DNA of 53,434 bases from a virus: positions 1-53,434 of IMG/VR virus record IMGVR_UViG_3300020470_000012. One strand, given 5' to 3'. Positions 1-53,434 of the stretch are shown here, piece after piece. Numbering within the stretch: position 1 is the stretch's first letter; each line of letters begins with the position of its first letter. The position numbers were made by a program, and so were the translations under genes. Below the pieces are notes generated by a model. The model did no database searches, was not told where the DNA came from, and was given only the letters and a program-made list of their open reading frames with translations.

Positions 1-104
1 TGATCAGGTTTATGTAATGACTCAATGAATAGATCTAATCCTCTATTATATTTTTCAATATAAGTTTCATTGTCATCAATAGTACGTTGGTCTTTACTTG
101 CCAT
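1..104 (-). CDS. Partial small protein, N-terminus only
   Basis: The reverse strand reads from an ATG at 104 to the window edge without a stop, giving 34 residues that start MASKDQRTIDDNETYIEKYN. The start overlaps the stop of the upstream leftward gene by 11 bases, which is typical of translationally linked phage genes. The visible part is hydrophilic and acidic, with no signal peptide or membrane segment. I do not recognise the family, and too little is visible to assign a role. It probably belongs to the same leftward transcript as its neighbour, driven from the promoter near 518-546. Confidence 0.6.
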   Translation of the reverse strand, partial: MASKDQRTIDDNETYIEKYNRGLDLFIESLHKPD

Positions 105-393
105 TGTTATCAATCCCATTTAGTTGTTGATCACGTTGTTCTTTCATCCTACCTTGATTGAGAAGTAACCAATCCTCAGCAGTCTCATAGTCATCAAAGA
201 ACCTCTGTTTACCTTCCCAAAAGAAGGTGAATTTCTCTATGAGTGATTCATATTTGATAAATGCGCCAGGTTCCGCATCCCATACAATATCATTGTCATA
301 ACAGTCTTTTACGAAGTTTTCAATGTCTTGTCTTTCGTCTGCTTGCCAAGGTACATCAGATGGAATGATGCCCAAATTGTTAGGATTATTCAT
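94..393 (-). CDS. Hypothetical acidic protein, 99 aa
   Basis: This is a complete reverse-strand gene from ATG 393 to TAA 94. The protein is acidic and rich in Asp, Glu and aromatic residues, for example FFWEGKQRFFDDYETAEDWL around residues 57-76. It has no signal peptide or membrane helix. It is the first gene of the leftward unit and overlaps the next gene by 11 bases. A good leftward promoter (TTGCAA-N17-TATAAT) lies about 118 bases upstream, implying a long untranslated leader. No Shine-Dalgarno sequence is visible. I do not recognise the family and assign no function. Confidence 0.75.
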   Translation of the reverse strand: MNNPNNLGIIPSDVPWQADERQDIENFVKDCYDNDIVWDAEPGAFIKYESLIEKFTFFWEGKQRFFDDYETAEDWLLLNQGRMKEQRDQQLNGIDNNGK

Positions 394-517
394 TTATAAG
401 AGTATAAAATAAATGTATCTAAAAATATGTATGTGTGATGTATACTACTGGATAGTATCCTTAGAATGATTCTCAATAAGGATAAACACCACGGAGATTC
501 GTTGTCTTAGCGAGCAC

Positions 518-546
518 ATTATAGCACGAACGCCCAAAAATTGCAA
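518..546 (-). promoter_or_regulatory. Leftward sigma70-type promoter
   Basis: Read on the reverse strand, TTGCAA (546-541) is followed after exactly 17 bases by TATAAT (523-518). This is a 4/6 match at -35 and a 6/6 match at -10. It would start RNA near 511 and serve the two leftward genes. The TTGCAA is its own reverse complement and could also act as the -35 of a rightward promoter. Confidence 0.6.
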
Positions 547-570
547 GGATTCGTCATAATTTTATATAAT
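541..570 (+). promoter_or_regulatory. Rightward promoter sharing the -35 palindrome
   Basis: TTGCAA at 541-546 is followed after 18 bases by TATAAT at 565-570, directly abutting the first CTAG of the array. Because TTGCAA is palindromic, the same six bases can serve this promoter and the leftward one. The 18-base spacing and imperfect -35 make it weaker than the promoter at 622-650. Confidence 0.4.
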
Positions 571-875
571 CTAGTCGAGAATCCTCATAAAAAAGTCTAG
601 TCGAGATTATCCTAGACTAGCTTGACATCTAGACTAGATTGTTCTATAATATCTCTACTAGCTTCTATAATCTCGACTAGATCATACTAGAAAGGCTCGT
701 CTAGCTCATAACGTATATGCACTAGGCGCATCTATAATCTCGACTAGCTCATACATATGTACTAGCTCGTGTATCATGTACATGTGTACTAGCTCGCATG
801 TATAATCTCGTCTAGCTCATACACATATACATATGTACTAGCTCATGTGTACAAACGTGTACATACTTGCACTAG
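571..875. repeat. CTAG-rich degenerate repeat array
   Basis: This non-coding stretch contains 17 CTAG tetranucleotides in 305 bases: starts at 571, 597, 612, 617, 629, 634, 658, 677, 687, 701, 722, 744, 762, 789, 812, 838 and 872. About one would be expected by chance. A core TATAATCTCGACTAG recurs (666, 733, and with one change at 801). It also occurs inverted: 597-610 is the exact reverse complement of 667-680 and 734-747. CTAGCTCA/G occurs seven times in the right half. No protein-coding frame runs through it. Function is unknown; regulatory protein binding, a structured RNA leader or a recombination site are all possible. Confidence 0.8.
622..650 (+). promoter_or_regulatory. Perfect-consensus sigma70 promoter
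   Basis: TTGACA at 622-627, a 17-base spacer and TATAAT at 645-650 match the bacterial housekeeping promoter consensus at all 12 positions with optimal spacing. The start site would be near 657. A promoter this strong suggests early expression by unmodified host RNA polymerase. Its transcript would run through the CTAG array into the small genes starting at 925. Confidence 0.75.
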
Positions 876-896
876 CTCATGCACATGTGGTATAAT
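867..896 (+). promoter_or_regulatory. Promoter before first rightward small gene
   Basis: TATAAT lies at 891-896, with a poor -35 candidate (TTGCAC, 867-872) 18 bases upstream that overlaps the last CTAG. The predicted start near 903 would leave a leader of about 20 bases before the ATG at 925. The -10 is convincing; the -35 is not. Confidence 0.45.
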
Positions 897-924
897 TAAT
901 CATATCGTACATATGATACAAATC

Positions 925-1173
925 ATGTCAGACGCACCCGATGAAAGACCAGAGGTTCTGATCAGTCGAAAGGAATATTATGAAGATTTCAAGGTTCGAT
1001 TACAAATTCATAACAGAGAATTTACAGAATTTGTTGTCGAGGTGGGCAACTTCGTGAACTGGACCAAACCCCACGTATCTAGAGCAATTGCTGCTGTAAA
1101 AAACAAGATCGAAGGGACAAATCCTGAAGTGTCACAAGTCAGCCAGAATTCTGACAAATCTGATGTAGAATGA
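925..1173 (+). CDS. Hypothetical protein, 82 aa, shared IHN-type domain
   Basis: The frame is open further upstream, but I place the start at ATG 925 (MSDAPDERPEV), just downstream of the TATAAT at 891-896. An in-frame ATG at 913 is the alternative. The central part, RLQIHNREFTEF followed by GNFVNWTK, aligns without gaps to the C-terminus of the protein at 2186-2491 (RWAIHNYEIQEL, then GYFNFVK), with about 10 identities in 32 positions. The last residues are polar and probably disordered. The gene overlaps the next by four bases (ATGA). The domain is not one I can name. It is small and mixed-charge with no membrane segment. Confidence 0.7.
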   Translation: MSDAPDERPEVLISRKEYYEDFKVRLQIHNREFTEFVVEVGNFVNWTKPHVSRAIAAVKNKIEGTNPEVSQVSQNSDKSDVE

Positions 1174-1460
1174 TTGCAATTGCGAGAAACTCCATGCCAC
1201 ATGACGACCACGAGGTCAAACTCACATCTGACCACTGGGAGGATCTGAAGGACCGATGGGCAGAAATTCGGCTCGATTCGATGGACCCAAATGACATGGA
1301 GCAGTTCGTGTATCAGGTCTTGCGTGAATCGCTTGATGATCTCAGTCCCACTGAATGCATCCGTCAGTTCACTGACGAGTTTGATCGTGTCACCGTGGAT
1401 GAAGTCATTCGTGATATCACAGCACCTGGATGCCAACGCTTCGGCAGCGTGATTTCGTAA
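1170..1460 (+). CDS. Hypothetical acidic protein, 96 aa
   Basis: The gene starts with an ATGA overlap on the preceding stop, so the two are probably translated together. ATG 1194 (MPHDDHEVKL) is a possible shorter start. The protein is strongly acidic, and DHWEDLKDRWAEIRLDSMD near residues 21-39 looks helical. The stretch DLKDRWAEI resembles DIQTRWAIH of the protein at 2186, but the match is too short to claim homology. Codons end often in C or G, unlike the virion genes to the right. No known family recognised. It is followed by the repeated AAACTGGCACAC element rather than a clear terminator. Confidence 0.7.
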   Translation: MIAIARNSMPHDDHEVKLTSDHWEDLKDRWAEIRLDSMDPNDMEQFVYQVLRESLDDLSPTECIRQFTDEFDRVTVDEVIRDITAPGCQRFGSVIS

Positions 1461-1473
1461 AAAAACCAGCTGC

Positions 1474-1498
1474 CCAACCAATTTATAAACTGGCACAC
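1474..1498 (+). repeat. AAACTGGCACAC element, copy 1
   Basis: These 25 bases match 2814-2838 with two differences and end in AAACTGGCACAC, which also occurs at 3532-3543. Each copy sits just after a small gene. Unlike the other two copies, this one is followed by the TTCGTG hexamer and not by a G/C-rich hairpin terminator. Confidence 0.75.
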
Positions 1499-1538
1499 TT
1501 CGTGTCCTATCGGGGTGAATTTCGTGTATTATAAGAAT

Positions 1539-1730
1539 ATGAAATTCACAGATCGATTCTCTCTCGAACTCACTTCTCAAGAGTTCGACATGCTTCAAGA
1601 ACTGATGCCCTTCGCTGCTCAGTTCGATTTCACAGAGCACCACGATGGAAAAACCTTCGACATCCTCTGGGACAAAATCTTGACTGCTCGTCACGAGATT
1701 ATTGACCTTGACGACAGGTCTAAAGTATGA
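1539..1730 (+). CDS. Hypothetical protein, 63 aa
   Basis: I start this gene at ATG 1539 (MKFTDRFSLELTSQEF). In-frame GTG codons at 1515 and 1524 would add 8 or 5 residues, and a GGGGTG at 1512-1517 could serve the latter as ribosome binding site. A TATAAG at 1529-1534 lies immediately upstream. The product is acidic, probably alpha-helical, with no membrane segment or known motif. It overlaps the next gene by four bases (ATGA at 1727-1730), indicating coupled translation. I do not recognise a family. Confidence 0.6.
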   Translation: MKFTDRFSLELTSQEFDMLQELMPFAAQFDFTEHHDGKTFDILWDKILTARHEIIDLDDRSKV

Positions 1731-1915
1731 TCAATTCTGAAGCATTTGGCATGACATTCTGGATCAATGATGAACAGGATGTCATGTACTGCCCAACTTT
1801 CGTGGGTGGGCAACCCGACTTCAACAATACAGGATATGTTGAGGAATGGGATGACTGGTCTGATGTGGATGTTCCAGAATTGATCCGCATCATCTCTCGC
1901 CTCTACCAAAAGTAG
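1727..1915 (+). CDS. Hypothetical acidic protein, 62 aa
   Basis: The start ATG overlaps the previous stop as ATGA. The protein is small, acidic and Trp-rich, with EEWDDWSDVDVPELIRII near the C-terminus, and has a single Cys. The composition suggests a compact soluble protein that binds a partner rather than an enzyme; this is inference from composition only. No family recognised. It closes a four-gene overlapping or closely spaced run (925-1915) and is followed by about 200 bases of non-coding, hairpin-containing DNA. Confidence 0.65.
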   Translation: MINSEAFGMTFWINDEQDVMYCPTFVGGQPDFNNTGYVEEWDDWSDVDVPELIRIISRLYQK

Positions 1916-2119
1916 AAGCGAAGCGGCTGGAATTTTTGAACTGGGGTCACGTTAGATTCGTGATTAAACAGACGTGGGTCTAAAGATGCTTAGACCGCAT
2001 GGTCAGTACGGTTACTTCGTAACGCAGGATGCAATTACCACACGCCCCAGATTGAAACACCTGACAGCACCGATCCTAGAACGGCTGCAGCAATTGTTTC
2101 ATTTTATTACAATATTGTA
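1916..2119 (+). ncRNA. Candidate structured RNA region upstream of terminator
   Basis: No convincing gene occupies these 204 bases. They contain a 7-bp hairpin with a 6-base loop (GGTCTAA 1977-1983 with TTAGACC 1990-1996), and a GTTAC/GTAAC hairpin around a TTC loop near 2011-2023. The segment TCACG-TTAGATT-CGTGA near 1947-1963 has the 5+7+5 geometry of a T-arm. The region ends in a strong intrinsic terminator at 2120. A small RNA or a structured 3' end is plausible, but I see no match to a known RNA family. Confidence 0.35.
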
Positions 2120-2150
2120 AGGTTGGCAGAAATGTCAACCTTTTTCTTTT
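2120..2150 (+). terminator. Intrinsic terminator, 9-bp stem with GAAA loop
   Basis: AGGTTGGCA pairs with TGTCAACCT (one G-U) around a GAAA tetraloop, followed by TTTTCTTTT. It ends whatever is transcribed across 925-2119 and isolates the next gene. Confidence 0.85.
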
Positions 2151-2155
2151 ATAAT
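2150..2155 (+). promoter_or_regulatory. TATAAT -10 after terminator
   Basis: TATAAT overlaps the end of the terminator T-tract. No good -35 at 16-18 bases is visible; TTGGCA at 2123-2128 is 21 bases away. It would start RNA near 2162, upstream of ATG 2186. Confidence 0.5.
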
Positions 2156-2185
2156 ATGAGAGTAAACACGCAACCAAGCGAATTT

Positions 2186-2491
2186 ATGCCAACTGCTACT
2201 CCTTCCAAGACCGCTACCAAAGCACCAGCAAAACGTAGAACTCGGAAGACAGCAACGAAACCAACGGTTTCAAAGGTCACAGTCACAACCTTCAAAGGTG
2301 GCAAAAAAGTGGCAAAGGTCACAACCCTCAAGCGTCCATCCTCAGCAAGACTAATTTCTGCTGATCGTTATGTCAAGGACATTCAAACCAGATGGGCAAT
2401 CCACAATTACGAAATCCAAGAACTATTTGCTGGATTTCCTGGATACTTCAACTTCGTCAAAAGACAATACGCTAAGTTGAACCTTTCCTAA
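2186..2491 (+). CDS. Basic Lys/Thr/Ala-tailed protein, 101 aa
   Basis: The frame is open from within the terminator at 2123, but the -10 at 2150-2155 makes ATG 2186 the sensible start. The leader just before it resembles that before the gene at 4537. Residues 1-52 form a low-complexity basic tail (APAKRRTRKTATKP) like the tails of histone-like or AlgP-type DNA-binding proteins. Residues 61-101 form a small domain shared with the protein at 925 (RWAIHNYEIQEL, GYFNFVK). Nucleic-acid binding is suggested by charge only. Its own promoter and a terminator on either side make it a monocistronic unit. Confidence 0.75.
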   Translation: MPTATPSKTATKAPAKRRTRKTATKPTVSKVTVTTFKGGKKVAKVTTLKRPSSARLISADRYVKDIQTRWAIHNYEIQELFAGFPGYFNFVKRQYAKLNLS

Positions 2492-2502
2492 AGAATTGTT
2501 AC

Positions 2503-2524
2503 AAAACCCCGAAAGGGGTTTTTT
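2503..2524 (+). terminator. Intrinsic terminator with GAAA loop
   Basis: AAAACCCC and GGGGTTTT pair around GAAA, followed by more T. It lies 11 bases after the stop of the basic-tail protein and only 7 bases before the next -10. Confidence 0.85.
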
Positions 2525-2531
2525 CATGCTC

Positions 2532-2537
2532 TATAAT
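2532..2537 (+). promoter_or_regulatory. TATAAT six bases before ATG (leaderless pattern)
   Basis: TATAAT at 2532-2537 is followed by six bases and the ATG at 2544. A start 6-8 bases after the -10 would fall on the ATG itself, predicting a leaderless message. No -35 is obvious; the -35 zone is the terminator stem. Confidence 0.5.
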
Positions 2538-2543
2538 AAACAC

Positions 2544-2747
2544 ATGGCAACAAACAACCCTTTCCAAATCCCAAACAACTCCTATGATGCAATTGCGTTC
2601 CTCTGTGATGTCTACTCAGATTACTGCACAAAGGAAAATCTCCCAAAAGTCTCTGCTGATGAACAAGACTTTGGAGAACTCACACAGCGTCAAGTCTTGT
2701 GGATCGAGCACTTCATCGATGTCTGGGATGCAGTACAGGATTGGTAG
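2544..2747 (+). CDS. Hypothetical protein, 67 aa
   Basis: I start at ATG 2544 (MATNNPFQIPNNSYDAIAFL), six bases after a TATAAT; the upstream in-frame extension would be translated from terminator sequence. The protein has a hydrophobic-acidic helical pattern (WIEHFIDVWDAVQDW at the C-terminus) and two Cys residues, but no recognisable motif. It sits in its own cassette between intrinsic terminators. Its last codons overlap a stretch resembling a tRNA-Leu D-arm (ATTGGTAGACGC). Function unknown. Confidence 0.7.
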   Translation: MATNNPFQIPNNSYDAIAFLCDVYSDYCTKENLPKVSADEQDFGELTQRQVLWIEHFIDVWDAVQDW

Positions 2748-2820
2748 ACGCAGAACTTCCATCCTGAACGATTTCTAATCTCAGGGCAGAGCAACCGTAA
2801 GTCCCATTCCATTCCAACCA
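2724..2820 (+). other. Possible decayed tRNA-Leu-like sequence
   Basis: TGGGATG (2724-2730) can pair with CATTCCA (one G-U), which is followed directly by ACCA at 2817-2820, as in an acceptor stem with a CCA end. In between are ATTGGTAGACGC, identical to the D-arm of bacterial tRNA-Leu, and AAGTCCC, as in the Leu T-arm. The span is 97 bases, the D-stem and anticodon stem do not pair, and the TTCRA loop is broken, so it cannot be a working tRNA. It overlaps the end of the preceding gene. It could be a remnant or coincidence. Confidence 0.2.
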
Positions 2821-2838
2821 ATTCACAAACTGGCACAC
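2814..2838 (+). repeat. AAACTGGCACAC element, copy 2
   Basis: These 25 bases match 1474-1498 at all but two positions and run straight into a strong terminator. The upstream half ends in ACCAATT, the downstream half is AAACTGGCACAC. Confidence 0.75.
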
Positions 2839-2839
2839 A

Positions 2840-2861
2840 GCACCCCCAAGGGTGCTTTTTT
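2840..2861 (+). terminator. Intrinsic terminator
   Basis: GCACCC (2840-2845) pairs with GGGTGC (2850-2855) over a CCAA loop, followed by six T. It follows the AAACTGGCACAC element directly. Confidence 0.85.
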
Positions 2862-2865
2862 ATTG

Positions 2866-2880
2866 GTATATTTAAAGAGT
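2866..2880 (+). promoter_or_regulatory. GTATATTTAAAGAGT putative promoter, copy 1
   Basis: This exact 15-mer recurs at 4503-4517, in both cases just after a hairpin and before a short gene. The position suggests a promoter of a class different from the TATAAT type. The T4 late consensus is not matched. Confidence 0.45.
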
Positions 2881-2935
2881 GGATGAGGTACACGTTCTCA
2901 GGAAGAATGTAATGGTCTCGACCCTTCCCATCCAC
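2879..2935 (+). promoter_or_regulatory. Structured leader (three-way-junction-like) of a 59-aa gene
   Basis: GTGGATG (2879-2885) pairs with CATCCAC (2929-2935), and two further pairs extend the stem past a bulge. Inside are a 7-bp hairpin, ACGTTCT/AGAATGT around CAGGA (2892-2910), and a short GGT-CTCG-ACC hairpin (about 2914-2923). The leader ends about 22 bases before the ATG at 2958. A regulatory RNA before a very short gene is plausible. I do not find the conserved core of the glutamine-riboswitch (glnA/downstream-peptide) families by eye. Confidence 0.3.
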
Positions 2936-2957
2936 ACCCCAATCAAACGGAGATTTT

Positions 2958-3137
2958 ATGAGTTTTTTCAACCACGTTCAACTTCATGAGTACGACATCA
3001 CCGACAAAGGTATTAGTCAAGCATGTTATGATGAACTGGTCGCCAGTGGCAACAATAGTACAGAAGAGCAACTTCGTGTCCTTGCCGATGATATGCGTGA
3101 GCAATTCAAAGATTACATGCGTCCTTTATTTGCTTAG
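2958..3137 (+). CDS. Hypothetical protein, 59 aa
   Basis: An ATG at 2958, preceded by GGAG at about 2949-2952, opens a 59-codon frame ending at TAG 3135-3137. The product begins MSFFNHVQLHEYDITDKGI and has an acidic helical C-terminal half (STEEQLRVLADDMREQFKDY). The frame is supported by the ribosome binding site, by codon use like its neighbours (TTC, GAC, GTC), and by a four-base gap to the next start. A longer forward frame over the same bases is probably not translated here. Family unknown; a partner-binding or regulatory peptide is possible but not shown. Confidence 0.7.
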   Translation: MSFFNHVQLHEYDITDKGISQACYDELVASGNNSTEEQLRVLADDMREQFKDYMRPLFA

Positions 3138-3141
3138 TCCT

Positions 3142-3309
3142 ATGCCATTAATCAAACTATCAATCGAAGAGCATCAATCACTCACAAACCTATTGAGTCA
3201 TCCTAAAACAGATAAGTATCGAAATGACAGATTTGATACTGAAACATTTGATTCAATGGTTGATAAGGTATATGATGCAGTAAACAATCTCACAATGGAG
3301 GACTTTTGA
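3142..3309 (+). CDS. Hypothetical protein, 55 aa
   Basis: This frame extends back to 2986, but that part overlaps the better-supported 59-aa gene, so I start it at ATG 3142 (MPLIKLSIEEHQSLTNLLSH). The product is small and helical, with mixed charge (DRFDTETFDSMVDKVYDAV). Its stop TGA overlaps the TTG start of the next gene, indicating coupled translation. No known family. It sits in the middle of a three-gene unit (2958-3530) expressed from the 15-mer promoter candidate. Confidence 0.65.
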   Translation: MPLIKLSIEEHQSLTNLLSHPKTDKYRNDRFDTETFDSMVDKVYDAVNNLTMEDF

Positions 3310-3530
3310 AAAACTTCAACGAATTCATCAACTACTGCCTTGACTTCTACGGTCAAGGCGGTTTATATGATCAAGGTAGAACCAAAGAGCAAATTGCCTT
3401 TTGCACCACAATGTACCTTGATGCTATCGCTCACTATGATAACGATGCTTACACGTGGGGTGATGGTGATTCATTAGATCGTGAAAGGGTTCGTGATATA
3501 ATGAATGAATACTACGGCAGAGGCAGATGA
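3306..3530 (+). CDS. Hypothetical protein, 74 aa, TTG start
   Basis: GGAGG at 3297-3301 lies four bases before a TTG at 3306, and the frame then runs cleanly to 3530. No nearer ATG fits, so a TTG start overlapping the upstream stop is the best reading. The protein begins MKNFNEFINYCLDFYGQGGL and is rich in Tyr and Asp (TMYLDAIAHYDNDAYTWGDG). It ends in a basic tail, YYGRGR. It is soluble, with no membrane segment. I do not recognise a function. It is followed immediately by copy 3 of the AAACTGGCACAC element and a terminator. Confidence 0.7.
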   Translation: MKNFNEFINYCLDFYGQGGLYDQGRTKEQIAFCTTMYLDAIAHYDNDAYTWGDGDSLDRERVRDIMNEYYGRGR

Positions 3531-3531
3531 C

Positions 3532-3543
3532 AAACTGGCACAC
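3532..3543 (+). repeat. AAACTGGCACAC element, copy 3
   Basis: Exact copy of the 12-base core found at 1487-1498 and 2827-2838, three bases after a stop codon and abutting a terminator stem. The upstream half seen in copies 1 and 2 is missing here because the gene end occupies it. Confidence 0.75.
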
Positions 3544-3570
3544 AAAACCCCCAAAAGGGGTTTTTTCTTT
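3544..3570 (+). terminator. Intrinsic terminator
   Basis: AAAACCCC (3544-3551) pairs with GGGGTTTT (3557-3564) over CAAAA, followed by a T-rich tract. It ends the 2958-3530 unit. Confidence 0.85.
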
Positions 3571-3572
3571 TG

Positions 3573-3578
3573 TATAAT
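3573..3578 (+). promoter_or_regulatory. TATAAT six bases before ATG (leaderless pattern)
   Basis: TATAAT is followed by six bases (AAAGGC) and ATG 3585, the same layout as at 2532-2544. It predicts transcription starting at or next to the start codon. Confidence 0.5.
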
Positions 3579-3584
3579 AAAGGC

Positions 3585-4463
3585 ATGAACAAAAACACCC
3601 ACCTTGAGCACCCCGAAGACCTCATCCTTGGAGGTTTCGTGTCGGTGCTTTTTTTGTTGTACAATGAATTCAATGTTTCTCTGAAAATCGATGGAAGTCC
3701 TGCTATTGTCTGGGGTACGGATCCTGCTACTGGCACTTTCTTCGTGGGGACGAAATCGGTATTCAACAAAAGGAAAATCAAAATCCCTCACTCTCACGAA
3801 GAAATCGATCAGCATTACAAAGCACCGTTAGCAGACATCCTACATGCGTGTTTTGATAATTTGCCACGTACTGAGGGAATTTATCAAGGTGACTTCATCG
3901 GGTTCGGTGGCACAGACACTTATACCCCAAACACCTTGACTTACAAATTCCCAGAGGTCATCAATCAAAATATCATCGTTGCCCCTCATACTGAGTACAC
4001 AGCAACAAATGATCTTCGTGATGCAGTAGCAAAACCACTCCAGGAACATTTCGTGGATAGTGACGAAATCAAATGGGTTCAACCTTGCGTTGATTTGGTT
4101 CGTGAAAATGACGTATCACCACCAGTCCCATTTACTAAGAATTTCTTCCACGGCAGCGAGTACGCTAAAATCAAAAAGGACATCAACACCCTAATCAAAA
4201 ATGACATACCTCTTACTGATGGTGTTCTTACTGATATTCTTGGGGACAATCAACTTACAAACCTTTTCCAACTTATTACGGAAGTGAAAGAGGATCTGAT
4301 GAATTCTTTCATCGTTTACGATGCTCCACAGGTTTTCCTAAATGGTCAACCAACTCAGCACGAAGGTTTCGTGATTTGGTCAGAGTACGGTCAATGCAAA
4401 TTGGTAGACCGTTCTGAGTTTAGTCGTGCAAACTTCGCCAGAGGTGCAGTATGGGACAGTTAG
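3585..4463 (+). CDS. Ligase-like nucleotidyltransferase-fold protein, 292 aa
   Basis: I start at ATG 3585; an upstream in-frame extension would begin in the terminator. Residues 34-37, within KIDGSPAIVWG, match motif I (KxDG) of the DNA/RNA ligase and mRNA-capping superfamily, with Lys34 as the expected AMP- or GMP-accepting residue. GIYQGDFIGF (98-107) sits where an acidic motif III is expected. HEGFVIW (259-265) and CKLVDR (271-276) fit motifs IV and V. The protein starts HLEHPEDLIL (6-15), a signature I associate with a hypothetical family of marine T4-like phages. The fold is inferred from motifs; the substrate is unknown, and no separate OB-fold domain is evident. It has its own promoter and is the only enzyme-like gene in the left module. 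Confidence 0.65.
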   Translation: MNKNTHLEHPEDLILGGFVSVLFLLYNEFNVSLKIDGSPAIVWGTDPATGTFFVGTKSVFNKRKIKIPHSHEEIDQHYKAPLADILHACFDNLPRTEGIYQGDFIGFGGTDTYTPNTLTYKFPEVINQNIIVAPHTEYTATNDLRDAVAKPLQEHFVDSDEIKWVQPCVDLVRENDVSPPVPFTKNFFHGSEYAKIKKDINTLIKNDIPLTDGVLTDILGDNQLTNLFQLITEVKEDLMNSFIVYDAPQVFLNGQPTQHEGFVIWSEYGQCKLVDRSEFSRANFARGAVWDS

Positions 4464-4489
4464 CAAACTGACCACATTTCCCCCATTCG

Positions 4490-4517
4490 CTGCCTTAAGG
4501 CAGTATATTTAAAGAGT
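4490..4517 (+). promoter_or_regulatory. Hairpin plus GTATATTTAAAGAGT putative promoter, copy 2
   Basis: CTGCC-TTAA-GGCAG (4490-4503) runs into the exact 15-mer also found at 2866-2880. The hairpin lacks a proper T-tract and may be a weak terminator or part of the promoter. The next start codon is 19 bases after the 15-mer. Confidence 0.45.
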
Positions 4518-4536
4518 CAACAAACCAAGCAATTTT

Positions 4537-4875
4537 ATGAGAAAGATCGAATCCCAAATGTGCTCTGCAGTTCGTTTCAAGCACGACTTCGCAAAGGATA
4601 ACACCAGCGTGACCATCGTGGAAGAAAATGACAGACCAGTCGCTGAGGTTCGTCTTCACAATAATCTCATCGCTCGCATAGGTGATGGGTTTATGCAACT
4701 CTCATCTGCTGGTTGGGAGACAGTCACCACTAAGTCAAGACTCAACGCTTTACTTCGTGATGGGGTGTTCAACGGCACAGGTTGCAGCATCTTTCAGAAG
4801 GATTTCTACTGGTATTTCAATTCACCAGAGACAGGCACAGTTGACTTCGTGGATGGCATGATCATCCCAGTCTAA
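4537..4875 (+). CDS. Conserved phage hypothetical protein, 112 aa
   Basis: The protein begins MRKIESQMCSAV and contains NTSVTIVEE, AEVRLHNNLIARIG and GGW-type/TTKSRLNALL segments. From memory, this start and the TTKSRLNALL motif belong to a small-protein family recurrent in marine cyanophages, which supports the host guess; I cannot verify this here. Predicted structure is mostly beta with no membrane segment. Function unknown. It is alone between the 15-mer promoter candidate and a strong terminator at 4898. Its codons are rich in C/G-ending forms. Confidence 0.75.
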   Translation: MRKIESQMCSAVRFKHDFAKDNTSVTIVEENDRPVAEVRLHNNLIARIGDGFMQLSSAGWETVTTKSRLNALLRDGVFNGTGCSIFQKDFYWYFNSPETGTVDFVDGMIIPV

Positions 4876-4897
4876 CAGATGGAATTACTGATTTTAC

Positions 4898-4924
4898 AAA
4901 GGACTGGCAACAGTCCTTTTTTTA
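4898..4924 (+). terminator. Intrinsic terminator with GCAA loop
   Basis: AAAGGACTG (4898-4906) pairs with CAGTCCTTT (4911-4919) around a GCAA tetraloop, followed by T. It marks the boundary between the small-gene module and the virion module. Confidence 0.85.
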
Positions 4925-4986
4925 TTTTCTAAATTGTTAATTTGACAGTGTAATTGATGATGTTAAATGTTAATAATTGCGCCCCT

Positions 4987-5050
4987 TATATAAAAAACGA
5001 TAGAGACCCTAACCTACAAAACTTTGAAAACGAGATGTATATAAAAAACG
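4987..5050 (+). repeat. Two TATATAAAAAACG direct repeats
   Basis: An exact 13-mer occurs at 4987-4999 and 5038-5050, 51 bases apart, each next to a C-run. They lie in the gap between the small-gene terminator and the first virion-side gene. They are A/T-rich like a promoter but do not match the TATAAATA late consensus. The rest of the 4925-5118 gap shows a TTGACA at 4942 without a well-spaced -10. Confidence 0.55.
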
Positions 5051-5088
5051 CCCCCTTTGAAAAATCCCCCAAAGAAAAATTTTCGTGG

Positions 5089-5094
5089 TATAAT
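5089..5094 (+). promoter_or_regulatory. TATAAT upstream of the virion-side operon
   Basis: TATAAT lies 24 bases before ATG 5119 and two bases after a TTCGTG hexamer (5082-5087). No convincing -35 is present. It is the nearest promoter candidate for the two small proteins and the structural genes that follow. Confidence 0.4.
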
Positions 5095-5118
5095 AAGTAG
5101 TATAGGGTCGCATAAAAA

Positions 5119-5316
5119 ATGGAAGATAAATACAACATTTATGTCGTAGGAAACCTAACGCATTCCCTTGTAAACGAGCAAGAGATGTTAGATATCCTTT
5201 TAGACTATGCTGATAGATATCACGAAGATACTTCTCAGCCCAGAGATATCCAAGTTGAACTAGTAAAAGAAAATGGCGAAAAAAGATTCCTCACAAGATC
5301 CAATGAAGTATCGTAA
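5119..5316 (+). CDS. Hypothetical protein, 65 aa
   Basis: First gene of the rightward virion-side run. The product begins MEDKYNIYVVGNLTHSLVNE and is acidic and soluble, with an alternating hydrophobic pattern and a helical middle (QEMLDILLDYADRYHED). Its 3' end overlaps the next gene by 44 bases in another frame, which is more than usual; both frames are clean and each has a sensible start. I do not recognise the family. Position suggests a chaperone or minor structural role, but nothing in the sequence shows it. Confidence 0.65.
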   Translation: MEDKYNIYVVGNLTHSLVNEQEMLDILLDYADRYHEDTSQPRDIQVELVKENGEKRFLTRSNEVS

Positions 5317-5467
5317 GATAGGTGAGGATCAGGATACTGATTTATCTCACATATTAGACGAGATCTTTGTAAGACTTGATATGATAGAACATAACTTGAA
5401 AAGGAACAATATAAAAATGAAAAGTGTTTACGATAACCTCCGAGAAGATAAACCTCTCATAGACTAA
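5273..5467 (+). CDS. Hypothetical coiled-coil protein, 64 aa
   Basis: ATG 5273 opens a frame inside the end of the previous gene. The product is highly charged; residues 24-56 (for example LSHILDEIFVRLDMIEHNLK) show a heptad-like hydrophobic pattern typical of a short coiled coil. It is similar in size and character to the small coiled-coil protein at 39790-40005. The stop overlaps the next start by one base (TAATG). Function unknown; coiled-coil adaptors of this size are common between phage structural genes. Confidence 0.65.
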   Translation: MAKKDSSQDPMKYRKIGEDQDTDLSHILDEIFVRLDMIEHNLKRNNIKMKSVYDNLREDKPLID

Positions 5468-6261
5468 TGGCATATACTACTCTCAATAAGACAGAACTCA
5501 CTAAGATAAAGATAATGGAACAGTTCTCAGAAACTGTTACCGTTTCTCTGGACAGTAATACTACAAATTCTTCTACAGATTATATCGTAGATTGGAGAGT
5601 ACAGACTACAGATAGTCTCGATGGGGTCGTTGGCACTCCAAGTGCTAATTTTTGGGTAACAAGAGTTCCAGGCACTGGTTATCCCACTGATTGTGGTGGA
5701 TGGTCTAAGATAGGCTTGAAGTATTTGAAGTTAGCACAAAGGACTTATCAGCAACCCACAATTGCACGACCTGATATCTTATCGTCTAGGTTAGTACCTG
5801 GAGTAACTTATCCTGAAGTCACAGGGGGGTCGGGGCAAACGTCTCTCTCTGGAACCTTTTCAGGGGAGTATACTCGGATAGTCTTTCCTTGTGATAGAAT
5901 AACTTACTTAGATAATAATACAACGGAACCCATAGTACTCACACCTGCTCCTAATATTAGTAGTGTTGCTCAACCTCAGAAGCAAAACTTTATGGATCAA
6001 GTTCCTGAAAAGTATGATCATATCGTTGAATTCCGTCCAGACCCTACAGAATGGGTTGATTTGACTTATAGTCTAAAAATCAATCTTATGATAGGTGGAA
6101 ACCCAGAAACAGAGTTTCAACCACTCACTCATCGGTTATTACCTAATACTGATGGATCTTCTGAAATTCTTAGACATTTGGTTCTTAGAGGGCGTACACA
6201 AGAGGAAATGGACGCTAAATATGAAGAGGAACAGTATATTCCTTGGTCAGGACCATCATGA
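5467..6261 (+). CDS. Virion-associated protein of unknown fold, 264 aa
   Basis: This soluble, beta-rich protein has no signal peptide or membrane segment. Residues near 69-82 (GTGYPTDCGGWSKI) and the acidic C-terminus (RTQEEMDAKYEEEQYIPW) are the most distinctive parts, but I do not recognise a domain. It overlaps both neighbours (TAATG upstream, ATGA downstream) and lies directly before the PAAR spike-tip gene. A baseplate or hub-associated role is therefore likely from context alone. No lysozyme-type gp5 hub is visible in the window; this protein could be part of a replacement, which is speculation. Confidence 0.7.
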   Translation: MAYTTLNKTELTKIKIMEQFSETVTVSLDSNTTNSSTDYIVDWRVQTTDSLDGVVGTPSANFWVTRVPGTGYPTDCGGWSKIGLKYLKLAQRTYQQPTIARPDILSSRLVPGVTYPEVTGGSGQTSLSGTFSGEYTRIVFPCDRITYLDNNTTEPIVLTPAPNISSVAQPQKQNFMDQVPEKYDHIVEFRPDPTEWVDLTYSLKINLMIGGNPETEFQPLTHRLLPNTDGSSEILRHLVLRGRTQEEMDAKYEEEQYIPWSGPS

Positions 6262-6671
6262 GTACACCAGCAGCGACTAGGATAGGAGATGCAGACGTAG
6301 GACATTGTTCTGGAATGACCAGAGCAGAAGGTTCTCCTACCGTATTTGTCAATAATATACCTTGGAGTAGACAGGGAGATAAGAATACAACTCATTTATT
6401 TCCTGCTCCACCTATATGTTTACCCCATGCAGCACCTATTACTACAGGGTCAACAACAGTATTTTTAGATACTGGTATGACTCATGGTGCTTTAAAAATG
6501 GGTGGAAGTAAGGATGGTGGTACAGGAAAAGGTGCTGGTAGAGTAGGAGATGCTATTACTGGGTGTACTTCTGTTGCAGCAGGGTCTCCAAACGTGTTTT
6601 GTGGTGGAGAACCACCTACAATCAAGCCAGCAACTGAATTTGGACTAGAATTTGACGAAAAAACAGTATAA
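6258..6671 (+). CDS. PAAR-repeat spike tip protein, 137 aa
   Basis: I start at ATG 6258, overlapping the previous stop as ATGA; a TTG 15 bases upstream is unlikely. The N-terminus has the PAAR pattern: AATRIGDADVGHC, then GSPTVFVNNIPWSRQGD, then H-rich ICLPHAAPITTGSTTVFLD. A second half, RVGDAITGCTSVAAGSPNVF, repeats the layout. PAAR proteins cap the central spike of contractile tails with a sharp, metal-bound tip; here His and Cys residues (GHC, PICLPHA, ITGC) are available for a metal. T4 has a PAAR protein (gp5.4) in the same neighbourhood. Gene order relative to gp25 and gp6 supports this. Confidence 0.85.
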   Translation: MSTPAATRIGDADVGHCSGMTRAEGSPTVFVNNIPWSRQGDKNTTHLFPAPPICLPHAAPITTGSTTVFLDTGMTHGALKMGGSKDGGTGKGAGRVGDAITGCTSVAAGSPNVFCGGEPPTIKPATEFGLEFDEKTV

Positions 6672-9322
6672 TGCCGATAAAAACTAGCTATAAATTCGAT
6701 GTAAAGGACAAATTTACTCCTGTTGGGTTCGGTGATGACGAAGTTACCCATATAGCAAGTTCTTGGCAAGTCTCAGATCATCAAGATTTTGGTATTTTAC
6801 CCTTTGAAGAGGTAATAAATCCTGATTTCAAGACAAAAGTTGATTTTTTTGCTGAAGATTACCTTCAAGGCTTCAAAGATTACTGGATTAGGTGTAAATT
6901 TCACTCTTCTAAGGCAAAAGAGGGTGAAGTACCCCTTTATGTGACTGCAAAATTTGTAAAAGGGAGCACCGAGGTGACTCTCTTGGGTAGACAAAGTGAA
7001 GAAAACAGACAAATATTAGAAGTTGAGGATTTAGAGTACTCAATTAAACCTGGAATGCGTGTTGATTTGGTTTCTACCTCATCAGGTCGTACAGGTGGTA
7101 TTGTTGTTCCAGAAGGTACTCTTATTCGATCAATTGACTTATCTACCAAAAAATTTGAATTAACTCATCCTTCTCTTCATAGTGGTGTAGTAAATGTCAA
7201 TTTAACTAGGTGTGTTGAGTCAGATTGGAGTGTAGAATGGAGATTTAGGTCAGATAGAGGGTCTTGGGCTACTATTAACATAGGAACTCAACCAACTAGT
7301 CAAACAAATACTGCTGGAGCATGTGTTACATTCACTGCTGGCAACGTTACCATTACAGATGGTACGGAAATGGAGTATATTTGGCAAGAAGAGCTTCCAA
7401 TGGTCGATGGAGAGACCTTTTTTGACATTCAAAACGGTGGAACAGCTCCAATTATTACAGGTGCTGATACAAATTCCTTAACAATTTGTAATTTACGCTA
7501 TCCAGAGGATAATGGACGCTGTTTTAGACTAAAAGTCGTTGCTGAAACTGCTGCAGATGTATTTTCTGATACAGTTTGTATTACAGTGCTCCCTGTAAAC
7601 ATTATTATTACGTCACAACCTGTAGATCATACAGTAGTACAAGAACCTGTTGTAACAAATGAAACAGTTCCTTGTATTGGAGTAATTGACGAAACTTCTC
7701 CAAGTTATAGTACATATAATAGTGATTGGGCAGCTTTTAGAACTGCTTGGCCCAATAGACCATTTTGGTTGATGTCTGTCGCTAGAGGTGGTAGTTGGGG
7801 GTATAATAAGATACCTCAAAATATGAGTTCATATCCTAACCCCTTGACAGAACATAGAGTTCCTAGGTGGGGTGGAGACTGGTTTACACTTGCTAATCTG
7901 TCACAATACCCTCAAGGATCGACTGTAGCACTTTTTGTTGATGATTCTGGTTCAATGACCGTTTCTACAGTATCTCAAGCGTTAACTATGTTTGAACAGA
8001 AGTGTTCAGCAGCAGGAATCAACATAATTCGAGTATATAACCCCTATGAACGTTATGTTGAACCATTTATTACTAATTTGATTGGTCCAGGAACAATAAC
8101 CAATTCAACTTTGGTAACTACAGGTGGAGAATTCAGTTGTACAGCAGAAACAACTGATTCTAGTGACATGAATTTCCAGTGGCAACTCAAACAATCTGGT
8201 GAAAGTACTTTTTATCCTGTTCAAGGTGCATTTGGTATATTACAATCAGGAGGAACAACAACTTACGAAACTCCTCCTGCAATCTATCCTACTGATAATG
8301 GGGACTTATATAGGTGTAAATTGACTGCTATAGGAGCATTAGATAAGTATTCTAATGAAGCAGAACTGCTTATAAGCAATCAAACTGGTTATTCTACCAG
8401 ATTTAAGTATAGATTGGTGGAAAATAACCAACAACAACCATCTGGTTGTAGTTTCTCTTGGATTGAGGTAGATTTATCAAATGGTCCTTTAGACCTCGTA
8501 AATACTGGAGTATATGAAATGATTCCTGAAAATGGTAGTACTCCTATAAATTGTCAACTTTGGGGAGCAGGAGGAGGTTGTGGTGGAACATTCCAAGGAG
8601 CAGATGGTGGATATAGTACTGTAGAACTAACTTTGAGAAATACTGTACGTTATTTCTTCATTGTAGGTAAAGGTGGTCGTGGATCTACAAACCAAGGTAC
8701 TGGTGATCCGCAGACTGGTGGTGCTGCAGGAGGTACTTTTGGAGGTGCTGGAGGTGGACTTACTGGAATCTTTGAAGAACCTGAGACTCAGACAAATCAA
8801 ATAACTGAAGTTCTTTCATCAACTGCATTACCAATGTCAATTACTGGAGGTGGTGGAGGTGCTTCTGTACGGTCTCTAGGGGGTGCAGGAGGCGGTATAA
8901 GAGGTAATGATGGAGCAGATAGTGGATTAGATGGTGGAGGTGCTGAATGGGCAGGAATTGGGATAATAGGTGCTACACCTGGATTTGGAGGTGCTGAAGG
9001 TGATGGTGCTCCTGGTGGTCTTTATGCTGGTGGTCAGGGTGATGCAGGAGCTGCTGGTGGTGGAGGAGGATACCGTGGAGGCGGTGGAGGAGGATTTGTA
9101 GGTGTAGATGCTTCTACAGGAGCTGGTTCTGGAGGTGGTGGATGTGGATATTTCAATAATTCAATGATATCCGCAGCATCTACTGGTGCTAGAGATGGAA
9201 CTGTTTCAAACTTCATTGCTACTTATGGTGCTGGTGGTGCAGGAAGTGATCAAGTTGGTGCTGATCAAAATGGTGGACCAGGAAGAATTCGTATAACATC
9301 TGCTGGTACTTCTTCTCCATAG
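6671..9322 (+). CDS. Multidomain tail protein: Ig-like, VWA-like, Gly-rich, 883 aa
   Basis: Residues 1-190 are a unique N-terminal part that probably anchors to the baseplate. Residues about 202-307 and 475-570 are Ig-like domains (EYIWQEE, FQWQLKQSG, then a ...NGDLYRCK strand). Between them, residues about 340-470 look like a von Willebrand A-type fold: a hydrophobic strand TVALFVDDSGSMT (418-430) with a DxSGS MIDAS metal site, then NIIRVYNP. From about 627 the protein is glycine-rich (LWGAGGGCGG, FGGAGGG) to near the C-terminus, as in adhesive tips of phage fibres. The first base overlaps the PAAR stop. A peripheral, host-contacting role is inferred. The C-terminal Gly-rich DNA creates a spurious proline-rich antisense frame. 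Confidence 0.8.
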   Translation: MPIKTSYKFDVKDKFTPVGFGDDEVTHIASSWQVSDHQDFGILPFEEVINPDFKTKVDFFAEDYLQGFKDYWIRCKFHSSKAKEGEVPLYVTAKFVKGSTEVTLLGRQSEENRQILEVEDLEYSIKPGMRVDLVSTSSGRTGGIVVPEGTLIRSIDLSTKKFELTHPSLHSGVVNVNLTRCVESDWSVEWRFRSDRGSWATINIGTQPTSQTNTAGACVTFTAGNVTITDGTEMEYIWQEELPMVDGETFFDIQNGGTAPIITGADTNSLTICNLRYPEDNGRCFRLKVVAETAADVFSDTVCITVLPVNIIITSQPVDHTVVQEPVVTNETVPCIGVIDETSPSYSTYNSDWAAFRTAWPNRPFWLMSVARGGSWGYNKIPQNMSSYPNPLTEHRVPRWGGDWFTLANLSQYPQGSTVALFVDDSGSMTVSTVSQALTMFEQKCSAAGINIIRVYNPYERYVEPFITNLIGPGTITNSTLVTTGGEFSCTAETTDSSDMNFQWQLKQSGESTFYPVQGAFGILQSGGTTTYETPPAIYPTDNGDLYRCKLTAIGALDKYSNEAELLISNQTGYSTRFKYRLVENNQQQPSGCSFSWIEVDLSNGPLDLVNTGVYEMIPENGSTPINCQLWGAGGGCGGTFQGADGGYSTVELTLRNTVRYFFIVGKGGRGSTNQGTGDPQTGGAAGGTFGGAGGGLTGIFEEPETQTNQITEVLSSTALPMSITGGGGGASVRSLGGAGGGIRGNDGADSGLDGGGAEWAGIGIIGATPGFGGAEGDGAPGGLYAGGQGDAGAAGGGGGYRGGGGGGFVGVDASTGAGSGGGGCGYFNNSMISAASTGARDGTVSNFIATYGAGGAGSDQVGADQNGGPGRIRITSAGTSSP

Positions 9323-9342
9323 ACAAATACTCAGCAAACTGG

Positions 9343-9348
9343 TATAAT
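9343..9348 (+). promoter_or_regulatory. TATAAT before tiny basic gene
   Basis: TATAAT follows CAAACTGG, the start of the AAACTGGCACAC element seen in the left module, and lies 23 bases before ATG 9372. No -35 is evident. Confidence 0.4.
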
Positions 9349-9371
9349 ATCCATATATTCGATCCATTACA

Positions 9372-9527
9372 ATGGCTGTCAAAACTAAATCTGGAGCATG
9401 GGGTTCAAGTGATTACGTAGAGGCAATACCAAAGAAAACAAGACAAGGAAGGGGTAAGCACACTAAATATGCTGCAACTTCAAGGAATAAAGCGAAAAAA
9501 AGAAGTAGAGGACAAGGTAAAAGATAA
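9372..9527 (+). CDS. Tiny basic protein, 51 aa
   Basis: ATG 9372 opens a 51-codon frame ending at TAA 9525-9527. The protein begins MAVKTKSGAWGSSDYVEAIP and continues as a strongly basic tail (KKTRQGRGKHTK, NKAKKRSRGQGKR) with hardly any acidic residues. From memory, similar small basic proteins occur beside the baseplate genes of cyanophages; I cannot check this here. The charge suggests binding to nucleic acid or to an acidic partner. It has its own -10 upstream, and an exact late promoter begins two bases after its stop. Confidence 0.75.
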   Translation: MAVKTKSGAWGSSDYVEAIPKKTRQGRGKHTKYAATSRNKAKKRSRGQGKR

Positions 9528-9528
9528 G

Positions 9529-9536
9529 TATAAATA
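9529..9536 (+). promoter_or_regulatory. T4-type late promoter TATAAATA
   Basis: Exact match to the T4 late consensus, 26 bases before ATG 9563. In T4-like phages this site is read by host polymerase with the phage gp55/gp33/gp45 factors, as expected for virion genes. Confidence 0.7.
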
Positions 9537-9562
9537 TTACACCACATTTGCTATAGAAATCA

Positions 9563-9772
9563 ATGGGAATGACCACATCTGCGTTGAACGGTGGTGATAA
9601 TATAGTCACACCATTAGAGAGTGATGAGTATGATCCTATAACAGGACAGGGAACAGAAGTAAATCCATCAGATTATTGTCCAGAAGATTATTATGTATCT
9701 CCTTTGGAACAGGATATTCAGATGGTAATTCAGTTGTTGCAAGAGATTTCAGCTAAGTTAGATAGAGACTAA
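9563..9772 (+). CDS. Hypothetical acidic protein, 69 aa
   Basis: ATG 9563 (MGMTTSALNGGDNIV) follows the late promoter; ATG 9569 is an alternative start. The middle is acidic and Tyr/Pro-rich (NPSDYCPEDYYVSPLEQD). The C-terminal 20 residues (MVIQLLQEISAKLDRD) form a likely short coiled-coil helix. It has one Cys and no membrane segment. The family is unknown. Under a late promoter directly before gp25, it is probably a minor virion or assembly protein. Confidence 0.65.
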   Translation: MGMTTSALNGGDNIVTPLESDEYDPITGQGTEVNPSDYCPEDYYVSPLEQDIQMVIQLLQEISAKLDRD

Positions 9773-9792
9773 AAAACACGGGAAAGAAGCGG

Positions 9793-9800
9793 TCTAAATA
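9793..9800 (+). promoter_or_regulatory. Near-match late promoter before gp25
   Basis: TCTAAATA differs from TATAAATA by one base and lies 28 bases before the gp25 ATG at 9829. A TATAAT also overlaps nearby at 9804-9809. Confidence 0.35.
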
Positions 9801-9828
9801 ATATATAATCCGACTTGTAACGCCCTAT

Positions 9829-10230
9829 ATGGCGAAAGTAGACCTTCTTTCACGATCATTCAAAGATATATCCTTTAGTTTTGATTCACACCCCAAAACT
9901 AAGGATATTCTTGTGAAAAGAAATGAAGCAGCAATAAAGTCTGCTTTGAAACATTTGATATTTACCAATGTGGGTGAAAGACCTTTTCAACCCGAACTTG
10001 GAACATCTCTCTCTAGACTTCTATTTGATAATTGCGATTACGGAACTGCGTCCCAAATCTCTGATGAAATTACTAGAGTTATTAAAAAATATGAGGAAAG
10101 AGTTGTATTGAGTCTAGTAGACGTAAATCCTCTTCCAGAAAATAATGCCTTTGATGTTTCTATTGAATTTGAAATTGTCGGAATTCCACATACGCAGACA
10201 ATCGAATTCTATTTGGAAAGCACTAGGTAA
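9829..10230 (+). CDS. gp25: Baseplate wedge protein gp25
   Basis: The protein is 133 residues, the same size as T4 gp25 (132), and has the family pattern: a basic N-terminus, DILVKRNEAAIKSALKHLIF, the hallmark GERPFQPELGTSLSRLLFD (residues 48-66), then an EITRVIKKYEERV helix and a beta-hairpin end. This hallmark is shared with the type VI secretion protein TssE and other contractile-tail wedges. In T4, gp25 with gp6 and gp53 forms the inner wedge ring that triggers sheath contraction. It is followed after two bases by gp6, as expected. Confidence 0.95.
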   Translation: MAKVDLLSRSFKDISFSFDSHPKTKDILVKRNEAAIKSALKHLIFTNVGERPFQPELGTSLSRLLFDNCDYGTASQISDEITRVIKKYEERVVLSLVDVNPLPENNAFDVSIEFEIVGIPHTQTIEFYLESTR

Positions 10231-10232
10231 TA

Positions 10233-12110
10233 ATGGCAAACACGAAACTTACTAGTTTAGACTTTGAAAATATCAAAGCAGAACTAAAAGATTACCTGAA
10301 GAATAATACTGATTTCACTGACTATGACTTTGAAGGGTCTGCGTTAGCGAATATCGTTGATTTACTTGCATATAACACGCATTATCAATCTTTCGTCTCG
10401 AATATGATTGCGAATGAATCTTTTCTGGATTCTTCGATCTTACGAGACAATGTAGTTCTTCATGCTAAAAGTTTAGGTTATTTACCAAGATCTGCCAAAT
10501 CTTCTAGTTCTTTATTCAATTTTAACGTATTCTCAACATTTTCTGGATTGACAGGTAGTGCTCCTGGATCAATTACCATAAAAGCAGGTAGTGTTTTCAA
10601 TGCGATAAAGGATAAAGTAACGTATTCATTATCAACTCCATCAGATATTGTTACTCCATTAGTATATGTCAACCCACAAGCTCCTGGTCAAGGTGCTACA
10701 GGTACATATAATAATGTTAGATTATATGAAGGTACATATCTTTCTACTTCATGGATTGTTGATCAAAATAATTTAGACCAAAGATTTATAATTCCTAATA
10801 CTGGATTGGATCTTGATACACTTATTATCAAGGTTCAACCTGATTCTGGTTCAACAACATCAGATCTTTATACAAGAGGAGTGAATATTACTCAAGTTAC
10901 CTCTACAAGTAAAGTATATTTTGTTCAGGAAATTGAAGATGAGAAATATGAACTTGTATTTGGTGATGGTGTAGTAGGTGCTAAACTACCAAATAATTCA
11001 AAAATAACAGCAACTTATATCATTTCTAGCGGAGCAGATGCTAATGGTATACAAGGAGTTTCTAATTTCGTATTTGCTGGAAATATAACCAATAATCTCT
11101 CTGTCACACCAGGAAGTCAAACTGTTACTATATCTAATTCACCTGTAACTGAAGGTGGTGCAAAACCAGAGACTATTGATTCAATCAAATTCCAAGCACC
11201 AAGATTTTATTCTGCTCAAAATAGAGCAGTAACTGCTGATGACTATGAAACTATCGTTCGTTTGGTTTATCCGAATGTTGACGATATTTTTGCGTATGGA
11301 GGAGAGGAAGCAAGTCCTCCTGAATATGGAAAGGTAAAAATTGTTATAAAACCGAAATCAGGTCGTACATTATCAGTAAGTACGAAGGAATTTATCAAGG
11401 GAAAACTTAGATCATATAAAGTTGCTTCTTTGACTACTGATATAGTTGATCCACATGTACTTTATCCAACAATCAACTCTGTAATATACTTCAATTCAGA
11501 AACTACTACAAAGTCAGCATCTGAAATAAAGACTTTAGTGGAAAGTTCAATAGATCTCTATGAAGAGTCTACTGCATTGAGTAGATTTGGAGGAAAACTA
11601 AAGTATAGTAAACTAATTGCAGTTATTGACGATGCAGATCCTTCTATTAGTAGAAACTCTACAACAATTTTAATGAGAAGGGATATTCAAGCAATTTTGA
11701 ATACAAAAGCTTCTTATGAACTCTGTTATGTAAACTCATTTGCAGTTGATACAGATGCTCCAGTATTGACATCATCTGGATTCAAATTAGAGGGTTATAC
11801 ACAGACTTTTTACCTAGAAGATGACTATGATGGAACTTACCTAGATACTGCTAGGACTACTAAAAATGTAAAGGCGTATTACTTGAATAACTCAATTAAA
11901 ACGTATCTTGGAGATCCTATAGGGTCTATCAACTATAGTAAAGGTGAAATTTTACTTGGTATGTCCACATCTATTATTATTACCGAAACAGTTGAAACTG
12001 GTTCAGTAATAAAAGTCACAGTTAGACCAGAACAAAATGATATTTTCGCAAAACGAGAAGTCTACCTGTCTCTTACAAAAGGAAATATTCAGGTATTAGC
12101 GGAGTCATAA
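10233..12110 (+). CDS. gp6: Baseplate wedge protein gp6 (baseplate J type)
   Basis: At 625 residues this is close to T4 gp6 (660). The N-terminus (LTSLDFENIKAELKDYLKNN, then FEGSALANIVDLLAYNTHYQ) is the standard start of gp6/baseplate J proteins. The middle carries YELVFGDGVVGAKLPNNSKI, another family signature, and AVTADDYETIVRLVYPNVDD. In T4, gp6 dimers form the continuous ring that holds the wedges together around the hub. It starts two bases after the gp25 stop and ends three bases before the next gene, consistent with a translationally coupled wedge operon. No truncation or frameshift is visible. Confidence 0.95.
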   Translation: MANTKLTSLDFENIKAELKDYLKNNTDFTDYDFEGSALANIVDLLAYNTHYQSFVSNMIANESFLDSSILRDNVVLHAKSLGYLPRSAKSSSSLFNFNVFSTFSGLTGSAPGSITIKAGSVFNAIKDKVTYSLSTPSDIVTPLVYVNPQAPGQGATGTYNNVRLYEGTYLSTSWIVDQNNLDQRFIIPNTGLDLDTLIIKVQPDSGSTTSDLYTRGVNITQVTSTSKVYFVQEIEDEKYELVFGDGVVGAKLPNNSKITATYIISSGADANGIQGVSNFVFAGNITNNLSVTPGSQTVTISNSPVTEGGAKPETIDSIKFQAPRFYSAQNRAVTADDYETIVRLVYPNVDDIFAYGGEEASPPEYGKVKIVIKPKSGRTLSVSTKEFIKGKLRSYKVASLTTDIVDPHVLYPTINSVIYFNSETTTKSASEIKTLVESSIDLYEESTALSRFGGKLKYSKLIAVIDDADPSISRNSTTILMRRDIQAILNTKASYELCYVNSFAVDTDAPVLTSSGFKLEGYTQTFYLEDDYDGTYLDTARTTKNVKAYYLNNSIKTYLGDPIGSINYSKGEILLGMSTSIIITETVETGSVIKVTVRPEQNDIFAKREVYLSLTKGNIQVLAES

Positions 12111-12113
12111 GGA

Positions 12114-15100
12114 ATGATAAAAGTATCGCAGTTAGTAGATAGTCAATTATCTGACTTTTTTAGACAGGAATATCCTACTTTTGTAAAGTTTTTCGAGGAA
12201 TACTATAAAGCAACTGAGATTGATGGTGCTTCGACTGGTCTTCTACGAAAAATTCAGAAATATCAAAATGCTGATTTTTATAAGGATGGTATTATCCTTG
12301 AGACTACATTAGCTGTTGATATTGATGAAACTCAAGAATACATAGAATTATCACAAAAAACTGATAATAAAGGAAGAGCAATATGGGAAAGGTTTCCTGA
12401 AGAAGGTCTTTTATTGCTAGATGATGGTACAAATAGAGAAATTGTACAATATAAAAATATTTCTTTCGGTACTTTATCTTCTATACGTAGAGGTTCTTCA
12501 GGTTCAATTAAATTAGGTGATTTACTAAACGATAGTACCTTCCTGAATACTACTGGGACTGCTTTTAGTGCAAGTAACACAACTGTTACTAACATTAGCC
12601 ATCTTTTCCTTGCAACTTTATTCAAAAATCTAAAATCTCAGTATTTCTCTGGAATTCCTATTGAAAGACTGAATCAGGATATTTCAGTACCTACAATCCT
12701 AAAGTATATCAAGGATTTCTATGCATCTAAAGGTACAAGTCCTGCAATTGAATTCTTATTCAGAAGTGCATTTAATGATGAGAAGATTTTAGTTCGTTAT
12801 CCAAATGAGCAACTTCTAAAATCATCTGTATCTACATGGTCTGTTGATACCATATTACAGGGAACTCTAATCAAATTTCATGATAATGCCACAGTAGATA
12901 ATCTTCCAGGATTAGTTCTAAAACAAATTACTTATGGTTATGATCAGACAATTGGAGAAGCAACAGCAAATATTGAAAAAGTAATTCCAATCAAATCAGG
13001 AAATGATACTCTTTATAGAATTTTCTTGAATGCAGAGTCTATTATTGGAAATTTTCAACCTGCTAATGAAACAAGAAGTAATTCTACTTTTGGTAGTAAT
13101 AATGAGACTTTAGTTGTTGACTCAACAATAGGATTCCCAGAAATAAACGGTGAATTTTATGTAGAAGGAATAAATGATACAGATGGTATCCCAATATCAT
13201 TTTCATATGCAGAAAAGACAGCTACAGAATTTTATGGTGTAGCTACTAATGCTACAGGTTTTACAGGTGTACCTAAGTCTCAATCAGTATTTGGATCTAA
13301 TATTCTTTACGTAGTTTCTGATTCTCAAGACGATCCATTCAAAGATGGATATACTGCTTCTTTTAGACCTGCTGGTTTGATATCAGAGACTCCTATAACT
13401 GGTAAAGGATTATTTGTAAAAGAAGAAGATGTTGTTGAATTTGGTTTATCTGGTAAGAAACAAGATTCTCCTATCAATTCTTCATGGAGACAGAATGTTC
13501 CTTCAACAGAAGACAACGTAAGAGTAGTTTCATATGCTGGAACTATGGTCAATACTTATATCAGTGGTTCATATATTGTTTCAAGAGGAGTAAACCAAGT
13601 ATTTGAGAATAATTCACATGTATTTGTATCTTCAAATGGATTCCCTGATGTTCTTAGTATTGGTGAGATAAGGCAAGGTCCACATTCTGCATTAGCAGTC
13701 GCATCACAAAGACATCTGAAAAAGATTCCAAAAGTTCCTAGTCTTGGTAAATCAAAGGTAAAACAACCTGATAATGGGACTATAGGTGTAACTATTGATG
13801 GTGTTCCTATTATTTCCTTGACAGGACAGAATACAGAACTTGATGGTCCTATTCTTGGTCAAGGTGGACAGTTAGTTAGTGCTGGTGAACTTAATGATAT
13901 TACTGTAGTAGATGGTGGATTTGGATATACTGCACCACCAAAAGTTATTATCAGTGATGATTTTGGTCAAGGTGCTATTGCTACAGCACAAATATCTGGT
14001 GGAAAGGTAATAGGTGTTACTCTAAGTTCTCCTGGTGCATATCAACAAACTCCAGAAGTAACTATTAGTGCAGGATCTGGTGCTCAGATGACTACTGAGT
14101 TTGCATCCAATAATGTTACTGGAGAAATAAAAAATCTTAATATTATTCAAGCAGGTCAAGATTATACCCAAGTACCAGAAATCGTCATTGTAGACGAATC
14201 TGGAAGGGGTAGAGGAGCAAGATTCGTTGTTAGTACAATTGACCCTACAAGTGGTTCTATATCTGCTATACGAAAAGTTTCTGGTGGATATGATTATGAT
14301 GTATCAAAAACTAAGATTTATATCGTTCCTACTGCATCTGGAGCAACTGTTGAGGCACAACTAACTGAATGGCATAGAGATAATATCAAAGAATATTCAA
14401 GATATTCTGATAAGCATAATGGATATCCTTTCCCTGGTTTAATACCAGAATATCATTCTGCGTACAATTATGTTGGTAATCCTATAGGTATTAGAAATGT
14501 ACTTGGTGATAATATTGTTGCTGGTAATGAGCAAGCAGGAAATCTAGAACACTCACCTATTCTTGGATGGGCATATGATGGTGTTCCAATATATGGTCCT
14601 GTTGGTTATGAGGATCCTTTACCATCACAATCTGGAGATTGGAGTATAAAACGTTTAGAATCATCCTATTTCCTAAAAGATGCACGTAATGCCATTGGTA
14701 TCGTGGCATATCAGATGGGAACATTTACAGAAGATTATGAGTATAAACCAGATGGTGATCCTTTACATCAAGATTTGGATGAGTTTAATGGAAGATTCTG
14801 TGAAACTCCTGAATTTCCATTAGGTAGATATTGTTATTTTACTACTGTTCATTCGAGTAGAGATCCTAATCAAGTAGATAGATATGACATAAAACCAAGA
14901 TTCCCTTATGTTATTGGACCTACTTTTAAATATGCACCAGAATCATCTAACTGGGATTCAACTTCTATATTGAAGAATTTGCCTTCTGATGTTATAAGAG
15001 TAAGAGATGTAAATAATAACTTACCTCAGTTTGGTTCTTTAGTTGGTGCAACAGTATCTAATGTTTCATCAGGATCTATTGATTCTGTTATTGTTGAGAA

Positions 15101-18100
15101 TGCTGGTACAAATTATCAGGATGGCAATCAATTCTTCAATCCTAAATGGGGTACTGGAGATAGATTCTATGTTGATAATACAGATACTCAAGGTGCTGGA
15201 TTTTCAGCAGAAGTTTCTTCTATTCTTCCCAAAGATCCAGATGGTAAGATTGTACATGTAGGTAGTATTGTTGCTAATGATATCATTGGAAAACTTGATT
15301 CTAGACAACAAAGACTAAAAGTTCCTTCTCCTACAATTATTCCAGGTACTAATAGACTGGTTTATAATAGGATATCTGAAGGTGATGAGATTACAGATAA
15401 TACTGTTTTAGAGCAGAGTTTTGAAACTTCCGTTGATATTGATGAAAAAGTAACAAATATTCAACTTCGTGCTAGAAATCTTGAAAATCTTAGCACAGGA
15501 ATGACATTAACACTTGAAGATGAAATAGTATATGTAAGTGGTACTCCAACTAATAATACTAAGTTTGTAAATGTTAGAGTTTCTTCTACAGAGCAATTAT
15601 CTAGTGATTTACCAATAACATCAGGATCACAAAAAGGATTCTATTATCAATATTTAAATGGATCATATGCATTTGATGAAATTTATGTTGATTCTCAAAA
15701 TGTTAGTTATAAGATTGGTAAGATTATAGGACTTGATAGAACTGCAAAGGTAATGCAGCTTGAGATGTATATTAATCCTGTTACTGATAATTACTATACA
15801 TTTACTGTTTCATCTACATTCAATCAGGCATTATATAACAATGCTGGTGGATATGAACATTCAATTAGTGTTGCTGATGTTGGATTTACAGGAATTGCTG
15901 CTGCAGCTGCACTTTATAATGGAACTGGATCAGCAAGTAGATTCTCTTCTTCAATACAATCACCAACTACAGAAACAAATTTATGGGGTGGTGCTAATAA
16001 TTACAACTATTTTGGTGAAGCACGTGCAGGGGATTTTGAATTTTCAAAGCAAGTTCCAGTAATTCGTTCATGGGATTCTTCTAAAGCAGTTCCTCATGGA
16101 TCAGGAGTTACTTTAAAAAGTCAAGTACCTACAGGGGTTATATCTGATTATACTGTAAAGATTTCTGTTGTTGGTGTATCCAGCATGGATGCATGGAATG
16201 TCGGGACTTATATAAAGGGAGCAGATTCTCAATGTGAAGGAAGAGTTGTAAAAGTAGAAAAAACAAGTCCAACTGAAGGTTATCTTTATATACAGGATAT
16301 AAAGTCAGGTCCAAATGCTGGAGACCTTCCTAGGTTTGGAAATTGGGATGGTACTAATTTTACTGGTGAAACTGTTAATGAAATTGGAATTGGTGCAACT
16401 AATACTATAGATGGTGGAGTTATTACGAGTTATAATCCAATAACACAGACCACTACACAACTTACTAAAACAATAGAAAATCTTGATACAATTTTACATG
16501 TAGCAAATCCTGACGCTTTCCCACTCGATAGGTATATTGCTATTGGTGTTGAAAAAATGCGAATTGTCTCTAGAGATCTGGAGAATAAAACATGGACAGT
16601 TGCTAGAAAACAGTTAGGAAGTGCATATCCTACTAGTGGTAGTCACTTAAATGGTACAGTAATTGAGATTTCAAATTCTGCAGGAACATTTACTGCAGGT
16701 TCTGATAAGTATTATGCAACGGTAGATTTATATAATGCTCAGACATTTACTTCATCAAGTACATTCAAAGATCAAGATGACCAAAATATTGATGTAGAAG
16801 AAGCAATATTGAATCCAATTACTGCTGATCAACGTAATATAACATTTGGTCCTACTAATTTTGATTTCTTCAATTTAGGAAATGTTATAAAGATTGGAAC
16901 AGAATTTATTCGTTTAGATGGAGTTGCTGGAAATATATTCCATGCTACTAGGGGATTTAATAATACTACAGCACAAGAACATGCTCATGATAGTTCAATA
17001 ACAAATCAGAGTGAACTTCAAGCTACTGTTACTGTAAGAGAAAAAGAAAATGGTGTTGATATTGGACCTATTTCTCATGGATTAGATGAATCTGATATAG
17101 TTGAAATATTTGGTGATCCATCAGAAGATGAAACTTCTAAAACGTTAGTTGAAGTAAAATTTGATGGTTCTGCTAATAGATTTAGATTTAAGAGTATTCA
17201 TACTAATGATACATTTGAATCTAATCCAAATCTAACTTTTGTATATGGTCATACATATGAATTTGATGTATCTGATCTAAGTAACCAAACTACTATATTA
17301 TCATTCTATAATGATGATTTGTATACTGATGAGTATGCTGTTGACAGAAATGGTACTCCAGGTAATGCTAATGCTAAGGTAACGTTATCGATAACTGATA
17401 CTTCTATTGCAAATTTATTCTATGATAATTCAAATAGTTCTATAACAGATAGTAATCCAAAAGTTAATTTTGTTGAAGATCCTTATAATGTTTCTGGAAC
17501 TTCTATATTCAATGTTACAGAATCTACTTTTGATTATATTGTCAAACGTAGGGTAGAAGGTTCTGCTAGAGGAACTAAAAAGATGGGAGTTGTTACTCCA
17601 AACGTTTTTGGAGAAATTGCTAATGTTAATATTCTAAATCAAGGTTATGGATATGAATCTCTTCCTATCATAAAGGGTATATCTTTAAGAGATGAAGATA
17701 AAATACGTTATACAATTACTGTAGATGAAGATAACGGAGCGATTACTTCAGTTGATGTAGTTTATGGTGGTAAAAGATATATAAGTCCAACAGTATATGT
17801 TATTGGAAATGGAACTGGTGCTAAATTGATTACTGATACTTTAGCTGGATCAGTTCGTACTATTAGAGTAGAAGATGGAGGTCTTGGATATTCAACTGGT
17901 ACTGAATTGCTTTTGGTTGAAGAAGATGAAAGAAATGTAAGAGTTCTTCCATCATCTTCTACTATCGGTAAAGTTATTGGACTCAATATAACAAATCCTG
18001 GTGCTCGTTTCTCCAATAACTTCACAATGGTTCCTGAGACTACTATTCCAACTTCAATGCAGTTGGTAAATCTCGGTAATGATAATCCAGATTCTCCCAA

Positions 18101-21100
18101 GAGATATGAGTTTGGTGAAAGAGTATATCAAGGTGATGTTAATAATCCTTTAGTTACTGGTATAGTTGTTGATTATAATGAAATAAATCAGACTCTTAGA
18201 GTAAAGAGTGTTGTTGGGGAATTTTTGGTAGGAGTACAACTAAGAGGATATCTTTCTGGAACTATATCTACACCTCAGACAGTCAATGCTGCTTCTATCC
18301 AGTCTACTATTGATGCTATTACTAGTATTAGTGGATTCTTCTCAGATGACTTAGGTAAACTAAGTACGTCATCTCAGAAGATTCAGGATTCCTATTTCTA
18401 TCAGGATTTCTCTTATGTTATCCGTTCTCAGATACCAGTATCCGACTGGAGAGAAATTATCAAGGATTCTACTCATCCTGCAGGTTTCTTAGTATTTGGT
18501 GAAGTTATTCTCGATTCTTCAGCAAGTGTAACTACTGTTCCTCTTGGTGGTAGTACAACTTGTCCTCCAAATGTACACAAATTTACTTTTGATACTAAAG
18601 CAGATATTGTAGCTGATTATACATCATCATATTCATGGGGAACAACATTGTTCTTGAGAAATGGTGCAGATATTAAAGTTGGAGATTCATTCAAATTCTA
18701 TCAGGATAGTTTTGATTATGAATTGAAATGGAAGGCAATAAATGCTGCTGGTGATATTATTGAGGGTAAATTAGTTGATCAGAAGATATATTATATAACT
18801 GATGCAATAAATGATGGATTAGGTAATGCACATGTAAAAATATCTTTGTATCATCCAAACGATACATTTGCTGACGCTGAACATAATAGAGAAAGATTTG
18901 ATTTATCTTTACAACCAACTTTAGGTTCTTATCTTCCAAACTTTACTTGTGATTCACAGAATCCATATAAACAGATTACTATTGAAGTATTCAAAGAGTT
19001 TATTGATATTGATCCTACAATTCCAATGGAATTGACAGATTCACTCAAGACTGTTCAAATCAATAAGTTCTTTAGAATGGTTGAGAGACCTGGTATGGGT
19101 TCTCTAATATCTGCTGAAGGAACAGTTGCTATTGATCTATCATATGTTGATGATATCACTGCTAATATTGATGGTATCAAGAAAATATATGATATTAGAG
19201 AAGAAGGATCTTTAATTTCTCCTTGGAGTGATAATTCATTACTTGTTACTATTGATGGTGTAGGGCAGGAACCTGGAAAGGCATTTACAATTATCAATGA
19301 TAGAAAGATTGAGTCATTAGAAATTACAAGTACTGGTGATGGTTCATTAGAGTATGATTCTTGGAAGATAACTAGTGGTTCAACAGATATTGATAATGGT
19401 GTTACTGTTGTAAGTGGTACTGCTGATGTTAAGCAAGTATATAAAGACGAAGAATTCATTTATATAACTTCGCAAGGTGTTCCATCATATACAGCAACTC
19501 TAGGTCCTTATAGTGGACTAAACCCCTCTTTCCAAGACTATATCAAGAGAATACCAACTGAGGTATTTGCTCCTGTAGATAAGGAACCTACTCCATTAGG
19601 AGTTATTGGAATATTTGCTAATGGAACCCTTTTACAAAACAGTACATTAGAAACAACATATAATAATAAAAATAAGTGGACTATAACTGAGGTTGGATCT
19701 AGCCCACTATCTGATGAATTTGGTGGCATGGCAAATACTAGAGGGCAGTATTATCAGGCATGTAATCCAATAGGATTGAGAAGACAGTTGAATGATAATA
19801 TGACATCATCTGGAGCTTATGCAGAAGATGCTACAACTCCAACACATTCACCTATCCTTGGATGGATGTTTGATGGTACTCCAATATATGGACCTTATGG
19901 ATATACAGATCCTCATTCTGCTATATCTGCTGTAAAGAGAATAGAAAGTGGATATTCTACTAGACAAATTGGTACTAGAAATACTTTTATTGATGGAACA
20001 ATTCTTACAGGAGATGATATTGGTCCCCCAGTAGACTCAGTTGAATTTAATGTAGTAGGATTTGTTCCGTTTGCTGGTGCTACTGATGAATTCCTTCCTG
20101 GTGCTGTACTTACTCAAGTAAACAGTCAAACAGATGATACTGTAGTTTCTGGTGTAAGTGGAATTGTTCAATCATTTGATCCTATTACAGGAAAAGTTCT
20201 AATCGCATCTGTGAATGGTGTATTCAGCCAAAATATGTGGGTCAAGAGTCCTACTGCTTGGTGTCAGATTAGTAACGTTCCTATCATATACAATATTGGT
20301 TACTTTGTAGAAGATTATAGTTATAGTTCAACAGGTGCAGACCTTGATGTTTATAATGGAAGATTCTGTGTAACTCCAGAATTCCCTGAAGGTAGATATT
20401 GTTATTTTGCAACTATAAAGAATGAAAATTATACTTATTCTACAACTAGTACTCCAGAATTGAATGCAGCATATCCATTTGTAGTTGGTCCGAATTTATA
20501 CCATAAGTTCTATCAAGAAAATCAACTTACTAAAGGTGAATTAGCATCTAAGATTATATTTGCAAATCCACCTAAAGAAATTATTGATAGTTCTACAGGT
20601 CATACTCAAACTCAGAAGTTTGTAGCTAGAAAATTTGGATTCTCTGATGTACCTAACAATAGGAATTTCAATAAGAAATTTGTTGATATTTCTCCTCAGT
20701 TTGATGGATATAAGACAACATTTGCATTACAATATAATGCTCAACAACCAAACTTTGCTCCTACTGATCCAATAGAACCAAGTGAAAATGCTTTAGTGTT
20801 CATGGATGGTATTATTCAGATACCTGGAGTTGATAAATCATATACCATAGATGATGTTGCCAATACAATAACTTTCAGTACTCCTCCTAAGAGAATTGGT
20901 AAGTTGATTAATATGAGTGAAATTGCTGGAATTCTAAATTTCAGAGAAAATGAGATTGTAGTTGGTAAAACAAGTGGAGCAACAGGAAGAGTTATTAATA
21001 GAACTCCTCTTGGATATGAAGGAAAGGGTGTACTAAAAGTTGAAGTACTAACTAAAGATTTTGTTGATGGGGAAAATATTACTGCTCCAGCAGTTTCTGG

Positions 21101-24100
21101 TGATGTAGAACCAAGAACAGGAAAGGATACAACTGGTGCTGTAATTCAATTAGGTAATCTTAATGTAAGCGGAGCTTCTTATGATCCTAATACAGGAGAA
21201 ATGATTCTTACAGTTAGTGATGTGAATCATTTGGTTGAAGATTTGAATGGAAATCTAATCAGTACTCCTATTACTACAAATGATGTTCTTAATATTAGAT
21301 ATAAATCTATAACATTTACTTGTTTCCAAGATAACCATCAAACTGAGCATAGTTATCCACGAGCAGGAGATCCAGCTCATCGTCAAAATTTGAATATTAC
21401 AGCAGTAGGTGCTCAGACTATTACTGTGAATGTAGGTGTATCTCCAAATAAAACAACTCATCTTTTTGTCAATGCATCTAATCCTGCAGTATTAGTCAAT
21501 GGAAAGACATTTGGTCGTCAAGAAATTGATACTCCTATAAACCTAAAAGGAACAGTAACTGCTAAGGATAGATTCTTAGATGCTGCAAACCTTCTTGAAG
21601 CAAACAAACAATTGATTGCTGAAGAATCTGTTTTAGCAATGTTGGATTATCCTGCATATAAAGGATCATTCTCAGTAGCATCAAATCAAGGTGGTAATTA
21701 TACACACCGTTTTGAAAGTGGTGTTACTAATGCTATTACTGCTAATGATGGTTCACAATATACTGCTGTTACCAATACAACTTATAACCCTGCATCTGGA
21801 TTCCTAACATTAGATATTGGAACTCATACTTTGACTACTGCTAATACAATTACTATTGATGATGGTGGAGTCACATTTAGTTGTGCTAAGGATAATAATG
21901 CTACAAATCATGCATATCCAAGAGCAACTGATCCTGCATCTGGGCAGTCATTAGCAATTACTGCTGCTGTTGGTGATACTATTACTGTAAATGTTGGATC
22001 ATCCCCATTTAATAATCAAGATTGTATTGATGATGTAAAGGATGTTATCTCTGCTATTGTTGATAATATTAGATTTGGTGGAAATGATGAAGTTTATGAT
22101 GCAGCAGACCTTTATGTAAATGGAGGGGTATTACAGCATCTTGTAGGTGAGGAAGAACCATCTAAATTAGCATTCAGGTGGGCAAAGGATCTTTGTGTTC
22201 TTGCTATGCAGAACAAGTTGAATGATTATAATAAACTTGGTACTGCTAATGGTTATTCTTCAATTGATAATGCTTCTACCAATAAGATGATTGATGGAGC
22301 AAATCTAATAGAATGGAATAAAGATCTAATTGCCCATGAAGCATTAGAAAGAATGTCTGCTCAATATCCTACTTACACTTACAATAGTGGATATACATCT
22401 GATGATTGTTTAGATGATTTGAAAGATACTCTTGATTGTATGATCTTCAATATGACTTATGGTGGAAATAATAAGACTTGGGATGCTGCAAACTTCTATG
22501 CTCAAGGTGCATATATTGTAACTGGAAAAGAGACAGAAATTGTTTATGCATTCAATGCTGCAAAGGATATTTCTTCTGAAGTTTGTCGTAATATTCTTGT
22601 GAATATTACAGGAAGTCATGGATTCACTCAGCATACTAATGCTACAATCACTGATTCTACAATTACTTCATTCACACCATCTGCTGCAACCTATAATCCA
22701 ACATCAGGTGAAATGGTTCTAACAATAGCCAATCATGGATTAACTTCAGCAAATACTATTGAGATAGATACAGATTCTTTAGAATTTACTTGTTCTATGG
22801 ATAATAATGCTACTAAGCATACCTATCCTAGATCTTCAGATCCTTCTAACAGTAAAGCATTAGAAATTCTCAATTCTACTACAAATACTATTACTGTAAA
22901 TGTTGGATCATCTCCTTTAGAAACTTATAATATAACTGATGCTGATTATAATGAGACTAGTGGTGATATGGAGATTACTATTGGTGATCACAACTTTATT
23001 GAAGGTTCTGGTATAAAGTTAGCTGCCAATTCACTAACCTTTACTTGCCTAAAAGATTTCAATGTAACTGAACATTCATATCCTCGTACAACAGATCCAG
23101 TTTATGATAAGTCTATTCCAATCAAGAGTATTGGTACAATACCATATAGTATAAGTGATGCGGATTATAATCCAGAAACAGGAATAGTTACTTTGACTGT
23201 ACCTGGTCAATCATTTACTAATCCAACAAGGCATACTGCAGAGAGTGCTTCTTATAATCCTTTAACAGGTGAATTGACTGTCACAGTTGGTACTAATAAT
23301 ACCTTTAAAGTTTCTGACATGATTAGGATTGCTCCTAATTCAATGTTCTTTACATGTACTATGGATGCTAATGCTACACAACATTCATATCCTCGTCTTT
23401 CCGATCCTGTAGCAAATAAGTGGTTGCCTATTAGTGGAGTATCTACTTCTTCATTCACTGTAAATGTTGGTACATCTAATATTAGTGGATATGATGTATC
23501 AGATTCTACATATAATCCTACAACTGGAGATCTAACTTTAGATATTGGTCCTCATAATTTAGACATAGGAACATCAATTAGAATTGGAAAGGATTCTTTG
23601 AGATTTACATGTGATATGGATAATAATGGTAGTTATCATACTTATCCAAGATCAACTGATCCTTTCTATGATAAAGCAGTCAATATTAGTGCTAAATCAT
23701 CTACCACGATAACTGTCAATGTTGGAACTACTCCTCTTGCAAGTCATAATGTTACTGATGCTACCTATGATACAACTTCAGGTAATCTGCAGTTGGAGAT
23801 TGGATCTCATACCTTACAGGTTGGTGAGAGTATTAGATTGCAACCAGAATCTCTAACATTTAGTTGTGCATTCAATGGTGCTTCAGGTGCTGCTGCTGAG
23901 AAGGCATATCCTCGTGCAACAGGTGCTACTACCAATACTGGTGCTGATTATGCATATAATACTGCTCTTGAAATTATTTCAATAACTTCAACAAAAATTA
24001 CCGTAAATGTAAATGGTGGTCAAGGTGCTATAAGCAATAGTGATGTTCATACATTTGTATCAGCAACTTCTGGTGCTGTGGTCTCAGGTGGTAATTATCC

Positions 24101-27100
24101 ACACACATATGTAAATCAATCTAATACATTTACACCAACTGGTGCATCATATAATCCAACAACAGGTTTTATGACACTAACTGTGAATGATCATAAGTTT
24201 GGTAATGGCGATCATATAAGAATTGCTGATAATTCCATTGTAATGACATGTACTCATGGTAGTGGGCAGAAATCATATCCAAGAATTAGTGATCCTGTTA
24301 GTGGTAAGTGGATACCAGTTTCTAATGTAACTGCAAATACATTTGATGTTCAAGTTCTAGATTCTGCTCCATCTACTAATACTACTCCTCACACATTTAT
24401 TTCTGCACAAACTAATTGTATAGAAAGAGCTGTTGTTAGTACAGGTGGAAATTACGCACATACATTTATTGATGCACTTGCTGGAGGAATTGAGAAAGCA
24501 ACTCAATTGGTAAAATTAGATGATAATGCATTGATGTTCCAATGTGCTATGGATGATTATGCAACAAATCATACTTATCCTCGTCCTTCTGATCCATATA
24601 ACTCAAGATGGCTTCCTATAAGTGGAGTTGATGGAGATAATTTTGATATTCAAATTGGAGTTTCTCCAAATAAATCTAAACATAAATTTATAACTGCAGA
24701 ACCTAATAGTCTAAAAATACAAGATGGTAAAATTACAATCAATGTAGGAAGTTCATCTTTACCTACTGATCATCACCCTCATACATTTGTAAGAGCAACT
24801 GATGGTGCATTGATTAGTGGTGGTAGTTATACACATTCATTCAGTTCTGCTAAGGATAATTGCATTACTGCAAGAACTATATTGCCTACTTTAGCTCCAA
24901 CTGATGCAACATATGATGCTACTACTGGAAACTTAGTAATTACATCTAAGGATCATGGATTAACAACTAATGATAGAATTAGTATTACTCCAAATTCAAT
25001 GAACTTTACATGTTCAATGGATGGCAATTCAACAGAGCATAGTTATCCTCGTAAGTCTGATCCAGTTGCTGCTGCTGTAATACCTGTTGCAACAATCAAT
25101 AATTCTGATACATTTACAGTGAATGTAGGTGCTTCACCAACAGTAAATCATAATGTTTCTAATGCAACTTATGATTCTGTTACAGGTAATATGATACTTA
25201 CTATTGGAAATCATACTTTGAATAAAGGGACATCAATCAAGTTAGCAGATAATTCACTAACATTTACATGTGCTAAAGATGGTAATGCTACTAATCACAC
25301 ATATCCCAGAACAGATATAATCAATAAAAATATTGATACTGCTTCTTATAATCCTGTTACAGGTATATTGAGTATTACCAGTACTGGTCATGGATTCTCT
25401 AATGGAGAAACTGTAAAGATTGCTAATAACTCTATTACGATGAAATGTTTGATGGATGGTAACTCAGTAAATAAAAATTATCCAAGATCAACAGATCCTA
25501 TTAGTGATAAATGGGTTGAAGTACAAAATGCACTTACAGATACATTTGATATATTTGTTGGTAAATCTCCTTTAGTCAAATATACACCTGGTCCTGGAAC
25601 TACATATGATCCTAATACAGGTCTTGTAGTTCTCAACATAGGACCACATAATTTAGTTGGTGAGAAGAAATTTACTCCTGCTGCTGGTACAACATACAAT
25701 CCTAATACAGGTATTCTGTCTGTTAGACATGTAGATCATGGACTAATTGTTGGTGATCAGATTAGAATAGCACCTAATGCAGTTACTTTCACATGTTTGG
25801 AAGATAATAATCAGACTAATCATTCTTATCCACGTCCTTCTGACCCTGTTGCTAATAAAGTAATAGACGTTGTTGCTGTGACTGCTGATACATTTGATGT
25901 TCAAGTTTTAGATACTATACCTTCTACTAACGTTACAGATCATACATTTGTATCTGGTATTGCTAATAGCATCACAAAGGCAGGTCATTCTATTAAACTT
26001 GCTGCTGATGCATTGAAGTTTACTTGTGCTAAAGATAATCACGCAACATTCCATACATACCCAAGACCAAGTGATCCTAATTTCAATACTGCAATCGACA
26101 TAAAAGACGTTACTGATACAACTATAACAATACAAGTATTGAATACTATTCCATCTACTAACACCTCAGATCATATATTCATTGAGGCAACTGCTGATTC
26201 AGTTATTGCTGGTGGTAATTATACACATACATTTGTATCAGCAACCACTAATGCAATTAGTCATAGAAAAGATAATGCATATGATAATTCTATTGAGATT
26301 ATTCAGGATGGATCACTTCATACTGTAACAGATGCCACTTATAATCCAATAACAGGAAAAATGGTAGTTACTGTTCCTACTCATGGATTTAGTAATGGTG
26401 ATCATATCAAGTTTAATAATGGTTCCTTGAAGTTTGAATGTACATTTGATACTACTATTGTTCAATCCTATCCAAGACCAACTGATCCTTACAGTAATAA
26501 GTGGTTATCTATAACTTGGATTGATAATGATACGTTTGAAGTCTTTGTAGGAAAATCTAGTAACACCACTAAACATACATTTGTAACTGCAGACACAGAT
26601 GGTCTAACAAGAAATAATGGTCAAATTACAATCAATGTTGGGGTTGCTGAAGTTGCTGAACAGTATACACATACATTTGTATCAGCAACTCCTAATGCTG
26701 TAATTTCTGGTGGTAATTATGCACATACATTTGTAAGTGCCTATAGCAATGCAATTAAAGTTCTTGGTTATGATACTAATGATTGTGCTGATGTAGTTTC
26801 CGCTATAGCATCACTCAATAGTATTGTTACTAATGCAATTACAACTCCATCATCCTTATCAAGTGTTGTAAGAACTCCTCCTAATGCATATCCATTGAAA
26901 TATACAAATTCTGATAATTTGGTATTTGATAATGATATTGCAATAGATCCTGCTTCAAGAAATTATACTGTGTCTTGTGCTGATGTTGCATCTTCTATCA
27001 GTACTTTGATGGATATCATTATCAATACTATTGATAATCCAGCATCTTTTGCTTCTGTTGTTAGGACTCCTAAGAGATCTTATATTGAAAAGAAAGGAAT

Positions 27101-29408
27101 ATTCCAAGAGTTCTTTGCATATTCTAATGGTAAATATGCTATCTTAGATGAAATTGATATTACATCTTCCGCAACAACATTTGTTATGACGCAAGATGGA
27201 AAATTAGTAATACCTAATATATCTGAACAGATTGTTGTTACTGTCAATGGTGTTGTTCAAGAATTTGGACAAGCATATGTTGTCAATGAGTCTCTAATTG
27301 AATTCTATAAACCAATTGCAGCAGGTTCTGATTTACAGATTATATATTGGTATGGTAGAGATTTGGAGAAAGTTCTCAAGGGTTATAACGTACCTCTCTA
27401 TGAACCAAGTTACATTAAGAGAGACAGTACTGGTGCTCCTATTCTCTTTACTACTGAGAGTGGAATACCAACAAATAAGAGAATTAGAACTCTTCCATTA
27501 GAAGCATATCCTATTTACGAATTCTTCAGACTAGGAGATAATATCAAGATAGATGGAGAAAATGCTGAAAGAGAGCTTATAGATCTTTCTAACAGAGATA
27601 TTATTGAATGGGAGAAGAAAATTGGTACTAATGAATATTCACTTGATGCTGCTACTGGTATTCTAGGTTCTCCTATAGAGATTAGATTTGAAACTTATGG
27701 CAATCAATCAACTTCTGGATTTATATCTGGAACTAAAGTTGTATATGACAATAATGGAAATAGTGATATTCCTGGATTGACTAATGGAACAACATATTAT
27801 CTTGGATATACTTATACAACTAAAGGAGTCAAGTTATTTGATAACTACCTAGATTCTATTGGTGGTGGAACAAATTCCATAGCAATATCTCCTGGAACAG
27901 GAGTTCATAAGTTTCTACTCGAAACTGATTTATCTGGTCTAAAACAGACACAATTCAAGACTTCTGATTATACTGGTGAAATTAGAGGACGTGAAGCTAC
28001 CTTTACTGCAAGGGTTAGATTTACAATGCTTCTATCTGATTCAACTGCATATACCACTCCAGGAACAATTATGTTTAGTGGTGGTCAATCTGTTGCATCA
28101 GTAGTTCAGGATCTTGGTAATAATAAAGTAGAGATTCAAATATATCCTGATAGAATTCTTGCTGATGGAGCAACAATAACAACTGATCTTGGTGGATCTA
28201 ATTCTGTAACCTTGACTTCTAAGGAGAATGGTTATGTTTATGAAATTGATTCTCTAACTGGATCATTCCCAACTGGATTAGATTATGATACTGCACCTAT
28301 TCTTATAATCAAGGCTGCAGAAACTGATAACGGTGGATTTGCAAGAGCACATGCTGAAATTGATCAGAATAAACAGATTTCTAAATGTGTTGTTGATGAA
28401 CCTGGTGAAAATTATTTCCAAGTACCAGAAGTTCTTGTTACCAGAGCATATAAGCATATTACTCAAACATATCCTCTTGCTCTAGTAAGAAATCAATATA
28501 ATTTCTGGTCATCCTTTGATACTACATTGAGAACTACTATGGTTCTTGATGCCAAGCAACTTACTGTTAGTTTTGATACTACAATAACTACTACACCACT
28601 TACAAAAGCTGGTCAAGAAGTTACAATATTCCGTACTGATGAGATTGTTGATGATCTCTTAGCTGATGATTCATCAAGAGTATATGATTATCATGGTTCA
28701 ACTGATCCTGCATTCCCAACAGAATCTGCATCTGGTATACCAAATCAGGTTTCTATAGGTAATTTGAAATTATTCCCAACATTCCAATCTTTTGAAGAGA
28801 ATAAGTTCAATGTAGATAATACATTAACTATTGGTGCTCTTGATAATAAGTTTGGATCATTAAGAATCAAGGATGTTGCTGATAGATTCTATTCTTCATT
28901 ATATGAAGATGCAAACGTTGCAGGACATCAGCAGATAAGATTTGATGCTACATGCCATACCATGATAAGAGAATTTGCTGGAAAATTCTCTGTAGCTGGT
29001 TCTATTGGAAATAATTTTATTAATTTAGAAGGTGTTCAAGGATTCAACTATATGACAGTTGAAGGTAATACTTTCTGGTTGACTGAGGATATGGCAATCT
29101 ATGAGGAAAGAACATTTGTTATTGTTGGTTATGTGGATAAGATTATTGATTCCAACACATTTATTCTAAGATTGAATGTTGGTCAAAATCTCTTATCTGG
29201 AACCAATATAAGTAATGTAGCAAATACTGTTATGGTATCCATTGCTTCTCAGGTTTCTGGAGAAATAGAAACAGGTAAGGAACGTCTTGCCTATGATCAA
29301 ATAGATTGGGTAAATAAGAGGTTGCTTCTTACACAACCACTAACCCATAATTATAATGTAGGGGAGTCGATCAGAACTGCCCGACCTATCCGCTTAGGAT
29401 CTACTTAG
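12114..29408 (+). CDS. Giant multidomain virion protein at the gp7 position, 5764 aa
   Basis: A single uninterrupted frame of 17.3 kb follows gp6 directly. T4 gp7 (1032 aa) occupies this place, and residues 1-260 (SDFFRQEYPTFVKFFEEYYK, ASKGTSPAIEFLFRSAF) look like a wedge-docking domain. Downstream, by residue: GxGY-type beta modules (about 591-730, 1833-1940); two YHYH-type domains with HSPILGWAYDGVPIYGP (about 753-950) and HSPILGWMFDGTPIYGP (about 2541-2793); a tandem array of about 17 full or partial repeats (about 3019-4880) with a Cys/His/YPR core; duplicated helical modules (DCIDDVKD/DCLDDLKD, SCADVA); and a fibre-like C-terminus. No signal peptide or membrane segment. It is probably a baseplate-anchored fibre or shell. 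gp7 homology is inferred from position plus N-terminal character. Confidence 0.85.
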   Translation: MIKVSQLVDSQLSDFFRQEYPTFVKFFEEYYKATEIDGASTGLLRKIQKYQNADFYKDGIILETTLAVDIDETQEYIELSQKTDNKGRAIWERFPEEGLLLLDDGTNREIVQYKNISFGTLSSIRRGSSGSIKLGDLLNDSTFLNTTGTAFSASNTTVTNISHLFLATLFKNLKSQYFSGIPIERLNQDISVPTILKYIKDFYASKGTSPAIEFLFRSAFNDEKILVRYPNEQLLKSSVSTWSVDTILQGTLIKFHDNATVDNLPGLVLKQITYGYDQTIGEATANIEKVIPIKSGNDTLYRIFLNAESIIGNFQPANETRSNSTFGSNNETLVVDSTIGFPEINGEFYVEGINDTDGIPISFSYAEKTATEFYGVATNATGFTGVPKSQSVFGSNILYVVSDSQDDPFKDGYTASFRPAGLISETPITGKGLFVKEEDVVEFGLSGKKQDSPINSSWRQNVPSTEDNVRVVSYAGTMVNTYISGSYIVSRGVNQVFENNSHVFVSSNGFPDVLSIGEIRQGPHSALAVASQRHLKKIPKVPSLGKSKVKQPDNGTIGVTIDGVPIISLTGQNTELDGPILGQGGQLVSAGELNDITVVDGGFGYTAPPKVIISDDFGQGAIATAQISGGKVIGVTLSSPGAYQQTPEVTISAGSGAQMTTEFASNNVTGEIKNLNIIQAGQDYTQVPEIVIVDESGRGRGARFVVSTIDPTSGSISAIRKVSGGYDYDVSKTKIYIVPTASGATVEAQLTEWHRDNIKEYSRYSDKHNGYPFPGLIPEYHSAYNYVGNPIGIRNVLGDNIVAGNEQAGNLEHSPILGWAYDGVPIYGPVGYEDPLPSQSGDWSIKRLESSYFLKDARNAIGIVAYQMGTFTEDYEYKPDGDPLHQDLDEFNGRFCETPEFPLGRYCYFTTVHSSRDPNQVDRYDIKPRFPYVIGPTFKYAPESSNWDSTSILKNLPSDVIRVRDVNNNLPQFGSLVGATVSNVSSGSIDSVIVENAGTNYQDGNQFFNPKWGTGDRFYVDNTDTQGAGFSAEVSSILPKDPDGKIVHVGSIVANDIIGKLDSRQQRLKVPSPTIIPGTNRLVYNRISEGDEITDNTVLEQSFETSVDIDEKVTNIQLRARNLENLSTGMTLTLEDEIVYVSGTPTNNTKFVNVRVSSTEQLSSDLPITSGSQKGFYYQYLNGSYAFDEIYVDSQNVSYKIGKIIGLDRTAKVMQLEMYINPVTDNYYTFTVSSTFNQALYNNAGGYEHSISVADVGFTGIAAAAALYNGTGSASRFSSSIQSPTTETNLWGGANNYNYFGEARAGDFEFSKQVPVIRSWDSSKAVPHGSGVTLKSQVPTGVISDYTVKISVVGVSSMDAWNVGTYIKGADSQCEGRVVKVEKTSPTEGYLYIQDIKSGPNAGDLPRFGNWDGTNFTGETVNEIGIGATNTIDGGVITSYNPITQTTTQLTKTIENLDTILHVANPDAFPLDRYIAIGVEKMRIVSRDLENKTWTVARKQLGSAYPTSGSHLNGTVIEISNSAGTFTAGSDKYYATVDLYNAQTFTSSSTFKDQDDQNIDVEEAILNPITADQRNITFGPTNFDFFNLGNVIKIGTEFIRLDGVAGNIFHATRGFNNTTAQEHAHDSSITNQSELQATVTVREKENGVDIGPISHGLDESDIVEIFGDPSEDETSKTLVEVKFDGSANRFRFKSIHTNDTFESNPNLTFVYGHTYEFDVSDLSNQTTILSFYNDDLYTDEYAVDRNGTPGNANAKVTLSITDTSIANLFYDNSNSSITDSNPKVNFVEDPYNVSGTSIFNVTESTFDYIVKRRVEGSARGTKKMGVVTPNVFGEIANVNILNQGYGYESLPIIKGISLRDEDKIRYTITVDEDNGAITSVDVVYGGKRYISPTVYVIGNGTGAKLITDTLAGSVRTIRVEDGGLGYSTGTELLLVEEDERNVRVLPSSSTIGKVIGLNITNPGARFSNNFTMVPETTIPTSMQLVNLGNDNPDSPKRYEFGERVYQGDVNNPLVTGIVVDYNEINQTLRVKSVVGEFLVGVQLRGYLSGTISTPQTVNAASIQSTIDAITSISGFFSDDLGKLSTSSQKIQDSYFYQDFSYVIRSQIPVSDWREIIKDSTHPAGFLVFGEVILDSSASVTTVPLGGSTTCPPNVHKFTFDTKADIVADYTSSYSWGTTLFLRNGADIKVGDSFKFYQDSFDYELKWKAINAAGDIIEGKLVDQKIYYITDAINDGLGNAHVKISLYHPNDTFADAEHNRERFDLSLQPTLGSYLPNFTCDSQNPYKQITIEVFKEFIDIDPTIPMELTDSLKTVQINKFFRMVERPGMGSLISAEGTVAIDLSYVDDITANIDGIKKIYDIREEGSLISPWSDNSLLVTIDGVGQEPGKAFTIINDRKIESLEITSTGDGSLEYDSWKITSGSTDIDNGVTVVSGTADVKQVYKDEEFIYITSQGVPSYTATLGPYSGLNPSFQDYIKRIPTEVFAPVDKEPTPLGVIGIFANGTLLQNSTLETTYNNKNKWTITEVGSSPLSDEFGGMANTRGQYYQACNPIGLRRQLNDNMTSSGAYAEDATTPTHSPILGWMFDGTPIYGPYGYTDPHSAISAVKRIESGYSTRQIGTRNTFIDGTILTGDDIGPPVDSVEFNVVGFVPFAGATDEFLPGAVLTQVNSQTDDTVVSGVSGIVQSFDPITGKVLIASVNGVFSQNMWVKSPTAWCQISNVPIIYNIGYFVEDYSYSSTGADLDVYNGRFCVTPEFPEGRYCYFATIKNENYTYSTTSTPELNAAYPFVVGPNLYHKFYQENQLTKGELASKIIFANPPKEIIDSSTGHTQTQKFVARKFGFSDVPNNRNFNKKFVDISPQFDGYKTTFALQYNAQQPNFAPTDPIEPSENALVFMDGIIQIPGVDKSYTIDDVANTITFSTPPKRIGKLINMSEIAGILNFRENEIVVGKTSGATGRVINRTPLGYEGKGVLKVEVLTKDFVDGENITAPAVSGDVEPRTGKDTTGAVIQLGNLNVSGASYDPNTGEMILTVSDVNHLVEDLNGNLISTPITTNDVLNIRYKSITFTCFQDNHQTEHSYPRAGDPAHRQNLNITAVGAQTITVNVGVSPNKTTHLFVNASNPAVLVNGKTFGRQEIDTPINLKGTVTAKDRFLDAANLLEANKQLIAEESVLAMLDYPAYKGSFSVASNQGGNYTHRFESGVTNAITANDGSQYTAVTNTTYNPASGFLTLDIGTHTLTTANTITIDDGGVTFSCAKDNNATNHAYPRATDPASGQSLAITAAVGDTITVNVGSSPFNNQDCIDDVKDVISAIVDNIRFGGNDEVYDAADLYVNGGVLQHLVGEEEPSKLAFRWAKDLCVLAMQNKLNDYNKLGTANGYSSIDNASTNKMIDGANLIEWNKDLIAHEALERMSAQYPTYTYNSGYTSDDCLDDLKDTLDCMIFNMTYGGNNKTWDAANFYAQGAYIVTGKETEIVYAFNAAKDISSEVCRNILVNITGSHGFTQHTNATITDSTITSFTPSAATYNPTSGEMVLTIANHGLTSANTIEIDTDSLEFTCSMDNNATKHTYPRSSDPSNSKALEILNSTTNTITVNVGSSPLETYNITDADYNETSGDMEITIGDHNFIEGSGIKLAANSLTFTCLKDFNVTEHSYPRTTDPVYDKSIPIKSIGTIPYSISDADYNPETGIVTLTVPGQSFTNPTRHTAESASYNPLTGELTVTVGTNNTFKVSDMIRIAPNSMFFTCTMDANATQHSYPRLSDPVANKWLPISGVSTSSFTVNVGTSNISGYDVSDSTYNPTTGDLTLDIGPHNLDIGTSIRIGKDSLRFTCDMDNNGSYHTYPRSTDPFYDKAVNISAKSSTTITVNVGTTPLASHNVTDATYDTTSGNLQLEIGSHTLQVGESIRLQPESLTFSCAFNGASGAAAEKAYPRATGATTNTGADYAYNTALEIISITSTKITVNVNGGQGAISNSDVHTFVSATSGAVVSGGNYPHTYVNQSNTFTPTGASYNPTTGFMTLTVNDHKFGNGDHIRIADNSIVMTCTHGSGQKSYPRISDPVSGKWIPVSNVTANTFDVQVLDSAPSTNTTPHTFISAQTNCIERAVVSTGGNYAHTFIDALAGGIEKATQLVKLDDNALMFQCAMDDYATNHTYPRPSDPYNSRWLPISGVDGDNFDIQIGVSPNKSKHKFITAEPNSLKIQDGKITINVGSSSLPTDHHPHTFVRATDGALISGGSYTHSFSSAKDNCITARTILPTLAPTDATYDATTGNLVITSKDHGLTTNDRISITPNSMNFTCSMDGNSTEHSYPRKSDPVAAAVIPVATINNSDTFTVNVGASPTVNHNVSNATYDSVTGNMILTIGNHTLNKGTSIKLADNSLTFTCAKDGNATNHTYPRTDIINKNIDTASYNPVTGILSITSTGHGFSNGETVKIANNSITMKCLMDGNSVNKNYPRSTDPISDKWVEVQNALTDTFDIFVGKSPLVKYTPGPGTTYDPNTGLVVLNIGPHNLVGEKKFTPAAGTTYNPNTGILSVRHVDHGLIVGDQIRIAPNAVTFTCLEDNNQTNHSYPRPSDPVANKVIDVVAVTADTFDVQVLDTIPSTNVTDHTFVSGIANSITKAGHSIKLAADALKFTCAKDNHATFHTYPRPSDPNFNTAIDIKDVTDTTITIQVLNTIPSTNTSDHIFIEATADSVIAGGNYTHTFVSATTNAISHRKDNAYDNSIEIIQDGSLHTVTDATYNPITGKMVVTVPTHGFSNGDHIKFNNGSLKFECTFDTTIVQSYPRPTDPYSNKWLSITWIDNDTFEVFVGKSSNTTKHTFVTADTDGLTRNNGQITINVGVAEVAEQYTHTFVSATPNAVISGGNYAHTFVSAYSNAIKVLGYDTNDCADVVSAIASLNSIVTNAITTPSSLSSVVRTPPNAYPLKYTNSDNLVFDNDIAIDPASRNYTVSCADVASSISTLMDIIINTIDNPASFASVVRTPKRSYIEKKGIFQEFFAYSNGKYAILDEIDITSSATTFVMTQDGKLVIPNISEQIVVTVNGVVQEFGQAYVVNESLIEFYKPIAAGSDLQIIYWYGRDLEKVLKGYNVPLYEPSYIKRDSTGAPILFTTESGIPTNKRIRTLPLEAYPIYEFFRLGDNIKIDGENAERELIDLSNRDIIEWEKKIGTNEYSLDAATGILGSPIEIRFETYGNQSTSGFISGTKVVYDNNGNSDIPGLTNGTTYYLGYTYTTKGVKLFDNYLDSIGGGTNSIAISPGTGVHKFLLETDLSGLKQTQFKTSDYTGEIRGREATFTARVRFTMLLSDSTAYTTPGTIMFSGGQSVASVVQDLGNNKVEIQIYPDRILADGATITTDLGGSNSVTLTSKENGYVYEIDSLTGSFPTGLDYDTAPILIIKAAETDNGGFARAHAEIDQNKQISKCVVDEPGENYFQVPEVLVTRAYKHITQTYPLALVRNQYNFWSSFDTTLRTTMVLDAKQLTVSFDTTITTTPLTKAGQEVTIFRTDEIVDDLLADDSSRVYDYHGSTDPAFPTESASGIPNQVSIGNLKLFPTFQSFEENKFNVDNTLTIGALDNKFGSLRIKDVADRFYSSLYEDANVAGHQQIRFDATCHTMIREFAGKFSVAGSIGNNFINLEGVQGFNYMTVEGNTFWLTEDMAIYEERTFVIVGYVDKIIDSNTFILRLNVGQNLLSGTNISNVANTVMVSIASQVSGEIETGKERLAYDQIDWVNKRLLLTQPLTHNYNVGESIRTARPIRLGST
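21174..26640 (+). repeat. Tandem protein-repeat array inside the giant gene
   Basis: About 17 full or partial units of roughly 75-90 codons follow one another. A unit starts TYNPxTGxLxLTIxxH, then GxxIxIxxxSLxFTC. The core is C-x-x-D-x-N-x-T-x-H-x-Y-P-R-x-x-D-P, and the unit closes with a TITVNVGxSP strand. I count 15 copies of the Cys...YPR core; most keep both Cys and His. Some units carry an inserted HTFVSA hairpin. Near-identical DNA stretches of 20 bases or more recur between units (for example around 21980 and 22890, and around 26222 and 26665), so copy number could change by recombination. Confidence 0.85.
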
Positions 29409-29416
29409 ATCCACGG

Positions 29417-29430
29417 TATAAATATAAATA
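29417..29430 (+). promoter_or_regulatory. Two overlapping T4-type late promoters
   Basis: TATAAATA occurs at 29417-29424 and again at 29423-29430, sharing two bases, 34-40 bases before the gp8 ATG. This restarts late transcription after the 17-kb gene. Confidence 0.7.
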
Positions 29431-29463
29431 ACGTAAGAAAGCCCGTATTTCAACTTTTTAGCG

Positions 29464-31116
29464 ATGTCTAGTAGCCTAATTACTGAGCAGTTTAGAATCC
29501 ATAATGCCGATAAGTTCCTTAAAGCATTCGATACTACAAACAACACCAATTCCAATAACATTTACTTCTTTATTGGAAGACACACTTCATGGTATTCATC
29601 ATACGATGATAATAGTAACTATGGAGCAACCTCTTCTCCTACTTTGAGTGAGGGAAATGTCCCTGTTCCATATGACAATGGAGATTTCTATAACGAGATT
29701 CACGATGATATCCTTTCTCTGAAGAAAATCGGGTATTCAAATGTAAGAAAGGTTGTTAGACGTTACAACTGGGTTCAAGGAACAAAGTATACAATGTTCC
29801 GTCCAGATTACAATCAGACAAATCAGACTGCTCAGGGTACTTCACAACTACTAGATTCACAATTCTATGTGATGAACCCTACTACCTATGAGGTATTCAA
29901 GGTTTTGAATAATGGTGTGTCACCAACAAATCCAACAGGGGGAAGTACAGGAACTACTGCTCCTACTGCGGCTGCTGCAAACTCAGACAATATTGTTACT
30001 TCTAATGATGGATACATTTATCAGTATCTTTATAAGTTAGAAACTAACGATGTGTTATTCTTTACATCTACGGACTTTATTCCAGTAAAAGCAACTAGTT
30101 ATGCTAGTACTGTTGTAAAAGGAGCACTTGATATTGCTCTTCTAAAGACTGCTGGATCAGGTCTTCCTGTTTCTCAGGAACTTTATTTCAGAGTCAAGGG
30201 TGATGGGGATGATGTTACTAATGGTTTTGCAGTTCTAAAACTAACTACTGATGCTAGTGGTCAGGTAGATGCTGCTGAAATTACTACGAGAGGACGTAAT
30301 TACACATACGCAACTGTTGATCTCAGTGCAGGTGCTACTTACTATACTTCTGTTACAAACTTGAGAGCTGGTACTCCTTCTTCTACTCTTCCTGCTTCTG
30401 GTTATACTGCACCTACTGTAGAAATCGTTATCCCACCTCAAAATGGACATGGTTACGATGTAGAAAAGGAACTTGGTGCAAAAAGAGTCATGCTCAACAC
30501 CAGATTGATTTATGGTAATAGGTCAACTGCTGCTGATAAGACAACTGACTTCTATGTTGATCAGGATTTTAGAAGGATTGGTGTTATCAAAGATCCTACA
30601 AATCCTGCAGGATCCGCATTAACTTCTGATACTGCTAGTGGAACATTTGCTGCAATCATTGATACTTCATCTGGAAGTGGAATTTATGCTAAGGATGAGG
30701 TAATTACTCAATCTTATACTGTGACTAGGGGTACTCAAAGTCTAACAGTAAATGCAAAGGGTCGTGTTGTTGATTATTATCAATATAATACTTCAGGAAA
30801 CCTTGCAATTCTAAGATATACACAGTCACCAAATGACCCAGAACTAAGAGATGGTGATGGATCTACATATCCATTCTATACTGCAGCATCTGGTGGTGGT
30901 AGTGTAAATAATATTGTTGGTTCTGATTCTGGTGCTGATAGAGGTATTAGTAGAACTAGTCAAGGTACTATTCAACAACAAGGAACATTTGTAAATGGTC
31001 TTTGTGATCCTGAGTACGGTAAGTATACTGGAGATGTGATCTACGTTGAAAACAGAAGAGTTATTACTAGAGCTGCTGACCAAATTGAAGACGTAAAACT
31101 CGTAATTGAGTTCTGA
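29464..31116 (+). CDS. gp8: Baseplate wedge protein gp8, enlarged
   Basis: The N-terminus (SSLITEQFRIHNADKFLKAF, NNIYFFIGRHTSWYS) and C-terminus (GDVIYVENRRVITRAADQIE) match the T4 gp8 pattern, whose end reads GEMIYMENRPPIIMAMDQTE. The YIYQYLYKLE segment matches YVWEYLFEIP. T4 gp8 is 334 residues; this one is 550, with the extra length mostly in beta-rich, Ser/Thr/Gly-rich middle parts (about residues 200-480). gp8 is a wedge protein that links gp7 and gp6 to the periphery. The two late promoters upstream give it independent expression. The next gene starts after a 35-base gap. Confidence 0.9.
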   Translation: MSSSLITEQFRIHNADKFLKAFDTTNNTNSNNIYFFIGRHTSWYSSYDDNSNYGATSSPTLSEGNVPVPYDNGDFYNEIHDDILSLKKIGYSNVRKVVRRYNWVQGTKYTMFRPDYNQTNQTAQGTSQLLDSQFYVMNPTTYEVFKVLNNGVSPTNPTGGSTGTTAPTAAAANSDNIVTSNDGYIYQYLYKLETNDVLFFTSTDFIPVKATSYASTVVKGALDIALLKTAGSGLPVSQELYFRVKGDGDDVTNGFAVLKLTTDASGQVDAAEITTRGRNYTYATVDLSAGATYYTSVTNLRAGTPSSTLPASGYTAPTVEIVIPPQNGHGYDVEKELGAKRVMLNTRLIYGNRSTAADKTTDFYVDQDFRRIGVIKDPTNPAGSALTSDTASGTFAAIIDTSSGSGIYAKDEVITQSYTVTRGTQSLTVNAKGRVVDYYQYNTSGNLAILRYTQSPNDPELRDGDGSTYPFYTAASGGGSVNNIVGSDSGADRGISRTSQGTIQQQGTFVNGLCDPEYGKYTGDVIYVENRRVITRAADQIEDVKLVIEF

Positions 31117-31151
31117 TTGATTATATACCCCCCATTGCAGGATAATAGAAG

Positions 31152-34100
31152 ATGCCACAGAGTACCAATTTAAATGTAACTCCTTATTATGACGATTTTC
31201 AGTCATCAAAGGATTTCTACAGAGTTCTTTTTAGACCTGGATATTCAATTCAATCACGAGAACTAACCACATTACAATCTGTTTTACAGAATCAGGTTGA
31301 AAGTGTAGGTAAGTATCTTATGAAAGAGGGATCGATGGTGGTTCCTGGTGAAATTTCATTCAATAATCAATACAGTTATATAAAGATCTCTAGTTATTCT
31401 CAGGGATTTACACTTTCTCAGTTTCTTGGAGCAACTCTAACGGGTCAAACAACGGGGGTTATTGCCAAAGTTCTCAATGTAACTGATGAAACTTCTTCTG
31501 ATGCTGTAACATTTTTTGTTAGATATGAAAGTAGTGGTACTTCAACTACAAATAGAAGGTTTCAAGAAGGTGAAATAGTTTCGACTGATATCGTAGGATC
31601 TCCTACAGCAGTTATTGGTATTACTGGATCTACAAGACCAACTGTATATAAACCATATGGTGCTGGTGCAGATGTTAGTTTAGAGCAAAGTCCTGCAACT
31701 GGATATGGTTCAGCAGTATTTGTGCAAGAAGGTATATATTATATTAATGGTCATTTTGTAAGAAATTCGGCTCAGACACTTGTTGTTGATAAGTATACCT
31801 CTACCCCAAGTGCTAGAGTTGGTTTTCTTGTTCAGGAAGATTTGATAACTCCTGATGAAGATGAATCTCTAAATGATAATGCATCTGGATTTAGTAATTA
31901 CGCTGCTCCTGGTGCTCATAGACTAAAAATTACACTAACATTAGCATCAAGAAATATTGGTGAAGCAGTAGAAAATAATTTTATTGAATTGCTTCGTATT
32001 AAGGATGGACAAATTGAAAGAAAGGTTGAGAAGCAATCTTGGTCAGATATAGAAGAAATTCTTGCTCGTAGGACTTATGATGAGTCTGGGGATTATGTTG
32101 TTAAGAATTATAATCTAGAAATAAAAAATCATAAAGATGATAGAACAAATAATGGTGTATATCCATTAGGAACAGATGGTTTATATAATAAATTAACATC
32201 TGAAGAATCAGATGATAAAATTGTTGCTGCATTATCTCCAGGTAAAGCATATGTACGTGGTTATGAAATTGAAAACATAGGAACAAAATATAAGACATTT
32301 GATAGAGCTAGAGAGACTCTAACAAGAGAAAGAGCTTCAATTAGTATACCTGTAGGTTCTTCCTTGAACATACAGAATGTTCTTGGTTCTCCAGAAGTTG
32401 ATTCATTACAAGCTCATAGTACAAGTGCTCATAGTCAAGTAAAACTTTATAATAGATTTATCGATTCTTACTTAGGAAATACAAAATCAAATCGTGGTGA
32501 ACCTCCTGCTGTAAGATATCTACTTCATTTAGAGAACTTAGATGCTCAAAATCAATATAATTGGAATCCTACTAGTGGTGCTCCTGCTGCGGTAGAAACT
32601 AGGAATCAGAATGGTGGACCTTCTAGAGCAACTATAATTCCTGGAAGTGCTGTTAAATTAGATGCAACTGCACCTGTAGGAACATTACAAAATGGTTCTG
32701 CAACTAGTAATATTTGTGATGAATGGTTGATGGTAGTATCACTGGATAGTGGTCAAGAAAGAATGGATTCAGGTCTCAATATTGAAGACGTGAATTCTGG
32801 TGGTGTTGCAAGTGGTACAGCAAGATCTATTCTTAGAGGTGTTTATGAATTGAACACTAAACCAGTAGGAGTTGCTACTCCAAAGTTTATAAAGAATGTT
32901 TCTTCTGTTACAGATTCTTTTGGAAGGTTAGCTTCTGGTGCAAATAGAGATTCTATATTCCAGTTAGGTATATTTGATACATCAACATTTGTTTCTATAA
33001 AAGTACATAGTAATAAAACTCATGGTAAGTACACTTCTGGTGTAAAGACTGAAGGTGCTCGTATTACTGGTATGAGTAGTGGTGCTCAGGGTGTTGTTGA
33101 AGGATCTTATTCTGGAGATGGTTATGATGAAATTCTTCTTTCAAATGTAAAAGGAAAATTTGTTAGTGGTGAAAATATTGTAACTGATCCTGATAATAGT
33201 GTTAGTAGTGCTGGTAGAGTATCTACAGCAACTATTATAACAGATGGATCTATCAGAAAAATACATGTTGTAGATTCTGGAACAAGTTATTCTACTGTAG
33301 GTAATAATCCAACATCAACTCATGAACTTGCTGTTGGAATTGGATTATATCGGGATGGTAGTGATTGGTATAATGGACATGCTATAAAATTTAATAGAGA
33401 TGTTGGTAGTGTAATTTATCCATATAAGTGTACTCCTAATACTGATGGTGGTCTTCAGGCAATAGAAATTGATAATGGAGGAGCCACAGGTGATATATTC
33501 CCTAATGAATGGTCTTACTTATCACCAAAACCAAAAACATTTGGTAGCGTACCTACCGCAATGATATTGAGTGATGGTGTTGCGGCTACATTGAAAGTTG
33601 AATTGTGGAATGATTGTATCAATACTTATACTATGAAGGATGTAAAATCTGTTTCTGATTTTGCAAATACTTTTAATTTTACAGCAGATGTAATTACAGA
33701 TAATTCAGGTTTTTATAACTTTACAGAAGTTGGTCAAGCTACTGGTGTATCTGGAAATGACTATTTTGAACTTGCAAGTATTACAGTTGATCCAACAAGA
33801 TTACTCAAGGAAGATGATCTAATTAAGATTATTTCTGATAAAGGTAAAGAATTTAGATATATTGTAAAGTATGCTCATAGATCATCTTCCACCACACCTG
33901 GAAGAGTATATATTCATGGTCCTCTAATTGAAGGTGCAACAAATGCTCAAGTAGTTAAAGTTGAGGCAAAAATTAATGATGGAAATCGCAACTCGTTGAT
34001 ATTCAAATGCCCTGATCCAGTTGTAAAAACTGTTGCTAAAGATCCAACTAAGAGTGGATTTATGCTGAAGTGTGTAAAGAATTTTGCTAGTACAGTTAGT

Positions 34101-37100
34101 GCTGGAAATACTTTAACATTCAATTTACAAGGAGAAAATAAGGATTTTGGTGGATTCTCTACTGCGAATTATATTGCCGTAGTAAAAGAAAAAGGTACTA
34201 GTGGTATAGATGTTGGTGACGTATTGAATCTATCTTCATATGAATTTTCAAGAACTTTAGCTACTCCATCCGTAAACTCTCAAGTTACATGGTCAGGTCT
34301 TCCTGATGAATGGAAAGGTGCAACTATAAAGGTTCAGGCTCCTGTAATAATTAGAAATGCTCAACCAAGATCAAAAATTCTAAAGAATGCTCAGTTGCCA
34401 GTTTCAACTTTTAGAACTGATGATATAATCAATCTAAAGAAAACTGATGGATTTAGAATAAATGGAGTCTATATGTCTGGTGATCCAGATGCACTTGCTT
34501 CTGTAAATGATATTGATATTCAAGATAGATTCCTATTTGATAATGGTCAAAGAGATAATTTCTATGATATAGCGAGACTTATTAGAAAGGCTGGTACAGA
34601 AGAACCTTCTGGTCAATTACTAGTAGATTTTGATTATTTTGATCATCAGAATGATGGACATTTCTTCTCAGTTGATTCGTATATCAATGCATCAAACTTG
34701 ACACTGAATTATGGAGATGTTCCAACATACTTATCTGAAAGAGAAGGTCTACTGTCTCTTAGAGATTGTGTTGATTTTAGATTATCACCTAATGATGAAG
34801 CTCTAGGTCAAATTGCTGGTGCAGAGGATCAGAATGAGACAGGTGCTCTTTCATATACAGATATTGAAACATTTATGCCGACTCCATCAGAGTCTATTGA
34901 GTTTACGTATGATTTCTATCTACCAAGAAAGGATAGTATATATTTGACTAAGAAAGGTTCCTTTGAAGTTGTACAAGGTGTTCCTTCTATAATACCTCAA
35001 TATCCAAATCCAATTCAGGATTCTATAAGATTATTTGATTTGGATGTACCTGCTTATACATTCAACCCTAAGAGTGTAAAGATTAGATCGTATAATCATA
35101 GACGTTATACGATGAAAGATATTCGTGAACTTGATAGACGTATTGAAACTATGGAGTATTATACTACTCTTAGTTTACTAGAACAAGATACGTTGAATGT
35201 TAATATCAAAGATTCTGTTAGTGGATTGGATCGTTTCAAATCAGGTATTATAGTTGACAATTTTGCTGGACATAATATAGGTGATACATGGTCAACAGAG
35301 TATAAGTGTTCTATTGATATGCAGTCTCAGCAATTGAGACCTCAACATCATACTGATGAAATTCATTTATCTGAAAAATTATCAGATGATGATTCTAGAG
35401 CTTCTAAAGGATATAAAAAGTCAGGTTCTATTGTAACTCTTGATTATTCTGAACAAGAAGTTATTAATAACCCATTTGCTACAGAAACAATAAACCTCAA
35501 TCCATTCTTAGTTTTCCAATATAAAGGAAATTTAAGTATGAATCCTGACATTGATGAATGGAAGGATACCGTATCAAGACCAGATCTTGTTGTAAGAGAT
35601 AATAATCTTTTTGATACCATTGAAAATATGGCAGATGAAAGAGGAGTTCTTGGTACTGTTTGGAATGAGTGGCAAACTTCTTGGAGTGGATCACAAACTC
35701 TTGCATCATCATCTACAACTACAAGTAATAATTCTCTGAATGGTCTAAACACAGGTAACAATACATTTGTTACAGGTATGGAGACAACTGCTACATCTTC
35801 TATTACAGGTAGAACCAGAACTAGAACAAGAACAGGAACCAGAAATACTCTTTCTGGATTCGATACTGTTCGTCAAAATTTTGGAAATCGTGTAATTGGT
35901 GTTGCTTTCCAACCATTTATGAGATCAAGACCTGTTGCTTTCTCAGTAACATCATTGAAACCAAATACAAGAGTCTATGCATTCTTTGAAGGTATTGATG
36001 TAAATGCATGGGTATGCCCAGACTCAGTATATACTGGTAATGCATTAAACTCTCCTAAAGGATTTGGACAACCAATAGTTACAGATGATAATGGTAATGT
36101 AAGCGGTATACTTATTATTCCTAATGGTCATTCTCCAGTTGGAACATTTACTACTGGAGTTGCATCTGAACTTGCTACTAGAGGAATTTCTGGTGATGAG
36201 TTAGATAGAAGAAGAGTATCACAAAGTTCTTCTGATGAAGCATATAACTATCAAAACTTTACAGGAGTATTTGAAGATCTAATTTACGATACTACCAGCA
36301 CACAAAGACAGTTTAGAGTTGGAGAAAGGACTTTTAGATTAACTTCTAGTTCTACTAATAGTCAACTTGAAGATCAGGTTGATACTTTTGCAGAAAAGGA
36401 ATACTTTGCAATGGGTCTTCTTGAGACTACTGAAAGAACTATTACATCTACAAGGGTTCCTACTATTGCCCAAAGATCAGTTAGTGATTCTGATTCAGCA
36501 CAATTTATTGATGGTATTAGAACTACTGTAGATACTAACGTAAATACTCAACAGATATGGTCTGACCCTGTTGCACAAACCTTCTTAATTGAAGGATTCC
36601 CAGATGGTTTGTTCATGTCTAGTTTGGAAGTCTTCTTCAAGACTAAGAGTAAGACTGTACCAGTTACATGTTATTTGACTGAAACTTTGCAGGGAACTCC
36701 TGGTAAGAAAGCAATTCCATTTAGTACAAAAACTATCAATCCAGATACAACATTAAGAGTTGTTAGTGATGCTCCTGTAAACTTTGTTGCTGGTGAAACT
36801 ATTATTGGTATGACTTCTGGGGCTACTGGTACAGTAAAAGATAATCTAAGTATAGAATCAACAACTGCTACAACTAACTTTGGAAATACTGTTTATAGTT
36901 TAGTATTAGATGATCATAATGGCAAAACATTTGTAGAGAATGAAATTCTATCTATCCAAAGATTCCCAGAACCAACTGCGGTAACTAGGATTGCAAGATC
37001 TACTTTTGCTGTCAATAATATTGAATTGTCTCATGGTGGTAGTAATTATACTACTGCAAGTGTTACTATAGGTGCTCCTCAGCAGGTAGGCGGTGTTCAA

Positions 37101-39788
37101 GCAACTGCTATTGCACATATTGATGATGTAACTAAACAAATAATAGATGTTGTTGTAACTAATGCTGGATCTGGATATACATCTGAACCTTCAGTTTCTA
37201 TATCTGGTGATGGTTCAGGAGCACTTGCTCTCACTAAAATAAGAGACGAGTATCCTTCAGTTGATATGGGTGTGTCTGTATCAGAGGATGCAAGTTCTGG
37301 TACTACATTTAAATTTGATGCTCCAGTTTATCTTGAAAATAATAGAGAATATGCGTTTGTTGTAATAACAAATACTATTGATTATAATATGTTTATTTCC
37401 CGATTGGGTGAGAATGAAATTGGATCTACTCAAAGAGTTTCTACTCAGCCATATCTAGGATCTTTATTCAAATCACAGAACTCTACAGTGTGGACTGCTG
37501 ATCAGTTTGAGGATGTTAAATTTACTCTCAATAGAGCAAAGTTTATTACAAATTCAACTGCAACTGTAGAATTCACTAATGATAAACTTAAGAGTGAATT
37601 ATTAGGTAAATCTCCTTTAGATACCAATAAACTTTCTTACAGAGGTCAAACTAACGTTGGTGAAGGAATTTTCACTAGTGCAACTGCACCATTGTCTTAT
37701 GCAGACAATCTATTTGGTGCTAATCCAAGAATTGTTATGGTACATCATAGAGATCATGGTATGACCAATGGCGATTATGTTGTATTGAGAGGTGTTACTG
37801 GTGTTGGATCTACAGATCCTTTAGCAAATGGTATTGCAGTTTCTAAATTGAATTCAGTACATAAAATTAGTAATGTTGGATTAGATACTTATTGTATTGA
37901 AATACCTAAAGATAGTAATAGTGAATATGATCAAGCAACAGAAAGTGGAAGATGTGGTAGTGATTTTATTTGGGCTACTAAGAACAAACAGTTCCAACTT
38001 TTACAACCTCAAATAGGTATTCTTCAGTTTGCAAGTAATGCAGTAAGTCATACAATTACTGCACTAAGATCTTCAGCAGTTGATTATGTCAATAGTAATG
38101 ATTTGACACAACATAGTTTTTCTGTTGTTCCTGGAGAAAATATATTTCTTCAAGATAACTATCAGATTCTTTCTGAGATTAATGAAGTTTATCAAAATAA
38201 AGGTAATAAATCATTGACATATAATGTGACAATGAGTACTTCTAATGATGCAGTATCTCCAGTATTGGATCTTGAAAGAGTCAATCTTTATGCAACATCA
38301 AATAGGATTGATAGACCTACTCAAGATGATGATAGGTTTGGTTATAAAGTTTATAGAATATATCCATATAGCAACACTCCTTCTGGTGGTGGTGAGAGTA
38401 GTTTAGGTCCAATATCTAATAATGGTGATGTATTGAGTGTTGGTCAAAGAATAATCAATATGTATAAGACTGATGCTAATGGTATCAGAGATTACAGTCC
38501 TTCTGCAAATTCAGATCCAAATATAACTGGTACAATAGAAGCAGAAATTGTAGCTGTCAATCAAGATGAAAATTATATTGATGTAAGATATCTAAAACGT
38601 CCAGAGGAAGATTTGAAGAATGGTACTGCAACTGTTCTAACTAAAGGTCAGAGATTTGGTCCAGAAATTGTCGGATCTCCAGCATTGACTCCATTTGCAT
38701 TTGTTGTTTTAGGTGGATCTGATGTATTCTATATTCATACAGATCCAATTAATCGTGGAGGATATCTCTACAACAATGAGGAAGAGAGTGCAATGGGTGC
38801 TCATAGTGCTAAGTATCAAACTAAAGTTGTAACTCTTGAGAATCCTGCTCAAAATCTTGATGTTAGAATAACTGCTAACATGTTTGATAATAAAGATGTT
38901 CAGTTGATGTACAAGATTAAACCAGTCTCTTCTGATAAGAGTATGGGTACTCAATCTTGGCAGTACTTTAATCCTAAGTATACTGCTGCTTCTACGTTGA
39001 AAGACATTGTGGTTGTTGATGGAGGTTCAGGATATTCTACTGCACCTACACTTACAATTACTCCTAATAATGGAGCAACTGCAACTCCAGTTATAGATAC
39101 TTCATCAAATTCAGTAAAAAGTATTTTGATAACTAACAGAGGATCTTCATTTACTGCACCACCAAAAATAACTATTGATGCTTCAACTGGTGGTGGTGGA
39201 TCAGGAATGGCAACACTTAATTTGATATCTGGTGGTAATACATATAACCCTAACAGTGGAACTCTTACATACACTGGTAAATCAGTTATTTACTCTACTG
39301 ATTCTCCAGTGACATTACCAAATGCAGGTAATTCTGGAACGGTAGATGTTACTGTTCTAAATGGAACTGTGACCTCAGTTAGTATCAATGCAGCTGGACA
39401 AGGTTATAGTATAGGTGAAATTCTTACACTTGATCCAAACTTTGATACTGATGGATTGGGTAGTGGATTGAAATTTGAAGTTACTGGTATTAGTACTAGT
39501 AATGCACCTAGTGGTCTAGCAGTTGCAGAGGCTTCTATTTTCCCTGTAGATTTTGATGAAGATCTTAGTGGTCTTTCTGATGATTATGAAAATATTGAAG
39601 TTGATGATGTTGCTGTTTTAGATCCACTTGCAGAGAATCCAGATTCATACAAAGAATATAAATTTACAGTTGAAGATCTACCAGAATTTGATAGATTTGC
39701 AATCAAGATTATTATGAAGCAAAATAGTTCTAGGGGACCTGCGTTTGTTCCTAAGATTGAAGACTTTAGATGTATTGCTACTGCATAA
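31152..39788 (+). CDS. DUF4815-type virion protein, 2878 aa
   Basis: Residues 1-60 (TPYYDDFQSSKDFYRVLFRP, SIQSRELTTLQSVLQNQVES, GSMVVPGEI) are the hallmark of the DUF4815 family found in marine T4-like phage tail proteins. A predicted helix RELDRRIETMEYYTTLSLLE lies near residue 1330. An Arg/Thr-rich linker (TGRTRTRTRTGTRNTL) near 1555 precedes a strand-rich part with VAFQPFMRSRPVAFSVTSLK and YAFFEGIDV. SDPVAQTFLIEGFPDGLFMS (near 1800) is another family segment. GxGY modules recur near 1952-2030 and 2617-2690. It sits after gp8, where T4 has gp9/gp10, so it is likely a peripheral baseplate or fibre-anchor protein. The role is inferred from position; the family is fairly secure. Confidence 0.85.
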   Translation: MPQSTNLNVTPYYDDFQSSKDFYRVLFRPGYSIQSRELTTLQSVLQNQVESVGKYLMKEGSMVVPGEISFNNQYSYIKISSYSQGFTLSQFLGATLTGQTTGVIAKVLNVTDETSSDAVTFFVRYESSGTSTTNRRFQEGEIVSTDIVGSPTAVIGITGSTRPTVYKPYGAGADVSLEQSPATGYGSAVFVQEGIYYINGHFVRNSAQTLVVDKYTSTPSARVGFLVQEDLITPDEDESLNDNASGFSNYAAPGAHRLKITLTLASRNIGEAVENNFIELLRIKDGQIERKVEKQSWSDIEEILARRTYDESGDYVVKNYNLEIKNHKDDRTNNGVYPLGTDGLYNKLTSEESDDKIVAALSPGKAYVRGYEIENIGTKYKTFDRARETLTRERASISIPVGSSLNIQNVLGSPEVDSLQAHSTSAHSQVKLYNRFIDSYLGNTKSNRGEPPAVRYLLHLENLDAQNQYNWNPTSGAPAAVETRNQNGGPSRATIIPGSAVKLDATAPVGTLQNGSATSNICDEWLMVVSLDSGQERMDSGLNIEDVNSGGVASGTARSILRGVYELNTKPVGVATPKFIKNVSSVTDSFGRLASGANRDSIFQLGIFDTSTFVSIKVHSNKTHGKYTSGVKTEGARITGMSSGAQGVVEGSYSGDGYDEILLSNVKGKFVSGENIVTDPDNSVSSAGRVSTATIITDGSIRKIHVVDSGTSYSTVGNNPTSTHELAVGIGLYRDGSDWYNGHAIKFNRDVGSVIYPYKCTPNTDGGLQAIEIDNGGATGDIFPNEWSYLSPKPKTFGSVPTAMILSDGVAATLKVELWNDCINTYTMKDVKSVSDFANTFNFTADVITDNSGFYNFTEVGQATGVSGNDYFELASITVDPTRLLKEDDLIKIISDKGKEFRYIVKYAHRSSSTTPGRVYIHGPLIEGATNAQVVKVEAKINDGNRNSLIFKCPDPVVKTVAKDPTKSGFMLKCVKNFASTVSAGNTLTFNLQGENKDFGGFSTANYIAVVKEKGTSGIDVGDVLNLSSYEFSRTLATPSVNSQVTWSGLPDEWKGATIKVQAPVIIRNAQPRSKILKNAQLPVSTFRTDDIINLKKTDGFRINGVYMSGDPDALASVNDIDIQDRFLFDNGQRDNFYDIARLIRKAGTEEPSGQLLVDFDYFDHQNDGHFFSVDSYINASNLTLNYGDVPTYLSEREGLLSLRDCVDFRLSPNDEALGQIAGAEDQNETGALSYTDIETFMPTPSESIEFTYDFYLPRKDSIYLTKKGSFEVVQGVPSIIPQYPNPIQDSIRLFDLDVPAYTFNPKSVKIRSYNHRRYTMKDIRELDRRIETMEYYTTLSLLEQDTLNVNIKDSVSGLDRFKSGIIVDNFAGHNIGDTWSTEYKCSIDMQSQQLRPQHHTDEIHLSEKLSDDDSRASKGYKKSGSIVTLDYSEQEVINNPFATETINLNPFLVFQYKGNLSMNPDIDEWKDTVSRPDLVVRDNNLFDTIENMADERGVLGTVWNEWQTSWSGSQTLASSSTTTSNNSLNGLNTGNNTFVTGMETTATSSITGRTRTRTRTGTRNTLSGFDTVRQNFGNRVIGVAFQPFMRSRPVAFSVTSLKPNTRVYAFFEGIDVNAWVCPDSVYTGNALNSPKGFGQPIVTDDNGNVSGILIIPNGHSPVGTFTTGVASELATRGISGDELDRRRVSQSSSDEAYNYQNFTGVFEDLIYDTTSTQRQFRVGERTFRLTSSSTNSQLEDQVDTFAEKEYFAMGLLETTERTITSTRVPTIAQRSVSDSDSAQFIDGIRTTVDTNVNTQQIWSDPVAQTFLIEGFPDGLFMSSLEVFFKTKSKTVPVTCYLTETLQGTPGKKAIPFSTKTINPDTTLRVVSDAPVNFVAGETIIGMTSGATGTVKDNLSIESTTATTNFGNTVYSLVLDDHNGKTFVENEILSIQRFPEPTAVTRIARSTFAVNNIELSHGGSNYTTASVTIGAPQQVGGVQATAIAHIDDVTKQIIDVVVTNAGSGYTSEPSVSISGDGSGALALTKIRDEYPSVDMGVSVSEDASSGTTFKFDAPVYLENNREYAFVVITNTIDYNMFISRLGENEIGSTQRVSTQPYLGSLFKSQNSTVWTADQFEDVKFTLNRAKFITNSTATVEFTNDKLKSELLGKSPLDTNKLSYRGQTNVGEGIFTSATAPLSYADNLFGANPRIVMVHHRDHGMTNGDYVVLRGVTGVGSTDPLANGIAVSKLNSVHKISNVGLDTYCIEIPKDSNSEYDQATESGRCGSDFIWATKNKQFQLLQPQIGILQFASNAVSHTITALRSSAVDYVNSNDLTQHSFSVVPGENIFLQDNYQILSEINEVYQNKGNKSLTYNVTMSTSNDAVSPVLDLERVNLYATSNRIDRPTQDDDRFGYKVYRIYPYSNTPSGGGESSLGPISNNGDVLSVGQRIINMYKTDANGIRDYSPSANSDPNITGTIEAEIVAVNQDENYIDVRYLKRPEEDLKNGTATVLTKGQRFGPEIVGSPALTPFAFVVLGGSDVFYIHTDPINRGGYLYNNEEESAMGAHSAKYQTKVVTLENPAQNLDVRITANMFDNKDVQLMYKIKPVSSDKSMGTQSWQYFNPKYTAASTLKDIVVVDGGSGYSTAPTLTITPNNGATATPVIDTSSNSVKSILITNRGSSFTAPPKITIDASTGGGGSGMATLNLISGGNTYNPNSGTLTYTGKSVIYSTDSPVTLPNAGNSGTVDVTVLNGTVTSVSINAAGQGYSIGEILTLDPNFDTDGLGSGLKFEVTGISTSNAPSGLAVAEASIFPVDFDEDLSGLSDDYENIEVDDVAVLDPLAENPDSYKEYKFTVEDLPEFDRFAIKIIMKQNSSRGPAFVPKIEDFRCIATA

Positions 39789-39789
39789 A

Positions 39790-40005
39790 ATGGATTATAG
39801 AATAGAGGGTCGATCTGACCTTTTGAAGGATCCCTCTAAGGGATCTGTAATCAATACAGACAAGACTGCATATCAGAGATACTTGCAGTCTAAAAGTCAG
39901 AATATGAAATTTCAAAATGCGGTAAGCGATATAAATAATCTAAAGGCAGAAGTCTCTGAAATAAAAACGTTACTAACGGAATTCCTTAAGAAGAATGGCA
40001 ACTAA
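39790..40005 (+). CDS. Small coiled-coil protein, 71 aa
   Basis: The frame extends upstream into the previous gene, but ATG 39790, one base after the upstream stop, is the natural start (MDYRIEGRSDLLKDPSKGSV). Residues 43-71 (NAVSDINNLKAEVSEIKTLL) show a clear heptad pattern. The product is soluble and strongly charged. The stop overlaps the next start by 11 bases. Comparable short coiled-coil proteins occur between large structural genes in this phage group and may act as trimerisation or assembly adaptors; that role is inference. Confidence 0.75.
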   Translation: MDYRIEGRSDLLKDPSKGSVINTDKTAYQRYLQSKSQNMKFQNAVSDINNLKAEVSEIKTLLTEFLKKNGN

Positions 40006-43000
40006 TAAAGTACTACTAACCAAAGCAGCGTCTAATTCAAAGACCTTACAACAAATTGCCGATGACGTTGTTGCCAAGGTAGCTGGTTCTTCGTTGGTAA
40101 AAATTCTCGTTAGTCAAGATACGATTATATTTGATACCGATAATAGCAGAACCCAAGCACAGTTGAAGACTGGAATTGATGATCTGAATCATGGTAAAAC
40201 GTATCTAGATCATGAAAATTTTAAATTTTTAGGAACCAGATCTACTGTTGTTCCAGGAGTAGGTTCTTCACATTATTGGCATTTAGATGCTATTACTAGA
40301 CTTAATTATCAGGCTGCCAAAGCGGCTGGAAATGTAACGACATATTCTACAAGTAATGAAGGTGATGAAGTAGATATCTATATTTTAGATAGTGGTGTTA
40401 GAGGTGCTAGTAGACCAACAGGAGTTGATGTTGGATTACATCCAGAATTTTATAATCCAGATAATAATACAAACTTAAACGGAACTTCAGAACAAGCAGA
40501 TTATAGGGTATACGAACTTCCATCTGCTTTATATACTTCACCTGCTACTGGTGGATCAAACGAACCACAAAGTACAGGTAGTAATTCATCAGATGGTCAT
40601 GGTACTTATGCTGCTATATGTGCTGCTGGTGTTCGTGCTGGTGTAGCAAACAAAGCAAGAATTTATTCAGTCAGGATCAGTGATGATACTGGTGTTATGT
40701 CTTATAGTAGTATAAGAACTGCATATGATGCTGTCTATAATCATAACGATCCGACTCATGCAAATTACAAAGGAAATACTCTTGATGGTAATACTAGACC
40801 AAGACCTTCTATAGTTAACTGTAGTTTTGGTAGCACACTTCCTAATCCATTAAGTCCTTGGGTTGATAGAAATGAGAGATATGTCGGACAAAACTATACT
40901 TTCAATGTTACTGCAACAGGTAACTCAAACTATACTATTAGTGGAACTGATGCTAATGGAGCAGTATCAGGAGACGACCCAAACATCTTCTGTAAAAAAG
41001 GAGACACCCTAACATTCACAATGAATGCTTCTGGGCATCCTTTCCATATTCAGACTGGTGGAGCTTCATATAATAATAGTTTAGCTGCTGGTGGTGTTAG
41101 TGGTGCTGGTAATGCTGCTAGTGGAGATGTTGTATTTGATACTGCACATGGATGTGTAGGTAAAGCTAGTGGATCATTTATATATGTTTGCCAAAATCAT
41201 GCATCGATGCTTGGAAACATTTATGTAGAGCAATCACCAACTACTAATAATGGTACTAATGAACTATTAGATGATGGTGAACATATGTTGGGAATGCTCA
41301 AGAACGTTACTGTTTGTAGATCTGCTGGTAATGGATTAGATTTTGAGTTGAATGATGTACCTACTGATTATGGTCCTGTCAATACTAAGGTTGTGTATGG
41401 ATCTAGGTCTACTGGTCAAGATTCAAAACTTGATGCAGAAATTACTTTAACAGATAATTATTCTAGAAGAGGAGAACAAGTTGGATATGGAGAAGAAGAT
41501 ACTTCTGATGTTATTACTGTAGGTGCTCTAAAAATTGGATCATCAAATAAACTTGAATTCGCAGACTTTACCAATTATGGTGAAGCAGTTACTGCATATG
41601 CACCAGGACAAGGTATCTATCTTCCATCTTATGATTGGTCATCAGGAACTGTAACCAATGTTGATTATTCTAATGGTAATCATATAACCATCAGTGGAAC
41701 TTCTTTTTCATCTCCAATTGTAGCTGGAATGTCTGCTATCTTCAGACAGATTCATGATGGAGCAGCAGAGGGTAAAGTATGTGCTAAATGGGCAGCAGAA
41801 AGAAGATATCAATTTGCAGATCTTGATGATAGTACTGATATAGCATCAACTCCAGTAGGGGGTTGGTTGAATAATACAGTTGTTAGTGATGGTGCTGCTA
41901 CTACAAACTTCTTCACTGATCATAATACTGAAACTCATTACAGATTCAAGACTAATGCAGGAACTAATAATATTGTAATGCAGTTGACAACTGGGGAATA
42001 TAATATTATAGGTCCATCAGTTGATGATATTTTTGAATTTGAATTTCCTAGAGTAGAAGATTCTCCTAATGCTCCAGATGTGAACTCATTGATGAGAGCA
42101 CAGATGAAGAAGGATACATTTAACCTTGGAGAAAGAAGAGATTATAAATTTACAGTTAGTAATCCAGGTGGAGGAAATAAACTTACTTGGGATAGAATGC
42201 AAAATGGTGTTCCTAATGGAAACCCACAAGCAGGAATACCATTGGAATTAGATAATGGTGTTGTTTATCGTTTTTATCAAACTGATCCAAGTAACTTAAC
42301 TCATCCAATTGACATATCAGATACTTCAGATGGTACTCATGCTGGAGGAAAATCTTTTGTAGATTATGTAGATCAGGTTATTGGTAAGGGTGCTCATGGT
42401 TATAGGATGAACCTTAAATATTATGTTGATCAAGGTGGACTAACTCAAGTTGATAAGACAACATATGATAATTTAGCTGGTTCTGGTCCTGAGTGTTTTA
42501 TTGAATGGATCAACCCAATGGGTAATACACACCCAGATGTAGATTCTTCTGTATATCCAACAGATTGGCATTACTATTGTGTAAACCATCCAGGTATGGG
42601 TTCAGGAATAATTCAATCTACATCTAATAGTGGATTTGGTAATACAACTGAATGTACTATTGGTGGAATAGATATTCAAGAGTTCTGTAGTAAGTGGAGA
42701 AAAGTAACAGCTGTATCTAGTATTGATAAAACAATTACTTTCCAAGCTGATACCACTGCAACTCATACAGAAGAAGGTGGTGGAGGTGGATTCAATAATT
42801 GTCTCGCAGGAGCTGAATATGCCACTGGTGATAAGCCACGTTGGCCAATGCGTTTCACTAAGATTACTGGTACATTCTATGAGAATGATGCTTTCTGGAA
42901 TTGGATCAATAATCATAGTAATGTAGTTAATGGAAATTCATATGCAGGTGGAGCGTTTACTGCTGGTGAATATTGGGCTCGATTAGAAGTAGAAGAAGGA

Positions 43001-46000
43001 GTATCTGATGGTAAGCCAGTTCAGTACTTCCCAGTTCCAAAATCAAGATTTACTCATCAATCAATATCATCAGAATGGGAGAATACACATGCCTATCCTG
43101 ATAATACTTTGTATAATGCAGGTTCACGTTGGGGTCGTGGTAAGTATGATAACGTCCAACATAAATTCGTTCCAGTACCAGAAGAATTTAGTAGAGATCA
43201 TATCTATGATATGATTCCAGTATTCCATCCATATATTGATTTGATTGCTTCTTGGACTACTCCAAGTGGTTTAATCGGAACATTAACGAATGGTACTTCA
43301 GTAAATATAGATTTATCAGTTTCTGCTATTACAACATTTGCTAATGAAACTATAGGAAGTGGACATACACCAGAATATGAATTAGTTTCTGGTGGAGGAA
43401 GAGCTCCTTTCACTTATAGTTCGGGTACTGGTAAGTATACTATAGATGGAACAGGATTGGCGTTGGATCAAACAACTGGAGCATTACAAGGAACTTGTAC
43501 CAATCCAAACAATGATACAACTTATACTCTTCAAGTAAGAGATAAAGTATCTGATCAAGCTATTGATTATAGTTTTACTCTTGTAGGAACTGCTTCTGGA
43601 TCTTCTACAGTTACAATTACTGGAAGTCCTTCTAACGCAACAGGTGATGGTTCATATCCTGTAGATAGTGGAACCGTTACTTATACATGTTCAGCGACAG
43701 ATAGTTTAGGTACAACACTTGAGTATCAATGGAAATACGCAATAAATTCTACACAAGCAAACTTAGGTAATTGGACTAATGTTCCTACTACAGGATCGTT
43801 TGCAGGAGCTGGAGGAGTAAATACAGATACCTTAACCATTCCTGATAATCTATTATTGGATGGTTATCTCTTTAGTTGTGTAGTCAATTCAAGTACTGCT
43901 GCTTCTTCAGAACAAACTGGAAGTGCATCTCTAAGCATAACAGTTACAGTATCATGTACTGCATGGTGGAGTGGTCAAACAAGTCTTTATGCAGCAACTG
44001 AATGTGCAGGAACAAGTGGTACTTGTACACAAGCAGAAGTTGAAATACAAGCAGTTTCTAGTGATGGAGCAACTCTAAATCTTGCACCAGGATATAATTC
44101 AACTCTAACTGGTAATGAAACTGATATCGTTAGTAGAATAGTTGATGGTAATAATTTCTGTTTAGAAGCATTAGGTGGTAATGGTACTAATGGACATCCA
44201 TTATATCGTGTAAAACTTGGATATGGTAGCATTACCTTCAATGATAATAATCAAACAATTAAGATTACTGCTACACACCCAACATTAGGAACAAGTGCTA
44301 CTGCTACTAGTGTAGGTGGTCCATTTACTATAAATCCAAATTATAATGAGAGTCCACCTTCACCTACAACTGCATCGGTACAATCTGGAAATGCTCATTC
44401 ATTTACTGTTTCTTATGGTCATAGTAGTGCAAACTTTGGTGGTGCTGCTGCAACAATTATTTGGAGATATAAGTTAGATGGAGGAGCTGGTTGGGTAACT
44501 GTTGATGGTACTGAATCTTGGTTCTCATCAAGAGATGATTCAACTACTAATAGTTCAACTCTTACAATTGCACCAACAACTACTTTTGATAATTCTATAT
44601 GGCAAGCTACTGCGTATGTTGATACAGCAAGTAGTGGAGTTACAGATACTAAGGATATTGCTAAGTATAGTTCTGTCTTTAGCAATCAGGTAACTCTGAC
44701 AGTACTTGCTGCACCAACAATCAATCTTCAAGCACCTAGTGGTGTTACTCCTGATAATAGTATATCAGTTACCAAAGGTACTCTTTCTGCATCTGAACAC
44801 TTACTAACAATTGTATCAGATGGTTTACCTGACCCTGCTATTCATGGGGCAGATTTTGTAGCTCCAAATGATCTACGAGTTGTAGAGAGAACTCATAGTA
44901 TTATTTACAGAGGTGGTACTAATACTCCATCTCTAACTCCTTGGACTAACAATGCATTAGGTGTATTTGCTAATGGTGTTAGTGTAAGGTATCCATCTGC
45001 AGGAACTGATAAACTTCCTAATGGTGTTGAATCACCTCCTGCAACATTACAGTTCAACGAAGTTCATTTCGCATCATTATATAATGCAGACGCAGCAAGT
45101 GGTTTCTGTGAAACTACTGGTGAATATCATTATCAAACAAGTGCATTCTTATCAGCATGGGCAGGAGATAGTTGGAGAGGAGTTGCTGGTTCAAATGGAT
45201 ATTATAAAAATAGTAATTTTAGTGGAGATAATTTCAGACATTCTGATGGTCACTCTAAGATTGTAGGTATCGCATATGATGGATATCCAATTTATGGTCC
45301 TTTTGGTTATACAACATATAACGATAATACATCTGCAATAAAGAGAGTAACATCTTCATTTGCTCTAAAGGCAAATGACAATCATAGACCTACAAACTGG
45401 AAGTTTACTGATGAGGTTACTTTTACTGACAGTACACCCAATGCGACATTGGTAAATGGAAGTTTCATTGAAGACTATCAGTATAATCCTGGTTCTGGTG
45501 ACTTGGATCAATCTAATGGTAGATATTGTGTAACTCCAGATTATCCAAATGGAACTTATGCATACTTCATGCCCCAAGATGCAGGTAATAATCCACAGTT
45601 TCCATACATTGTTGGTACAGCACTAAGACAGGCATATTACTTACCTGGAACTAATGCTAGTGATCCAGGTGGTACGAATACTCAAGGACCAGGATCTGGT
45701 GGATTTGATATTACCAGTATCTTCTGTAAGGGTATGACAATGGTTGCCGAGACAGGTGGCGATAATACTCGTGAGATTACTGGTGATACTGCGTCAATGC
45801 AATTTGGTTCTGCACCATATACTTATATTTGGCAGAAGAGTAGTGATAATGGAACAACTTGGGTTGATATAAGTGCAGCTGATGCTGGATTCTTCAATGA
45901 GAATAGTGATACACTAACAGTATATGATAAAAATGCAGGTATTGATGATTTACTTGTTAGGATCAAGGTAACAAATAGTTTAAGTGTATATAAGGTTTCT

Positions 46001-48067
46001 GATGCTGTTCCAATTCAATATATTGGATCTACACTTTCTATATCTGCTCAACCACAGTCTGCAAGTATTATATCTGGTCAATCTAATACCTTTACTGTCA
46101 CTGCTGCATCTACAGATGATGTAACTCTTGAATATCAGTGGCAAGAATCTCAGGATAGTGGTACTAGTTGGACTGATCTTCCTGGAGAAACAGCAGCATC
46201 TATGACTAGATCTGGTATCCAGACCGCAGTAGGTGCAAATGGATATGAGTATAGAGTAAAAATAACTTCAACATCTGCAACCAATTCTCCTCTTTATAGT
46301 AGTTCTGCTCTTCTAACAGTAACACAAGGTTCTATCAATATTGATAGTCATCCAGCATCTATAACTAAAGACGAAGGTACTTCTCATTCATTCGATGTTA
46401 GTGTTACTACTAATAGTGGATTAGCAGTAGTATACCAGTGGCAGCAATGGGATGGAAGTGCTTGGCAAAATGTTGGTAGTGATCAAAATACTTTAGACCT
46501 TACTGCTCTTGATTATGCAACTTATAATGGAGCACAGTATCAAGTTGTTTGTACTATTCCTGGATTAGGATCATTAACCAGTAATACTGCTACTCTAACT
46601 ATTGAAAGAACGATTAGTATTGATACTGATCCTGTAGATGTTACAGTCTATGCTACTCAAAATGCTACATTCTCTGTAGTTGCATCTGTTTCTAGTGGAA
46701 CAGCAACTTATCAATGGGAAGAATCTCAAGATGGTGGTACTACTTGGTCTGATCTTGCTGGAGCAACAACTGCTAGTTATACAATTACTTCTGCAGCAAC
46801 ATCTCAAGATGGGTACAAATATAGAGTAAAGGTTGATGTAGCTGGATCAGGTGGTTCTATTACATCTAATTCTGCAACTTTAACTGTTGCTGTTCAACCA
46901 ACACTCATAATTACAGGTCAACCATCAGATGCTTCTGTATATCAACCAGATACTCATTCATTCAATGTAACTGCTTCTGCTTCTGATGGTTCAAGTCTAA
47001 CTTGGCAATGGCAGAAATCTGATGATAATGGAACGAGTTGGCAAGATGTAGCAGGTGCTACTACTAATGGATATACAACTCCAGCAACTTCTACTGCAAC
47101 TGATAATGGAGATCAGTATAGGGTAGTAGTTAGTCATCCTGCTGCAACAAATAGTCCTCTGACTTCTAATGCTGCGGTTCTAACAGTAGTAACTCCAGTT
47201 ATTCAAGTTTCTACTCAACCAGTTAGTGTTTCGACAACTGCTGGTGTACCTACAAACTTTACAGTTGCTGCCAGTGTTACCAGTGGTAAACAAATAGATT
47301 ATCAGTGGCAAGAGTCTGGTGATAATGGAACAACTTGGACTGATATTACTGGTGCTATTGCAGATAATATTTCTATTACTGGTAATGCAACTAATAATAA
47401 TTATAGGTATAGATGTTTATTTGACTCTCTAGGTGCTGCTCAAGTTACATCTCAATCTGCTACTCTAACACTCACATTTATTCAGCAACCAACATTACAA
47501 ACATCCCATATTGATAGTTCAACTAATAAGACATTTGTAAGACAACCTAAGATACAGGGTAGTCTGTTTATAAGTTATCTTGGAAATGGACATTATGCAT
47601 CCTTCTGGAAGATAACTAGGAATACTGATAATGTAGTTGTTTATGATACAAGTACTGATTTATCTGCTGATGGGGATCAAACTAATAAGGTTGAATTGAC
47701 AACTCCTGTATTAGATTGGAATACATCATATACAATTACAGTCAAGTATAAAGATGCAGCAGGATATATAAGTGCTGAAAGTGCAGCAACTTCATTTACA
47801 ACTCCAGTAGCTGATCAACCAACTTTCAATCTACCAATTCCAACTAGTCTACGACCTACTATTACACTAAATACTCCTAGTTATGATACTGTAAATTATA
47901 ACCATACATCGACTGACTGGCAGATATCTGATGATGCACAATTTAGTAATGTGATTTATGAATCAATTGGTGATGTAAATAATAAGACGGAACTTGAAGT
48001 TCCATCTAATGTCGTATTACAATCATCGACTAATTATTATGTAAGAACTCGACTTAATGTAACCTAA
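39995..48067 (+). CDS. Subtilase-cupredoxin-YHYH-Ig virion protein, 2690 aa
   Basis: A proteinase K-like S8 protease occupies about residues 95-600. Asp132 is in YILDSGV, His202 in SSDGHGTYAA, Asn446 in CRSAGNG and Ser570 in SGTSFSSPIVAG: all four catalytic positions are present. Between VNCSFGS (274-280) and SAGNG an extra domain of about 120 residues (295-415) has a cupredoxin copper-site pattern: GHPFHIQT (His348/351) and YVCQNHASMLG (Cys399, His402, Met405). A second such domain (about 740-885) has THPIDIS (His770) and YYCVNHPGMG (Cys862, His865, Met868). Later come a cadherin/Ig-like part (1089-1202), Ig-like domains (about 1206-1319 and 1452-1569), a YHYH-type domain (about 1700-1880, GIAYDGYPIYGPFGY), six more Ig-like domains (about 1922-2495) and a fibronectin III-like end. 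Likely a fibre or spike with host-surface or self-cleaving activity; the function is inferred. Confidence 0.85.
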   Translation: MATNKVLLTKAASNSKTLQQIADDVVAKVAGSSLVKILVSQDTIIFDTDNSRTQAQLKTGIDDLNHGKTYLDHENFKFLGTRSTVVPGVGSSHYWHLDAITRLNYQAAKAAGNVTTYSTSNEGDEVDIYILDSGVRGASRPTGVDVGLHPEFYNPDNNTNLNGTSEQADYRVYELPSALYTSPATGGSNEPQSTGSNSSDGHGTYAAICAAGVRAGVANKARIYSVRISDDTGVMSYSSIRTAYDAVYNHNDPTHANYKGNTLDGNTRPRPSIVNCSFGSTLPNPLSPWVDRNERYVGQNYTFNVTATGNSNYTISGTDANGAVSGDDPNIFCKKGDTLTFTMNASGHPFHIQTGGASYNNSLAAGGVSGAGNAASGDVVFDTAHGCVGKASGSFIYVCQNHASMLGNIYVEQSPTTNNGTNELLDDGEHMLGMLKNVTVCRSAGNGLDFELNDVPTDYGPVNTKVVYGSRSTGQDSKLDAEITLTDNYSRRGEQVGYGEEDTSDVITVGALKIGSSNKLEFADFTNYGEAVTAYAPGQGIYLPSYDWSSGTVTNVDYSNGNHITISGTSFSSPIVAGMSAIFRQIHDGAAEGKVCAKWAAERRYQFADLDDSTDIASTPVGGWLNNTVVSDGAATTNFFTDHNTETHYRFKTNAGTNNIVMQLTTGEYNIIGPSVDDIFEFEFPRVEDSPNAPDVNSLMRAQMKKDTFNLGERRDYKFTVSNPGGGNKLTWDRMQNGVPNGNPQAGIPLELDNGVVYRFYQTDPSNLTHPIDISDTSDGTHAGGKSFVDYVDQVIGKGAHGYRMNLKYYVDQGGLTQVDKTTYDNLAGSGPECFIEWINPMGNTHPDVDSSVYPTDWHYYCVNHPGMGSGIIQSTSNSGFGNTTECTIGGIDIQEFCSKWRKVTAVSSIDKTITFQADTTATHTEEGGGGGFNNCLAGAEYATGDKPRWPMRFTKITGTFYENDAFWNWINNHSNVVNGNSYAGGAFTAGEYWARLEVEEGVSDGKPVQYFPVPKSRFTHQSISSEWENTHAYPDNTLYNAGSRWGRGKYDNVQHKFVPVPEEFSRDHIYDMIPVFHPYIDLIASWTTPSGLIGTLTNGTSVNIDLSVSAITTFANETIGSGHTPEYELVSGGGRAPFTYSSGTGKYTIDGTGLALDQTTGALQGTCTNPNNDTTYTLQVRDKVSDQAIDYSFTLVGTASGSSTVTITGSPSNATGDGSYPVDSGTVTYTCSATDSLGTTLEYQWKYAINSTQANLGNWTNVPTTGSFAGAGGVNTDTLTIPDNLLLDGYLFSCVVNSSTAASSEQTGSASLSITVTVSCTAWWSGQTSLYAATECAGTSGTCTQAEVEIQAVSSDGATLNLAPGYNSTLTGNETDIVSRIVDGNNFCLEALGGNGTNGHPLYRVKLGYGSITFNDNNQTIKITATHPTLGTSATATSVGGPFTINPNYNESPPSPTTASVQSGNAHSFTVSYGHSSANFGGAAATIIWRYKLDGGAGWVTVDGTESWFSSRDDSTTNSSTLTIAPTTTFDNSIWQATAYVDTASSGVTDTKDIAKYSSVFSNQVTLTVLAAPTINLQAPSGVTPDNSISVTKGTLSASEHLLTIVSDGLPDPAIHGADFVAPNDLRVVERTHSIIYRGGTNTPSLTPWTNNALGVFANGVSVRYPSAGTDKLPNGVESPPATLQFNEVHFASLYNADAASGFCETTGEYHYQTSAFLSAWAGDSWRGVAGSNGYYKNSNFSGDNFRHSDGHSKIVGIAYDGYPIYGPFGYTTYNDNTSAIKRVTSSFALKANDNHRPTNWKFTDEVTFTDSTPNATLVNGSFIEDYQYNPGSGDLDQSNGRYCVTPDYPNGTYAYFMPQDAGNNPQFPYIVGTALRQAYYLPGTNASDPGGTNTQGPGSGGFDITSIFCKGMTMVAETGGDNTREITGDTASMQFGSAPYTYIWQKSSDNGTTWVDISAADAGFFNENSDTLTVYDKNAGIDDLLVRIKVTNSLSVYKVSDAVPIQYIGSTLSISAQPQSASIISGQSNTFTVTAASTDDVTLEYQWQESQDSGTSWTDLPGETAASMTRSGIQTAVGANGYEYRVKITSTSATNSPLYSSSALLTVTQGSINIDSHPASITKDEGTSHSFDVSVTTNSGLAVVYQWQQWDGSAWQNVGSDQNTLDLTALDYATYNGAQYQVVCTIPGLGSLTSNTATLTIERTISIDTDPVDVTVYATQNATFSVVASVSSGTATYQWEESQDGGTTWSDLAGATTASYTITSAATSQDGYKYRVKVDVAGSGGSITSNSATLTVAVQPTLIITGQPSDASVYQPDTHSFNVTASASDGSSLTWQWQKSDDNGTSWQDVAGATTNGYTTPATSTATDNGDQYRVVVSHPAATNSPLTSNAAVLTVVTPVIQVSTQPVSVSTTAGVPTNFTVAASVTSGKQIDYQWQESGDNGTTWTDITGAIADNISITGNATNNNYRYRCLFDSLGAAQVTSQSATLTLTFIQQPTLQTSHIDSSTNKTFVRQPKIQGSLFISYLGNGHYASFWKITRNTDNVVVYDTSTDLSADGDQTNKVELTTPVLDWNTSYTITVKYKDAAGYISAESAATSFTTPVADQPTFNLPIPTSLRPTITLNTPSYDTVNYNHTSTDWQISDDAQFSNVIYESIGDVNNKTELEVPSNVVLQSSTNYYVRTRLNVT

Positions 48068-48068
48068 C

Positions 48069-48317
48069 ATGGCACAATCGTCTTGGGGAACAGCGATATT
48101 TTCGACCCCCACATCACCACACTTATCTACTAAGCCAGTAGTTCTTACTACTGACACCTTCGAAGCTCAAAGAAGAAAGATCAATCAGATCTCAACTAAC
48201 TTGGGTGATGTTGGACAACTTTCTGGTAACTTCTCAAATGTTGTTGCTGCCGTTAATGCCTTCCAGGCTGGTGTTTCAGAAGATGATGTCATTGCACTTA
48301 CAATCGCACTAGGATAA
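48069..48317 (+). CDS. Hypothetical virion-side protein, 82 aa
   Basis: The gene starts one base after the previous stop. The product (MAQSSWGTAIFSTPTSPHLS) has a hydrophobic Ser/Thr-rich start, a helical middle (FEAQRRKINQISTNLGDVGQ) and a short C-terminal Ala/Leu-rich segment. It is neither a signal peptide nor a membrane protein by composition. I do not recognise a family. Tight packing on both sides indicates co-translation with the fibre genes, so a connector or assembly factor is plausible. Confidence 0.7.
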   Translation: MAQSSWGTAIFSTPTSPHLSTKPVVLTTDTFEAQRRKINQISTNLGDVGQLSGNFSNVVAAVNAFQAGVSEDDVIALTIALG

Positions 48318-48323
48318 TAAAAA

Positions 48324-48719
48324 ATGGCAAGTAAATTTAGATCAGCATCGAAGACAGCAGTAGGTGTAGGATTAACACCAATTTATACTCTTGAATTGGG
48401 AACAGGACAATCTGATAAACAGACTGTTCTTGTTGGTGTTACTTTGTGTAATATCACTTCTGCTGCTATCAATGCTTCAGTAAAGATTGATAGACCTGCT
48501 GTTAGTATGACAGTTGCAGGTCAGAATCCTGTTGCAACTGAAGATGTTTGGTTATGTAAAAATATCCCTATTCCTGCAGGGTCATCGTTAGAAATTATGT
48601 CAGGAAACAAAGTTGTGTTAGCATATAATGTAGCGTCAGGTGCTGGAGATACAGTACAGGCACAATCTTCGACTGCTTCGTCATTGGATGTCATTCTAAG
48701 TTACATGGAGATTAGCTAA
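48324..48719 (+). CDS. Probable virion protein, beta-rich, 131 aa
   Basis: The product reads as a compact beta-sandwich: alternating hydrophobic strands (KQTVLVGVTLCNITSAAINA), the loop NIPIPAGSSLEIMSGNKVVL, and an end DVILSYMEIS. This pattern resembles small head or tail decoration-like proteins widespread in marine T4-like phages, but I cannot name the family. The stop overlaps the next start by one base. Its place between the 2690-aa protein and the tail-fibre gene suggests a fibre- or tail-associated structural role. Confidence 0.7.
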   Translation: MASKFRSASKTAVGVGLTPIYTLELGTGQSDKQTVLVGVTLCNITSAAINASVKIDRPAVSMTVAGQNPVATEDVWLCKNIPIPAGSSLEIMSGNKVVLAYNVASGAGDTVQAQSSTASSLDVILSYMEIS

Positions 48720-51022
48720 TGCCATATGTAGGTTATGGTGTTGAAAATAGCACCGTTGATTTAGCAGAACAGGTAATAACTGCTTCTGGAGGTTTAACAG
48801 AAACTTTATCAAGATCTGTAAACGAAGATACAGAATTATTAGTATTTGTCAACAATGTCCTAAAGGATACCACCACTTATGAGATTGGTGGATCTCTTAG
48901 AAATGAGTTGACTTTTAGTAGTTCTCCACAAGCAGGAGAAACAATTCTTGTTAGATATCTTCAGAAGAGTGTTGATGTTGTAGCAGTTGCTCCTGCTGGA
49001 GTAAATACATGGCAGGGTAGAACTGGTGCAGTTAATCTAACAACTAATGACCTGAATGATTTGGTAGATGCTGCAGCTATAAAATCCAATGCTGTTGGTC
49101 TTGATGAATTAAGTTCTAGTGCAACGAATAATTCTCTAAGAGCAGTAACAAATAATCATATAAAAGATAGTGCAATAACTGAAGATAAACTTCAAAGTTC
49201 TTCTACTTCGGATACTAACAGAGCAGTTGGTACTGATCACATTAAAAGTAATGCAGTAACTAGCGATAAAATTCCTGATGATGCAATTGGTCCTAAAAAA
49301 TTAGCCCTAAAATTTGCTGATGAGACTGCTGCAAATGCTGCTGGTCTTCAAGAAGGAGATATTTATTATGATGAAGCATTAGATGAACTAAGATATAATA
49401 ATGGTAGTGGATGGCAAGATGTACAGATTGGTGGAACCACAACAGACGTTGGTGACTTACCACTGAATACAACATATACAGGAATTAGATATGCTCCTGA
49501 TATTACAACAACAGAGAATCTAACTGTAAATCCTTCAACAGACTATGCTTATACTTTCTGTGAAAATCTCACAGTTGATAATGGTCATGTTTTAGATATT
49601 GCAAATGGAAAGAATTTAAAGGTTGGTGTATTTTCAAACTTAGGTGGATTCACTGGAGGAACAATTGGTGGTGGAGGTAGTAGTACATCTTTACCAGAAC
49701 TTACTGATGTTAATGTCTCTGGACCAGCAGTCAAACAGGTTCTACGTTATAATGGAAGTGCTTGGGTAAATACACAACTAACATATAATGATATTAGTGG
49801 TCAGGCATTCACTCAAATACAAGCAGATTGGGATCAGGCAAATACTGCACATTTGTCTTATATCAAGAATAAACCTGATATAATATTAGCAAACTCTGAT
49901 CCAACTTTTAATAATGTAACTGTCAGTGGAGATCTAACTGTTGTTGGTACAACTACTCAGAATAATGTTACTACTCTAAATGTTAGTAATAACGAATTAG
50001 TATTGAATGATAATGTTGGAATCTATGAAGGTAATGCTACTAATGGATCTGCAGTTGTTACTAATATAGGATCTACTGCTTCTATTACTGTAGGAGCAGC
50101 AGTTACTATTGATAGTGATGGAGGATCTCTAACACTATCTGGAGCTGCAACTGTTCAATCTGTTGATAGTCCAACACAGATAACTCTGAATGTAAACTTC
50201 GGTGGTAGTGGTAGTGCTACAGGAATTAAATTAGCAATACCTACAGCACCAAATGCTAATGCATCAGTTGTGGTAGAACGTTCTGCATCTAATGATGTAA
50301 GGGTTAGATGGAATGAGACTGATGATAGATGGGAATTTACCAATGATGGTACTACCTATAATAAGATTCCTGTTCCTTCAGAATATGGTGATTACAATAA
50401 CCTTCAAAATCTTCCAAACCTTGCAGCACAACAGCAACAAGTAGATTGGGATTCTACTAGTGGTGTTACTTCAATTGCTAACAAACCAAATATTCCAGAT
50501 TATCTTGGTGAGTTATCAAATGTATCAACTGCTGCTGGTATTGATAATAGTCCAAGTATTACTACTGGATATGTATTGAAGTGGAATGGTACTTCTTGGG
50601 CTCCTGCTGCTGAAGCTGGTGCATCTGGTAGTGGTACTACAGGTCTTCAATCTAGGACAGATATTTCAAAAGTATCTGCTTCGTTAGATAATGATGTAAC
50701 AGATTCAAATGTCAATGCAGAGGGTTATAAATCCTATGTGTTGTTAGGAATAACAACTGATGCTGATGCTTGGGTAAGAGTATATGCAACTGCTGCTGCT
50801 AGACTTGCAGATCTAAATAGATCTGAGGGTACTGATCCATCACCAGGATCAGGTGTAATTGCTGAAGTCAGAGTAAATGGAACTCAGATGATTTCCCCAG
50901 GAACTATTGGTTTCAACTTTGAAACTGCACCAGTGAATACAATATATCTTTCTGTTACTAACAGAAGTGGTTCAACCCAACAAATAACAACAACACTTAA
51001 GGTTATACAACTAGAGGCATAA
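48719..51022 (+). CDS. Tail-fibre-like protein, 767 aa
   Basis: The N-terminus contains LLVFVNNVLKDTTTYEIGG then NELTFSSSPQAGETILVRYL, a beta module common in phage fibre proteins and also present in the giant protein (VFMDGIIQIPGVDKSYTID). Next comes VNTWQGRTGAVNLTTNDLND, a connector motif typical of cyanophage and T4-like fibres. Then follow repeated short shaft segments (AVGLDELSSSA, AITEDKLQSSS, AVTSDKIPDDA) resembling triple-stranded beta shafts. The C-terminal about 130 residues (ADAWVRVYATAAARLADLNR) form a compact Ig-like or jelly-roll tip, probably for receptor contact. Trimeric fibre assembly is inferred. It overlaps the previous gene by one base. Confidence 0.8.
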   Translation: MPYVGYGVENSTVDLAEQVITASGGLTETLSRSVNEDTELLVFVNNVLKDTTTYEIGGSLRNELTFSSSPQAGETILVRYLQKSVDVVAVAPAGVNTWQGRTGAVNLTTNDLNDLVDAAAIKSNAVGLDELSSSATNNSLRAVTNNHIKDSAITEDKLQSSSTSDTNRAVGTDHIKSNAVTSDKIPDDAIGPKKLALKFADETAANAAGLQEGDIYYDEALDELRYNNGSGWQDVQIGGTTTDVGDLPLNTTYTGIRYAPDITTTENLTVNPSTDYAYTFCENLTVDNGHVLDIANGKNLKVGVFSNLGGFTGGTIGGGGSSTSLPELTDVNVSGPAVKQVLRYNGSAWVNTQLTYNDISGQAFTQIQADWDQANTAHLSYIKNKPDIILANSDPTFNNVTVSGDLTVVGTTTQNNVTTLNVSNNELVLNDNVGIYEGNATNGSAVVTNIGSTASITVGAAVTIDSDGGSLTLSGAATVQSVDSPTQITLNVNFGGSGSATGIKLAIPTAPNANASVVVERSASNDVRVRWNETDDRWEFTNDGTTYNKIPVPSEYGDYNNLQNLPNLAAQQQQVDWDSTSGVTSIANKPNIPDYLGELSNVSTAAGIDNSPSITTGYVLKWNGTSWAPAAEAGASGSGTTGLQSRTDISKVSASLDNDVTDSNVNAEGYKSYVLLGITTDADAWVRVYATAAARLADLNRSEGTDPSPGSGVIAEVRVNGTQMISPGTIGFNFETAPVNTIYLSVTNRSGSTQQITTTLKVIQLEA

Positions 51023-51024
51023 GG

Positions 51025-52902
51025 ATGGCAGTCACTAAGACAGAATTTCAGGTGAACAGTGGAAACACTGGATGGACAGCTCAACACATTTTAGATGCGT
51101 TAGAAACAGCGTTGGGTCCTACTGGTGCTGGACTTCATAGTGGCACTGCTACTACTGGAGTTATAAGAAAAATTCTAAAACCAACTGACGGATGGGATCA
51201 GATTGGTGGTCAAGTTGCTATAGCAACCCAAAATACTCCAGATAGAACATGGAACTCAGATTTTAGTGATACTGGGACACATTATGATGAATGGGATTAT
51301 ACAGATCCTACACCTCCAAGTGGCGGTACTGCATGTGTAATTACTGTAAGAAGGTATGGATCTTCAATGACCTCCTCCATTCATGGTAAAGTTGCTTGTG
51401 TCTTAGTAAGAAATGGTGGTTCTGGTTATCAAGATGGTGATGCTCTTACAATTCCAGACTCTGCGATTGGTGGTGGAGGAGCATTAGGTGGAGTAGATAT
51501 TGTACTTGGTACACATAGTGCAACTCAAGCAGAAATGAGAACACTAGCTACTCAAGGTGGAACTTCTAATTGGTGGTGGAAAGATACTGACCCTCATATA
51601 AATCATGGTACTTATGGTGCAGGATGTAAAACTGCTGTCCTAAAAGTTACAAATGATGCCTCTAAAACTTATGGAACAACATATTATGGTCTTACCGTAT
51701 GGGATCCATTCATATATGGCAGTAGTTCAATGCCAGCAACACTAAATTTGAAATCAGCAGTAGGATTTGATCCATTTGTTCAGTGTCATACTTGGTATCC
51801 TTTGAATGATTATCAAGGAGGGTTTACAGGTACACCTGGTATGGATGGTTATGGAGTAGATCCTGTACAAACTTCAGGAGGTGGATCTGTTCCTGCAACT
51901 GGTAATACTATTGCTGAAATTAGTGGTAGTGACGAGATAGCAATGTGTAGATTTCCACACGTATGTTATAGAGATCTTAATGGTAATGGTAGAAGTAGTA
52001 GTGATGCTAGAACATATGGATATTCACTTCCTTTTAGAATTTCTAGATCTTCAACTCCAACAGATTACCCATTAAAAATTGTAACCTATAAAGCAGATGC
52101 TTCTCAAGATAATAGTTATTGTATTATTCAATTCCAACAAGTAGTAGCTGGGGATGTTGAAACTTTATGGTCATGGTCATTTAATGCAGGAACTCAATGG
52201 GGTCAAAATATTTGGGATTTAGATAACGTATTCCAAGGTGGAGTAACAATCTATAGGGATACCAATAGAGCTAAAGGAGGTATCATACAAATGGAAGGTG
52301 GAGAAGGTACTGATACGGCTATTGCAATAGCTACTCAAGATTGTATAGACGATAATCAGTATAGCTATACAGGTATATTACCTAATCACGCTTCTTCAAG
52401 CCATATAAACGTTGGTACAAGAATGCGAGAATCTTTGTATGGATATGATAAGATAAATCCAAGCAGTCACAGTAATAGATATAATTTCAGGGAAGATCGT
52501 TATGCAACTAACTTTCAAGGATGGGATTATGAAGGAACAGGAGATGGTTATGATACTAATCAGATAAATATGTACCATAGAAATGATAGTTTTGATAAAA
52601 TCATTCTTAATGGTGTAACTCATAAAGTAGATGTTGCTGCTAATTTTCATAAACCAATAAAAGGTTTACCTGTAAACTCTGGATTCTTCCCATGTCCATA
52701 TTATCTTCCAGATGATTTTGTAATGATTCAATTAGCAGTTACTCCTGGAGCAACTGTGGTTAAATCTGGAGATACTATTACTGTTAGTGGTAGTGAAGTT
52801 TATACTGTTATTGAAGCTTCTGGTGAGACAAATGACGAACTATATGACAATGAGGATGAGGTTGTTAGTAGATGGATATGTTTCTGTGCTAGGACAACCT
52901 AA
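51025..52902 (+). CDS. Putative tail or adhesin protein, 625 aa
   Basis: The N-terminus (MAVTKTEFQVNSGNTGWTAQ, HILDALETALG) looks like a docking segment. At about 128-160 is a GxGY module (VACVLVRNGGSGYQDGDALT), the motif also present in the giant and DUF4815 proteins. The rest is aromatic- and Gly/Asn-rich, with WWWKDTDPHINHGTYGAGC (186-204) and YWGTT-like strands. The C-terminus has a short beta module (ATVVKSGDTITVSGSEVYTV) and ends acidic, then WICFCARTT. No catalytic motif is seen. It starts two bases after the fibre gene and overlaps the next gene by one base. A receptor-binding or fibre-tip role is inferred from position and composition. Confidence 0.75.
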   Translation: MAVTKTEFQVNSGNTGWTAQHILDALETALGPTGAGLHSGTATTGVIRKILKPTDGWDQIGGQVAIATQNTPDRTWNSDFSDTGTHYDEWDYTDPTPPSGGTACVITVRRYGSSMTSSIHGKVACVLVRNGGSGYQDGDALTIPDSAIGGGGALGGVDIVLGTHSATQAEMRTLATQGGTSNWWWKDTDPHINHGTYGAGCKTAVLKVTNDASKTYGTTYYGLTVWDPFIYGSSSMPATLNLKSAVGFDPFVQCHTWYPLNDYQGGFTGTPGMDGYGVDPVQTSGGGSVPATGNTIAEISGSDEIAMCRFPHVCYRDLNGNGRSSSDARTYGYSLPFRISRSSTPTDYPLKIVTYKADASQDNSYCIIQFQQVVAGDVETLWSWSFNAGTQWGQNIWDLDNVFQGGVTIYRDTNRAKGGIIQMEGGEGTDTAIAIATQDCIDDNQYSYTGILPNHASSSHINVGTRMRESLYGYDKINPSSHSNRYNFREDRYATNFQGWDYEGTGDGYDTNQINMYHRNDSFDKIILNGVTHKVDVAANFHKPIKGLPVNSGFFPCPYYLPDDFVMIQLAVTPGATVVKSGDTITVSGSEVYTVIEASGETNDELYDNEDEVVSRWICFCARTT

Positions 52903-53237
52903 TGGCAAATCTTACAATTGCAACAGGTTTAGTATTATCTGAGGCTGGTGATGGTACTCCATCAAATCCAGGAATTACTGGTGCTGGTGGAAGTGAATTA
53001 CTTACACCTTTCAATAGGTATAATATGAGTTCTGCTGCAAGAATGTATGTTCCTCCAGTTTATAATCATTTTACTTGGTCTGATATTCAAAGTCTTCTTA
53101 CTAAATCAGAAGAAGAAATTTCATATGAGGATAAAAAGACTTTAGCCTCGAAGGTGACGAGAAGAGGAAGAAGAAGACCACGAGGAATTCTTTATCCACG
53201 TGGATCTTATATTCCTTATAGAAGAAGGTTAAGATAA
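52902..53237 (+). CDS. Small protein with Arg-rich tail, 111 aa
   Basis: The N-terminus MANLTIATGLVLSEAGDGTP resembles that of the next gene (MAALTIATDMVLTTVGGAYT), so the two share an N-terminal docking segment. The middle is polar (PPVYNHFTWSDIQSLLTKSE). The C-terminal 30 residues are very basic (VTRRGRRRPRGILYPRGSYI, then RRRLR), which is unusual for a fibre-side protein and could bind nucleic acid, membrane or an acidic partner. It overlaps both neighbours by one base (TAATG). Function unknown. Confidence 0.75.
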   Translation: MANLTIATGLVLSEAGDGTPSNPGITGAGGSELLTPFNRYNMSSAARMYVPPVYNHFTWSDIQSLLTKSEEEISYEDKKTLASKVTRRGRRRPRGILYPRGSYIPYRRRLR

Positions 53238-53434
53238 TGGCTGCTCTTACTATTGCAACAGATATGGTATTGACAACAGTTGGTGGTGCATACACTAACC
53301 AAACTGGTGCAAATCCATTACTAACACTTGTGCATGATGATTCAAATATTAGTTCTGCTGTAGGTATGAATGATGGATCATATACTCAGCATGATCTTAC
53401 ATCTTCTGATTTAGCAGCAGGTACTCCTACTGAA
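53237..53434 (+). CDS. Partial virion-side protein, N-terminal 66 aa
   Basis: The start overlaps the previous stop by one base, and the frame stays open to the window edge. The visible part begins MAALTIATDMVLTTVGGAYT, close to the start of the preceding protein, then continues with polar Asn/Ser/Thr-rich sequence (NPLLTLVHDDSNISSAVGMN). It is probably another member of a set of fibre- or tail-associated proteins with a shared N-terminal module. The rest lies outside the window, so length and function cannot be judged. Confidence 0.65.
   Translation, partial: MAALTIATDMVLTTVGGAYTNQTGANPLLTLVHDDSNISSAVGMNDGSYTQHDLTSSDLAAGTPTE

Follow-up and report, generated by a model that had tools for sequence, protein, structure and literature searches.

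A subtilase with a predicted cupredoxin-like domain inside its catalytic fold, encoded in the tail gene block of an S-BM3-like marine cyanophage

A 2690-aa protein encoded in the tail/baseplate block of a marine cyanophage was found to carry an S8 (subtilase) catalytic domain that is interrupted by a predicted cupredoxin-like domain, a combination that appears to be undescribed. The sequence analysed, here termed the window, was the 53,434-base virus record IMGVR_UViG_3300020470_000012. Its gp6 homologue was 77.9% identical to that of Synechococcus phage S-BM3 (vs ~41% for the next isolates), which by sequence identifies the virus as a marine S-BM3-like T4-type cyanophage. Encoded 5′ of the subtilase gene were (i) a PAAR-motif protein and gp25- and gp6-like baseplate wedge proteins; and (ii) a 5764-aa ORF, a gp8-like protein, and a 2878-aa protein; tail-fibre-like and unknown ORFs followed on the 3′ side. 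The assignment of the subtilase to the phage structural proteins is based on this gene position. A matching order was found in S-BM3, in which baseplate wedge, 'virulence associated protein', 'peptidase S8', hypothetical proteins, and a tail-fibre-like protein follow one another. The 5764-aa product is encoded by a single ORF at 12114-29408 of the window, flanked by the gp6- and gp8-like baseplate genes. The initial annotation had regarded the protease-cupredoxin architecture as new; in agreement, a search of the open-access literature found no mention of a cupredoxin, plastocyanin, or subtilase-cupredoxin fusion in cyanophage tails. Known already were the S8 peptidases of S-BM3 and of P-HM1 and P-HM2, the latter noted in 2010 (PMC3037559). 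Many marine phage tail genes encode either S8 or the cupredoxin-like module separately.

Catalytic domain of the tail-block subtilase

The 2690-aa protein is related to the S8 proteins of Prochlorococcus phages P-HM1, P-HM2, and MED4-213 (phrog_27200, 3.1e-205), whose records carry the note T4-GC 519, and to the 'peptidase S8' of S-BM3. An Asp/His/Ser triad in the canonical S8 motifs and the oxyanion Asn had been reported for it from the letters of the sequence; Asp132, His202, Asn446, and Ser570 were indeed located at exactly those residues and were unvarying in all 64 phage S8 rows of an alignment (A7) that includes sequences with only 20-25% identity to the window protein. Pfam Peptidase_S8 (PF00082) matched at 2e-17 in two stretches on either side of the insert when residues 1-640 were scanned; S8 emerged only from this N-terminal scan, with no S8 match in a Pfam scan of the entire 2690-aa protein. 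By phmmer against the PDB, both S8 halves were aligned with aqualysin at 2.1e-8.

The structure prediction and fold search that the initial annotation had proposed were based on an AlphaFold2 model of residues 90-615, built from 84 alignment rows in which the S8 rows were mixed with 20 modules (mean pLDDT 72, pTM 0.70). The model superposed on keratinase 5wsl, a proteinase-K-type enzyme, with Z 27.8 and an rmsd of 2.5 Å (246 of 282 residues), and since it superposes on enzymes of this type the S8 catalytic fold is predicted to be unbroken by the insertion, in a model that is moderately confident as a whole and poor over the stretch ~447-501 near the active site. Proteinase K, aqualysin, and keratinase 5wsl have the fold, the triad, and the oxyanion Asn in common with the window S8, whereas subtilases of the proteinase K family are secreted cellular enzymes with no inserted domain.

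The regions on either side of the catalytic domain were also examined. A weak model (overall pLDDT 44), drawn on only for residues 1-71, placed strands and helices at E5-10, H18-29, E33-38, E43-47, H54-62, and E67-71, with pLDDT mostly of 62-87; this beta-alpha-beta-beta-alpha-beta succession is the order of an I9 prodomain. Because Pfam gave no I9 match in the N-terminal region, we infer from the secondary-structure order that residues 1-71 are probably an I9-type prodomain. Further along the chain lies a YHYH domain, a type predicted elsewhere to be a tail-associated metal-dependent hydrolase (PMC7824862); given that prediction, S8 and YHYH may represent two enzymes in one chain. The coordinates of all features are collected in Table 1.

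Table 1. Features of the 2690-aa protein and their positions in the window
Feature	Position	Strand	Evidence
Tail-block subtilase with cupredoxin-like modules, YHYH domain, and Ig-like repeats; 2690 aa	39995..48067	+	ORF
Probable I9-type prodomain, residues 1-71	39995..40207	+	secondary-structure order only
S8 (subtilase) catalytic domain, residues ~90-600, interrupted by insert	40262..41794	+	Pfam PF00082, PDB phmmer, model
Catalytic Asp132 (ILDSG)	40388..40390	+	invariant in 64/64 S8 rows
Catalytic His202 (DGHGT)	40598..40600	+	invariant in 64/64 S8 rows
Predicted cupredoxin-like domain within S8 fold, residues ~298-414	40886..41236	+	profile, Pfam Copper-bind, model
His348 (GHP), first predicted copper ligand	41036..41038	+	alignment of modules
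Cys399-x2-His402-x2-Met405, other predicted copper ligands, amicyanin-type loop spacing	41189..41209	+	
Asn446, oxyanion-hole residue (SAGN)	41330..41332	+	invariant in 64/64 S8 rows
Nucleophile Ser570 (GTSFSSP)	41702..41704	+	invariant in 64/64 S8 rows
Putative second cupredoxin-like module, residues ~750-878	42242..42628	+	profile chain, weaker
YHYH domain PF14240, residues 1651-1863	44945..45583	+	E 1.5e-32

The inserted cupredoxin-like domain and its ligands

The spacing of the catalytic residues delimits the insertion. The distance of 368 residues from the catalytic His to the Ser, correctly noted at the outset as unusually long, compares with roughly 214-218 in most insert-free homologues, and ~126 of the extra residues fall between the His and the Asn (244 residues here vs ~118 without the insert). 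A cupredoxin-like domain had been placed in this interval at about residues 295-415 on the basis of a GHPFH motif and a C-x2-H-x2-M loop. Our analysis supports such a domain at ~298-414 with His348 as a ligand; however, His351, the second His of GHPFH, was not conserved. The insert was also said to sit exactly between the VNCSFG strand and the SAGN segment; it does follow the VNCSFG strand, but a helix separates it from SAGN.

The cupredoxin assignment was derived from a profile, which was needed because the window module by itself matched nothing by Pfam and gave weak PDB matches by phmmer. When a profile of 18 modules (A3) was compared with the PDB, the matches were almost exclusively copper proteins, including plastocyanin (1.5e-6), copper nitrite reductase (1.6e-6), amicyanin (5.5e-6), and rusticyanin (1.4e-5), which raises the cupredoxin resemblance far above chance. 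Pfam Copper-bind was matched by 16 of the 18 aligned modules (best 6.4e-6). The joint model was at its best in the inserted domain, which was modelled as beta strands with high confidence (pLDDT 94-97 over ~300-369 and ~95 across most of the domain). The fold search of the 90-615 model against the PDB recovered the S8 half of the expectation; no cupredoxin was among the matches listed, all of which were subtilases, and because subtilases filled them this absence says nothing about the inserted domain. Among the matches listed by a BFVD fold search was a 'Blue type 1 copper protein' from a giant virus (E 1.7e-3).

The predicted copper ligands of the inserted domain are His348, Cys399, His402, and Met405, the set expected of a cupredoxin. 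The amicyanin-type layout recognized initially holds, as amicyanin likewise has a His and Cys-x2-His-x2-Met; amicyanin and plastocyanin, however, are free-standing electron carriers that are neither inserted in proteases nor phage proteins. Ligand conservation was assessed by masking the four ligand columns, rebuilding the profile, and searching all loci. Reduced to a non-redundant set (pairwise identity of 70% or less), the modules numbered 57; all four ligands were kept in 55 of these and none in the other two, a count skewed upwards by the loci that had been fetched with patterns containing Cys or His-x2-Met. Among loci fetched before the pattern scan, mostly by protease sequence and in a few cases by whole-query matches that included the module, no covered copy lacked the His, Cys, or His ligand, and 19 of 20 had the Met. 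Every module copy inside a protease retained the full set. This retention makes a metal site likely, and the inserted module is thus predicted to hold a functional one. The N-terminal modules of two P-HM-type S8 proteins (loci L032 and L160) retained the scaffold without the Cys, His, and Met of the loop.

Distribution and origin of the module

Cupredoxin content extended beyond the range first reported, as a second putative C-x2-H-x2-M domain was detected in the window protein at ~750-878, with candidate ligands His770 and Cys862-x2-His865-x2-Met868. This second module is more divergent, is tied to the first only via a profile chain (A9 to A8 to A3), and had no direct match in the PDB profile search. 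A long insertion separates its first His from the C-x2-H-x2-M loop, and the module was so far seen only in the insert-carrying clade. In one close relative (L005, 3037-3399) an entire extra module was inserted at about residue 720 of the window numbering, giving a clean with/without pair.

Modules were found at several other positions and in other proteins. The P-HM-type S8 proteins have two, one following S8 and the other separating it from the prodomain-like region, while cyanophages S-H9-1 and ACG-2014i/j/e resemble the window in combining S8 with one cupredoxin-like module of the same ligand set and differ from it in that the module is C-terminal to a distant S8 (only ~20-25% identical to that of the window). 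Further copies occurred in baseplate-fibre connectors and in the tail spike and fibre proteins of P-SSM2. Cellular copies were encoded by marine Bacteroidetes and by one MAG each of Lysobacterales and Euryarchaeota (L187, L184-L198); a single-sequence scan of genome contigs for the module gave no match, and these cellular modules were found by the A6 profile. Its occurrence at many positions and in non-proteases marks the module as a mobile component from which marine tail proteins are built, and not as protease-specific.

Inside S8, the module had a much narrower distribution. The His-Asn interval was 238-248 residues in the carriers of the insert (the window, a near-identical contig, L004, L005, L016-L020, L099, and isolate S-BM3), compared with 116-118 residues in P-HM1, P-HM2, MED4-213, and about 70 environmental relatives. 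The P-HM1, P-HM2, and MED4-213 proteins are homologous to the window protein and are likewise long multi-domain tail-region proteins with all catalytic residues, but lack the internal module. The S-BM3 protein (WDS61281.1) has the same S8, the same internal module, and the same neighbours; its record is annotated solely as peptidase S8 with the module unmentioned, and its sequence has diverged from the window (48.7% identity over residues 3-640). The modules inside S8 formed a single clade (support 92/97), and an S8 tree from which the insert columns had been left out likewise placed the carriers on one side of a branch (SH-aLRT 92). With the carriers forming one clade, the simplest reading suggested is a single old insertion in their common ancestor, retained over deep divergence. 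A sequencing or assembly artefact was ruled out by the presence of the insert in about ten records including an isolate, and an erroneous fusion of two genes by the single ORF in S-BM3 and the IMG/VR relatives.

Possible role in the phage tail

The explanation that we consider the most probable as a whole, and hold with some confidence, is a self-processing tail protease that acts at the host surface, its cleft flanked by the module. In outline, the cupredoxin module would have entered the loop that joins the VNCSFG strand to the helix ahead of the oxyanion Asn, once, in an ancestor of the lineage. The VNCSFG strand we take to be the substrate-binding segment that ends near Gly127-128 of subtilisin; because the insert follows this strand and precedes the helix to the oxyanion Asn, the established subtilisin topology would put the module at the edge of the cleft in which substrate is expected to bind. 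We infer an enzyme located in the virion that would remove its own prodomain during assembly and then cut proteins of the host envelope at adsorption or penetration, together with the YHYH domain and Ig-like repeats that its chain also carries. The module itself would be a rigid, probably copper-loaded beta-sandwich that may affect catalysis by shaping or shielding the cleft, or may help in surface binding. The proposed role at the host surface derives from the position of the gene and the domains that accompany S8.

Parts of this scheme have competitors. A prodomain-like N-terminus and a gene within the tail/baseplate block would also suit an assembly or maturation protease that cuts itself and neighbouring tail proteins and has no host-surface role, but S8 is here fused to a long series of surface-type domains (YHYH and Ig-like repeats), which is more entry-like, and to our knowledge T4 assembles its tail without any S8 enzyme; we regard a pure assembly role as unlikely. 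That the S8 domain is a pseudoprotease serving as a binding scaffold only seems very improbable, given an intact predicted fold and D/H/N/S residues that do not vary in 64/64 diverse phage S8 domains.

As for the module, tail fibres, spikes, and baseplate-fibre connectors carry it without a protease, two of the 57 non-redundant copies have lost all ligands, and some N-terminal copies are without the Cys/His/Met, as would be expected of a metal-free or incidental beta-sandwich that decorates the chain for spacing or adhesion, like the Ig-like repeats, with no effect on proteolysis. Such decoration is somewhat doubtful in our judgement, since all four ligands are present in every in-S8 copy and in 55/57 modules and the insert was retained across the deep divergence of the carrier clade. 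At the other extreme stands a copper or redox switch, in which the cleft would open or close when the module is loaded with metal or reduced, triggering proteolysis at the cell surface. The insertion point between the substrate-binding strand and the helix to the oxyanion Asn and the complete ligand set fit this idea; on the other hand, the internal module is absent from most related proteases and the module is common outside proteases. Its N-terminal, C-terminal, or internal placement, its presence in non-proteases, and the lack of an internal copy in most relatives weaken the notion that the module exists to control the protease, and an entry protease gated in activity or specificity by a copper site inside its own catalytic domain thus appears quite improbable. 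Compared with these alternatives, we favour the self-processing host-surface protease with a cleft-flanking module.

If these predictions are correct, a blue-copper-type domain would be a component that recurs in marine phage tail proteins with its ligands conserved, and the window would offer one case in which such a domain was inserted in an enzyme without breaking its fold. In the copper-poor surface water where cyanophages encounter their hosts, a copper site in the tail would be an unexpected metal demand or a sensor. The same architecture in isolate S-BM3 makes these proposals testable.

Two records of P-HM-type S8 genes are of separate note: (i) in L063 (2877-8003), the gene was divided into two ORFs between the His and the Asn, whether by a frameshift or by a true break; and (ii) the P-HM-type phage S8 protein encoded in L188 (1445 onward) has 2078 aa and carries modules, so that this contig, although filed under a Prochlorococcus single-cell genome, is probably phage DNA.
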